A stretch of DNA of 39,925 bases from a virus. The notes below the pieces were generated by a model that was not told the DNA's origin, searched no databases, and saw nothing but the letters and a program-made list of their open reading frames with translations. Location of the stretch: positions 1 to 39,925 of IMG/VR virus record IMGVR_UViG_3300006990_000067; one strand, 5' to 3'. A program made the translations under genes and the position numbers. This document shows, piece by piece, positions 1-39,925 of this stretch (positions within the stretch are counted from its first letter, which is position 1; every line of letters begins with the position of its first letter).

Positions 1-18
1 CAATTAGAGAGGAAATCG

Positions 19-585
19 ATGCGTGACACAATAGCAATGTCGATGACAAAGTTTTTTAGATTCTTTGCTGACACATTCTTTGCCAAACGATATGGGCACA
101 GAGCAGTTGTTTTAGAAACAATCGCAGGGGTGCCAGGGATGGTCGCAGGAATGCTAATCCATTTGCGGTCACTACGCCGCATGGAGCGTGGCAACGGAAC
201 TATGATCCAAGAAATGCTAGACGAGGCAATGAACGAACGTAAACATCTCATGTTCTTCATTGAGATCGCCCAGCCGAGTTGGTTTGAACGTCTGTTGATT
301 GTCATCGCCCAACTTGTCTTCTGGCATTTCTATTTGGTGTTCTATATACTCTCTGCGAACACCGCACACAAGATGATCGCATACTTTGAAGAGGAGGCAG
401 TGAGGTCATATACTGAATATCTGAACTTGATCGAAGACGGGACCATTGAAAACGTACCCGCACCACAGTTGGCGATTGAGTATTATGGTCTAGATCAAGA
501 TGCTAGATTGAAAGATATGGTTCTCTGTGTACGAGAGGACGAAAGAAAACATTCACAAGTTAATCATAGGATAGCAGGGTTTTAA
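19..585 (+). CDS. Alternative oxidase (AOX/PTOX family quinol oxidase)
   Basis: This 188-residue protein is a di-iron quinol oxidase that would pass electrons from quinol to oxygen without pumping protons, on the inner membrane surface. All four AOX motifs are visible: LET (E33), NERKH (E73, H76), FEEEA (about E125) and REDERKH (E175, H178), so the six iron ligands are present. Hydrophobic stretches near 36-48 and 92-112 fit the family's membrane-binding helices. The length matches the catalytic core, with none of the N-terminal extension seen in eukaryotic forms. The ATG at 19 follows an AGAGAGGAAA ribosome site. It is the first gene of a cassette with a cytochrome c. Plastoquinol terminal oxidases are known in cyanophages; pairing with a cytochrome is unusual. 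Confidence 0.93.
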   Translation: MRDTIAMSMTKFFRFFADTFFAKRYGHRAVVLETIAGVPGMVAGMLIHLRSLRRMERGNGTMIQEMLDEAMNERKHLMFFIEIAQPSWFERLLIVIAQLVFWHFYLVFYILSANTAHKMIAYFEEEAVRSYTEYLNLIEDGTIENVPAPQLAIEYYGLDQDARLKDMVLCVREDERKHSQVNHRIAGF

Positions 586-586
586 A

Positions 587-922
587 ATGTTTAAGGCAAT
601 TGGTTTTTGGATTTACGATACTTACGAATTCTTTTTTAACGCGAAGATCAATCCTCTGCGGTTGATCCCCAACGAGTTTACACAATTCATTCTGATGTTT
701 TATCTGTCTGTAATGTGGACGGTGGTGTTCACACTGTGGGCGGGTAACACTATTTACTTTGGTCTTGGTTCTGTCGCCGGCCATTTGCTGGTGATTGGTG
801 CTTTCTTTATCACTGCATTGATCTTTCGGGACGCAGAGAAAAACGGTCATCTGTGGGTGCGAAGAGATCAAGTTGATCCCACAAAGAACAAATGTGTATG
901 GGACTTGGAGAAAGAGGGTTAA
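587..922 (+). CDS. Two-helix membrane protein next to the oxidase
   Basis: The protein has 111 residues and I do not recognise its family. It has an aromatic N-terminal segment, two hydrophobic helices at about 31-52 and 57-80, and a charged C-terminal tail of about 30 residues. It starts one base after the oxidase stop codon, so the two are almost certainly co-translated. That spacing and the membrane topology suggest a partner or anchor of the oxidase or of quinol delivery, which is inference. There is no haem-binding motif and only one cysteine (in KNKCVW, near the C-terminus). Confidence 0.8.
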   Translation: MFKAIGFWIYDTYEFFFNAKINPLRLIPNEFTQFILMFYLSVMWTVVFTLWAGNTIYFGLGSVAGHLLVIGAFFITALIFRDAEKNGHLWVRRDQVDPTKNKCVWDLEKEG

Positions 923-924
923 TC

Positions 925-1089
925 ATGAAGAATGAGTGGGACGATGCACAGGATAAACGCAAGGAACGTGAACGTAAAGAGCGTATCCAACATCCACATG
1001 TAATAGAATCCCGTAAGCATTGGGATTTGGAACAACAGTACTACGATTACTTTAAAGACAAAACTATCGGACAAGAGGACGTATCATGA
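925..1089 (+). CDS. Small highly charged protein, unknown function
   Basis: This 54-residue protein is very rich in Lys, Arg, Glu and Asp, with an RKERERKERI stretch likely to form a charged helix, and aromatic residues near the end. No family is recognised. The ATG at 925 lies just after the previous stop and is preceded by GAGGGTTAATC. An in-frame upstream ATG at 892 would overlap the preceding gene and is less likely. The stop overlaps the cytochrome start in an ATGA arrangement, so it belongs to the oxidase/cytochrome transcript. It could be a cytoplasmic assembly factor, but nothing in the sequence proves this. Confidence 0.7.
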   Translation: MKNEWDDAQDKRKERERKERIQHPHVIESRKHWDLEQQYYDYFKDKTIGQEDVS

Positions 1090-1502
1090 AAAACTTAATT
1101 GTATCATTGATGTTTGTTTTTGCCACGACAGGGTGTGGGGAAAATGACATGTTCATCGCAAAGTCGGTGGCTAACACAAAGCAACAACAGGCCGACATCG
1201 AACAACGGATTCAAATGTTTCATCCAGTGGTGAACGTACTGGGAGGCACACAGGTTGCTGTTGTTGACGCACTTCCAGGCGAAGCAAAGTATGCTGGTTG
1301 TGGTGGTTGCCACGGTGCTCAAGGTGGTGGTGGTGTCGGTCCTAAATTGGCAGGCAAGTCAGCAGAGTATATTGTTGGTCGCCTCAATCAATACAAAGCG
1401 GGTGAGAAGGTCGGTAGTCAAAGCAACATGATGTGGGGTCAGGCGGCAGGACTCAGTGAACAGGATATCAATGATCTCGCTGAATATGTGGTGACGCTGT
1501 GA
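1086..1502 (+). CDS. Class I c-type cytochrome, exported (probable lipoprotein)
   Basis: This 138-residue protein is a periplasmic electron carrier. It has a hydrophobic leader (residues 1-16) ending in a lipobox-like TTGC with C17 as the possible lipidated residue, then a polar linker. The cytochrome domain has a CGGCH haem c site (C72, C75, H76), the GVGPKLAGK segment that follows the haem in this family, an NMM segment (M115/M116) supplying the likely sixth iron ligand, and a closing amphipathic helix (DLAEYV). The pattern matches proteobacterial c5/c553-type cytochromes. Haem attachment would need the host Ccm machinery, as no maturation gene is seen here. It sits between membrane-protein genes in the AOX cassette. 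Phage-encoded cytochromes c are rare. Confidence 0.9.
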   Translation: MKNLIVSLMFVFATTGCGENDMFIAKSVANTKQQQADIEQRIQMFHPVVNVLGGTQVAVVDALPGEAKYAGCGGCHGAQGGGGVGPKLAGKSAEYIVGRLNQYKAGEKVGSQSNMMWGQAAGLSEQDINDLAEYVVTL

Positions 1503-1597
1503 CTGAGATCGTGGGAATCTTTGCCGTAATGATGATACCGATGATCGGTATTGCCGTGTCGTTGTGGTTATCGTGGAAGTATACTGATGGCGAATAA
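1499..1597 (+). CDS. 32-residue single-helix membrane peptide
   Basis: A GTG codon at 1499 overlaps the cytochrome stop in a GTGA arrangement and opens a 32-codon frame. The peptide has a two-residue acidic start, a continuous hydrophobic helix (about residues 4-24), then WKYTDGE. It ends 11 bases inside the next gene, whose ATG is at 1587. The tight overlaps on both sides argue that it is translated. Small one-helix subunits are common in respiratory oxidases (CcoQ, CydX types), so a similar accessory role is possible, but I see no specific family signature. Confidence 0.6.
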   Translation: MTEIVGIFAVMMIPMIGIAVSLWLSWKYTDGE

Positions 1598-2210
1598 ACT
1601 TATTCTATGTTTCGTCGCCATCCTCTTTGCCTCGACGATTGACGCCGGTGTTCTTGACCGCGAGTTGCTGATTAATATAGAAACTCCGGTCAAACGGACC
1701 ACGATGTCTAATATCAGTGGTATCAGGGGATGGACTACACACCCCACAGAAAAGGTTGATGTGGTAGAAATGTACATCGACGGTGAATTTATATTTCAAG
1801 TGCCGGTGGGCGGTGAACGGACTGATGTTTATAACGCCTATCCCTATTACGTTGATTCCAAATATTCTGGGTTCGGTCAAACTGTCAACTTCAAGACACT
1901 ATCCAATGGATTTCACACGGTAGAGGTCAAAGCCTATACTGTAGAGGGAAACTACAATAGTGCATTCTCTGAGTTTTGTGTTTCTCAATTCACCGGAGAG
2001 TTTATTGGTGACCGCGAAGAAATAAGACTCACTGCGGTAGAAAGAATCCATATCTGGAACGATAGATTGATCCTTGAGGGCATTGAAGTAGAGAACAGGC
2101 AATGGAACGTAGAACTTTCATGGAATACTGCTACACAAGGATTTGAAATTTCACAGACGACAGAATATATCATGATTGACGAGTACACGGAATATAATTG
2201 TGATGAATAA
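1587..2210 (+). CDS. Exported protein with Ig-like beta-sandwich domain
   Basis: This 207-residue protein has a signal peptide (residues 1-20, cleavage likely after STIDA). A domain follows that resembles bacterial Ig-like repeats: a GIRGW strand, VEMYIDGEF, an R-x-DV-x-x-x-YP segment, then NGFHTVEVKAY. That arrangement is typical of periplasmic or secreted adhesin and glycan-associated modules. The C-terminal part (from about 135) is acidic and rich in beta-forming residues, with isolated cysteines. I chose the ATG at 1587 because the signal peptide begins there; an upstream in-frame ATG at 1551 would put 12 extra residues before it. Its link to the oxidase cassette is only positional. Confidence 0.72.
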   Translation: MANKLILCFVAILFASTIDAGVLDRELLINIETPVKRTTMSNISGIRGWTTHPTEKVDVVEMYIDGEFIFQVPVGGERTDVYNAYPYYVDSKYSGFGQTVNFKTLSNGFHTVEVKAYTVEGNYNSAFSEFCVSQFTGEFIGDREEIRLTAVERIHIWNDRLILEGIEVENRQWNVELSWNTATQGFEISQTTEYIMIDEYTEYNCDE

Positions 2211-2227
2211 CCAAAAAGGAAAAGATC

Positions 2228-2500
2228 ATGAATAAAAGAGACGTAGTAACAGTGGCCACAGTTGTTGGTGAGTTTGTTGGAAAGTATCTAGATCAAGACG
2301 ATCACAGTATCACTCTGGATGACCCGCGAATGATCGTGAACACGCCCGAAGGAATGGGATTCGCCCGTGGTATATGCCAAACGGGAGAGGAAAATCCGAA
2401 CTCCGTGACCCTGTTTAAAACTAATATTCTGTTTATCACAGAAACAAACGATGCCGTACAGTCATCATATAGACAATTCACCAGTGGGATAATCACATAG
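2228..2500 (+). CDS. Small Sm-like conserved marine phage protein
   Basis: The protein has 90 residues. Its sequence (VATVVGEFVGKYLDQDD, then ITLDDPRMI, then a SGIIT end) resembles a small beta-barrel protein I associate with T4-like marine phages. The 'G-E-x-V-G ... ITL-x-x-PR' pattern is reminiscent of Sm/LSm folds. Function is unknown; RNA binding would be the fold-based guess. AAAAGGAAAAGATC before the ATG is a good ribosome site. It sits just downstream of the oxidase cassette. Confidence 0.7.
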   Translation: MNKRDVVTVATVVGEFVGKYLDQDDHSITLDDPRMIVNTPEGMGFARGICQTGEENPNSVTLFKTNILFITETNDAVQSSYRQFTSGIIT

Positions 2501-2504
2501 CTCG

Positions 2505-2681
2505 ATGAATCTATGGCAAACGATTAAGAGTGTGCTGTCCGCTCTCATCGGAGTACAGAGCTCAGAGAACAGAGAAAGGGACTTCAAGAAAGGTAATCCG
2601 GTGGTATTTCTTATAGTCGGACTCATCGTAACAATCGTATTCCTTTCCACAATACTCTCATTGGTCAAGGTGATAACGTAA
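2505..2681 (+). CDS. DUF2970 family small membrane protein
   Basis: A 58-codon frame starts at the ATG 2505, four bases after the previous stop. The N-terminal half carries the DUF2970 signature (SVLSALIGVQSSENRERDF), followed by KKGNP and one C-terminal transmembrane helix at about 33-55. The family is a short proteobacterial membrane protein. From memory it often lies within cytochrome c oxidase (cox/cta) gene clusters, which would fit the AOX/cytochrome cassette here. Its molecular role is not established. The gene converges with and overlaps the minus-strand SGNH gene by 17 bases. Confidence 0.8.
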   Translation: MNLWQTIKSVLSALIGVQSSENRERDFKKGNPVVFLIVGLIVTIVFLSTILSLVKVIT

Positions 2682-3354
2682 TAGAATAGTCGCCGTCGAG
2701 GAATCGAACAAACCTATCGCCAATATCGCGATGATATTCAGTGCCAAAGTGATTAGGACGATGATCTACCATAGGAAATGCTTTGCTAGAACGATCCCCG
2801 CCCAATTCACTAAGAGAAAGATCATATAGATTACCCTGTATATGCCAATCATATCCATAACGAGTATTATCAAAACAGTCTATAAGAATCTTTTTATTGG
2901 GTAAAGTATTCAAAATGTATGATATCATAAGTGCTTTAAGATGCTTCTCCTTATCAGTAGAGTAGTAAAGCCACATGTCATAATCATTATTCGTTTTAAA
3001 AGAATAACCAAACCCATGCTGTTTATTAAACTCATTATTGATAAAGGGTAAACGATTATAATCAGTAATCCCATATATGATAACATCTTGCTCAGAGTAA
3101 TCATTCTTTATATAATGCATTAACTGTGCTTGACTGTACTCTATAGAAGACCCTTGAAGGGAATAACTCTTAATAGAACCAAACGAAATAGACTCGCCAA
3201 TAGGTAGATTTCGGTATATCGCGGTTTGACGGGGATCGATATGGGGTATATGTGAATAGATGCCCATGCTACGTGCTACGATGTGTATCCAAGAATCCAT
3301 AGAAGGATTGTTGAACGGGTCGATAAAAGAGTCGCCAAATAACACTAGTCGCAT
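2665..3354 (-). CDS. SGNH/GDSL-like hydrolase
   Basis: This 229-residue protein opens with the block I motif LVLFGDSF (serine S9), and near its end has D-H-R-P-N-H, matching the block V Asp-x-x-His of SGNH esterases. The usual Gly and Asn blocks are less clear. Phage members may act on acyl groups of surface glycans or fatty esters; the substrate is unknown. It is the only minus-strand gene in this region and its base composition is visibly more AT-rich than its neighbours, suggesting separate acquisition. A CATAAATA late-type octamer lies just upstream on its strand (3371-3364), leaving almost no leader. Confidence 0.68.
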   Translation of the reverse strand: MRLVLFGDSFIDPFNNPSMDSWIHIVARSMGIYSHIPHIDPRQTAIYRNLPIGESISFGSIKSYSLQGSSIEYSQAQLMHYIKNDYSEQDVIIYGITDYNRLPFINNEFNKQHGFGYSFKTNNDYDMWLYYSTDKEKHLKALMISYILNTLPNKKILIDCFDNTRYGYDWHIQGNLYDLSLSELGGDRSSKAFPMVDHRPNHFGTEYHRDIGDRFVRFLDGDYSITLSP

Positions 3355-3363
3355 AACATGGGG

Positions 3364-3371
3364 TATTTATG
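3364..3371 (-). promoter_or_regulatory. T4-type late promoter octamer (CATAAATA)
   Basis: On the minus strand the octamer reads CATAAATA, one mismatch from the T4 late consensus TATAAATA. It ends 10 bases before the ATG of the SGNH hydrolase gene, so a transcript would be nearly leaderless. Confidence 0.4.
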
Positions 3372-3408
3372 TGATGTTCTATACTTGAGGTGCCCAGTGG
3401 GTGAAAGT

Positions 3409-3497
3409 GGGGAAATGTGGTGATCCTAATCCGCAGGCGCACAGCTGCTGAGCGAATCGCTGAGGTTCAAATTGCTAGCCTACCACGTTTCTCCCCC
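3409..3497 (+). ncRNA. Structured intergenic element, tRNA-sized
   Basis: Positions 3409-3421 pair with 3482-3496, giving about 13 base pairs with two bulges. The outer seven pairs (GGGGAAA with TTTCTCC) are followed by CCCA, like a tRNA acceptor stem. Inside are short hairpins GCAG/CTGC (3433-3436 with 3446-3449) and AGCG/CGCT (3451-3454 with 3458-3461), and a GGTTCAAAT string. No T arm sits beside the acceptor-like stem, so it is not a normal tRNA. It could be a decayed tRNA, a transcriptional element, or chance pairing. Confidence 0.35.
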
Positions 3498-3548
3498 AAT
3501 GTCAAGCACTTTATTTCGATTTATTTCGCCAAAAGACCCTAAAACCCC

Positions 3549-3577
3549 TTGACTTCTGCCGTGGCCAATGATATAAT
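3549..3577 (+). promoter_or_regulatory. Strong sigma70-type promoter
   Basis: TTGACT (3549-3554) and TATAAT (3572-3577) are separated by exactly 17 bases, and the next gene begins 30 bases downstream. The string TTGACTTCTGC is shared with the promoter at 6204, suggesting a phage early-promoter class. Confidence 0.85.
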
Positions 3578-3607
3578 GGTTTTGTTAATTAAGAGAGAGT
3601 AAGCCTT

Positions 3608-3931
3608 ATGAATATTGATGCCCTATTTGATGCCATTGCCACTGACTACCAACGCTGGCATGGCCGCACTGAGTACGCCAGAGAGGATGATTTTGAGTCA
3701 TTTCGTGCCCAGTTGTCTATAGAAGAGGGACGCAAGTATCTCAAAGTGGTTAAGAAAGATACTCAAACAATGGTGTGGGGATTCATTCAGAAGGAAGATG
3801 ATAAGAAGTTTCGTGCTGGTGACATACTGAAGGCCGCATCATGGGCCGCCCCTGCTCGGAACAAGGCCCGTGGTAACGTACTGGCAGAAGACTTCAGCTG
3901 GGTCCGCTGGACTGGCCCTGAGTACCTATAA
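3608..3931 (+). CDS. Conserved phage protein, unknown function (early)
   Basis: A 107-residue soluble protein with an acidic N-terminal half and a C-terminal part rich in Trp, Ala and Arg (GDILKAASWAAPARNKARGN). Similar small proteins occur in T4-like marine phages as far as I recall, without known function. The preceding GAGAGAGTAAG is an acceptable ribosome site and a near-perfect promoter lies 30 bases upstream, so it is probably expressed early and strongly. No cysteines or recognisable catalytic residues are seen. Confidence 0.75.
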   Translation: MNIDALFDAIATDYQRWHGRTEYAREDDFESFRAQLSIEEGRKYLKVVKKDTQTMVWGFIQKEDDKKFRAGDILKAASWAAPARNKARGNVLAEDFSWVRWTGPEYL

Positions 3932-3933
3932 AC

Positions 3934-3990
3934 GAGTGGGATCGCTGGAACGGCCACTGTGCCGCTAGAATTTAACTGATGATCCCGCTC
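3934..3990 (+). other. Long hairpin after the 3608 gene
   Basis: GAGTGGGATC (3934-3943) pairs with GATCCCGCTC (3981-3990), giving ten pairs with one G-U. A smaller CGGC/GCCG hairpin lies inside. No uridine run follows, so it is more likely an RNA-stabilising 3' structure or processing site than an intrinsic terminator. Confidence 0.5.
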
Positions 3991-4020
3991 TCTCGTTATG
4001 TGGAAGAAAGGAAATATATT

Positions 4021-4089
4021 ATGTATGAGATGACTATGGCCGCACTGTCTTTTTGGCTATTAATACTCTTGACAGACGCTATGTTATAG
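4021..4089 (+). CDS. Possible 22-residue hydrophobic peptide
   Basis: An ATG at 4021, preceded at good distance by AAAGGAAA, opens a 22-codon frame encoding a mostly hydrophobic peptide that ends in LTDAML. It overlaps the -35 element of the next promoter. The ribosome site is the only support; it may not be translated. Confidence 0.3.
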   Translation: MYEMTMAALSFWLLILLTDAML

Positions 4090-4098
4090 TGTTATAAT
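4069..4098 (+). promoter_or_regulatory. Sigma70-type promoter
   Basis: TTGACA (4069-4074) and TATAAT (4093-4098), both consensus, are 18 bases apart. They drive the winged-helix gene at 4176 through a leader that contains a hairpin. Confidence 0.8.
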
Positions 4099-4118
4099 AG
4101 TTTTTTAAAAGGTGTAAC

Positions 4119-4150
4119 GGGGCTTGACCTTGGCATTGCCATAACGCCCC
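4119..4150 (+). promoter_or_regulatory. Leader hairpin upstream of the winged-helix gene
   Basis: GGGGC (4119-4123) pairs with GCCCC (4146-4150) and encloses a second hairpin TGGC-ATT-GCCA (4131-4141). The structure lies in the leader between promoter and start codon and could affect stability or translation. No known riboswitch is recognised. Confidence 0.45.
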
Positions 4151-4175
4151 ATCTTAAACTAGTAAAGGATACATC

Positions 4176-4418
4176 ATGACTAATCGTGAGAAAATCTTAG
4201 CAGCACTGACTGCTGGTGAGCAACTGACTGCTAAGCAGATCAAAGCTCGCTTCAACATTGGTGACGCTAACCGTGAGGTGAACCGTCTGCGCCATGAAGG
4301 CTACGCTGTGTACAGCAACGCCGTCAAGACATCGAAAGGTGTCAGCAAGAAGTTTCGTCTGGGTACGCCCACGCGAGCAGTAGTAGCCGCTGGCTATCAG
4401 GCCCTGTCTGCCTCCTAA
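4176..4418 (+). CDS. Winged-helix DNA-binding protein
   Basis: This 80-residue basic protein is a likely DNA-binding regulator. Residues about 4-45 form a helix-turn-helix (REKILAALTAGEQLTAKQI, then VNRLRHEGYAVY), followed by a Lys-rich wing (TSKGVSKKFRLG). The C-terminal TPTRAVVAAGYQALS is a conserved tail I associate with marine T4-like phage proteins of this type. AAAGGATACATC is a good ribosome site before the ATG. Its own consensus promoter and structured leader suggest strong early expression. Targets are unknown. Confidence 0.78.
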   Translation: MTNREKILAALTAGEQLTAKQIKARFNIGDANREVNRLRHEGYAVYSNAVKTSKGVSKKFRLGTPTRAVVAAGYQALSAS

Positions 4419-4444
4419 GTAGGTCGGAGTAGGGTAGCGCTGAG

Positions 4445-4471
4445 GGTTGGGCCTATGCTTTGGGCCCAGCC
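4445..4471 (+). terminator. Stem-loop, possible terminator
   Basis: GGTTGGGCC (4445-4453) pairs with GGCCCAGCC (4463-4471) across a 9-base loop, followed by only TTT. The stem is strong and positioned after a gene end, but the short U tract makes intrinsic termination uncertain. Confidence 0.45.
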
Positions 4472-4565
4472 TTTAGACCCTTACAGGGGCATCTGGCATC
4501 CCCCTATATACTTTAGTTGAAAGCGTTTTTATAAAAATTTGCCCAGAAAAATTTTGCGCCCAGAA

Positions 4566-4640
4566 GCGGGACTAGTATAACGGTCATTACGAGGGGTTAC
4601 CAACTCTTAGATAACAGTTCGATTCTGTTGTCCCGCTCCA
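4566..4640 (+). tRNA. tRNA-Gly, anticodon ACC
   Basis: A complete cloverleaf can be drawn: acceptor GCGGGAC with GTCCCGC, anticodon stem 4592-4596 with 4604-4608 (two G-U pairs), and T arm AACAG-TTCGATT-CTGTT. Discriminator U is followed by an encoded CCA. The loop TTACCAA places the anticodon ACC at 4599-4601, reading GGU. GCGGG with discriminator U fits glycine identity. Bacterial tRNA-Gly normally has GCC, UCC or CCC, so A34 is unusual. Confidence 0.85.
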
Positions 4641-4674
4641 ATTCTGAGAAACATCGTACAAGGGGTTATCTCAC

Positions 4675-4923
4675 TTGAGTCTACCAACAAATAAACCCGA
4701 TATTGCAATCAGTAAGAATGCGAATCTGAATCTATTACTGAATCACTATCTTACAACTGATTCTGATGGCAATGTTATGATTCAAAACTACAAGAAGTTT
4801 GTAGATCAATTGGATGGTTTGATAGGTTCCGATGAGGTATCCAAACAGATGATGGATCAATTTCAAACTATCTTACAGATGGCAATCGATTCCGAGAAAA
4901 AACCTATAGGATTCCAAGGATGA
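4675..4923 (+). CDS. Small phage protein, unknown
   Basis: An 82-residue soluble protein starting at TTG (4675), with AAGGGG about ten bases upstream as the ribosome site. The sequence looks largely helical (residues 37-75, with regular Leu/Met/Ile spacing) and has no cysteine. I do not recognise a family. It follows the tRNA directly and precedes two overlapping small genes, so it is probably part of an early transcript of accessory proteins. Confidence 0.6.
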   Translation: MSLPTNKPDIAISKNANLNLLLNHYLTTDSDGNVMIQNYKKFVDQLDGLIGSDEVSKQMMDQFQTILQMAIDSEKKPIGFQG

Positions 4924-4947
4924 GTGTAACAGTGAGGGACGAACCCC

Positions 4948-5124
4948 ATGCGGCATAGGGTAGAAGTACATTACAGGCACTGGAAGAAAGAAGATAAAGA
5001 GTACAGAGTAAAAGGCATTGAGATTCCTACTAATCTAATGTCGGATCGTATTGTCATTGAGAGAGATGATGGCAGATATGAAGACATACTGAAAGATACA
5101 ATCATATCCAAGAGGATTTTATAA
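4948..5124 (+). CDS. Small basic protein, unknown
   Basis: A 58-codon frame from the ATG at 4948, ending in TAA whose last base is the first of the next ATG (TAATG). The N-terminus is very basic (RHRVEVHYRHWKKED) and the rest alternates beta-forming and charged residues (DRIVIERDDGRYEDI). GAGGGACG upstream can act as ribosome site. Overlap with the next start supports real translation. No family recognised. Confidence 0.58.
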   Translation: MRHRVEVHYRHWKKEDKEYRVKGIEIPTNLMSDRIVIERDDGRYEDILKDTIISKRIL

Positions 5125-5480
5125 TGGGCATAGTACCACGCGAAGCCACACGCGAAACCAAACCAGACGATAAGGGTAACGCCGGTCAAGGTGATCCGAT
5201 GGTTCGCGCAGAAGGCAGAACGAAACCGGATCGTAACTGGTATCCTGAGAATTTTGATTGGTATCTCAAGTGGACAGCATCTTGTTTTATACTGGTATCC
5301 CTTGCGATGAGAGCGGCGGGTGCGGAGTTCCGAGCTTTGGATTTGACATTCGGTGCTTTCGGAGTCGCTTTGTGGCTATGGGTTTCGGTTATCTGGAGAG
5401 ATAGGGCCCTGATACTGCTCAATGGGGTTTCCTTGTTTATGCTGGGTGTAGCCATTCTGAAGGACTACTCTGGCGCGTAG
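5124..5480 (+). CDS. Three-helix inner-membrane protein (DUF6552-like)
   Basis: A 118-residue protein with a 45-residue charged cytoplasmic start, then three hydrophobic helices at about 47-65, 72-90 and 94-112. The DWYLKWTAS entry to helix 1 and the WRDRALILLN segment between helices 2 and 3 recall a small alphaproteobacterial membrane family (DUF6552). That match is from memory and tentative. It is translationally coupled to the preceding small gene. Function unknown. Confidence 0.6.
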   Translation: MGIVPREATRETKPDDKGNAGQGDPMVRAEGRTKPDRNWYPENFDWYLKWTASCFILVSLAMRAAGAEFRALDLTFGAFGVALWLWVSVIWRDRALILLNGVSLFMLGVAILKDYSGA

Positions 5481-5505
5481 CCAAACCTCCGGTGGGAAAA
5501 AGATT

Positions 5506-6102
5506 GTGAAAGTACTACTGTTGGGAGATAGTTGGGCCGCTGATTGGTCTTCTAAGTTTAACGAGTATCCCGGCTGGCCCAATCTTCTAAGTGAAACGTT
5601 TGACATTACGAACATCGCTCAAGCAGGAGTGTGCCAGTACTCTATCGTAAAACAATTGAACAGTGTGAATCCCGATGACTTTGATCGGATCGTAATCAGC
5701 ATCACCTCACCTTTCAGAATTTACACCCCGCAGCATCCCGTTCACAAGACGGGACTGCATGTCAATTCCGATTTGATTCTTACCGATCTGAAACACCATG
5801 TCAAGAAGCTTCCCGACAACGCCCCGATACGCTCTGCCATAGATTTCTTTGAGCATCACTTTGACCCCGATCATGCAAACTTTGTGAACCAGTTGATCGT
5901 GGACCATCTTTTACAACGTCTGGATAAAGATAAGACGATTGTCACTAGCAACATTCAATACAACAGCCAGTTTGTCAAAACCCACGAATACTGTGACGGG
6001 TTTGGAGTCTGGAAAAAACACAAAGCGATCAACGCAAACCATATGACCCAGCGGGGAAACGAGATTTTTGCACGAAAAATGGAAAAAAATCTAAGCCACT
6101 GA
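5506..6102 (+). CDS. SGNH/GDSL-like hydrolase, second copy
   Basis: This 198-residue protein begins with LLLGDSWAADW (block I serine S9) and ends with N-H-M-T-Q-R-G-N, where the His fits the block V catalytic His. The equivalent Asp is less clear than in the protein at 2665. It starts at GTG 5506, as there is no nearby ATG. Phage SGNH proteins often act on O-acyl groups of envelope glycans, or on capsular or fibre glycans, but the substrate cannot be read from the sequence. It shares only the fold motifs with the minus-strand homologue. Confidence 0.62.
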   Translation: MKVLLLGDSWAADWSSKFNEYPGWPNLLSETFDITNIAQAGVCQYSIVKQLNSVNPDDFDRIVISITSPFRIYTPQHPVHKTGLHVNSDLILTDLKHHVKKLPDNAPIRSAIDFFEHHFDPDHANFVNQLIVDHLLQRLDKDKTIVTSNIQYNSQFVKTHEYCDGFGVWKKHKAINANHMTQRGNEIFARKMEKNLSH

Positions 6103-6203
6103 TTTTGTTGAGAAAAAAACTTGAGTAAAAACAAGGACTTACAATTATTTTCAACTTTTTTGCTTTCTTCAATGAAATCAATAACTTACGAAGGCAGAAA
6201 AAT

Positions 6204-6232
6204 TTGACTTCTGCTTCCACATCACCTATAAT
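6204..6232 (+). promoter_or_regulatory. Strong sigma70-type promoter
   Basis: TTGACT (6204-6209) and TATAAT (6227-6232) are 17 bases apart. It shares TTGACTTCTGC with the 3549 promoter and the GAGAGAG leader string before the start codon. It drives the gene at 6269. Confidence 0.85.
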
Positions 6233-6268
6233 ATGTACTGTAACGTTGATTGAGAGAGAGAAAAAATT

Positions 6269-6637
6269 ATGGCTTACATGAATCAAGAACGCAAACGTCA
6301 ACTGGCCCCCGCCATCAAGTCTGTTCTTCAGAAGTACGGTGTCAAGGGTTCGATTGCAGTGCGAAATCATATGACTTTGGTTGTCAATCTGAAGTCTGGT
6401 AAAGTAGATTTCCAGAAAGACCATGTTGATGGTAAACTCCACTATCAGGTCAACCCGTATTGGTTTGAGGATCATTACGAGGGTGCGTCAAAATCGTTCC
6501 TCAAAGAACTTTTGGCTGCGATGCGTGGTGACATCTGGTATGACAAGTCTGATGCCATGATCGATTACTTTGACACTGCCTACTATATGGATATCAATAT
6601 CGGTCAGTGGAACAAAGAGTATGAGGTGTCTGCTTAA
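6269..6637 (+). CDS. Conserved phage/plasmid protein, unknown function
   Basis: A 122-residue protein of a type widespread in phages and mobile elements. It starts with a helical segment (ERKRQLAPAIKSVLQKYG), then a strand-rich part (GSIAVRNHMTLVVNLKSG), then the acidic aromatic tail with YDKSDAMIDYFDTAYYMDIN. The pattern resembles the large polyvalent protein-associated domains found next to early phage genes. Function is unknown. Its strong promoter implies high early expression. The stop overlaps the next start (TAATG). Confidence 0.78.
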   Translation: MAYMNQERKRQLAPAIKSVLQKYGVKGSIAVRNHMTLVVNLKSGKVDFQKDHVDGKLHYQVNPYWFEDHYEGASKSFLKELLAAMRGDIWYDKSDAMIDYFDTAYYMDINIGQWNKEYEVSA

Positions 6638-6798
6638 TGATTCGTTTCCTTCTTGGTTTATTATTTGTTTTGGGTGCGGTTGGTTCAGTTGAGACTGACC
6701 CTTCCGCTTCCCTGTTTTATTATTCTGTTGTCGCTGTGATGGGTTTGAGTCTGATGTACTGGCCCGTCTCCGATGGCACGTTTAAGGAGTATAAGTAG
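6637..6798 (+). CDS. Two-helix small membrane protein
   Basis: A 53-codon frame whose ATG overlaps the preceding TAA. Residues 2-18 form a first hydrophobic helix (a possible uncleaved signal), then VETDPS, then a second helix at about 25-43, ending SDGTFKEYK. Tight coupling to the gene before and a stop three bases before the next ATG indicate real translation. Small two-helix proteins of this form are common in T4-like marine phages; function unknown. Confidence 0.68.
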   Translation: MIRFLLGLLFVLGAVGSVETDPSASLFYYSVVAVMGLSLMYWPVSDGTFKEYK

Positions 6799-6800
6799 AT

Positions 6801-7055
6801 ATGAGAGATACTATCTGGTGGGATGCCGAGTCTTTCAATGGCAAAGGACATCGATCCGATTATGCCTCTGAAGAACCGAATCTCGGTCCAGAAAACAAAA
6901 TGCCAATTCCCTGCGGTGGATGTGAGAATGAATCTTATTGTGCCACCAATGCCACTGATTGTCAGGCCTTTCGTGAGTGGTCAGAAAAGGGTAAATATCA
7001 AGAAATTGATAACAAAGGTCGAGAAACTATTGGTCTGCGTCTAAAGGCCATATAA
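6801..7055 (+). CDS. Small cysteine-motif phage protein
   Basis: An 84-residue protein with a four-cysteine cluster C-x2-C-x5-C-x6-C (PCGGCENESYCATNATDC), likely to bind zinc or an iron-sulfur centre. The start is acidic and the end basic. Comparable small proteins (cluster followed by aFREW) occur in cyanophage genomes as far as I recall, with unknown function. It begins two bases after the previous stop, in the operon led by the 6204 promoter. Confidence 0.68.
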   Translation: MRDTIWWDAESFNGKGHRSDYASEEPNLGPENKMPIPCGGCENESYCATNATDCQAFREWSEKGKYQEIDNKGRETIGLRLKAI

Positions 7056-7065
7056 GGAGAAAGAT

Positions 7066-7428
7066 ATGAAATATCTTATCGCAGCCGCAATCGCGGTGTC
7101 ATTGTTTTCCGCTTCACAAGCAAGTGCTCTTGGTAAACGTGAAGAGGGTGTTCTAATCGGATTGGGTTCAGCTATGATCCTCAGCAAAGTATACCGCAAC
7201 GGTGGTAGTGGTGGATACAGTGGTGGATACGGCGGTTATGGCGGCACATATGGCGGCTACGGTTACGGTAACACCGACTTCCCCCGTTTCCGGTGTCGTG
7301 GTAACTCGGTAGACTGTGCTTATCAACGTGGCGTGTGGGAACGTGAACGAGAAGTCTGGTTGCAACAAAAAGATGATGCATACATGTGTGGACGATATCC
7401 CGAAAAGTGTGGAGGCGGTAGACGATGA
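7066..7428 (+). CDS. Exported glycine/tyrosine-rich protein
   Basis: This 120-residue protein has a signal peptide (residues 1-22, ending SASALG), a short hydrophobic segment, a Gly/Tyr-rich stretch at about 46-67 made of GGY repeats, and a C-terminal part with four cysteines (two pairs) that could form disulfides. AAGGAGAAAGAT is an excellent ribosome site. The design suggests a periplasmic or envelope protein. The Gly/Tyr stretch is low complexity and gives no function. Confidence 0.7.
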   Translation: MKYLIAAAIAVSLFSASQASALGKREEGVLIGLGSAMILSKVYRNGGSGGYSGGYGGYGGTYGGYGYGNTDFPRFRCRGNSVDCAYQRGVWEREREVWLQQKDDAYMCGRYPEKCGGGRR

Positions 7429-7628
7429 GTAACATGGGTCGATTAGTTTTTGAGTGTCAAACCATTGCAGAAGAGGCACACCTTGATGGTGACCTTAAAG
7501 AAATGGTTAAACAACAGTTTGCTGACCGGCCCGATCTCATTGATTTTGCCACTGAGACTGCCATAGAAATTTATGGTAAACTTGCTAGTGATCCGTCTGG
7601 ATCAATATACGAGGATATTCCGTTTTGA
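7425..7628 (+). CDS. Small acidic helical protein, unknown
   Basis: A 67-residue protein, start overlapping the previous stop (ATGA). It is acidic and predicted largely helical, with DLKEMVKQQFADRPDLIDFATE in its centre. No family is recognised. Its stop overlaps the TTG start of the next gene, so the three are translated together. Confidence 0.62.
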   Translation: MSNMGRLVFECQTIAEEAHLDGDLKEMVKQQFADRPDLIDFATETAIEIYGKLASDPSGSIYEDIPF

Positions 7629-8110
7629 ATATTTCAGTTGCTGTGACCGGCGGCAACCGTTTCCAAAAACACATTGTAAACCAAACGGTAAACTGGTGTA
7701 TGGGTCGGTTGTTGCCAAAGGTGAGACGCATCTATATTGAAGTTGGACTGAAGAACATTCCTGATGCAGATGGTTACTGTGAGAACATGGCGCAGTATGA
7801 ACGTGACTTTGTTGGTTCCTCGCCAAGATATTTTAGATTAGAAATTGATAAACGATTGCATTTTATTGAGATGGTTTCTACCATCATTCATGAGATGGTT
7901 CATGTGAAACAGTATGTCTTTCGTGAACTTCATGACCAACGATCAAACATCAAATGGAAGTCAAAGAAACTGCCAGTTGATATGGAGTACGATGACCAAC
8001 CTTGGGAGAAAGAGGCATTTCGATTGCAGGACAGACTGCTGTCGCCTCTCTTGACCGAGGTTGCGTTTTCAACCAATGTGAATGAACACGGTTTTGCAAA
8101 AACCCCTTGA
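7625..8110 (+). CDS. HExxH zinc-protease-like phage protein
   Basis: This 161-residue protein has a canonical H-E-M-V-H zinc site in the context TIIHEMVHVKQY, typical of metallopeptidases and SprT-like proteins. Downstream QPWEKEAFRLQ supplies a conserved Glu that may be the third ligand. It starts at TTG 7625, overlapping the preceding stop. Proteins with this HExxH-plus-PWEkEA arrangement are recurrent in marine phages, function unknown; a small intracellular protease is the likely inference. Confidence 0.7.
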   Translation: MNISVAVTGGNRFQKHIVNQTVNWCMGRLLPKVRRIYIEVGLKNIPDADGYCENMAQYERDFVGSSPRYFRLEIDKRLHFIEMVSTIIHEMVHVKQYVFRELHDQRSNIKWKSKKLPVDMEYDDQPWEKEAFRLQDRLLSPLLTEVAFSTNVNEHGFAKTP

Positions 8111-8136
8111 CAAGCTGTCTAGGATTTTAGTATTAT
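8107..8136 (+). promoter_or_regulatory. Sigma70-type promoter
   Basis: TTGACA (8107-8112) and TATTAT (8131-8136) are 18 bases apart. The leader to the next ATG is about 80 bases and ends with a small hairpin TTACC-TTAAC-GGTAA (8197-8211) immediately before the AAAGGAG ribosome site, which might modulate translation. Confidence 0.72.
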
Positions 8137-8222
8137 AAGTAGTATTGTGATGAAGCAATTTAACGTTGCCTCTCTCACAATTAAATTTAATTAAACTTAC
8201 CTTAACGGTAAAGGAGACTATT

Positions 8223-9383
8223 ATGAATGCTGTCCAGCTAGCTTTGGTCAATGACCACACTCAAACTGATCCCCAAGATTACCTCTTATCAATTGAAGAA
8301 ACCGTACCAGTACACGTTTCTACGTTTCTTGATGAATGGTTGCATAAAAACAGGCATATCAACCAAACACCAGAAGATATGCGTGTTGCCTATGGTTGGT
8401 CAACTTCTGGAATTGAACCAGAAACAAATTATACATGGAATGAGATTCTATCAAGGGCAGAACAAGACCCAGACAAACAATTTAGTTTACATGGATGCAC
8501 TATACCTATAAATTCTGTTTGGGTTTTTCCTAAATTTAATAGGTTGCCTGAACCTCTTCATTGCCAAAATAATTTGAATACCAATCCACTTGGGCCCGGA
8601 TTGTCTTATCAGGCTCTGAATTCCCCGCAGTTTTTCCTTGTCAAAATTAATGGAGAACTTGCATGTATGTCAGTGGCCGGCGGCCACCGCGCAGTCATGT
8701 CTGCAATGCAATTTGGATATGATGGGTTCATCCCAGGCGTCAATGTTATATATGTTGGTTCTGTTGAGTTGGAAGCTCCTATGCCCCTTGCTTCTGCTAC
8801 TCACCACCAAGATTGCAGTAAAAGAAACAATCAAGATGCCAAAGAAAGAATGGTATCTGGAGTTGAAGCAAACGATGAGAAATTGGTTGAAGGATTTCAG
8901 TGGTTGATGGCAAGAAAACTGTTTATTGATAAGTCAAAAATGTCACCTTCCGTTTTATCTGGTATGAGAGAAATCTCTTCTCATAATTCATTGCTTATAG
9001 CAAGAAAAAACGTTAAACAAGATAGTTCTTGGGACACGGTACTAGGGTGGTTTTTCGATGAAGTTCCCGATGGTCACAAAATTAATACCTCTAGTTTGGA
9101 AGCAGTAACTATCGTGTGGGATACTTTTGGGGATGTCATAAAATCCAAGTCAAAAAAAGTTCCACACCTCTTTGAACAATACGTCAGGGGACTACTGCGA
9201 TTCAGTGGGCAAGAACATTTCCGAGTTCATACTAAGAGCAAGAAGTACACCGCTCACCAGAATGCTTGGAAGATTGTTGACGACTTTAATGTATGGTGTA
9301 AGAATTCGCAGGGATTCAAACAGAACATCATCACTAAGAGAGAAATCGCACCTACTGATTTCTTGGAATTCCTCTCTGATTAA
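8223..9383 (+). CDS. ParB-like-domain phage protein, tentative
   Basis: This 386-residue soluble protein starts at the ATG with AAAGGAG seven bases upstream; an in-frame upstream ATG at 8166 lacks a ribosome site. The centre has AGGHRAVMSAMQFGYDG, resembling the ParB/sulfiredoxin-fold 'GHRR' motif used for nucleic-acid binding or nicking. The rest has no motif I recognise, and there is a short Lys-rich region near 300. It has its own promoter and a structured leader. A DNA- or nucleotide-associated role is possible, at low certainty. It ends at the tail-to-tail junction with the late minus operon. Confidence 0.6.
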   Translation: MNAVQLALVNDHTQTDPQDYLLSIEETVPVHVSTFLDEWLHKNRHINQTPEDMRVAYGWSTSGIEPETNYTWNEILSRAEQDPDKQFSLHGCTIPINSVWVFPKFNRLPEPLHCQNNLNTNPLGPGLSYQALNSPQFFLVKINGELACMSVAGGHRAVMSAMQFGYDGFIPGVNVIYVGSVELEAPMPLASATHHQDCSKRNNQDAKERMVSGVEANDEKLVEGFQWLMARKLFIDKSKMSPSVLSGMREISSHNSLLIARKNVKQDSSWDTVLGWFFDEVPDGHKINTSSLEAVTIVWDTFGDVIKSKSKKVPHLFEQYVRGLLRFSGQEHFRVHTKSKKYTAHQNAWKIVDDFNVWCKNSQGFKQNIITKREIAPTDFLEFLSD

Positions 9384-9403
9384 AAAAAAGGGGCGAAAGC
9401 CCC
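9382..9403 (-). terminator. Intrinsic terminator of the minus-strand operon
   Basis: On the minus strand GGGGC-TTTC-GCCCC is followed by eight T residues, a textbook intrinsic terminator. It lies about 230 bases beyond the last minus gene (stop at 9637). On the plus strand the hairpin is preceded by A residues and not followed by T, so it mainly stops leftward transcripts. Confidence 0.85.
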
Positions 9404-9434
9404 TTGACATAAACTCAGTTTTTTGTTAAACTTG

Positions 9435-9442
9435 TATAAATA
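9435..9442 (+). promoter_or_regulatory. T4-type late promoter octamer, facing the minus operon
   Basis: An exact TATAAATA lies on the plus strand in the gap between converging transcription units. A transcript from here would run antisense to the 3' part of the minus operon. There is no obvious gene behind it other than very short frames. Confidence 0.4.
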
Positions 9443-9636
9443 AATGACACAAACGGTTGCGGTCCCGAGCAAGACCCCACCCAGACCCACCTTAAACTGC
9501 TCCGTCCATGATGACGTTAAACGTAGGCCGCCCTGAGTATAGGCGTAAGGTAGAACAGACCGTAGAAAAACTGCTCCCTCCCAGCTATCGGGAGCGAGGA
9601 ACCTGAGCATCGTTCCATTAAACTGCTCACTTTTCT
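9443..9636. other. Non-coding interval with short repeats and hairpins
   Basis: TTAAACTGCTC occurs at 9492-9502 and 9618-9628, with a degenerate copy (AAAAACTGCTC) at 9567-9577. GCTCCC (9573-9578) pairs with GGGAGC (9590-9595), and a GGAAC/GTTCC pair follows. A 32-codon frame (9508-9606, encoding a basic peptide ending SYRERGT) exists but has no ribosome site. The interval may be a small RNA or the operon's untranslated tail. Confidence 0.35.
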
Positions 9637-10698
9637 TTAGTCACTATACTTCACAAACACACTACTGTTATCCGTTGCGGATGATGCGTAGGAATATATT
9701 TTACTTGCCACTTTGTTTTTCTTGGGTGAAGAGAGGACCGCATGGGCAAAGTAAACACTGAGGTATTTTGACATCCACCATGTAGGATCGGCGGCCGCCA
9801 GACCTTTTGTCTTCATCATAACTTCTTTTTGACTTTCTCTTGATTGAGGAGCAAGAACCTTATACATTTGTGCAAATTTTCTGAGGACCGCATCGGTAGG
9901 TTTGATCTTTGGGTTGAACTGGCTTGGTTTGTTCAATGCAATACCAGCACTCTGTACCTGTTCTATCAGGACACCGCCACCAATTTTGCCACCCGCGGCA
10001 GACTTGCCTTTGATTTCTCCCTGCCATGAAGATGTGTCTGGTCTAGAAGAAAAGTTTCTCAACTGGATGTTGTAGTCATTTCCTCCAGACGTTACAGTGA
10101 GATAGACATCTTTTGATGCAGTAACGTCTGTCATAGGTCTGACTGCTTTAAACTTTGCAGTTATTTTACTGCCACCATCGTTGAATACTTTTGTTTTGAC
10201 CTGACCCCTCGGAACCTTTTTCAGTGAGATGCCAATCAAGTTTTTATCATTGTATTGGTCTAGCATAAAATCATTGAGTTCTTGCAGACTCTTACAATTA
10301 TTTTTTTGCACATATCCGCTCTTGATTGCCCAGATGTCTGCTGGATTCCATTTGTCATCCTGCTTCATTCCACTGCCTGCCTTGTACTTTCTCCACTCTC
10401 GGTAGATGCCCTCTACCTTGCCAAGACCCCTATGAAAAGTGTATCCACTTCTGATTTGGTAGTCTCTGAAGAATTGGTTTGCAGTTTCAACGATGCTGTA
10501 ACTATATCCCTCATCACCCTTGAATTGTTCCATGCAATCTTTTAGCGGCCTGTCACACTTTGCATTTCTTGTATTTGACGCATTGATTTCAAAAAGACTT
10601 TCAAGGTCTCTTCCCTTGGCTTGTCTGGCCGCACAAGCGTAAGCCTGCAAACACTCATAGAGTGCGGTTACTTCTGACCCTGCACCAGACTGCGGCAT
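9637..10698 (-). CDS. Phage protein with possible PD-(D/E)XK-like core
   Basis: A 353-residue protein, last of the minus operon. Two segments stand out: NPADIWAIKSGY (about residues 119-130) and, about 37 residues later, LIGISLKKV. An Asp followed at a distance by a strand ending in a Lys pair resembles the PD-(D/E)XK nuclease core, but it could also be a structural protein. The N-terminal part has five cysteines and the C-terminal part is basic. Coupled to the preceding gene by TAATG, so it is expressed with the late operon. Function not proven. Confidence 0.65.
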   Translation of the reverse strand: MPQSGAGSEVTALYECLQAYACAARQAKGRDLESLFEINASNTRNAKCDRPLKDCMEQFKGDEGYSYSIVETANQFFRDYQIRSGYTFHRGLGKVEGIYREWRKYKAGSGMKQDDKWNPADIWAIKSGYVQKNNCKSLQELNDFMLDQYNDKNLIGISLKKVPRGQVKTKVFNDGGSKITAKFKAVRPMTDVTASKDVYLTVTSGGNDYNIQLRNFSSRPDTSSWQGEIKGKSAAGGKIGGGVLIEQVQSAGIALNKPSQFNPKIKPTDAVLRKFAQMYKVLAPQSRESQKEVMMKTKGLAAADPTWWMSKYLSVYFAHAVLSSPKKNKVASKIYSYASSATDNSSVFVKYSD

Positions 10699-10886
10699 TA
10701 CTCCTCCACTATTCCGTAAATTTCTTTGCGGAAGTCTGCATCCTTTCCAAACACGGATGCTGCTTGTTCTCTCATCTTTCTCAACACGATGGGTGAACTT
10801 GGTTTACGTTTCTCTCTGTAAGAACCATGAGAGCTCTTCTTTGCAGATTTTCTCACCTTCAAACTGTTTCTCATTGTCTTTGCCAT
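10698..10886 (-). CDS. Small very basic protein, unknown
   Basis: A 62-residue protein with a strongly basic first half (Lys/Arg/Ser, including KVRKSAKKSS) and a more balanced C-terminus. It would bind nucleic acid or acidic partners. Its stop overlaps the next start (TAATG), and AGGAC lies before its own ATG, so it is part of the late minus operon. No family recognised. Confidence 0.66.
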   Translation of the reverse strand: MAKTMRNSLKVRKSAKKSSHGSYREKRKPSSPIVLRKMREQAASVFGKDADFRKEIYGIVEE

Positions 10887-10887
10887 G

Positions 10888-11376
10888 TTATTGTCCTGCT
10901 AATGGATTCTCCAAGGCTTCTTGAATTTGGTCTTGGATAGATTTTCTTATTTCGCTGAGTTCCTTGGAAGTACCTTTTTCCAATTCATACAGCCTCTTGT
11001 CGGTATCTCTAACGTCTGAGAACAGACCTTGTAGATCACCATCTATCCTATTTATACTTTCGCGCATAACTTCGGTGGTTGTGCTAAGTGCCTCGGTCTT
11101 TGCACCAATCTCTTGTGTCAACGCCTCAATGGTTGTGCGTTGTGCAAGAATTGTTGTGTTCTGCGAGTTTACACTTTCTTCCAAAACGGCAAGTGTCTTA
11201 TTAATATCCGACAGATCAGGAGCAACATACTCTTGTATCTGTTCTTTCATATCCGTGTAATCCTTGTAAACTTCAAACCCTCCATAAAGTACACCAACGG
11301 CGGTTGACAATGCCATGCCCACTGCAAGCATCTTACCACCCTTAAAAGTGATTCCGCCTATTTCTATTTCTGCCAT
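10888..11376 (-). CDS. Membrane-anchored coiled-coil protein
   Basis: A 162-residue protein with a short start (IEIGGITFKGG), one transmembrane helix (about residues 15-36, rich in Ala, Val, Gly), then a long heptad-patterned coiled coil from about residue 48 to the end, rich in Ser, Thr, Glu and Leu. The layout resembles spanin-like or envelope-spanning phage proteins and similar marine-phage proteins of unknown role. TTAGGAGTC is a strong ribosome site, and the start overlaps the preceding stop by one base. Confidence 0.74.
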   Translation of the reverse strand: MAEIEIGGITFKGGKMLAVGMALSTAVGVLYGGFEVYKDYTDMKEQIQEYVAPDLSDINKTLAVLEESVNSQNTTILAQRTTIEALTQEIGAKTEALSTTTEVMRESINRIDGDLQGLFSDVRDTDKRLYELEKGTSKELSEIRKSIQDQIQEALENPLAGQ

Positions 11377-13703
11377 TAGTATTGACTCCTAATTAGTTCT
11401 TGCATTTTTCCGTGGTTTTCTGAAAACATATTATAATGCGATTTTGCGTTGTCATCCAACCCAACACCACCATAAACTTGTTCTTGTGAATAGATATCCT
11501 GTACATATGATGTTGTTGTATCGTAGTATACAGTCAAGTCAGTAGCTTTTGCAATACTTTGTAACGCTGCACCCTGTCCAACAGCAGCTGCGTTAGAGTT
11601 TTCCATGTTTCTTTGTTTGACTTTATCTGCGATTCTCTCTGCCAAAGATTGTTCTTCTACCGGAACGATCATTTCAACCACTCCATTCGGTCCTTGTATG
11701 GGTACTATAGCAAAACCGATGGGAGCAGAGTCCCCCAAAGCCAAATTTTGTTCCACATTCTGTACATCTGACTCGGTTTGTTCATTTTGTGAAACACTTT
11801 CTGCATCATTTGATGCGTTTGTAGTCATTTGCACGAGATTTTGAGTTTCAATACCGTAAAATCCGCTCACACTTTCGCTTTCTGACCCACTTGATTGCAA
11901 TTTTTGCACATTTTGCGAGTTTTGTACAGCACTTGATGTGTTTTTAGTCTCTTTTTCTTCATTTTTTGTTTTTGTGAGACCCATGCTGTCGCCGCTTACT
12001 GAATTTGATGCACTTGCCGCCCCAGATGATTGATTTTCTGACCTCAAATTTTGTACTAGGGCCGCAGTTTGCGCCAAAACCAACGATTTTACGTCAACTC
12101 TTGGTGTCGCAACTATTTTTTCAGTCACTGGCACTAACTCAACTGTGTCCAATTCGATTTCTTCTTCCAAAACCAATTCTTCGACCACTTCAACTATTTC
12201 TTTTTCTTTTATGACTTCGATTTCTTCTTCAATTGGTTCGGGTTCTTCAAAGAAAACAGATTCTTCAAGTACTTGCATTTCGTCTACGGTGCCATCACTT
12301 GATACAAGCTCTTCGACAAACATTTTTTCGTCTTTGTCAACGAAAGTTTCTTGTTCAATCGGATCATATGGTTCTTCATAGAATTCTTCTGTGTAACCAC
12401 TTTCGTCAAATTCCTTTTCTTCCTCGTAAAAGAACTCTTCTTCTTTCTGGTTTCCAAACGCATCGGTATTGCTACCGTCATCAGAACCATCATCCGTTCC
12501 GTCGAAATCATCTTGAAAATCATCTACCGGATCGTCAAAGATTGTTTTATCAACATATCCTTTGCACATCTTATCATATTGAGGATTCATGGTACACTGA
12601 TATTCAAAATACGCTTCGTCATATCCGGTACATCCAGAATCGTATAGGGCATCAAGTTCACACTGTTGACTATAGTATGCCTCTGCATAGCCAGGACACC
12701 CAGAATCGTAAAGTGCGTCCAAACCACATTGCTGATCGTAGTATGCCTGTGCATAGCCCGGACATCCAGAGTCATAGAGAGCATCGAGCCCGCATTGTTG
12801 GTCATAGTATGCTTCCGCGTAGCCTGGACAACCAGTATCATAGAGTGGATCAAATCCGCATTGCTGATCGTAATATGCTTGTTGGTAGCCCGGACACTGG
12901 GTATCATAGAATGGATCGGCGTCACACTGTTGGGTGAAGTATGCATCATCATAGCCCGGACAAGATGGGTCGTTCAACGGGTTACTACAGTCAATAGAAG
13001 AGTAACCACCATCTTGCCCCCACCACGCATATCCATAATTTGTTTCTGCATCTGTGAAGTTGGTGACATGTGACGTTTGCATACCACCTTCTTGTGCAGT
13101 TTTATAAAACAGTTCGTTTACTTCATCGTAAACATTTCCAGTTTGACTTGTGGTGTCTCCAGTGAAACCGATCCAAACATCGTGTTGTGTTACACTCACA
13201 TCTGCGTATTGAAAGTCAAATGACCCGTCTGCCCACAATTGCACTCCAAAGGTGTTTACATTGTTTGTACCGTATTCAAGAACATTGCGCCACTCAAACC
13301 ATGTGCCACCAGTACCCGTTTCATAAAAGTAACCAGAGTCTGCTATGTTAGTCGAATGTGTGAAGTCACTCCACATAGGAGCAATCATAAAGGATAGATT
13401 ACTTTTTCCTTGTGGGGGTCCACCACTATATCCCCACCCACAAGTGTTACACCAACTCTGATTGGTGTTTGGGTTTCCATATCCTTTTGTTGGGTCATAC
13501 AAGATGATGAATCCATTACTAGACATCCACGCATCCGTAAACACCCCACCGTAGTAGGGAAAGTTGTGACCCAAGTTGATGTGAACGGTGCTGTCATCGG
13601 CACCGTACATTACTTGCGTTTCTGCTCCGGTGTCATGAGCCCAACCCCAGAGAAACAGACATACAAGACTACTCGCAAATAGTTTCTTGAGGATATCTTT
13701 CAC
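11376..13703 (-). CDS. Large exported repeat protein with NIDO-like domain
   Basis: This 775-residue late protein starts at GTG 13703, after AAGGACG, where a signal peptide begins (about residues 1-28, hydrophobic SLVCLFLWGWA). Domains in order: a NIDO-like beta domain (about 30-210, with SSNGFIILYDP, APMWSDFTH and NTFGVQLWADG); seven tandem units of about 22 residues with two cysteines each (consensus CGLDALYDSGCPGYAEAYY); a very acidic Glu/Asp-rich stretch; a Ser/Asn/Gln-rich linker; and a C-terminal helical region. Secreted NIDO-repeat proteins often act in adhesion or particle surfaces. The signal peptide is odd for a virion protein and suggests export to the host envelope. The last base of its stop is the first base of the next start. 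Confidence 0.8.
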   Translation of the reverse strand: MKDILKKLFASSLVCLFLWGWAHDTGAETQVMYGADDSTVHINLGHNFPYYGGVFTDAWMSSNGFIILYDPTKGYGNPNTNQSWCNTCGWGYSGGPPQGKSNLSFMIAPMWSDFTHSTNIADSGYFYETGTGGTWFEWRNVLEYGTNNVNTFGVQLWADGSFDFQYADVSVTQHDVWIGFTGDTTSQTGNVYDEVNELFYKTAQEGGMQTSHVTNFTDAETNYGYAWWGQDGGYSSIDCSNPLNDPSCPGYDDAYFTQQCDADPFYDTQCPGYQQAYYDQQCGFDPLYDTGCPGYAEAYYDQQCGLDALYDSGCPGYAQAYYDQQCGLDALYDSGCPGYAEAYYSQQCELDALYDSGCTGYDEAYFEYQCTMNPQYDKMCKGYVDKTIFDDPVDDFQDDFDGTDDGSDDGSNTDAFGNQKEEEFFYEEEKEFDESGYTEEFYEEPYDPIEQETFVDKDEKMFVEELVSSDGTVDEMQVLEESVFFEEPEPIEEEIEVIKEKEIVEVVEELVLEEEIELDTVELVPVTEKIVATPRVDVKSLVLAQTAALVQNLRSENQSSGAASASNSVSGDSMGLTKTKNEEKETKNTSSAVQNSQNVQKLQSSGSESESVSGFYGIETQNLVQMTTNASNDAESVSQNEQTESDVQNVEQNLALGDSAPIGFAIVPIQGPNGVVEMIVPVEEQSLAERIADKVKQRNMENSNAAAVGQGAALQSIAKATDLTVYYDTTTSYVQDIYSQEQVYGGVGLDDNAKSHYNMFSENHGKMQELIRSQY
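12565..12989 (-). repeat. Seven-unit, 66-base in-frame tandem repeat
   Basis: Seven near-identical units of 66 bases (the first one codon short) encode the 22-residue two-cysteine repeat of the large exported protein. The central units are almost identical at DNA level while outer ones diverge, the usual sign of expansion and contraction by recombination. The cysteines lie 10 residues apart within a unit and 12 between units. Confidence 0.85.
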
Positions 13704-14718
13704 AGAATTCGTCCTTAGAGTATACGTTGTATGCAGTGTCGGCGTCATCTTTCAACTTACCGTCAACTGCTAACTTATCATATGCACCCTTGGGCATTCT
13801 GTCCTTGTTTACTTCCCAAGAATCTAGAGCTTCGTCACCGAGTTGACCTTCAAACGGACAAGGAGTCCCAGCCATACGCATTGCGTTCCACACTCTTTCA
13901 TCTTGACACATCAAAGAAACTGCTGCAACTTTCATACCCATATCATACATGGTCTTTGAAAGTTTTATTCTTTCGCAATTCATATCCCTGACCGATTTGC
14001 CACCAGCAATACCGATAATCTGAGTCTGTACTGCACCAGAGATTCCAGTGGTACACAAGTCTTGTGAATAAGAGGAACCAATACTCGGAGCAATTGCACT
14101 CGGAGGTGGAGACTTGATAGTAGTCTCTGACTTGTTGATGTTCCTGTTTGTATTATCGTTCTTTGAACTTACTTCCGACTTTGACTCTGATTTGGAGTTG
14201 TTGTTATTGGTGTTTGTGTTCGTGTTGCTGTTGGTGTTGTTACTAGTACTGTTTGTATTGCTGTTGACGTTTTGGTCGATACTAGAAGTACTGGTACTGG
14301 TGTTTGTATTATTATTTGTGTTGGTGTTAGTATTGTTATTTGTATTGTTCGATGTGCTTGTGCTGGTGTTGACGTTTGTGTTATTATTGGTGTTGGTGTT
14401 GTTACTAGTACTATTGATAGTAGTGTTATTGGTGTTGTAATTAGTATTCGTGTTGTTGCTAGTGCTACTACTAGTACTGGAGTTAGTATTAAAATTGTGA
14501 GACTCGGAATACGATGTGTTGGTGTTATTATTGTTGTTCGTATTCGTGTTGGTATTTGTATTGGTAGATGTGCTTGTATTAGTGGTGGTGGTAGTATTGT
14601 TGATGTTGGTTGTAGTGTCGCTGCTGGAAGACGAATCATCCTGAGCAAGTGCTTCACAACTAACTGCTAATACTGCTATTGCTAAAAAAGCATACCAAAA
14701 ATGCTTAGATGGCGCCAT
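13669..14718 (-). CDS. Exported Asn/Thr/Ser low-complexity protein
   Basis: This 349-residue protein starts at the ATG at 14718, after AAGGAGAGAGG. It has a signal peptide (residues 1-25, with LAVSC and ALAQ as possible cleavage contexts), then about 190 residues almost entirely Asn, Thr and Ser, then a folded C-terminal domain of about 150 residues with six cysteines (including GGKSVRDMNCERIKLS and SLMCQDERVWNAM). The C-terminal domain resembles one I recall from marine T4-like phages, function unknown. Its end overlaps the start of the large exported protein by 35 bases, so they are coupled. It is the first gene of the late minus operon. Confidence 0.78.
   Translation of the reverse strand: MAPSKHFWYAFLAIAVLAVSCEALAQDDSSSSSDTTTNINNTTTTTNTSTSTNTNTNTNTNNNNNTNTSYSESHNFNTNSSTSSSTSNNTNTNYNTNNTTINSTSNNTNTNNNTNVNTSTSTSNNTNNNTNTNTNNNTNTSTSTSSIDQNVNSNTNSTSNNTNSNTNTNTNNNNSKSESKSEVSSKNDNTNRNINKSETTIKSPPPSAIAPSIGSSYSQDLCTTGISGAVQTQIIGIAGGKSVRDMNCERIKLSKTMYDMGMKVAAVSLMCQDERVWNAMRMAGTPCPFEGQLGDEALDSWEVNKDRMPKGAYDKLAVDGKLKDDADTAYNVYSKDEFCERYPQETICE
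14120..14640 (-). repeat. Asn/Thr/Ser low-complexity coding tract
   Basis: The minus-strand frame is an irregular string of Asn and Thr codons (AAT/AAC, ACT/ACA/ACC) with Ser, giving the NTNT and NNNN runs of the exported protein. Codons are mixed rather than identical, so the peptide composition seems selected rather than produced by simple DNA slippage alone. Confidence 0.8.
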
Positions 14719-14744
14719 AGTTCCTCTCTCCTTAAACTTTGGGC

Positions 14745-14774
14745 TTGACATTCGGGGGTGTCTTGTGGTATATT
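14745..14774 (+). promoter_or_regulatory. Sigma70-type promoter for the long plus-strand run
   Basis: TTGACA (14745-14750) and TATATT (14769-14774) are 18 bases apart and lie 28 bases before the GTG start at 14802, the first gene of the long overlapping run. Confidence 0.65.
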
Positions 14775-14787
14775 TATAATATAAATA
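14771..14787. promoter_or_regulatory. Divergent palindromic late promoter pair
   Basis: TATTTATA-A-TATAAATA is a perfect palindrome around 14779. It gives an exact T4 late octamer on each strand: 14778-14771 facing the minus operon, and 14780-14787 facing the plus-strand run. It overlaps the -10 of the sigma70-type promoter at 14745. Confidence 0.6.
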
Positions 14788-14801
14788 ATTGAGGTGAGAT
14801 C

Positions 14802-15110
14802 GTGATATACACTAATACCAAACCCCGCAAAAAGACCCCCCGTGGCAAGGGATGGCAAACAAAAGTTTACTACCAAAAGATGAAGAAACCGGAGTTTAAA
14901 GAACTGGTTTCTACAAAAACTTTTGTCAGAGGTGCCGACCATCGTGATAAATATCCAAGTAGAGATGATGGTTGCGGGGTTGCAGCTAAAAAAGAAACTC
15001 TTAAATATACTGGTACACTAGTCAAAGGTATTGCAACAATGCACAAGTCTAATGCTGTACCAGTAATTGACCAACAACAAGCGGAAGACATTTCCCGAAT
15101 GAGAAGATAA
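14802..15110 (+). CDS. Conserved marine phage protein, unknown function
   Basis: A 102-residue basic protein starting at GTG, with GAGGTGAG as ribosome site. The N-terminus is Lys-rich, the middle has FVRGADHRDKYPS, and the end has GIATMHKSNAVPV followed by a closing RMRR. I associate this arrangement with a small protein common in T4-like marine phages, function unknown. It ends with TAATG coupling to the desaturase and is the first gene of the long run. Confidence 0.75.
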   Translation: MIYTNTKPRKKTPRGKGWQTKVYYQKMKKPEFKELVSTKTFVRGADHRDKYPSRDDGCGVAAKKETLKYTGTLVKGIATMHKSNAVPVIDQQQAEDISRMRR

Positions 15111-15841
15111 TGAGAAAGGCTGTTTTAAAACAAAACAACTCTTGGGCTCCGATTACACTTTTAGTATCTCAAATTATTGCACAACTATCGGTCATCCCAA
15201 TGATACTACTTGCAGAGGCATGGCAATGGATTCCATTTGTCATAGTTTACTGCGGCATGATGCTTGGTATTACAATGGGATATCATAGATTCTATTCCCA
15301 CCGATCTTACAAGTGTCCGAAATCAATTGAATACATTCTTTTGTTCTTTGCACATATCATGATGGTTGGTCCTGCAATAACATGGTCAGCAAATCATAGA
15401 GAACATCACAAGTATGCTGATACCCCAGACGATCCCCACTCCCCATATTACAGGGGTGTCATGCTTGCGTATTTTGGTCAGGTGTTGATTAATATTAATT
15501 TTAAGTTTGTTAGAGATTTGTTGAGAAGTGACCTACACCGAAATCAGGTCAAATATTACTGGCACGTTATTGCAGTGTGGGCAGGACTCTTGTACTTGAT
15601 TGACCCGATGGCAATTCTGTATGCATGGCTAGCTCCTGCTGGTGCCGCAAAACTGATTGGGTCTCTAGTGTTTACATTCTCTCACCGTGGAAGAAAGGCT
15701 CACAGTGATACATGGGTAGGGCTGATTACTCTTGGTGAAGGATTCCATGCTGTACACCATGAGAGTAGAAATGTTGTATGGCATAAATTTGATCTTGGAG
15801 GTCAACTGATTCGGTTAATCGACAAGGAGGTAACTCAGTGA
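15110..15841 (+). CDS. Membrane fatty-acid desaturase (delta-9 type)
   Basis: This 243-residue protein is a di-iron membrane desaturase that would introduce a double bond into fatty acyl chains at the inner membrane. The three histidine boxes are intact: H-R-F-Y-S-H (H59-H64), H-R-E-H-H with KYADTPDDPHS (from H96), and H-A-V-H-H (about H213-H217). At least four hydrophobic helices surround them. Length is short but all catalytic boxes are present. It starts on the last base of the preceding stop. In a phage it may adjust membrane fluidity or modify a lipid precursor; the following oxygenase and sugar genes suggest the latter is possible. Confidence 0.92.
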   Translation: MRKAVLKQNNSWAPITLLVSQIIAQLSVIPMILLAEAWQWIPFVIVYCGMMLGITMGYHRFYSHRSYKCPKSIEYILLFFAHIMMVGPAITWSANHREHHKYADTPDDPHSPYYRGVMLAYFGQVLININFKFVRDLLRSDLHRNQVKYYWHVIAVWAGLLYLIDPMAILYAWLAPAGAAKLIGSLVFTFSHRGRKAHSDTWVGLITLGEGFHAVHHESRNVVWHKFDLGGQLIRLIDKEVTQ

Positions 15842-16560
15842 ATTTTCATGATGAGTTTGAACATAAGTTTATCGACTTCAACCGAGAAAGGTGGACTTAT
15901 GAAACGTGCGATAATATTCCGTTCCAGAGTCAATTAGACAGTCACCCAAAACTGACACCAGAAATATCTGCACACCTCAGAGAAATATTGCCAAAAGATG
16001 CACTACATGCAATCGAAGTCGAGGCGTGTTACTTTTTGTTTGGTCAGGAAAATCAACAGGTAGACCGACCCACATTAGCAAAAGATATTGAGTTTCCAGA
16101 TGAGATATATGGAAATGCGACTGACATTGTGGACGAGTATCTAGACACCGTTAAAGATTACTTCTCTTTCTTGGTGGGCAATAGTAAGTATCGAACGTAC
16201 TCAGATAGGTTGATGAAACACTGCCATCCAATGGCGGTTATTGATGGTATAGAATACCGAAACACCTTTTCGATTATCTACCCCACTAGAGTCGTTGAAG
16301 AACAAAACGAGGTGTTCAAAATATTTTATGCGGAAGAAACTCCGTGGTCAGACAACCCCGATTTTTATAACGCCACTGTGTTGCCTTTGCAGACCCCAGA
16401 AAAAGACGTATATGAAATTGCTATGCCAAAAGATGGCCAGGCGTTGTTGTTGTATTTTAATTCATGCAATGGTATTCACTGGATAGAAAACCTTTGTGAC
16501 AATAATTATATGTGTCATATATTTGATGCAGCTACTTTGAGTAAACCACTATATGCTTAA
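15838..16560 (+). CDS. Unknown protein in the modification run
   Basis: A 240-residue acidic soluble protein starting at GTG 15838, overlapping the desaturase stop. No family recognised. The N-terminal third is helical and charged. The centre contains MKHCHPMAVIDG and RNTFSIIYPTR, and the end contains LLLYFNSCNGIHWIENL with two cysteines and a His. A cupin-like beta domain is conceivable but not established. It sits between a desaturase and a 2-oxoglutarate oxygenase and overlaps both, implying a shared pathway. Confidence 0.62.
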   Translation: MNFHDEFEHKFIDFNRERWTYETCDNIPFQSQLDSHPKLTPEISAHLREILPKDALHAIEVEACYFLFGQENQQVDRPTLAKDIEFPDEIYGNATDIVDEYLDTVKDYFSFLVGNSKYRTYSDRLMKHCHPMAVIDGIEYRNTFSIIYPTRVVEEQNEVFKIFYAEETPWSDNPDFYNATVLPLQTPEKDVYEIAMPKDGQALLLYFNSCNGIHWIENLCDNNYMCHIFDAATLSKPLYA

Positions 16561-17251
16561 AAAGAGAGACTTGCCGATTTGCGTTGAGATTCCGAATATT
16601 AAGTTTGACATCGAAAAAATAAAACTTGAGATAGAGAAGATCAAAGACAACTGGACTGACATATACGAGGCAAACCCAGGCATTACAAATCTTCATGAAG
16701 GTTCATTTGTGCAAAATGCATATGAGAACTTAAAAGAGATTCCCTTGATGACTCTCAGTGAAGAACAGATGAAACATGCCAACGAATATACTGTAGAGGA
16801 TTTGGGTTCCAGTATCAGAGACCGGATTCGCAACAAAAAGGCGAAAGGTGCAAACTTGCCGCCAGCTGCAAATGAAATGTTGTGGGATGTACCAACCGAT
16901 ATTGCTCGCGATACATATTTCATGGATGTTCTGTACGACAAATTTCAATCAGAGACATGTCGAGCCAGACTGCACTATCTTGCGCCAGGCAAGTCTCTTG
17001 CACCACACATAGACTATGACCCCTCGTATGGTGTTCGCGTTGTGTGTCCCATACAGGGTACTCAGGAGACCACCAATCACTTCTGGGTGAATGGTGAGGA
17101 ACAGACTTACAATCTTCCCGCAGACGGTAGAGTATGGTTTTTGAATACGGGTTTCAAACACTCCGTTGTAAACAATGGAACTGAACCTAGAATTGCTTTA
17201 TTATTAACTTTGAAATCGCAGGAAGATATAGAGTGTCTAGCATTGAAGTAG
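16553..17251 (+). CDS. 2-oxoglutarate/Fe(II) oxygenase, aspartyl-hydroxylase-like
   Basis: A 232-residue protein. The double-stranded beta-helix core has ARLHYLAPGKSLAPHIDYD (H-x-D facial iron ligands), a long loop with PIQGTQE and HFWVNGEE, then FLNTGFKHSVVN (distal His ligand) and PRIALLLT (Arg for 2-oxoglutarate). This is the aspartyl/asparaginyl hydroxylase-type arrangement. It would hydroxylate a protein, lipid or sugar substrate; phages commonly carry 2OG oxygenases, often of unknown target. The N-terminal 90 residues are helical. Start and stop overlap both neighbours. Confidence 0.83.
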   Translation: MLKKRDLPICVEIPNIKFDIEKIKLEIEKIKDNWTDIYEANPGITNLHEGSFVQNAYENLKEIPLMTLSEEQMKHANEYTVEDLGSSIRDRIRNKKAKGANLPPAANEMLWDVPTDIARDTYFMDVLYDKFQSETCRARLHYLAPGKSLAPHIDYDPSYGVRVVCPIQGTQETTNHFWVNGEEQTYNLPADGRVWFLNTGFKHSVVNNGTEPRIALLLTLKSQEDIECLALK

Positions 17252-17880
17252 TACAGTATCATTCGCAACACAAAAAAGAATTAGAAGATTTTCGATTGTT
17301 GTCCTTTGAAGAGGGCAATGACAGTTTGGCATATGACAAATATGATCCAGACAATATTAACGGTGCTTCTTGGTTAGTTTATGTAGACGGGGAACTTGCA
17401 GCAGTAAGTGTTGCAGAGGCTAGTCACTATACTGGTGACGAAGATATCTCCGCCAGAGTTTGCCGATTACATATTGCAAAAAAGTTTCGACCTTCTTGGT
17501 TGGGTATGATTGTCGGAGAATATCAAATCTGGTGGGCTAGAAAGAACAAGTATAAAGTACTTTACTTTACCCACGACATACACAATAGGGCGATCAATGC
17601 AATGTATCAACACAAACGATACGGCGCACCTGTCACCGACCTACAGAAAAAACTTAACCATCTCTGGCACACCGATTGGTATCAGTCTTTGCAGACAGAT
17701 AAGAGGTTGTTGTTCAGAGTAGACGAAGAAAGTGATTTCTTACAATATGTTTATTACTGGAAATTTGATAAAAACTTTGAGTGGACTCCAAGGAAGAATG
17801 TGATTTGGATTCCTCACAACGGCGACATTCAGAAAAAGATGACAAATCAGGAAATTTTAGAAAATGCAACTATCGGTTAA
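17233..17880 (+). CDS. GNAT-like acyltransferase
   Basis: A 215-residue protein with a GNAT-type central strand-loop: GELAAVSVAEASHYTGDED, then CRLHIAKKFRPSWLGMIVGEYQ (the acyl-CoA binding loop), and a downstream IHNRAINAMYQHKRYG that resembles the C-terminal GNAT helix. The Q/R-x-x-G-x-G/A signature is not canonical, so the assignment is moderate. It starts at GTG 17233, inside the previous gene. Placed between an oxygenase and a methyltransferase, it fits a small-molecule or amino-sugar modifying enzyme. Confidence 0.62.
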   Translation: MSSIEVVQYHSQHKKELEDFRLLSFEEGNDSLAYDKYDPDNINGASWLVYVDGELAAVSVAEASHYTGDEDISARVCRLHIAKKFRPSWLGMIVGEYQIWWARKNKYKVLYFTHDIHNRAINAMYQHKRYGAPVTDLQKKLNHLWHTDWYQSLQTDKRLLFRVDEESDFLQYVYYWKFDKNFEWTPRKNVIWIPHNGDIQKKMTNQEILENATIG

Positions 17881-18460
17881 AACTGTTTCGTCTTGGTTTA
17901 ACTATATCAGAGAAAATCCAGAAGACAAGAGATTCCTTGAGTGTTTTTGGGACACGCAACTTGCCAGTAAAGAACGAGTGTTGCAGCTATACCCAGAGTT
18001 TTTTCACTCTGGACCTTGTTATGTTTTTGGTGGGTGGTATGGACTACTTCCCCACTTGTTACTTGACAACAAGTATGTAAAAAGGGTATACTCTATTGAT
18101 ATTGACCCAGACTGTGAACGTGTGGGAAACATTTATTTCAGAAAAGAAAATCTGGAATATGTAACTGGCGACATGAAAGATTTTGTTTATTCAGAGAATC
18201 CAGACGTTGTTATTAACACCAGTACCGAACATGTTGACCAAGAGACCTTTGACATCTGGTACGAAAATATTCCGCGTAGAACTTTTATAATCATGCAGGG
18301 AAATGATCTCGACATACCCGAACATGTTAGACCGTTCAAGGACTTGGAAGAATTTTTAAATCTCAACAGGTCGCCAGTTAATCACTGTGATGAAATGGAA
18401 TTGCCTGGCCCAAACAACACAACTTACAAACGATTTACGATGACAGGATTTAAAGAATGA
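17864..18460 (+). CDS. Class I SAM-dependent methyltransferase-like protein
   Basis: A 198-residue protein with a Rossmann-type start: GPCYVFGGWYGLLPHLLL (glycine-rich loop position), then VYSIDIDPDCE with an acidic residue for the ribose hydroxyls, then LEYVTGDMKDF and PDVVINTSTEHV. The order fits class I methyltransferases, although motif I is degenerate (GGWYG rather than GxGxG). The C-terminal part could contact a substrate; nothing identifies it. Stop overlaps the start of the sugar dehydrogenase. Confidence 0.68.
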   Translation: MQLSVKTVSSWFNYIRENPEDKRFLECFWDTQLASKERVLQLYPEFFHSGPCYVFGGWYGLLPHLLLDNKYVKRVYSIDIDPDCERVGNIYFRKENLEYVTGDMKDFVYSENPDVVINTSTEHVDQETFDIWYENIPRRTFIIMQGNDLDIPEHVRPFKDLEEFLNLNRSPVNHCDEMELPGPNNTTYKRFTMTGFKE

Positions 18461-19242
18461 AAATTGCGATTGTTGGATATGGATTTGTCGGCAAGTCTAC
18501 AGAACTTTTATTTTCTGAGTGTGAGACTTTGATTCATGACCCCGATTTGGGTTATGAAATCGACAACTGGTCTGATGTAGACTTTACATTTATTTGCGTA
18601 CCAACTCCACTGGACTTTGCCTTCACAAACTCTTTGCCTGGCGATAAGAATGGTATGATGTTTAGTGGCGTGTCTAACAAGATCGTTAAAGATGCAATCA
18701 AGTCTGTTCGAGGAAAGACTACCAGTAATCAACGCGGCGGCCAGATCGTTGTCAGAAGTACTCTGGGACCGGATCAAATAGAAGACGGTTGGATTTACAT
18801 GCCAGAATTTTTGCGAGAGAATTCATGGGAAAAAGATACCGCATACAAGACCCCCATAATTGTTGGGTCAAATGCAGAACAAAAAGAAGAAGTAGAAACT
18901 CTTCAGTCATATTTTCCCTTTATGAAGATGGTATATAACCTCACCCCAAGAGAGGCTGCAATATATAAGATTAGCAGAAATTCTTTTCTTTCTATGAAAG
19001 TGATGTTTGCGAATCACTTGAAGTCTGTTTGTGATAAGTATGAGTGTGATTTTGACGGCGTAGTAGATGTGTACAAACTAGAAAATGAGTTTGGCAAATC
19101 TCATTGGGATGTGCCTGGGCCAGATGGAAGAGCGGGGTTTGGTGGCAAGTGTTTGCCAAAAGATACTTTGCACTACGCAAATTTAATTTCATATAAAAAC
19201 ATGTTCCATCAAATACTGGACGATAATGAAAACACCCGTTGA
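18457..19242 (+). CDS. UDP-sugar 6-dehydrogenase-like protein, short form
   Basis: A 261-residue protein related to UDP-glucose/GDP-mannose dehydrogenases, which oxidise a nucleotide sugar C6 alcohol to a uronic acid with NAD. It has the N-terminal Rossmann GYGFVG (residues 7-12), a CVPTPLD segment, the central helical region, and the catalytic GFGGKCLPKD with Cys232. It ends soon after this Cys, so the C-terminal UDP-binding domain of about 100 residues is missing compared with the 380-440 residue family. A second homologue lies at 30542. It may be redundant, act in a heteromer, or have altered substrate. Confidence 0.85.
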   Translation: MKIAIVGYGFVGKSTELLFSECETLIHDPDLGYEIDNWSDVDFTFICVPTPLDFAFTNSLPGDKNGMMFSGVSNKIVKDAIKSVRGKTTSNQRGGQIVVRSTLGPDQIEDGWIYMPEFLRENSWEKDTAYKTPIIVGSNAEQKEEVETLQSYFPFMKMVYNLTPREAAIYKISRNSFLSMKVMFANHLKSVCDKYECDFDGVVDVYKLENEFGKSHWDVPGPDGRAGFGGKCLPKDTLHYANLISYKNMFHQILDDNENTR

Positions 19243-20056
19243 ATCTATGAATAAAAAGGTGATATCAGTCCATCTAGGACACAATAAAGAATATACTCTT
19301 AACGTAGAACTCTTTGACCACCGAGTATCGAACCGAATATGGGAAATGATACAAGTAGCAGATAATGTAGACTTTGTTTCTCGCGTGGAGTTTTATAAGT
19401 TTGGTAAAACTGAGTCACAAGTAGAATCCGACTTATATGAAACAATAGAAGAACTAAAACGATTAAAACCTGATACCTTTACACTGGATTATGATTTAAA
19501 TAGATTACATGAAAATTTTCCTGAGTTGGTACGCACAGAAACATCTTCATCGATAAAACACTGTTTGACAATGTTTAATTATCACCTGCATCATCTTGAA
19601 AGAATGCGTCAAGGTGGTGGAAGACAATTTTTGTTCTGTAGCAACATTGAGTCAGAACCCTTACAAGATGAAGACTATAATCTTTTTACTATAGGCAATA
19701 AAGAGAACATTGCTTATATGAACTACCCCCATGTAGGTAAGAGTGTTACAGAAATAGTGCAACAAGAAGATATAGAAATTCCATCACAACATATTCTTCC
19801 TACAAGTGTAATCAAACCAGATTTATTGTTTCACTTAGACGAAGATAGATGGATAGGGAACGAACAAACAATATTAGAATATATAAACTCATGGCTTGTT
19901 AAAATACAACATAAGTTACCGTATCCTATTAACGATAAAAGATTGGCACTTGGACACATACCTATAGGTAAAATAATCGATCCAAACATAACTAGTATAA
20001 CAGAAAATCAATACATACACAGCATAGAAGCTATATGCACCGGAACTAAATACTAG
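19226..20056 (+). CDS. Unknown protein, AT-rich, before the radical SAM array
   Basis: A 276-residue acidic soluble protein with no recognised family. It contains KKVISVHLGHNKEYTL at the start, a helical middle with YHLHHLERMRQGG, a stretch YMNYPHVGKSVTE, and a conserved-looking IPIGKII near the end. Composition is visibly more AT-rich than the neighbouring genes. It overlaps the dehydrogenase stop and is followed, after 26 bases, by the first radical SAM gene. It may be a substrate-binding or accessory component; nothing proves it. Confidence 0.6.
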   Translation: MKTPVESMNKKVISVHLGHNKEYTLNVELFDHRVSNRIWEMIQVADNVDFVSRVEFYKFGKTESQVESDLYETIEELKRLKPDTFTLDYDLNRLHENFPELVRTETSSSIKHCLTMFNYHLHHLERMRQGGGRQFLFCSNIESEPLQDEDYNLFTIGNKENIAYMNYPHVGKSVTEIVQQEDIEIPSQHILPTSVIKPDLLFHLDEDRWIGNEQTILEYINSWLVKIQHKLPYPINDKRLALGHIPIGKIIDPNITSITENQYIHSIEAICTGTKY

Positions 20057-20082
20057 TAGAAATACTTTTATGATGGAATAGA

Positions 20083-21462
20083 ATGACACAGACAAATGAA
20101 CATTGGATTGAAGTACTAAAAGAAAAACGGATTAAGATAAACGATATCAGTCCGTCTTTTTGTTCTGCTAAGTGGTTGCAAACAACACTGATGTTGCAGA
20201 ACGGATATAACCATTCCTGTCACCACCCCTCACCACACAAAATCCCCGTTGCAGAGGTCATGGAAAATCCTGCAGCCTTGCATAACAGCAACTACAAGAA
20301 ACAACAAAGAATCAAAATGATAAACGGGGAGAGACCCAGAGAGTGCGACTATTGTTGGAGAATAGAAGACCAAAACAAAGATCATTTCTCTGACCGACAC
20401 TATAAGACTTCTGATTGGTGGGCTTGGGATAAGGTCGATGTTATTGCAACCAGTGACCCCACGGAAGATGTATATCCAACTTACCTTGAGGTGTCTTTTA
20501 GTAACGCATGTAACTTTGCTTGTGCGTATTGTTCGCCGGAGATATCTTCATCGTGGATGAAAGACATTGAGTCTGATGGTCAATATCCAGTACAGTTTGG
20601 TTCTCACAGTTTAGACTATTTGCGAGAGACAGAAAAGTTTCCTTACAAAAACTCAGACCCAAATCCTTATGTTGATGCTTTCTGGGAGTGGTTTCCAGAA
20701 GCACTTCCGCATCTAAAAGTTTTCCGAATAACTGGTGGAGAACCCACCATGAGTAAAGATGTTTGGAAAGTATTGGACTACATTTATGAGAATGCTCAAC
20801 CAGAGTTGTCTATTGCAATCAATAGTAATTTGGGAACCGACCCTCGACTCATACAAAGACTTATCGATTCTGTAAATAAAGTAAAAGATAAAGTAAAACA
20901 GATTGAGATATATACAAGTTGTGAAGCAACGGGCAGTCAGGCCGAATATGCTCGAGACGGGTTAGATTATGGATACTGGTATGCAAACGTGCAACGTGTT
21001 TTAAATGAGACGGATGCCAATGTTGCAATCATGACAACACTCAACATTCTCAGTCTGCCCACGTTTTGTAAATTCATCGAAGACATTATGAAACTCAGAG
21101 TAGAATTTAATAGAGACCTTGCACACAACAGAGTGCCTCTGAGTGTAAACTATTTAAGATTTCCACCACACTTGCAATGCACTCTACTTGACCCGATTAC
21201 AAGGGTGTCCTATGCGGGAGACATTGAGAACTTGGCGGAGTCTTGGTTGAAGTATTATTCACCGGACAAGTTTGCCAGAATTTATTTGGAAGAGTTTGAC
21301 CAGATACAGAGGTTCTGCGAGTATCTTAGAATGACCAAAACCGCAGATAAGTATAGAGGCGATTTTGTCAAGTACATAAATGAGTACGACAGAAGAAGAC
21401 AAAAAGATTTTAGAAATACGTTCCCACAGTATGCACATTTGTTAGAGGATTGGAATGAGTAA
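20083..21462 (+). CDS. Radical SAM protein 1 of six (twitch/SPASM-like, subtype A)
   Basis: A 459-residue radical SAM enzyme. The [4Fe-4S] motif is CNFACAYC (C143, C147, C150), followed by the FRITGGEP SAM-contact segment. Extra cysteines before the core (C27, C46 in SCHHP, C88 and C91 in ECDYCW) could bind an auxiliary cluster, a twitch/SPASM-like arrangement placed N-terminal. Together with the next gene it forms a subtype marked by FC[SG]AKW and SCHHPxxHKIP. The reaction and substrate are unknown; such proteins usually act on peptides or sugars. It is the only gene in the run preceded by a real gap (26 bases). Confidence 0.9.
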   Translation: MTQTNEHWIEVLKEKRIKINDISPSFCSAKWLQTTLMLQNGYNHSCHHPSPHKIPVAEVMENPAALHNSNYKKQQRIKMINGERPRECDYCWRIEDQNKDHFSDRHYKTSDWWAWDKVDVIATSDPTEDVYPTYLEVSFSNACNFACAYCSPEISSSWMKDIESDGQYPVQFGSHSLDYLRETEKFPYKNSDPNPYVDAFWEWFPEALPHLKVFRITGGEPTMSKDVWKVLDYIYENAQPELSIAINSNLGTDPRLIQRLIDSVNKVKDKVKQIEIYTSCEATGSQAEYARDGLDYGYWYANVQRVLNETDANVAIMTTLNILSLPTFCKFIEDIMKLRVEFNRDLAHNRVPLSVNYLRFPPHLQCTLLDPITRVSYAGDIENLAESWLKYYSPDKFARIYLEEFDQIQRFCEYLRMTKTADKYRGDFVKYINEYDRRRQKDFRNTFPQYAHLLEDWNE

Positions 21463-22954
21463 AGAATTTGACTTGATTAAGTATCGCGAAGATATTCTTG
21501 ATACAAAGTCTACTAGTTTTTGTGGTGCGAAATGGTACAATGCAACCACATGGCTGGGAAGTGGCACTACTGCATCTTGCCACCATCCACCCGCTCACAA
21601 AATTCCTCTTGATGAGGTTAAAGTAGACCCTTCTGCCATTCACAACACTCGACACAAGAAGGCGATGCGAAAAATGATGCAACGTGGCGAACGTCCACGG
21701 GAGTGTGAGTATTGTTGGAAGGTTGAAGACATGGAGACCGATGCGATCTCTGATAGAGTATTCAAGTCTATCATCTATTCCGAACAAGACTTACAGAAAG
21801 CATATACTACGGACCACAATGAAAGTGTCGATCTGAAAACATTTGAGATTGCATTTGATCGTACCTGTCAGTTGGCATGTTCCTATTGTAATGCATCTTT
21901 CTCTACAACATGGGCAAAAGATATCACCAAGAAGGGTGCGTATCAGAACATGGTGTCAGATGGTGCGGCCGCTTTTCAACAAGATGGTGCTTGGGCAGAA
22001 CCCTATGCAAAGGATGAAGACAATCCTTACATCCAAGCATTTTGGGATTGGTGGGAAGACGGTCTCTCTGACAGTCTAGAAGAGTTGCGTATTACTGGCG
22101 GTGAACCACTGATGTCAGATCAGGTATGGAAACTGTTTGATTGGTTCAACGAAAATAACAGTAAGATGAGATTTGCAATTAACTCAAATCTTATGGCAAA
22201 AGACAGTTTGATCGAAAGACTTATTGAAAGAAGTCAGGGTGTCGATGACTTCCACCTTTACACAAGTTGTGAGGCTACTGGACTACAGGCTGATTACATT
22301 CGTGACGGACTACACTATGATACATGGAAGAAAAACATGTACAGACTTATGGGTAACTGCAATCTCAAAGGTCTGAATATTATGATGACCATTAACAGTT
22401 TGTGTTTGTTTAGTATAACAGATTTCCTTGATGACGTTTATAAGATGAAACAACACACCGGAACAAAGGCACCCGTTGTAAGTGTAAATCTTTTGCGTTT
22501 CCCAAGTTTCCAATCTCCGCTTGCGCTTCCCGATCATATCAAAGATTACTTGCGAGAACAATTGCAAGATTGGTACAACGAGGTCAAAGAACAACCACTG
22601 TGGCACGATTTTGAAAAGGCCAGTATCGAAAGACTGATTGACTATCTTGTTACCGTTGATGCACCACACAGACGCACCAGCGACAAGATGACACTGTGGA
22701 GAGACTTCAAAACTTTCTTCAAACAATATGATGAAAGAAGAGAACTGTCATTGTCGGTGTTTCCAAAGATTCTAACGGATTGGGTCGATACTATTCCAGA
22801 TACCGAGACGATTGCAGTGCAACTGGTTGATGGTGACAGCACTCGACAATATGACAACGATCCCGATTTAAAAAAGGTTGCAGACGAAGAGGGGTGGGTG
22901 TTAAAACCAGATAATAAAAATATTGACGAACCACTTGGCGACTATGACAAGTAG
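21455..22954 (+). CDS. Radical SAM protein 2 of six (subtype A)
   Basis: A 499-residue paralogue of radical SAM 1. The cluster motif is CQLACSYC (C138, C142, C145), then LRITGGEPLM. N-terminal auxiliary cysteines are C23, C42 (SCHHPP) and C84/C87 (ECEYCW). The family usually has Asn after the first cysteine; here it is Gln. The C-terminal extension of about 60 residues (VQLVDGDSTRQYDND onward) is not present in protein 1 and may add a binding module. Start overlaps the preceding stop by 8 bases. Confidence 0.9.
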   Translation: MSKEFDLIKYREDILDTKSTSFCGAKWYNATTWLGSGTTASCHHPPAHKIPLDEVKVDPSAIHNTRHKKAMRKMMQRGERPRECEYCWKVEDMETDAISDRVFKSIIYSEQDLQKAYTTDHNESVDLKTFEIAFDRTCQLACSYCNASFSTTWAKDITKKGAYQNMVSDGAAAFQQDGAWAEPYAKDEDNPYIQAFWDWWEDGLSDSLEELRITGGEPLMSDQVWKLFDWFNENNSKMRFAINSNLMAKDSLIERLIERSQGVDDFHLYTSCEATGLQADYIRDGLHYDTWKKNMYRLMGNCNLKGLNIMMTINSLCLFSITDFLDDVYKMKQHTGTKAPVVSVNLLRFPSFQSPLALPDHIKDYLREQLQDWYNEVKEQPLWHDFEKASIERLIDYLVTVDAPHRRTSDKMTLWRDFKTFFKQYDERRELSLSVFPKILTDWVDTIPDTETIAVQLVDGDSTRQYDNDPDLKKVADEEGWVLKPDNKNIDEPLGDYDK

Positions 22955-24245
22955 ACCTTACTTTTGCACCGCACCTTGGACCCATACATATGCATCTCCA
23001 CAAGGAGAACGTAGACTTTGTTGTGCTAGCAGAGAAGAGGCATCTTTTCAAAAACAATACATTGATAGTAGTACTGCCGGGGGTAAGTTTGCCCCCAAGA
23101 GTTTAGAAGAACATTGGAACAGTGATTACATGAAAGACATTCGTAAAAGAATGTTGAACGGAGAACGACTGCCCCAATGCGAAGTTTGTAATGACCAGAT
23201 TCTAAATCTACACACTTACAAAAAATATTTTACAGAGACTTTGTTTCCCCACAAAGTAGATGATATAATTGCGAACACGCGGGAAGACGGCCACTATGAT
23301 GAGATGCCCGTTTCATATGATTATCGTATATCAAACCTATGCAACTTTAAGTGTAGGATGTGTGGCGAACAATTGTCCAGCAGTTGGGAAGCAGAGAAAA
23401 AGAAACTCAATCTCATTGATGTAACACAAGAACCTTGGTTGGAACCCGATACAAGGAAACAGATTGGCAATTTCCAAAAAGAAGTTTTGGAAGAGGAATT
23501 GCAGCGTGCGGTTGACAACGAAACTATAGAAGAGATTTATTGGGTTGGCGGTGAACCTCTGATGTGGGAACGTCATTGGACTGTAATGCAACAACTTGTC
23601 GATAGTGGCCATGCAAAGAATGTCACGGTGCGATACAACACAAATCTGAGCAGAGTGTCTTTCGGTGGAACTCACTTATATGACTTGTTGCCACACTTTA
23701 AGAAAGTGAACATTTGTGCAAGTATTGACGGTGCATACACTGTTGGTGAGTATATCAGAGACGGATTGAATTGGAGTGAGTGGATTGAAAACTTTCAAGA
23801 GGGATTATTTTTGATTGACCAGTTTGGTGATGACGCAATGGTGTTTGATGTAACATTGACAACTCCCGGCCTATTCTATCTGAAGGATTTGTTTCATGAG
23901 GCATTTAGACTGAATGTAAAGTCATACTTCAAGTTTACTTTTGCATTTGACCCGTCTGTTGTAATGAGTCCGATGTGTTTGCCAAAACATATTTCAAAAC
24001 CACTTTGCGAAAGTCTTATTTCGGACTTTGCACCGTATACCACTTGGAAGAATCGTGTGTATACCGACTCTTTAAACAACATGATAAATAGGGAGTCCTT
24101 TGATATACAATGGCCAGATACATATCGATCTGGGTTGAAACGCGGAAAAGAATTTCAAGAATTTTTAGATGAAAAACGAAATAGTAAAATTATGTTTAGA
24201 GATACTTTATATGGTAATGCACTTGAGTGGTGGGACAATATATGA
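22944..24245 (+). CDS. Radical SAM protein 3 of six (subtype B)
   Basis: A 433-residue radical SAM protein with CNFKCRMC (C133, C137, C140) and IYWVGGEPLMW. The N-terminus has the subtype B auxiliary-cluster arrangement: C8 in FCTAPWTH, then C26-C27, and C79/C82. I chose the ATG at 22944 because the conserved FCTAPW motif begins just after it; an upstream in-frame ATG at 22923 lies well inside the previous gene. It overlaps the preceding stop. Substrate unknown. Confidence 0.9.
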   Translation: MTSRPYFCTAPWTHTYASPQGERRLCCASREEASFQKQYIDSSTAGGKFAPKSLEEHWNSDYMKDIRKRMLNGERLPQCEVCNDQILNLHTYKKYFTETLFPHKVDDIIANTREDGHYDEMPVSYDYRISNLCNFKCRMCGEQLSSSWEAEKKKLNLIDVTQEPWLEPDTRKQIGNFQKEVLEEELQRAVDNETIEEIYWVGGEPLMWERHWTVMQQLVDSGHAKNVTVRYNTNLSRVSFGGTHLYDLLPHFKKVNICASIDGAYTVGEYIRDGLNWSEWIENFQEGLFLIDQFGDDAMVFDVTLTTPGLFYLKDLFHEAFRLNVKSYFKFTFAFDPSVVMSPMCLPKHISKPLCESLISDFAPYTTWKNRVYTDSLNNMINRESFDIQWPDTYRSGLKRGKEFQEFLDEKRNSKIMFRDTLYGNALEWWDNI

Positions 24246-25507
24246 GTAATACTTTTTGTCCTCTTCCTTGGAATCATCTAGCAACACACCCGCATGGTGT
24301 TTGCACCCTTTGTTGTGAGTCTGAACAGGCCGAGGGGATTTCTCAAGCATTCAATAATGGTAATCCCAGAAAGATGATAACCTTGCAGAATGTAGATGAC
24401 TTTGAGCAAATTACTAACTCCGATAGTTTCAGTAGAGTTAGAAAACAAATGCTCAATGGAGAACAACCAGAAGAGTGTCGTAAATGTTGGGACTTGGAAA
24501 GCGTTGGTGTCAAGAGTAAACGATACTACGAAAGTCGCCGAGTCCCGATGGACATCGAACATGCAAAGAAGATTACAAATGAAGATGGTACACTCAATGA
24601 GGTGGAGTATGAGTTTGTAGAGTTGCGTTTGGGCAATCATTGCAATGTGCAGTGTCGTACATGCAACCCATATTCAAGTTCTCGGTGGAGTAAAGATTGG
24701 GATGTCATCTACCCAGAGAGACCAGCTTTGCCTGAGTTGATGTCCCAACAAAATTTTAACTGGCCGCTGGATCAGGGATTCTGGGACAAACTTATTCAAA
24801 GATGCGATAAACTCAAGGTGTTGTATATTAACGGAGGAGAACCTTTCATCGTTGATAAACACATGGACTTCTTATCGACTCTGGTTGAACGGGGTCTGTC
24901 GAAAAATGTAGAAATAGTTTATTCGACAAACTGCACTGTTATAAACAAAAACTACGAGGATGTTTGGAAAAACTTTAAACATATTCAGTTTATGTTGTCT
25001 ATTGATGATGTTGGAGATAGAAACGAATATATTAGAACGTATACCAAATGGGAAAAGGTATTAGAGTTTCTTGATTGGATGATGAGTATGTCTGCCAGAT
25101 ATAAAAATATTAACTATAACATATTGCAGACCGTATCAACATATAACGTTTATTATATTCCAGAGTTTTATGATTTCTTCAAGGATAAGGTGCCACTGAT
25201 AGGTCATCCACTGGAAGATGACTCGTTGCACATAGGACATAACTTTGTAAACGACCCAGAACACTTTGACTGTAGAATACTCCCCAGAGAGGTACAGGCG
25301 ACGATTGTGGACCGCCTAGAGGGGTATCAGGGGTACAATGACATCAAGAATTACTTCAGTGTAGATGGCGACAGTCGATGGGGAGGCGCGGTACACGGGA
25401 ACATGAAAACGTTTTTTGAAAAAACTAGATCGATAGACGAACTAAGAAAACAGTCTTTTGAAAAGACTTTTCCAGAATTTTATGAGGTAATAAAAAACTA
25501 TGAGTGA
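24242..25507 (+). CDS. Radical SAM protein 4 of six (subtype B)
   Basis: A 421-residue protein with CNVQCRTC (C134, C138, C141) and LYINGGEPFI. N-terminal cluster ligands are C6 (FCPLPWNH), C21, the C24-C25 pair and C79/C82. The ATG at 24242 overlaps the previous TGA (ATGA), fitting tight coupling. It has no unusual C-terminal module. It differs from its neighbours in the third N-terminal cysteine (C21), so the auxiliary cluster may be bound differently. Confidence 0.9.
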   Translation: MSNTFCPLPWNHLATHPHGVCTLCCESEQAEGISQAFNNGNPRKMITLQNVDDFEQITNSDSFSRVRKQMLNGEQPEECRKCWDLESVGVKSKRYYESRRVPMDIEHAKKITNEDGTLNEVEYEFVELRLGNHCNVQCRTCNPYSSSRWSKDWDVIYPERPALPELMSQQNFNWPLDQGFWDKLIQRCDKLKVLYINGGEPFIVDKHMDFLSTLVERGLSKNVEIVYSTNCTVINKNYEDVWKNFKHIQFMLSIDDVGDRNEYIRTYTKWEKVLEFLDWMMSMSARYKNINYNILQTVSTYNVYYIPEFYDFFKDKVPLIGHPLEDDSLHIGHNFVNDPEHFDCRILPREVQATIVDRLEGYQGYNDIKNYFSVDGDSRWGGAVHGNMKTFFEKTRSIDELRKQSFEKTFPEFYEVIKNYE

Positions 25508-26753
25508 CCAAAAACCACTGTGTCTCCTCCCTTGGCTACACTTGCATACATGGCCTAATGGAAATGTGTATCCATGTTGTGTTACTCCTATGGAATATAT
25601 TGCCGGGAATCTAAAAGAAAATACTCTAGAGGAAATATTCAATAGCGATCTGATGAAAAACATTCGCAAGGATTTGTCTAGTGGAGTTAAGACCGAATCT
25701 TGTCAACGATGCTGGGCTCAAGAGGAACGTGGTGGCCACTCTATGCGAATGAGAGCCAATGAAAGTTGGAAACACCACGAACAGGACATTATTGCTAGAA
25801 CAAGACCAGACGGTTCTGTTGAAAACATGAAACTGCCTTATTGGGATTTTCGTTTTTCCAATATCTGCAATTTCAAGTGTCGAAGCTGTGGACCGCAATT
25901 AAGTAGTGGTTGGTATAGTGACACCAAGAAAATTGCAGTCCTAGAAACTGGAAAAGCCTTTTTGCCAGACGATGTTCCAACAGACAGAAACCTTGAGTTG
26001 TGGGAACAGATTGAACCACATTTTGAAACTGTTGAAGAAATATATTTTGCTGGTGGAGAACCCCTCATCATGGAGGAACACTATCGCATCTTGAAAAAAT
26101 TAGATAAGATGGGAAAACATGGCGTACATTTACGATACAACACCAATTTCAGTGAGATGCGATATAAAGACATGCATGTTTTGGATTTTTGGAAAAAGTT
26201 CAAAAGTGTTGAAGTGGGTGCTAGTATTGATGGTATGGAAAAGGAGGGAGAGTATATTCGTAGTGGATTTAAGTGGGAACAGTTTGTTAGCAACAGAAAC
26301 GAAATGAAAGAGAAATGCCCACATGTTCATTTTTATGTCACATGCACTACTAGTATCCAGAATGCTTACCATATAATTCCTTTTCATCACCGTCTCGTTG
26401 AGGAAAAGTTTATTGATAATTACGATAGGTTTTTTATCAACATAGTTACTGAACCCTCCATGTTAGACATGCGTATACTTCCAAAACATCATAAAGAAAT
26501 TCTATCAGAAGCTTACACTAGGCACGCTAACTTTTTAACCATGGCCGAGGGGTTCCATGAAATGCCTGCTGTCAATGCGAGAAGAGGGTTTGTTAGTCTG
26601 AAACACCATCTGTTGCAAGATCACCCTGACCCCTATCCTCGCGGGGACAGTCTTCTAGAAATATTCAAATACAAGATGGACCAATACGACCAAATTCGCG
26701 GAGAGAACTTTGCGGAGACATTTCCTGAGATGAAGGATTTGGTTAGTGGATAA
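25500..26753 (+). CDS. Radical SAM protein 5 of six (subtype B)
   Basis: A 417-residue protein with CNFKCRSC (C123, C127, C130) and IYFAGGEPLIM. The N-terminus is the best example of subtype B: C8 in LCLLPWLHLH, then a Gly-Asn turn and the C26-C27 pair (VYPCC), then C68/C71 with CW. It overlaps both neighbours by 8 bases. The first 30 residues (C-x-L-P-W-x-H followed by G and a Cys pair) look like a SPASM domain moved to the N-terminus. Confidence 0.9.
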   Translation: MSDQKPLCLLPWLHLHTWPNGNVYPCCVTPMEYIAGNLKENTLEEIFNSDLMKNIRKDLSSGVKTESCQRCWAQEERGGHSMRMRANESWKHHEQDIIARTRPDGSVENMKLPYWDFRFSNICNFKCRSCGPQLSSGWYSDTKKIAVLETGKAFLPDDVPTDRNLELWEQIEPHFETVEEIYFAGGEPLIMEEHYRILKKLDKMGKHGVHLRYNTNFSEMRYKDMHVLDFWKKFKSVEVGASIDGMEKEGEYIRSGFKWEQFVSNRNEMKEKCPHVHFYVTCTTSIQNAYHIIPFHHRLVEEKFIDNYDRFFINIVTEPSMLDMRILPKHHKEILSEAYTRHANFLTMAEGFHEMPAVNARRGFVSLKHHLLQDHPDPYPRGDSLLEIFKYKMDQYDQIRGENFAETFPEMKDLVSG

Positions 26754-27909
26754 GATTTGTCTGTTGCCGTGGATTCACACGGAGTTTACAACTGAAGGCA
26801 CTGCAAACCCATGTTGTCTTTATCGTGGTGAACCTATGGGAGACCTTAAAGAAGAGGGCCTTCTGGATATTTGGCGAGGAGACAAGTATAACAATCTGAG
26901 ACAGGAATTCTTAGATGGTAAAATGCCAGCGGGGTGTTCTATGTGTTGGGACAATGAGGACGCGGGATACAAGTCAAAAAGATTGCAGGACTTGGAGAGG
27001 TTTTCTTCCCACATAGACAAAGTTGGTGATTGTGTTGAAGACCCAGTTTATCTAGACTTAAAGTTTGGGACTTTATGCAATCTCAAGTGTCGGTCATGTG
27101 GCAGTGTGAACTCTTCTAGCTGGAAATCGGATGAGTTAAAATTATATGACAGAATCCTTGACAATAAGGACGCACTTTGGATAAAAAAGAATCCTGGCGT
27201 GTGGGATGAATTAGAAAAAATAATGAGCACTGTTGAGCACATGGATTTCACTGGCGGTGAACCATTCATGATAGATCAACACTACAACCTTTTGCGGTCA
27301 GCGGTAGAATTTGGATATGCAAAGAACATCTCCATTCACTACAACACTAACGGAACAATCAGACCACCGAAAGAGGTTTTTGAACTGTGGAAAGAATTCA
27401 AAGATGTGGAGATCATGTTCAGTTTGGACGGTGTTGGTGAACAGTTTGAATACATTAGAAGTGGTGCTGCGTGGGAAGAGGTCTGGGAAAACTTTAACTA
27501 CTTCAAGTCACAGAAGTTTTTGAGAATTCAAATTTGTCATACCGTCAGCATTTTTAATGTATATTATCTAAAAGATTTCGTCACCGCCTTTTCTGACACC
27601 GATATCTATTTTAACTTGTTGCACTATCCAAGACAGTATTGCATCAGGAATATGCCGGACGTTTGTAAAGATAAGGCCAAAGATAAGATTATAAATATTG
27701 CGGGTGCTGATTCTATCATAAATTTTATGATGCAAGATGCAGAACATGATCGACTTGATACTGGATTTTTTTCAGTAACAGAAAAACTTGATGATATTAG
27801 AAATGAAAAGTTTCAAGACATTTTTCCAGAATTTTATGAGATTTTGATTGATGGCGGATTACGAAATAGACCTTGGCACAATTTTCTCATTACAACAGAA
27901 AATTCTTAG
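26746..27909 (+). CDS. Radical SAM protein 6 of six (subtype B)
   Basis: A 387-residue protein with CNLKCRSC (C111, C115, C118) and MDFTGGEPFMI. N-terminal cluster ligands: C5 (ICLLPWIH), C23-C24, C64/C67. It starts at GTG 26746, inside the previous gene. It is the shortest of the six and lacks about 30 residues mid-region relative to protein 5. The following glycosyltransferase-like gene starts 59 bases before its stop. Confidence 0.9.
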   Translation: MDKICLLPWIHTEFTTEGTANPCCLYRGEPMGDLKEEGLLDIWRGDKYNNLRQEFLDGKMPAGCSMCWDNEDAGYKSKRLQDLERFSSHIDKVGDCVEDPVYLDLKFGTLCNLKCRSCGSVNSSSWKSDELKLYDRILDNKDALWIKKNPGVWDELEKIMSTVEHMDFTGGEPFMIDQHYNLLRSAVEFGYAKNISIHYNTNGTIRPPKEVFELWKEFKDVEIMFSLDGVGEQFEYIRSGAAWEEVWENFNYFKSQKFLRIQICHTVSIFNVYYLKDFVTAFSDTDIYFNLLHYPRQYCIRNMPDVCKDKAKDKIINIAGADSIINFMMQDAEHDRLDTGFFSVTEKLDDIRNEKFQDIFPEFYEILIDGGLRNRPWHNFLITTENS

Positions 27910-29518
27910 TGAATTAGAGGATATAAAGAACAGACTCGACTGTCCACTGCCCACCCTACTTTGGTACGACAATCTACCCTCTTATACAGATATGCAGAAA
28001 GGTAGAAGATTTCCACAAAAGAATTCCTCAAACAGACGCAATATTTCCGTTCTTGATGCTGAGACCGGAGTCATGCATTTGCTAGATGGGTGTGGGTTTG
28101 ACTATGAGGTTAAAGCACTTGATAACTGGCATGACAAACATTCCAATAGAAATAACTTATATTTTGTAGAAATTACTCAAGTCCATTTGGGTCTAGATAG
28201 ATTTTTTGAATTTATTCCAGAAGAGGCTCTTCAACTTTGTCGGGAACACAAACTAGCCTTTGTCTGGTACTTTCCTCACGAGGCATTTCATTTTGAGGGG
28301 TTGAGAAAACCCAGCACAGGTCGAACGGGTGAACACGGTGACGCTGGTTGGTTTGAAAGATTTACTGATAAATTTTTTGAGGTTGATATAGACTATGGTA
28401 AACACTATTTTATTTCTGGCGATCTCAGAGTTGAAGATTCTTGGATTGAGTGGTCAAGCACTCGGCCGGAAAAGGAAAATTTGTTTAAATCTGTGATTGG
28501 TATGGACCATTTTAATTATCACTATTATGAACAATACTTTCAAAGAACACAACTGAGATTCGATCCCGATACAACTCTATTTCCTGTTGAAAATTATGAA
28601 ACATATGGATATGTGCCTGAGGCTAAAATTAAAAGTGTTTATATAGAACCTCATATTTTATTTAATAAGTTTGGAGACAAGATTGTTACTGAAAGTGAAG
28701 AAGATCATGAAGAACATTATATAAATTCACAGGAGGTTATGAGGGTCGCACCAACCGTATTAGATAAAACAAAAGATTTGGTTTGTTTCAACGCCAGAAC
28801 GAGACCATCTAGGTCGGTTATGGTATCAGAACTCTTTAGGATGGGATACAACAATGATAACTCACACATTAGTTGGTTGGAACGGGATGAAGATGTGAGA
28901 ACCAGCTGGAGGGATAAGTGTTTTCGATCTTTGGTGGGTGTGGATGGAAAAGATCAGTGGGTAAAGTCAAATAATGCTTGGGGAAACCTTATGTCTACTC
29001 AAGAATCTAAAGAATATTTCTATGATTTTTGGGAAAAAACTACGGACCCAATTATTTGTGATACCACCACAGCACAAATAGATATGGACGATAGAATAAT
29101 TCCAGTAGAAATGTTTAAAGAATCTTTTTTCTTTCTGATTACCGAAACTCTCTTTGGCAATGCCGATAAGGATTGTTTACAGATAACAGAAAAAACATAT
29201 AAGGCACTTGCTTACAGAATACCCTTCATCATAGTTGGTTCCTATGGCACACTTGCACATTTAAGAACTCTTGGATATAAAACATTTTCTCACATGTTTG
29301 ATGAGGCATACGATGAAATTTTAGACCCAGATCAAAGAATGTCTGCAATCTGCAACGAATTATCAAAGTGGAAGAATTTGTCCCTAGAAGAAAAACAAGA
29401 GAAGTATTTTTTAACTATTCCAGATTTAACTCACAACTATTATCACTGGAAAAACTCTTGTATTCGTTCAACCCAAGAAATAAGAAGACATTTAGATCGA
29501 TTAAAATTGCATGACTAA
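27851..29518 (+). CDS. Large glycosyltransferase-like protein (GT10-like C-terminus)
   Basis: A 555-residue AT-rich gene product. The C-terminal region has ITEKTYKALAYRIPFIIVG and LRTLGYKTFSHMFDEAYDE, the pattern of a GT-B nucleotide-sugar pocket as in fucosyltransferase-type (GT10-like) enzymes (E-K, Pro-Phe, Leu-Gly-[YF]-x-Thr-Phe). The N-terminal two thirds are not recognised. The same C-terminal signature occurs in the next gene, so the two are likely partners or paralogues. I use the ATG at 27851. Substrate unknown. Confidence 0.65.
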   Translation: MADYEIDLGTIFSLQQKILSELEDIKNRLDCPLPTLLWYDNLPSYTDMQKGRRFPQKNSSNRRNISVLDAETGVMHLLDGCGFDYEVKALDNWHDKHSNRNNLYFVEITQVHLGLDRFFEFIPEEALQLCREHKLAFVWYFPHEAFHFEGLRKPSTGRTGEHGDAGWFERFTDKFFEVDIDYGKHYFISGDLRVEDSWIEWSSTRPEKENLFKSVIGMDHFNYHYYEQYFQRTQLRFDPDTTLFPVENYETYGYVPEAKIKSVYIEPHILFNKFGDKIVTESEEDHEEHYINSQEVMRVAPTVLDKTKDLVCFNARTRPSRSVMVSELFRMGYNNDNSHISWLERDEDVRTSWRDKCFRSLVGVDGKDQWVKSNNAWGNLMSTQESKEYFYDFWEKTTDPIICDTTTAQIDMDDRIIPVEMFKESFFFLITETLFGNADKDCLQITEKTYKALAYRIPFIIVGSYGTLAHLRTLGYKTFSHMFDEAYDEILDPDQRMSAICNELSKWKNLSLEEKQEKYFLTIPDLTHNYYHWKNSCIRSTQEIRRHLDRLKLHD

Positions 29519-30545
29519 CTATTTTACAAATGGACCTTCTATTGCTTCTGGTAGTATTCTTATAACAGAATTTGACAGAAAATTTTTTAAGACATTAACG
29601 TCTTCTATTCCCGATGACGTTTGTTTTATTGATACTACTTGGTTCAGTAATCCCAAAGTTTTCAAAAACTTTGTTGACTGGCAACTTACCATTGACAAAC
29701 CCAGAGCTTTTCTATATTCTGGTATGGATTGGTCCAATGAGAATTGCGAATCACTGACAAGATCGGCCCACACATTTTTTCAACATAGGTTCAACTGCAA
29801 ATATGTTGGTAATACAAATAAGGGCCACTACTTTAGTTTTTGGGTAGAGTTTATCGACGCACACAGACAATATTTTTTTGATGATAGGTATATAAGAGAT
29901 CATCATTTTGAACATCACTTTATGTGTCTCAATAATAAGTGCAATGACCACAGATCATATTTGTTGAATAAAATGTTTCAAGACGAGTCGGTGTGGAAAC
30001 GTGGGAATATTTCTGTTATACAACAAGATAATAGATATAATTTCCCACATCCAATAATCCTTGAAGAAGACAGACCGCCGGAACTGGTTGAAAAATTTCT
30101 TGAGCATGAAACTCTTTCAGATAAACATATCGTAAATGATATTGTATCTCTGGGAGACCCCAGACATTGGCGATCACACTTTGCCACCGTGGTGACAGAA
30201 AGTTGTCACCATACGGATGTTTTTTTGAGTGAAAAGATATTCAAACCGATAATCGGTATGAGACCCTTCTTGGTTTTGGGTGACAGAAATATCTATGTAA
30301 AACTGAAAGAACTTGGGTTCGACACCTTTGAAGATTTGTTTCCGAACGTGGGATTAGATAATGAAAATTATGAACGTCGAGCAGAAAATTTATTAAAGGA
30401 CTTGAGAAAAATTTGTCTCACCCCTCTAAAAGACCTTGACGATGTATATAATTCCATATATACTAGACTAGAGCGCAATCGTGAAAATATGATTTTACTG
30501 ATTGAAAAGAACAAAAGATGGATACGGGATTTGGGTAAATTATGA
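29511..30545 (+). CDS. Glycosyltransferase-like protein, second copy
   Basis: A 344-residue protein sharing the signature of the preceding gene: VFLSEKIFKPIIGMRPFLVLG and LKELGFDTFEDLF at about residues 240-280. The N-terminal half differs, so it is a shortened relative rather than a duplicate. It overlaps the preceding stop by 8 bases and the following dehydrogenase by 4. A GT-B-type transfer of an activated sugar is likely, using products of the flanking dehydrogenases. Confidence 0.62.
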   Translation: MTNYFTNGPSIASGSILITEFDRKFFKTLTSSIPDDVCFIDTTWFSNPKVFKNFVDWQLTIDKPRAFLYSGMDWSNENCESLTRSAHTFFQHRFNCKYVGNTNKGHYFSFWVEFIDAHRQYFFDDRYIRDHHFEHHFMCLNNKCNDHRSYLLNKMFQDESVWKRGNISVIQQDNRYNFPHPIILEEDRPPELVEKFLEHETLSDKHIVNDIVSLGDPRHWRSHFATVVTESCHHTDVFLSEKIFKPIIGMRPFLVLGDRNIYVKLKELGFDTFEDLFPNVGLDNENYERRAENLLKDLRKICLTPLKDLDDVYNSIYTRLERNRENMILLIEKNKRWIRDLGKL

Positions 30546-31687
30546 AGATTGGTTTTATTGGATTTGGGAAGTTAGGCCAACCATGCGGCGAAGTAATCTC
30601 CAAGAAAGGACATGATGTCGTTGCATATGATGTGAATCATCTTTTGATAGATACTTTTGTTGAGATGAAAGAGACTATTCAAGATGCGGTCACCGACAGG
30701 GATGTTGTCTTTGTTGCAGTGCCAACTCCCCACGACCCAAACTATGAAGGGTCTGCTCCCACGCACTTTATGCCCCCAAAAGATTTTAGTTATGATATTG
30801 TCAGGGATGTTTTGTGGGAAGCAAATAAACATATGACTAAAGATCAACTGCTTGTGTTGATTAGTACTGTATTGCCAGGCACTGTCCGAAGAGAGTTTAT
30901 TCACTTGGTGCCGAATACTCGTTTTGTTTACAACCCGTATTTGATTGCGATGGGTACTGTTGATTGGGATATGATAAACCCAGAGATGGTTATGATCGGC
31001 ACGGAAGACGGAACTGAAACTGGTGATGCAAAAGAACTCAAAGAATTTTATCAATCTATTATGGAAAATGATCCTAGATATGTGATAGGTACTTGGGATG
31101 AGTGTGAATGTATTAAAGTATTTTACAACACCTTTATCAGTGCCAAGATCGGTCTTGTAAATATGATACAAGACGTTGCAGAGAAACAGGGCAACATTAA
31201 TGTTGATGTTGTTGCGGGTGCATTGCGTGACAGTACTCAGAGAATTATGGGCCCAGGCTATATGAAGCCAGGGATGGGTGATGGTGGTGCTTGTCACCCC
31301 AGAGATAATATTGCCCTCAGATTCATGGCAGAGAAACTGCACCTTGGATATGACCTATTTGCAAGTATCATGCAGGCAAGAGACAAACAGGCAGAGAATA
31401 TGGCTTTTAGTATTCTCAAACTCGGAAGTAATATTTTCTTCACTTCCGATTCTTATAAACCGCATGTAGAGTATACCAATGGTAGTTACAGTTTGTTGGT
31501 GCAACACTATGTCAAGTCTCATGGTGCAAAAATTACAAATGCAAGTGATGCTGATGTAATTGTTCTTGTACACGAAAGTGATTCAATTTTTGAAGAAGAA
31601 TTAAAAGAGGGTGCTATTGTATTTGACCCTTGGAGAAGTTATAATAGTGATACTTACGAAGTCATTCATTACGGAGACACCCGATGA
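30542..31687 (+). CDS. UDP-sugar 6-dehydrogenase-like protein, long form
   Basis: A 381-residue homologue of UDP-glucose/GDP-mannose dehydrogenase. It has the N-terminal Rossmann FIGFGKLGQP, the VAVPTPHDP segment, and the catalytic GDGGACHPRD with Cys251, in a clear family position. Unlike the short form at 18457 it keeps a C-terminal region (from about 300, with SDADVIVLVHESD) corresponding to the UDP-binding domain. Oxidation of a UDP- or GDP-sugar to the uronic acid is the expected activity. Starts in the overlap ATGA. Confidence 0.88.
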   Translation: MKIGFIGFGKLGQPCGEVISKKGHDVVAYDVNHLLIDTFVEMKETIQDAVTDRDVVFVAVPTPHDPNYEGSAPTHFMPPKDFSYDIVRDVLWEANKHMTKDQLLVLISTVLPGTVRREFIHLVPNTRFVYNPYLIAMGTVDWDMINPEMVMIGTEDGTETGDAKELKEFYQSIMENDPRYVIGTWDECECIKVFYNTFISAKIGLVNMIQDVAEKQGNINVDVVAGALRDSTQRIMGPGYMKPGMGDGGACHPRDNIALRFMAEKLHLGYDLFASIMQARDKQAENMAFSILKLGSNIFFTSDSYKPHVEYTNGSYSLLVQHYVKSHGAKITNASDADVIVLVHESDSIFEEELKEGAIVFDPWRSYNSDTYEVIHYGDTR

Positions 31688-31806
31688 AAAGCATACGAAA
31701 ATTCTATCGCAGAATGAAACAAAAGTTTGATGATTGGAAGATGCGAAGAAAAATTAAAAAACGATTGAAAGAAATTAGGGATCGCGATCCGTTCATCTAT
31801 GATTAA
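31684..31806 (+). CDS. 40-residue basic peptide between dehydrogenase and carbamoyltransferase
   Basis: A 40-codon frame from the ATG at 31684, overlapping the dehydrogenase stop (ATGA) and extending 8 bases into the carbamoyltransferase. The peptide is strongly basic and helical, ending in RDPFIYD. Tight overlap on both sides supports translation. I believe similar Arg/Lys-rich peptides ending in DPFIY precede carbamoyltransferase genes in other marine phages. It could be a regulator, a partner, or even a peptide substrate for the radical SAM enzymes; none is shown. Confidence 0.62.
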   Translation: MKSIRKFYRRMKQKFDDWKMRRKIKKRLKEIRDRDPFIYD

Positions 31807-33223
31807 TTGGGGTGTCAGTGCGGGGTATCATGATGCATCTCTATCTGTTGTAAAAGACGGGGAGATTGTTTTTGCTAGCCATGCAGAAAGATATTCAAGA
31901 CATAAGAATGATAAACACCTCAATGCATTTTTGATTGATGAGGCTCTTGGTTACGGTGAACCGGATGTGGTTCATTGGTATGAGAACCCACTCCTAAAAG
32001 CAACCAGAAGAATCTATTCCGGCCAAAAAAACATTTGGACCAATCCGAAAAAGTATCTGTCCGAACACGGATATAACCCTAGAAAAATGAAGTGGGGAAA
32101 TCATCACCGCAGTCATATGGCTGCAGGATACTACACCAGACCTTTCGAGGATTGCGCCACTCTTGTTATTGATGCAATAGGAGAGTGGACAACAACCTCT
32201 ATCTGGAATAACAACAAACTCGTTTGGAAAAATACATATCCCAATTCGTTGGGGTTGTTTTACTCTGCGTTTACTGACAGAATTGGTCTCAAGGCAAACG
32301 AGGATGAATACATACTCATGGGTATGGCTGCTTATGGAGATAAGGATCGTTTCAAAGACGAAATATTAGAACTTGTCACCAATCAAACAAAGTTTCACAG
32401 AGGGATATCGTGGTGGAGACCGGAACTCACGGAGAAAGATTACTTTGATGTAGCCGCAGCAGTACAATGGGTCTATGAAGGCGAATTAGCAACTCTGTTA
32501 CAAGTCACTCGACAAACCACTGGAAAGAAAAACTTGGTTTTCATGGGTGGATGTGCTTTAAACTGTCTTGCAAACAGATTGATATCAGTTTTCTTTGATG
32601 AGTATTGGATCATGCCAAACCCCGGCGATGCGGGGTCTTCATTGGGGGCTGTTCTTGCAGGAACAAAACAACGGGTCAATTTTGATACGCCATATCTTGG
32701 ACACAATATACAAGGAGAATATCCAAGTGAAGAGATTTTGGAAGAACTTAATAGATATGGAATTGTCGGAGTTGCAAACGGCCGCGCTGAGTTTGGTCCT
32801 CGCGCTTTGGGGAATCGGAGTCTTCTTGCTGATCCTCGCGGCGAATTCATGAAGTCAAAGGTCAACGCGATCAAAAAGAGACAGGAGTTTCGACCCTTTG
32901 CCCCCATAATCAGGGAACGTGACGCAGCAAAGTGTTTTCATGTAAAATCGGGGTTTACTTCTCCATATATGCAAGAAATTGTCAGATGTAGAGACCCAGA
33001 AAAATATCCCGCTATTGTACATAAGGACGGCACTAGTAGAGTCCAGACGGTCAATGAGAGACAACACAGTGGACTTTATAGACTACTTACACTGTGGTAT
33101 CAAGAAACGGGTTGCCCCATGTTATTGAACACAAGTCTCAATATTAAGGGTGATCCTATTGTAAATGATATAAATGATGCAAAAAGATTTGAAAAAAAGT
33201 ATAATGTCAAAGTATGCAGATAA
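31799..33223 (+). CDS. Carbamoyltransferase, NodU/CmcH family
   Basis: A 474-residue enzyme expected to transfer a carbamoyl group from carbamoyl phosphate, through an adenylate intermediate, to a hydroxyl of a sugar or antibiotic-like substrate. Motifs: GVSAGYHDAS at the start, NHHRSHMAAGYY (metal/ATP site histidines), the MGGCALNC segment, GRAEFGPRALGNRS, and the C-terminal NTSLN. The family is usually about 550-600 residues, so this copy is short in the inter-domain region yet has all motifs. It closes the long overlapping run. Confidence 0.92.
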   Translation: MINWGVSAGYHDASLSVVKDGEIVFASHAERYSRHKNDKHLNAFLIDEALGYGEPDVVHWYENPLLKATRRIYSGQKNIWTNPKKYLSEHGYNPRKMKWGNHHRSHMAAGYYTRPFEDCATLVIDAIGEWTTTSIWNNNKLVWKNTYPNSLGLFYSAFTDRIGLKANEDEYILMGMAAYGDKDRFKDEILELVTNQTKFHRGISWWRPELTEKDYFDVAAAVQWVYEGELATLLQVTRQTTGKKNLVFMGGCALNCLANRLISVFFDEYWIMPNPGDAGSSLGAVLAGTKQRVNFDTPYLGHNIQGEYPSEEILEELNRYGIVGVANGRAEFGPRALGNRSLLADPRGEFMKSKVNAIKKRQEFRPFAPIIRERDAAKCFHVKSGFTSPYMQEIVRCRDPEKYPAIVHKDGTSRVQTVNERQHSGLYRLLTLWYQETGCPMLLNTSLNIKGDPIVNDINDAKRFEKKYNVKVCR

Positions 33224-33226
33224 ATA
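33219..33226 (+). promoter_or_regulatory. Late-promoter-like octamer (GATAAATA)
   Basis: GATAAATA, one mismatch from the T4 late octamer, overlaps the end of the carbamoyltransferase gene and lies 33 bases upstream of the next ATG. A 'TATATAG' follows. Confidence 0.4.
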
Positions 33227-33259
33227 AGTATATAGTGACCAAGAACTAAGTAGTAAGAA

Positions 33260-33562
33260 ATGGATAATGTAGTAAAGTTTCCAAAAAAGCGAATCTCAGA
33301 ACCATCTGGATATAGAATTAATCTCTATACAGAAGACGATATAACAATCGTTTTGACCTGTTTAAATCTGTCTGATGATATGGATGATGATAAGAAATGG
33401 ATACGCAGAGACCTGAGAACGCTGGAACCGGAGTTTGTCATAACCAAAATGAAAATGTGTTTGGACAGCCCCATTTTATCAGAAATCTGTAAGAAGACTA
33501 TATTCAGAATTATTAATTCCGTGGAGGTATTGCCACTATCCACTTTGTACGCAGAATTTTAA
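33260..33562 (+). CDS. Small phage protein, unknown
   Basis: A 100-residue protein starting MDNVVKFPKK, a start typical of small T4-like phage proteins. It is acidic in the middle (DDMDDDKKW) and helical towards the end. No family recognised. It lies alone between the long run and PhoH and has its own late-like octamer upstream. Confidence 0.66.
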   Translation: MDNVVKFPKKRISEPSGYRINLYTEDDITIVLTCLNLSDDMDDDKKWIRRDLRTLEPEFVITKMKMCLDSPILSEICKKTIFRIINSVEVLPLSTLYAEF

Positions 33563-33575
33563 CATAAGAACATAA

Positions 33576-33629
33576 ATGGGAAAACCAATAGGAGGAAAAT
33601 TACATAGTATTGTTTGCAACCTAAATTAA
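33576..33629 (+). CDS. Possible 17-residue peptide before PhoH
   Basis: ATG at 33576 opens a 17-codon frame (start MGKPIGGKLH). A strong AGGAGG lies inside the frame rather than before it and has no start codon at normal distance. Only low confidence that either is used. Confidence 0.22.
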   Translation: MGKPIGGKLHSIVCNLN

Positions 33630-33651
33630 CCTAAGAGTCGGGAAAACAACT

Positions 33652-34401
33652 ATGCCAAAAAGAAAATCAAATCTTCAACTAATTCAAGATTCTGAAACTC
33701 AGAGAAATCCTAATACTAGTTTGAAGATGCGAATCGACGATCTAATTACAGTCGATGCAATGACCGAAACCCAAGGTCAGTTTTTCTCACAGTATCAATC
33801 TGGTTCAACTGCAATGGTTCTACACGGATGTGCTGGTACAGGAAAAACTTTTATTGCACTATACAAGGCCCTAGAGGAAGTATTAAACAAAGGAGGTTTC
33901 TACAAAAAAGTTATCATTGTGCGGTCTGCCGTACCCTCTAGAGAAATTGGTCACTTGCCTGGTGACGCCAATGACAAATCAGAAGTTTACATGGCTCCAT
34001 ATGTGACCATGTGCGAAGAACTATTCCCCACCAAACAACAAGCATTTCAACGCCTCGTTGAACAAAAACATCTAGACTTTATGATTACCTCGTTTGTCCG
34101 TGGACTTACATTGGATAACGCGATTGTCATTGTGGATGAGTGTCAGAACATGAACGACATGGAACTCAATTCTATCATGACCAGAATCGGAGTGGGTAGC
34201 AAAATCGTTTTCTGCGGCGACTTCCGCCAAACAGACTTATACAAGAGAGGAGACATGTCTGGTTTGCAGAAATTTATGGTGATTGCTGAAAATATGCCAT
34301 CATTCCATACATTTGAATTTGATACCGACGACATTGTTAGAAGTGATCTTGTACGAGAATACTTGCTTGCGAGGATGAAATATGAAGACGATATGTCTTG
34401 A
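33652..34401 (+). CDS. phoH: PhoH-like ATPase
   Basis: A 249-residue P-loop ATPase. Walker A is GCAGTGKT (G59-T66); Walker B is AIVIVDECQNM; sensor-type segments IVFCGDFRQTD follow. PhoH-like proteins are widespread in marine phages and their biological role is unsettled; RNA-helicase or phosphate-stress links are proposed. The length is typical of phage PhoH. The last bases lie over the -35 of the exonuclease promoter. Confidence 0.94.
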   Translation: MPKRKSNLQLIQDSETQRNPNTSLKMRIDDLITVDAMTETQGQFFSQYQSGSTAMVLHGCAGTGKTFIALYKALEEVLNKGGFYKKVIIVRSAVPSREIGHLPGDANDKSEVYMAPYVTMCEELFPTKQQAFQRLVEQKHLDFMITSFVRGLTLDNAIVIVDECQNMNDMELNSIMTRIGVGSKIVFCGDFRQTDLYKRGDMSGLQKFMVIAENMPSFHTFEFDTDDIVRSDLVREYLLARMKYEDDMS

Positions 34402-34426
34402 CATTTGGTTATAAGTATAGTATGAT
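34398..34426 (+). promoter_or_regulatory. Sigma70-type promoter for the exonuclease
   Basis: TTGACA (34398-34403) and TATGAT (34421-34426) are 17 bases apart. It overlaps the end of phoH and places the start site near 34433, so the ATG at 34453 rather than an upstream in-frame codon is the likely start. Confidence 0.72.
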
Positions 34427-34452
34427 AGTTGAAAGTTATACGGTATTGTTTT

Positions 34453-35127
34453 ATGTTTCATCATGTAGAAAGGTCTTACAGTCTCCCCAAACTCATTAGG
34501 GAAAACTACGAAGGCAAGAGAATGTACAAGACGGATGGTGGTGTCAGATTTCCCTCTGTCACCACCGTTCTTGGACACAAGAGTAAACCAGGCATCGTTG
34601 CTTGGCGTAAACGTGTCGGTGCAGAAAAAGCAAACAGAATCAGCAATCAGGCTTCTGTTCGTGGTACAAAAATCCACTCCGTTTGCGAAGATTATGTAAA
34701 CAACGAAGAATTGACTTTCGACAAACTATCCTTTGTTGAAGTTGACATGTTCAATAAAATGAAACCTCTCATTGATAGAATCGACAACATCCATTGTGTT
34801 GAAGAGTTTCTATACAGTGAACATCTCCGCCTCGCCGGCCAGTGCGACTGCATTGCTGAGTTTGACGGCAGACTCTCTATTATAGACTTTAAAACCTCCG
34901 GCAGACCAAAGAAAGAACAGTATATCCAAAACTACTTTGCACAGTGTGCTGCTTATGCAATTATGTTTGAGGAGAGAACCGGAATTCCTATCGATACAAG
35001 TGTCATAATTATCGGTGTTCAAGACGATGAGCCCCAGTTATTTGTACAAAAACGGGACGATCATGTGGACTATTTACTAGAATGTAGGGACTTATACGAA
35101 AATGAGGTCTTGACATCTGCTGCCTAA
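34453..35127 (+). CDS. PD-(D/E)XK exonuclease (RecB/Cas4-like)
   Basis: A 224-residue nuclease. The catalytic core is readable: GQCDCIAEFDG (motif II Asp), LSIIDFKTSG (motif III, D-x-K), and QNYFAQCAAYA (motif IV, Q-x3-Y type). This is the RecB/Cas4-type PD-(D/E)XK family, used in phages for DNA processing or recombination. The N-terminus is basic with an RFPSVTTVLG segment common in this phage group. I chose the ATG at 34453 since it lies after the promoter's predicted start site. Confidence 0.88.
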   Translation: MFHHVERSYSLPKLIRENYEGKRMYKTDGGVRFPSVTTVLGHKSKPGIVAWRKRVGAEKANRISNQASVRGTKIHSVCEDYVNNEELTFDKLSFVEVDMFNKMKPLIDRIDNIHCVEEFLYSEHLRLAGQCDCIAEFDGRLSIIDFKTSGRPKKEQYIQNYFAQCAAYAIMFEERTGIPIDTSVIIIGVQDDEPQLFVQKRDDHVDYLLECRDLYENEVLTSAA

Positions 35128-35139
35128 GTATGGTATTAT
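35110..35139 (+). promoter_or_regulatory. Promoter of the tmRNA gene
   Basis: TTGACA (35110-35115) and TATTAT (35134-35139) are 18 bases apart; the predicted start lies near 35146. An exact late octamer TATAAATA overlaps the -10 at 35137-35144, so the RNA may be made early and late. Confidence 0.78.
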
Positions 35140-35145
35140 AAATAC

Positions 35146-35211
35146 TTGATCGGTCGTTGAAGTGGACTGAAAGATTGTAGGACGCGGGTGCGATTCCCGC
35201 CACCTCCACCA
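35146..35211 (+). ncRNA. ssrA: Permuted tmRNA, acceptor piece
   Basis: This segment carries the 3' half of a tmRNA: T arm GCGGG-TGCGATT-CCCGC (35184-35200), then CACCTCC and ACCA (35201-35211). The seven-base CACCTCC pairs perfectly, with one G-U, with GGGGGTG at 35285-35291 in the other piece. The third pair is G-U, the alanine identity element, and the discriminator is A. The 5' end is approximate; GGTCGTTGAA (about 35152-35161) can pair with the end of the coding piece. Order acceptor-then-coding is the circularly permuted two-piece form. Confidence 0.88.
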
Positions 35212-35284
35212 AAAGTAGTGTTATCACTGTTGACCTGTCCATCGACGGATGAGAGGGCATCACTGCGCTGAGACTACTTCTGAT
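35212..35284 (+). other. tmRNA intervening segment
   Basis: This spacer joins the acceptor 3' end to the coding 5' end in the precursor and would be removed. AAGTAGT (35213-35219) pairs with ACTACTT (35273-35279), extending the acceptor stem in the precursor. Confidence 0.7.
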
Positions 35285-35438
35285 GGGGGTGAATAGGTTC
35301 GACTGCTATTGTATAGGATAAACCGAGACTGATTGACTGGCAAAGCGCCACCTAAAGTAAACGCAAACGATGACGTTTATGCTCTAGCCGCCTAAGGCTA
35401 GTGGGGTATGGGTTCCACCTTATAATCCAACGGACCCA
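35285..35438 (+). ncRNA. ssrA: Permuted tmRNA, coding piece
   Basis: It begins GGGGGTGAATAGGTTCGAC, the conserved tmRNA 5' end. It continues to a resume codon GCA at 35363, a ten-codon tag frame ending TAA (35363-35395), and a hairpin CTAGCC/GGCTAG (35384-35401) that places the stop codon in its loop, the usual helix 5. Downstream bases 35427-35436 can pair with the start of the acceptor piece. The 3' limit is approximate. tmRNA rescues stalled ribosomes and appends the tag to incomplete proteins. Confidence 0.88.
35363..35395 (+). other. tmRNA proteolysis tag ANDDVYALAA
   Basis: The frame GCA-AAC-GAT-GAC-GTT-TAT-GCT-CTA-GCC-GCC-TAA encodes ANDDVYALAA. The LAA end is the classical ClpXP/ClpAP recognition signal, and the ten residues closely follow the ANDENYALAA form known from gamma- and betaproteobacteria. 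Charging with alanine adds one more residue at the front. Confidence 0.9.
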
Positions 35439-35461
35439 CCAATAAAAGAAAGGAGAAATCA

Positions 35462-36043
35462 ATGGTATCGCCAAAGATTTTAACTTGTACAGTTTTATTT
35501 TTTCTAATTGTTACTGCGACTTTTGCAGTATTCCCAAACCAACCAAAAGAATTGCAACAGAAACTGCAGCCAATTGAGACTACTGTTTCTAAGATCATAA
35601 TTAAACAAAAACTACCAGACCCCGAAGAAGTTTTTTGTCTCGCTCAAAACATATATCATGAAGCAAGAGGTGAAGATTTATCTGGACAAGTGGCTGTTGC
35701 TCATGTTACAATGAACAGAGTAAGCAGTAGAAAGTTTCCGAACACAGTCTGCGAAGTTGTCTATCAGGCAAGATATTCAAAGTGGTGGATGGAAAGGGGA
35801 AAGAAAGTCCCAATTCGTCACAAGTGTCAGTTCTCTTGGTATTGTGATGGTAAGTCTGACGGCATTGGTGATTGGGATTCTTTTGACAACATAGCTATTG
35901 TATCCAGAGAAATCATTCTGGGTATACATGAAGACAATACAAATGGCGCAGTATATTATCATGCAGATTATGTCAAACCGAATTGGTCTAACGCCATGAC
36001 GGTTAGTGCTGTATATGATAACCATATTTTTTATAGTGATTAA
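35462..36043 (+). CDS. SleB-type cell wall hydrolase (probable endolysin)
   Basis: A 193-residue protein with an N-terminal hydrophobic helix (about residues 8-24), possibly a signal-anchor-release element, then a Hydrolase_2/SleB domain: VFCLAQNIYHEARGED (catalytic Glu in HEARGE), VTMNRVSSRKFPNTVCEVVYQ, CQFSWYCDG, and AVYYHADYVKPNW. This family cleaves peptidoglycan glycan chains. AAAGGAGAAATC is a good ribosome site. A lytic role at the end of infection is likely. It follows the tmRNA gene directly. Confidence 0.87.
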   Translation: MVSPKILTCTVLFFLIVTATFAVFPNQPKELQQKLQPIETTVSKIIIKQKLPDPEEVFCLAQNIYHEARGEDLSGQVAVAHVTMNRVSSRKFPNTVCEVVYQARYSKWWMERGKKVPIRHKCQFSWYCDGKSDGIGDWDSFDNIAIVSREIILGIHEDNTNGAVYYHADYVKPNWSNAMTVSAVYDNHIFYSD

Positions 36044-36967
36044 ATGTCAACACACAATTTTATTGTAACTGGTGGATGTGGTTTTATTGGGTCTCATTTG
36101 GTTGAGGCCCTCCTTTTGCATGGACAAAACGTTTTGGTGATAGATGATCTCAGTAAGGGTCATTATAAGGTTCCTCATAAGAATGTTCAGTATCTCACCC
36201 AAAACGTATCAGATGTTTTTCCTGCTGGTAGGTATGATGCCATATTTCATTTGGCTGCGACACCCAGAGTAAGGATGTCTCAGAAGAATCCTTACCATAC
36301 AATCAGAAACAATGTTGATAGTACACTGACTGTTTGCGAGTGGGCTAGAAAACTGAGAGTCCCTATATTCTTTGCCGCATCTTCTAGTACAAAGTTCAGT
36401 CAGAAAGATGCCAACCCATACACTTTTAGTAAGGCTACTTGCGAAGAGATACTAGAATTGTATCGGTCCCTTTACAACATCAAGTATCATATGTTATACT
36501 TCTATAATGTATACGGACCCAGAGAAGCGGACTATGGTGAATATAGTACAGCTGTCAGGGCATTCAAAAAATGCGTTGAAGAAAACAAACCACTGCGAAT
36601 ATATGGAAGTGGTAAGAAGGAGAGAGACTTCACTCACATATATGATGTTATAGATGGTATTTTTCAGTTACTACAAACCAAAAGAAAACCACAGGATGTG
36701 CATCTAGGTAAAGGTGCTCCGGTTAGTATTCTTAGTGTTGCTCAAGCTTTCAATCATCCCATAGTTCACGAATTTGACAAGCCTGGAGAAAGTGAAAAGA
36801 CATTATGTGAGTCGCCATACTTTGAATGTGAATATGATGTAATTCGATATATCAAAGATTGGAAATCAGATTATCTAGAAACTAAATCAAAGGAAGAGGT
36901 AGTTCAAAATGCCAGTGAAAACACCCAAGTTAGACCCGACCCAGACGGACGAGTATATGATAACTAA
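36044..36967 (+). CDS. NAD-dependent sugar epimerase/dehydratase
   Basis: A 307-residue extended short-chain dehydrogenase. TGGCGFIGSHL binds NAD; DAIFHLAA and AASSSTKFS (catalytic Ser/Thr) and NPYTFSKA (catalytic Y-x3-K) follow, in the order of UDP-glucose 4-epimerases. YFYNVYGPRE and RDFTHIYDV are standard later motifs. It would interconvert nucleotide sugars, probably supplying the same pathway as the dehydrogenases and transferases at 18-33 kb. It follows the lysin without a gap. Confidence 0.88.
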   Translation: MSTHNFIVTGGCGFIGSHLVEALLLHGQNVLVIDDLSKGHYKVPHKNVQYLTQNVSDVFPAGRYDAIFHLAATPRVRMSQKNPYHTIRNNVDSTLTVCEWARKLRVPIFFAASSSTKFSQKDANPYTFSKATCEEILELYRSLYNIKYHMLYFYNVYGPREADYGEYSTAVRAFKKCVEENKPLRIYGSGKKERDFTHIYDVIDGIFQLLQTKRKPQDVHLGKGAPVSILSVAQAFNHPIVHEFDKPGESEKTLCESPYFECEYDVIRYIKDWKSDYLETKSKEEVVQNASENTQVRPDPDGRVYDN

Positions 36968-37190
36968 TCAACAATTTTCTAGTGCTGTTGAATTTTCTCA
37001 ACACATCGAACGTAAGGCTAGTATCAGACAAAATTATATTGATGTTCTTACTGATTTTTGTGTTCGCAACGAGGTTGAGATTGAGAGCGTCAAAAAACTT
37101 CTAACCCCCTCGTTGAAAGAAAAGATCACCGCAGAAGCTCAGAATCTAAATCTTCTCAAACAGAAGAAGTCTGGTACTCTTCCCATATGA
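36909..37190 (+). CDS. 33: Late transcription accessory protein gp33
   Basis: A 93-residue protein matching T4 gp33-type late sigma co-activator of cyanophages by length, position and pattern: FSSAVEFSQHIERKAS, then YIDVLTDFCVRNEVEIESVKKLLTPSLKEKI, then AQNLNLLKQKKSG. It lies immediately before gp59 and gp32, the T4 order. It would bridge RNA polymerase and the sliding clamp at TATAAATA late promoters. I keep the ATG at 36909 because AAAGGAAGAGG lies before it, although it overlaps the epimerase by 59 bases; an alternative ATG at 36957 is possible. Confidence 0.82.
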   Translation: MPVKTPKLDPTQTDEYMITNQQFSSAVEFSQHIERKASIRQNYIDVLTDFCVRNEVEIESVKKLLTPSLKEKITAEAQNLNLLKQKKSGTLPI

Positions 37191-37789
37191 TAGAACCCTT
37201 TGAAGTCTATCGGCTTTACTTAGCAATCAAACTTCACTTTACTACAAAGAATTATGATATTGTAAAGTACAAGGGCAAGGTAAGAGTCAAAGAGGAAACA
37301 TTTCGCAAGAGAAAAGATTTGATCTCTATCAAGAAACTTGCTCGCGATTATAGCAGGGAAGAGATTATAAATTTTCTTGTTGCAAACTTTGTATCTGGTG
37401 AGAAGTGGGGTGGATTGTTTGACGTTGATGCCGCTAGACGATATGAAGAGTGGCAGAATAGAAAACTCAAACGAGAGTATCAATTCAAACAGGATGTTGA
37501 TAGAATTGTATTGGAAATGGAGAAACAAGACATCGATGACCCATTTGTTTCTATAGATGGTAAACATCCCTTGACTTTTCGTCTCTTTTTTGGTAATATA
37601 ATTAGTATAGAGACAATGACTATCTTAGATAAGATTTTCAACTTTGTCGATATGAACGCAAATGATATCTTGCTTGAAGATGCATCGATGTGCATTACAA
37701 AGTATAGACCATTTGTTAGGTTGTCGGACAACTTGAAGTCCTCAGCCGAACCTCTGAAAGATGTTATAAATAAGGAAGTACATCAATGA
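37187..37789 (+). CDS. 59: Helicase loader gp59
   Basis: A 200-residue basic/mixed protein of the T4 gp59 type, which loads the gp41 replicative helicase onto gp32-coated DNA. The start MIEPFEVYRLYLAIKLHFT, the YDIVKYKGKVRV segment and the position between gp33 and gp32 are all typical. The start overlaps the gp33 stop (ATGA). The C-terminal half contains a YRPFVRLS element. No odd feature. Confidence 0.87.
   Translation: MIEPFEVYRLYLAIKLHFTTKNYDIVKYKGKVRVKEETFRKRKDLISIKKLARDYSREEIINFLVANFVSGEKWGGLFDVDAARRYEEWQNRKLKREYQFKQDVDRIVLEMEKQDIDDPFVSIDGKHPLTFRLFFGNIISIETMTILDKIFNFVDMNANDILLEDASMCITKYRPFVRLSDNLKSSAEPLKDVINKEVHQ
37765..37772 (+). promoter_or_regulatory. Late-promoter-like octamer (TATAAATA) inside gp59
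   Basis: An exact TATAAATA lies at the end of the gp59 gene, 13 bases before the next ATG. It could provide late expression of the small gene and gp32. Confidence 0.4.
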
Positions 37790-37968
37790 GTAAGTCAAAA
37801 AGTTCCAGAGGAAAGGAACAACGTATTCATCGGGTCAATAGTGAAGTTAAAACTAGGCTTGACAAATACAAACATCTAGTGTATGATGAAGATGTATATG
37901 ATAGTGATGAGTTTGTCGAGTCACTAACAGCAAAAAGCAAAATATACAGTAAACAAGAACCGAAATAA
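37786..37968 (+). CDS. Small charged protein between gp59 and gp32
   Basis: A 60-residue protein, basic at the start (SKSKSSRGKEQRIHR) and acidic in the middle (VYDEDVYDSDEF), ending in a Lys-rich tail. It overlaps the gp59 stop (ATGA) and lies 21 bases before gp32. I do not recognise a family, though small genes at this site occur in T4-like marine phages. Confidence 0.7.
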   Translation: MSKSKSSRGKEQRIHRVNSEVKTRLDKYKHLVYDEDVYDSDEFVESLTAKSKIYSKQEPK

Positions 37969-37989
37969 ATCGCATAAAAGGAAAAAACT

Positions 37990-38895
37990 ATGTCTGCAAA
38001 TTCACTTTCTGATCTCCGTAAGAGTCGTGGCAGTTTCGATACTTTGCTTAAGCAAGTTGAGAAAATGTCAACCACTACCACAGAATCCAATGATACCGGC
38101 AAAGAGTGGAAACTCTCTGTTGATAAGGCTGGAAATGGTTCTGCCGTAATTCGTTTCCTTCCCCCCTCCAAGGGTGAGGAGAGTTATTGGGTACGTCTTT
38201 GGACACACGGTTTCCAAGGCCCTATGGGTAAGTGGTATATCGAAAACTCTCTTACTACTCTGAACCAACCCGATCCTGTTTCAGAACTCAACACAAAACT
38301 CTGGAACACTGGTGCGGATGCTGATAAGGAGACTGCTCGTAAACAGAAGCGCCGTCTTTCTTATTACTCTAACATTCTTGTTGTGAGTGATCCTGCCAAC
38401 CCAGAAAACGAAGGTAAAGTTTTCTTGTATCGTTACGGTCAGAAAATCTTTGAGATGATTCAAGACGTAATCAAACCAGAACTCCCCACCGAAGACCCAA
38501 TCAATCCCTTTGATCCGTGGGAAGGTGTGGACTTTGCTCTTCTCGCAAGGAATGTTGCTGGTTATCGGAATTACGATAAGTCCAAGTTTGGTTCCAAGGT
38601 TCGTCCTGTTGCCGAATCTGACGAAGCCATTGATGCAATCTGGGCACAACAGTATTCTCTTAACGAGATCGTTGATCCTAGTCAATTCAAGTCTTACGAT
38701 GAACTCTCCCAAAAATTAACTGCTGTCTTGGGTGGTGCTGCCGCTCCCGCACCTACCGTATCATCGCAAACTGATGATATTGAAGACGATATCTTTGTTG
38801 CGGAAACTACCGCATCAACAGAAACAGTTACAGTTTCATCATCTGATGATGAAGATGCCATGTCGTATTTCTCCCGACTGGCAGACGATGACTGA
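37990..38895 (+). CDS. 32: Single-stranded DNA-binding protein gp32
   Basis: A 301-residue gp32 homologue, which coats single-stranded DNA in replication and recombination. The N-terminal LSDLRKSRGSF element mediates cooperativity; the OB-fold core has IRFLPPSKGEESYWVRLWTHGF and RRLSYYSNILVV. The C-terminus is acidic and Ser/Asp-rich, ending MSYFSRLADDD, as in T4. The protein has no cysteine at all, so the zinc-binding Cys-His-Cys-Cys site of T4 gp32 is absent; the equivalent segment reads NSLTTLNQPDPVSELN. An intrinsic terminator follows the gene. Confidence 0.92.
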   Translation: MSANSLSDLRKSRGSFDTLLKQVEKMSTTTTESNDTGKEWKLSVDKAGNGSAVIRFLPPSKGEESYWVRLWTHGFQGPMGKWYIENSLTTLNQPDPVSELNTKLWNTGADADKETARKQKRRLSYYSNILVVSDPANPENEGKVFLYRYGQKIFEMIQDVIKPELPTEDPINPFDPWEGVDFALLARNVAGYRNYDKSKFGSKVRPVAESDEAIDAIWAQQYSLNEIVDPSQFKSYDELSQKLTAVLGGAAAPAPTVSSQTDDIEDDIFVAETTASTETVTVSSSDDEDAMSYFSRLADDD

Positions 38896-38915
38896 TACAT
38901 AGTCTCGTCTCCTTT

Positions 38916-38945
38916 GGGCGCCATAAATACTGGCGCCCTTTTTTT
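38916..38945 (+). terminator. Intrinsic terminator after gp32, containing a late octamer
   Basis: GGGCGCC (38916-38922) pairs perfectly with GGCGCCC (38932-38938), plus an A-T pair, followed by seven T residues. The loop plus one stem base reads CATAAATA (38922-38929), a late-promoter-like octamer 28 bases before the next ATG. Confidence 0.92.
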
Positions 38946-38957
38946 ATCTGGTGAACG

Positions 38958-39925
38958 ATGCACAGTATTATTTTTGGTGGGCAACTTGAAGACTTGGGCA
39001 TGGAGTTTGATAGCTCAAAGATTAGTATCAGACGGTCTTCTGGTGGCCACAAGATTGCTACATTTCTCCGTCAACAGGGATATGATGTCGAAGTCCTCGA
39101 CTATGTTCACAGATGGAGTTTAGATCAGCTTAAAAAATACATTGAACCGAAAGTCACCGATGACTTTTTGTTTTTTGGATTTGGTTCTACGTTTTTTCTC
39201 AATACACCCACCGTTCTTGAATTAGTAAAATGGTTGAAGGAACGGTATCCACACATACCCCTTGTTGCAGGCAGTCAAAACAATTCGATGAAAGAATTGG
39301 AGATGGATTGGTATGTGTATGGGTATGGCGAGAATGCCATCCTTGCACTGATCGACCACTTCAAGGGTGGACCAGAACCCATTCATGCAAACAGGATGAT
39401 AAACTGTTACGTCAATTACAAGTCTTTTCCCCTAGATGATCTCACGGTGTCATACAAGGATACCGACCACATAACTCCCAGAGAAATTCTTTTGTTAGAG
39501 TTTGCCCGTGGTTGCAAATTCAAATGTAAGTTTTGCAGTTTCCCTGTTCTGGGTGTAAAGGGTGATTACTCTCGCACGGCTCAAAGTGTATACGATGAGA
39601 TGCTGGAGAACTATGATAAGTGGGGTACGGAACACTACATTGTACTTGATGAAACCTTCAACGATTCTAGTGAGAAGATTGAGAAGTTTGCCAGTGTCAT
39701 AGAGAAACTACCATTCACGCCGAAGATGACTGCGTACATTCGTGCAGACCTGATTACTACCAGAAAACGGGATTGGGACAATCTAATCAAGATGGGAATC
39801 ACCTCACACTTCTATGGTGTTGAGAGTATGAATCACAAGTCCGCCAAGTCTATCGGCAAAGGTATGGACAGTGGCAGAATCAAAGAAGGATTGTTAGAGG
39901 TTGATGAGTACTTCCGCAGTGCAGG
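38958..39925 (+). CDS. Radical SAM protein, B12-binding type, cut by window end
   Basis: The frame from the ATG at 38958 stays open to the edge (322 residues seen), so the gene is partial. The first part (residues 1-150) looks like a cobalamin-binding-type Rossmann domain (HKIATFLRQQGYDVEVLDYV, then FLFFGFGST, HIPLVAGSQNNS, WYVYGYGE), but the B12 His motif is not evident. The radical SAM site is CKFKCKFC (C186, C190, C193), followed by VLDETFND and YIRADLIT. This type is distinct from the six genes at 20-28 kb. Enzymes of this class modify small molecules, peptides or tRNA. Confidence 0.85.
   Translation, partial: MHSIIFGGQLEDLGMEFDSSKISIRRSSGGHKIATFLRQQGYDVEVLDYVHRWSLDQLKKYIEPKVTDDFLFFGFGSTFFLNTPTVLELVKWLKERYPHIPLVAGSQNNSMKELEMDWYVYGYGENAILALIDHFKGGPEPIHANRMINCYVNYKSFPLDDLTVSYKDTDHITPREILLLEFARGCKFKCKFCSFPVLGVKGDYSRTAQSVYDEMLENYDKWGTEHYIVLDETFNDSSEKIEKFASVIEKLPFTPKMTAYIRADLITTRKRDWDNLIKMGITSHFYGVESMNHKSAKSIGKGMDSGRIKEGLLEVDEYFRSA

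Follow-up and report, generated by a model that had tools for sequence, protein, structure and literature searches.

Six overlapping radical SAM genes in a marine phage genome

The window analysed here is the whole of a 39,925-nucleotide viral record (IMG/VR record IMGVR_UViG_3300006990_000067), in which six same-strand ORFs, each overlapping the next, span positions 20083-27909 (r1 to r6, Table 1). An earlier note on this DNA had claimed six consecutive radical SAM genes, and a search of the entire record with NF033640, the NCBIfam model for twitch domain-containing radical SAM proteins (N_Twi_rSAM; cut-off 170 bits), returned exactly these six, all above the cut-off and with family E-values of 1e-87 to 1e-120. 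These E-values, together with the many contigs whose orthologues share this order, exclude chance. PF04055 was over its cut-off in four of the six, near it in r4 and weak in r2. The CxxxCxxC core, GGEP segment and extra N-terminal cysteines described in the note proved invariant across a six-way alignment (in r1 numbering, C143/C147/C150, G218-G219-E220-P221 and N-terminal C27, C46, C88 and C91), and the enzymes do differ from one another as it had stated, r2-r6 being only 21-38% identical to r1. The starts of r3 and r4 are probably ATG 22944 and ATG 24242, which fit the alignment, the TTG at 22923 and the GTG at 24227 chosen by the ORF tool lying too early.

Table 1. Array genes and neighbouring features of the window, with the evidence for each.
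Feature	Position	Strand	Evidence and remarks
Fatty-acid desaturase family protein	15110..15841	+	Heads the block; PF00487, E 4.5e-15; orthologues 53-54% identical
Asp/Asn beta-hydroxylase-like 2-oxoglutarate oxygenase	16553..17251	+	PF05118, E 3.4e-7; position conserved
Conserved gene, methyltransferase-like by eye only	17864..18460	+	Same cluster in 15 array loci
UDP-glucose/GDP-mannose dehydrogenase family protein (UGD), short copy, 261 aa	18457..19242	+	PF00984 and PF03721
276-aa protein	19226..20056	+	In close relatives this place is taken by a seventh N-twitch radical SAM gene
r1, N-twitch radical SAM enzyme, 459 aa	20083..21462	+	NF033640, 321 bits; GGEP and the full set of cluster cysteines
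r2, N-twitch radical SAM enzyme, 499 aa	21455..22954	+	NF033640, 292 bits
r3, N-twitch radical SAM enzyme, about 433 aa	22944..24245	+	NF033640, 330 bits
r4, N-twitch radical SAM enzyme, about 421 aa	24242..25507	+	NF033640, 355 bits
r5, N-twitch radical SAM enzyme, 417 aa	25500..26753	+	NF033640, 402 bits; AlphaFold2 model
r6, N-twitch radical SAM enzyme, 387 aa, GTG start	26746..27909	+	NF033640, 370 bits
GTa, predicted glycosyltransferase, 556 aa	27848..29518	+	Clusters with GTb; relatives have orthologues in the corresponding position
GTb, predicted GT-B-fold glycosyltransferase, 344 aa	29511..30545	+	Structure model, pLDDT 86.9
UDP-glucose/GDP-mannose dehydrogenase family protein (UGD), long copy	30542..31687	+	PF03721 and PF00984; phrog_9148
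NodU/TobZ-type carbamoyltransferase	31799..33223	+	PF16861, PF02543
NAD-dependent nucleotide-sugar epimerase/dehydratase	36044..36967	+	PF01370, E 1.4e-39; phrog_540

Subgroup assignment, which the note had proposed, places all six in the NF033640 family, in distinct subfamilies and with none degenerate, although the model spans the whole family and neither separates the r1-r6 subfamilies nor names a substrate. The possibility raised at the outset that all six have lost their clusters or SAM contacts does not hold, as the motifs are kept in every one. Cluster motifs are also retained in 309 of 322 full-length relatives, r1 orthologues are 79-95% identical, and dN/dS against a relative is 0.035-0.073 for the four pairs with measurable dS; intact motifs and low dN/dS thus rule out degenerate or decaying copies. 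Recent tandem duplication can likewise be discarded, since each gene groups first with its counterparts from other phages and only then with its neighbours. Judged by sequence, r1-r6 belong to one radical SAM family, are intact and differ from one another, and their subfamilies are ancient, predating the lineages that carry them.

An auxiliary domain that precedes the barrel

Each enzyme would bind one SAM-cleaving [4Fe-4S] cluster through its CxxxCxxC motif; both cluster ligation and SAM cleavage are inferred from the motifs. HMM alignment of the N-terminal domain with the twitch domain of BtrN (4m7t) gave an E-value of 2.8e-8 with all four cluster cysteines matched, and each enzyme therefore probably holds one further, fully ligated auxiliary cluster on its four N-terminal cysteines, as in BtrN. 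BtrN, a 2-deoxy-scyllo-inosamine dehydrogenase, oxidises an aminocyclitol and has a four-Cys auxiliary cluster, and in the twitch/SPASM enzymes described so far the auxiliary domain extends the barrel at its C-terminal end (PMC9012708). The array enzymes share with BtrN a sequence-homologous auxiliary domain, but carry it before the barrel rather than after it, and the barrels match only weakly.

The AlphaFold2 model of r5, the member that was modelled, has a pLDDT of 93.8 and contains the partial TIM-barrel fold, with Z-scores of 12-13 to anSME, BlsE, DesII and MoaA and with anSME, BlsE, SuiB and DesII as the best fold matches. These matches are mixed: the peptide-acting anSME, SuiB and CteB score equal to the sugar-acting BlsE and DesII, an observation that speaks against a sugar substrate.

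Most SPASM enzymes modify peptides or proteins. The main rival to the sugar-directed role set out below is accordingly modification of a ribosomal peptide or of the phage's own tail-fibre protein, which we regard as unlikely but the strongest of the alternatives. The presence of anSME, SuiB, CteB and SkfB among the best fold matches is in line with such a role, whereas the auxiliary-domain match to a PDB sequence at E < 1e-7 is to BtrN, a small-molecule enzyme. The SkfB paper itself warns that the function of SPASM/twitch enzymes is not predictable from sequence similarity (PMC6231123).

Array order is conserved across phage lineages

Examination of synteny in other marine phages, again following the note, revealed that r1-r6 orthologues keep their order in many contigs. 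Arrays usually contain one member per subfamily in a near-fixed order (r1-r2-...-r3-r4) across differing gene settings: with related contigs counted as if independent, r1 lies immediately upstream of r2 in 71 of 77 r2-anchored loci, r3 is downstream of r2 in all 67 loci having both, and r4 follows r3 in 51 of 56. In addition, one relative (L168) has r4 and the following radical SAM domain in a single fusion, both halves of which are over the cut-off. The near-fixed order, the one-per-subfamily make-up and the fusion of adjacent members indicate that the six enzymes behave as a unit, and fit consecutive steps on one substrate.

An alternative is that the enzymes are independent, act on separate substrates and share a host-interaction island only as a place of storage. 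Phages do differ in their extra members and in gene replacement, one to fourteen copies occurring, and compared with L095, r5 is just 58% identical where r1 is 95% identical. Against this, the make-up and near-fixed order hold across lineages and adjacent members are fused in relatives, and we consider independence rather unlikely.

A further expectation of the note, that tandem arrays of this length are unusual even in bacteria, was not borne out: copy numbers of 4-14 are commonplace among related marine phage contigs, and Bdellovibrionota MAGs carry 13-14 in about 30 kb, which rules out uniqueness of the array. Distant, small radical SAM clusters are also present in isolated KVP40-like Vibrio phages.

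The array lies among sugar-related genes

The array is flanked by two UGD-family genes, two predicted glycosyltransferases, a carbamoyltransferase whose PDB relatives are novobiocin carbamoyltransferase, GdmN and TobZ, and a nucleotide-sugar epimerase/dehydratase. Pfam searches gave no match for the product of the methyltransferase-like gene, nor did Pfam, NCBIfam and PHROG searches for GTa; for the 276-aa protein, family searches were without match and a PDB sequence search found no relative. Among 49 long-UGD-anchored loci longer than 15 kb, 46 have an N-twitch radical SAM gene no more than 10 kb away, compared with none of 23 loci anchored on PhoH from an array-less phage. The glycosyltransferase cluster occurs in 28 of the 39 complete stretches anchored on r2; across 50 array loci it is found in 21, and NodU in 16.

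The GTb model, with all 344 residues spanned, matches at Z 9.7-11.9 nearly exclusively GT-B enzymes (T4 BGT, HepE, TarM, PimA). The best Foldseek match is WaaG, at an E-value of just 1.3e-3, and a glycosyltransferase profile run against PDB sequences found nothing below E 0.26. The model thus has the two-Rossmann GT-B fold over its full length, and sugar transfer is predicted. With T4 beta-glucosyltransferase as its top structural match, GTb might act like the T4 glucosyltransferases in hypermodification of phage DNA or nucleotides. However, surface-glycan GT-B enzymes match GTb equally well, and PF00303 (thymidylate synthase/hydroxymethylase) is absent from 12 records, several of them >130 kb although they may be fragments; DNA modification therefore seems very improbable.

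A role in modifying envelope lipids (lipid A or fatty acids) would accord with the desaturase at the head of the block, the desaturases among bacterial neighbours (3 of 120) and a PagP gene near a radical SAM cluster in a Vibrio phage. The window's array nevertheless adjoins no lipid glycosylation or acyl-transfer gene, and the sugar genes are nearer and more constant, making this role improbable.

A 1189-aa bacterial ORF (L075) fuses radical SAM, methyltransferase and WbsX glycosyltransferase domains. The 120 neighbours of single bacterial copies at 26 loci include no dominant family and are not enriched in glycosyltransferases, an observation that counts against a glycan role, and bacterial neighbourhoods were dropped as a guide to function. 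In favour of peptide modification, proline racemase and ABC transporter genes occur near some bacterial copies, and the array of a second phage lineage comes after a tail-fibre gene that encodes a Peptidase_G2 domain, a location that also sits poorly with a glycan role. In the window, however, it is sugar genes that neighbour the array, whose overlapping genes leave no conserved small precursor ORF, although unlinked precursors are possible. A RiPP precursor between r1 and r2 was considered and rejected: the gap of roughly 200 bp in sister phages encodes a conserved 76-aa protein that is absent in the window.

A possible glycan-modifying enzyme set

The BtrN twitch match, the sugar-gene neighbours, the association with long UGD genes, the fusions (including that with WbsX) and the conserved order together lead us to favour, tentatively and at somewhat short of an even chance, a set of enzymes that work together to oxidise, epimerise or deoxygenate a sugar nucleotide or a phage-directed surface glycan. 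The six overlapping genes would be expressed together in a T4-like marine phage, and their products may act, possibly sequentially, either on a sugar nucleotide or on a glycan under construction, where abstraction of hydrogen would oxidise the sugar to a ketosugar, epimerise it or deoxygenate it. The sugar itself could come from the neighbouring UDP-sugar dehydrogenases and epimerase, to be transferred by the GT-B glycosyltransferases and carbamoylated by the NodU-type enzyme. The product might change the envelope of the infected host, for instance to block co-infection, or decorate the virion. The sugar substrate, the order of steps and the biological purpose are all inferred. A bolder version of the glycan reading, which we think possible but doubtful, is a modular radical assembly line, in which ancient, specialised N-twitch enzymes would work one after another on a single glycan or sugar nucleotide as exchangeable modules, yielding surface sugars not known from cellular life that change host or virion surfaces.

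Related systems are known in part. The T4-like marine environmental genome TARA_ERS488813_N000010, reported in 2017, has 12 radical SAM genes (PMC5332604) and resembles the window's phage in lineage and in its many radical SAM genes; it also has an A-type Fe-S carrier, a gene present in four close relatives of the window. The accessible portion of that paper counts the genes under Fe-S metabolism and describes neither array order, subfamilies nor a glycan link. Pelagimyophages, which are related T4-like phages, carry radical SAM cassettes with LPS-type genes in a variable host-recognition region (PMC7029224); a conserved multi-gene array does not feature in the accessible text of that study. 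The carbamoyltransferase-NadE-UGD cassettes of HTVC008M and Bellamy share UGD, carbamoyltransferase and methyltransferase with the window but, unlike it, have no annotated radical SAM genes, so the UGD cassette does not need the array.

That several oxygen-sensitive radical enzymes persist in one small genome, and that ocean phages maintain both their order and purifying selection on them, points to a costly and valued infection chemistry, for which the clusters of KVP40-like Vibrio phages offer a route to study with cultured hosts. If the substrate is indeed a surface sugar, radical enzymology would be linked to host recognition and to competition among phages, and the subfamilies, ordered yet swappable as they are, would form a natural library of sugar-modifying radical enzymes.

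A conserved array of distinct radical SAM enzymes

All six overlapping, same-strand ORFs of the array (r1 to r6, 5' to 3') passed the 170-bit cut-off of NF033640, the NCBIfam model for radical SAM proteins with an N-terminal twitch domain (N-twitch), and a search of the whole record returned exactly these six. The CxxxCxxC and GGEP motifs and four N-terminal cysteines are invariant in their alignment, and identity to r1 is only 21-38%, so these are distinct enzymes; the earlier note's description of six overlapping, differing radical SAM genes with these motifs was thus confirmed. Genes r3 and r4 likely start at ATG 22944 and ATG 24242, the earlier TTG/GTG starts of the ORF list being disfavoured.

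Features of the window
Feature	Position	Strand	Evidence
Alternative oxidase	19-585	+	PF01786, E 7.6e-70
Cytochrome c	1086-1502	+	PF00034
790-aa ORF	11376-13748	-	No match in Pfam and PHROG searches
Low-complexity ORF	13669-14751	-	Asn/Thr/Ser-rich
tRNA-Ile, probably false	14380-14477		ARAGORN
r1-r6	20083-27909		NF033640
r5	25500-26753		NF033640
tmRNA, permuted, alphaproteobacterial-type	35106-35486	+	RF04321, 103.5 bits; RF01849 alpha_tmRNA, 55.2 bits

Comparison with the related contig L095 indicated purifying selection, with dN/dS of 0.035 (r1), 0.039 (r2), 0.073 (r3) and 0.072 (r5, at a near-saturated dS of 4.6); the figures cover these four genes, dS being saturated for r4 and r6. While r1 and its L095 orthologue are 95% identical, r5 and its counterpart (L095 9950-11194) share 58%, which points to replacement or fast change of r5 relative to r1, so that array modules are probably exchanged.

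The earlier note had named synteny in other marine phages as a check, and gene order was indeed conserved. In a tree of 133 members, each of r1 to r6 clustered with its counterparts from other phages, and profile assignment found mostly one member of each subfamily per array. Among 80 r2-anchored contigs, whose shared ancestry means that the counts are not independent trials, the labelled gene directly upstream of r2 was r1 in 71/77, r3 lay downstream of r2 in 67/67 and r4 followed r3 in 51/56. Sister phages have a conserved 76-aa ORF separating r1 from r2 (L008 4897-5124; also L010, L012, L019 and L087); the window lacks it.

The supposed rarity of such long arrays did not hold: across 50 loci with at least three N-twitch copies each, 4-7 copies were usual, and whole records held up to 14. 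Longer contigs of the same lineage encode seven in the window's order (r1-r6 orthologues 61-81% identical), and two records of this lineage have eight matches, the eighth under the cut-off. Furthermore, two Bdellovibrionota MAG genomes carry 13 and 14 over-cut-off copies, spread over both strands of about 30 kb and interspersed with other genes; thirteen such copies lie in about 29 kb of a 917-kb Bdellovibrionota MAG contig (L354, L355), whose genome has 33 matches. Distant radical SAM clusters also occur in the isolated Vibrio phages K566 (L159 11980-18716; two genes pass the cut-off, and a PagP gene lies nearby) and KVP40 (L160). That such phages can carry numerous radical SAM genes is already known: a T4-like marine genome has 12 (Nishimura et al. 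2017, PMC5332604), and radical SAM cassettes are one difference among pelagimyophage variable regions (PMC7029224).

Domain architecture, gene neighbourhood and fusions

A profile of 90 members matched the auxiliary domain of BtrN, a twitch radical SAM cyclitol dehydrogenase (E 2.8e-8), and the alignment pairs all four cluster cysteines. Published SPASM/twitch domains are C-terminal (PMC9012708), whereas the homologous phage domain precedes the barrel. The barrel of a confident r5 model (pLDDT 93.8) matched anSME, BlsE, SuiB, DesII and MoaA about equally and so does not discriminate between substrates.

Upstream of the array lie genes for a desaturase, a 2-oxoglutarate oxygenase, a methyltransferase-like protein and a short UDP-sugar dehydrogenase; downstream are two related putative glycosyltransferases (the second with a predicted GT-B fold), a UDP-sugar dehydrogenase, a NodU-type carbamoyltransferase akin to TobZ and the novobiocin enzyme, and an epimerase. 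N-twitch enzymes were found in 46/49 loci anchored on the UDP-sugar dehydrogenase, and in 33/49 anchored on the window's PhoH versus 0/23 on that of Pelagibacter phage HTVC008M, the latter loci serving as a control and many of them having short flanks. Sugar cassettes comparable to the window's are present in HTVC008M and Bellamy, with no radical SAM gene annotated there. A gene for an A-type Fe-S carrier, which would aid the loading of many clusters, is found in four close relatives.

Two arrangements exist upstream of r1: the methyltransferase-like gene in the window's lineage and, in another lineage, a gene near tail-fibre genes. The proximity to tail-fibre genes, together with peptide-acting enzymes being as near in fold as sugar-acting ones, favours modification of a peptide or protein, which we consider rather unlikely, and counts against a glycan substrate, as do bacterial single copies, whose neighbours showed no enrichment in glycosyltransferases.

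The relative L168 has a UDP-sugar dehydrogenase with 75% identity to that of the window. Its r4 is fused to a second N-twitch domain in a single 819-aa ORF, in which both halves pass the cut-off and both motif sets are intact; further fused pairs occur in L111, L122, L024 and L036. These fusions suggest that array members work together; that they run independent reactions seems improbable. In addition, a bacterial 1189-aa ORF (L075), in which an N-twitch member is fused with methyltransferase and WbsX glycosyltransferase domains, supports a glycan setting.

The virus and its host

The record is a linear 39,925-base IMG/VR fragment with gp32, gp59 and PhoH genes, its gp32 being nearest among isolates to that of HTVC008M (52.5%). 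The tmRNA, with the tag ANDDVYALAA (ARAGORN), occupies the same site in relatives, flanked by genes for a PD-(D/E)XK nuclease and a cell-wall hydrolase, and the host is likely an alphaproteobacterium. The alternative oxidase and cytochrome c may form a respiratory bypass; the pair is carried here by a phage without a cyanophage look. The tRNA-Ile is judged probably false because it lies within the low-complexity ORF, on the opposite strand, and has no Rfam match.

Implications

We infer cluster ligation, SAM cleavage, substrate and order of action for r1-r6. Successive action, as first proposed, is a plausible reading, with more in its favour than the sequence alone could reveal; action on lipids or DNA has little likelihood. 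New here are the conserved and modular make-up of the array, the shifted position of the twitch domain and the association with sugar genes. The best-supported reading, held tentatively, is that r1-r6 would constitute a co-working set of radical enzymes acting on a sugar nucleotide or glycan.
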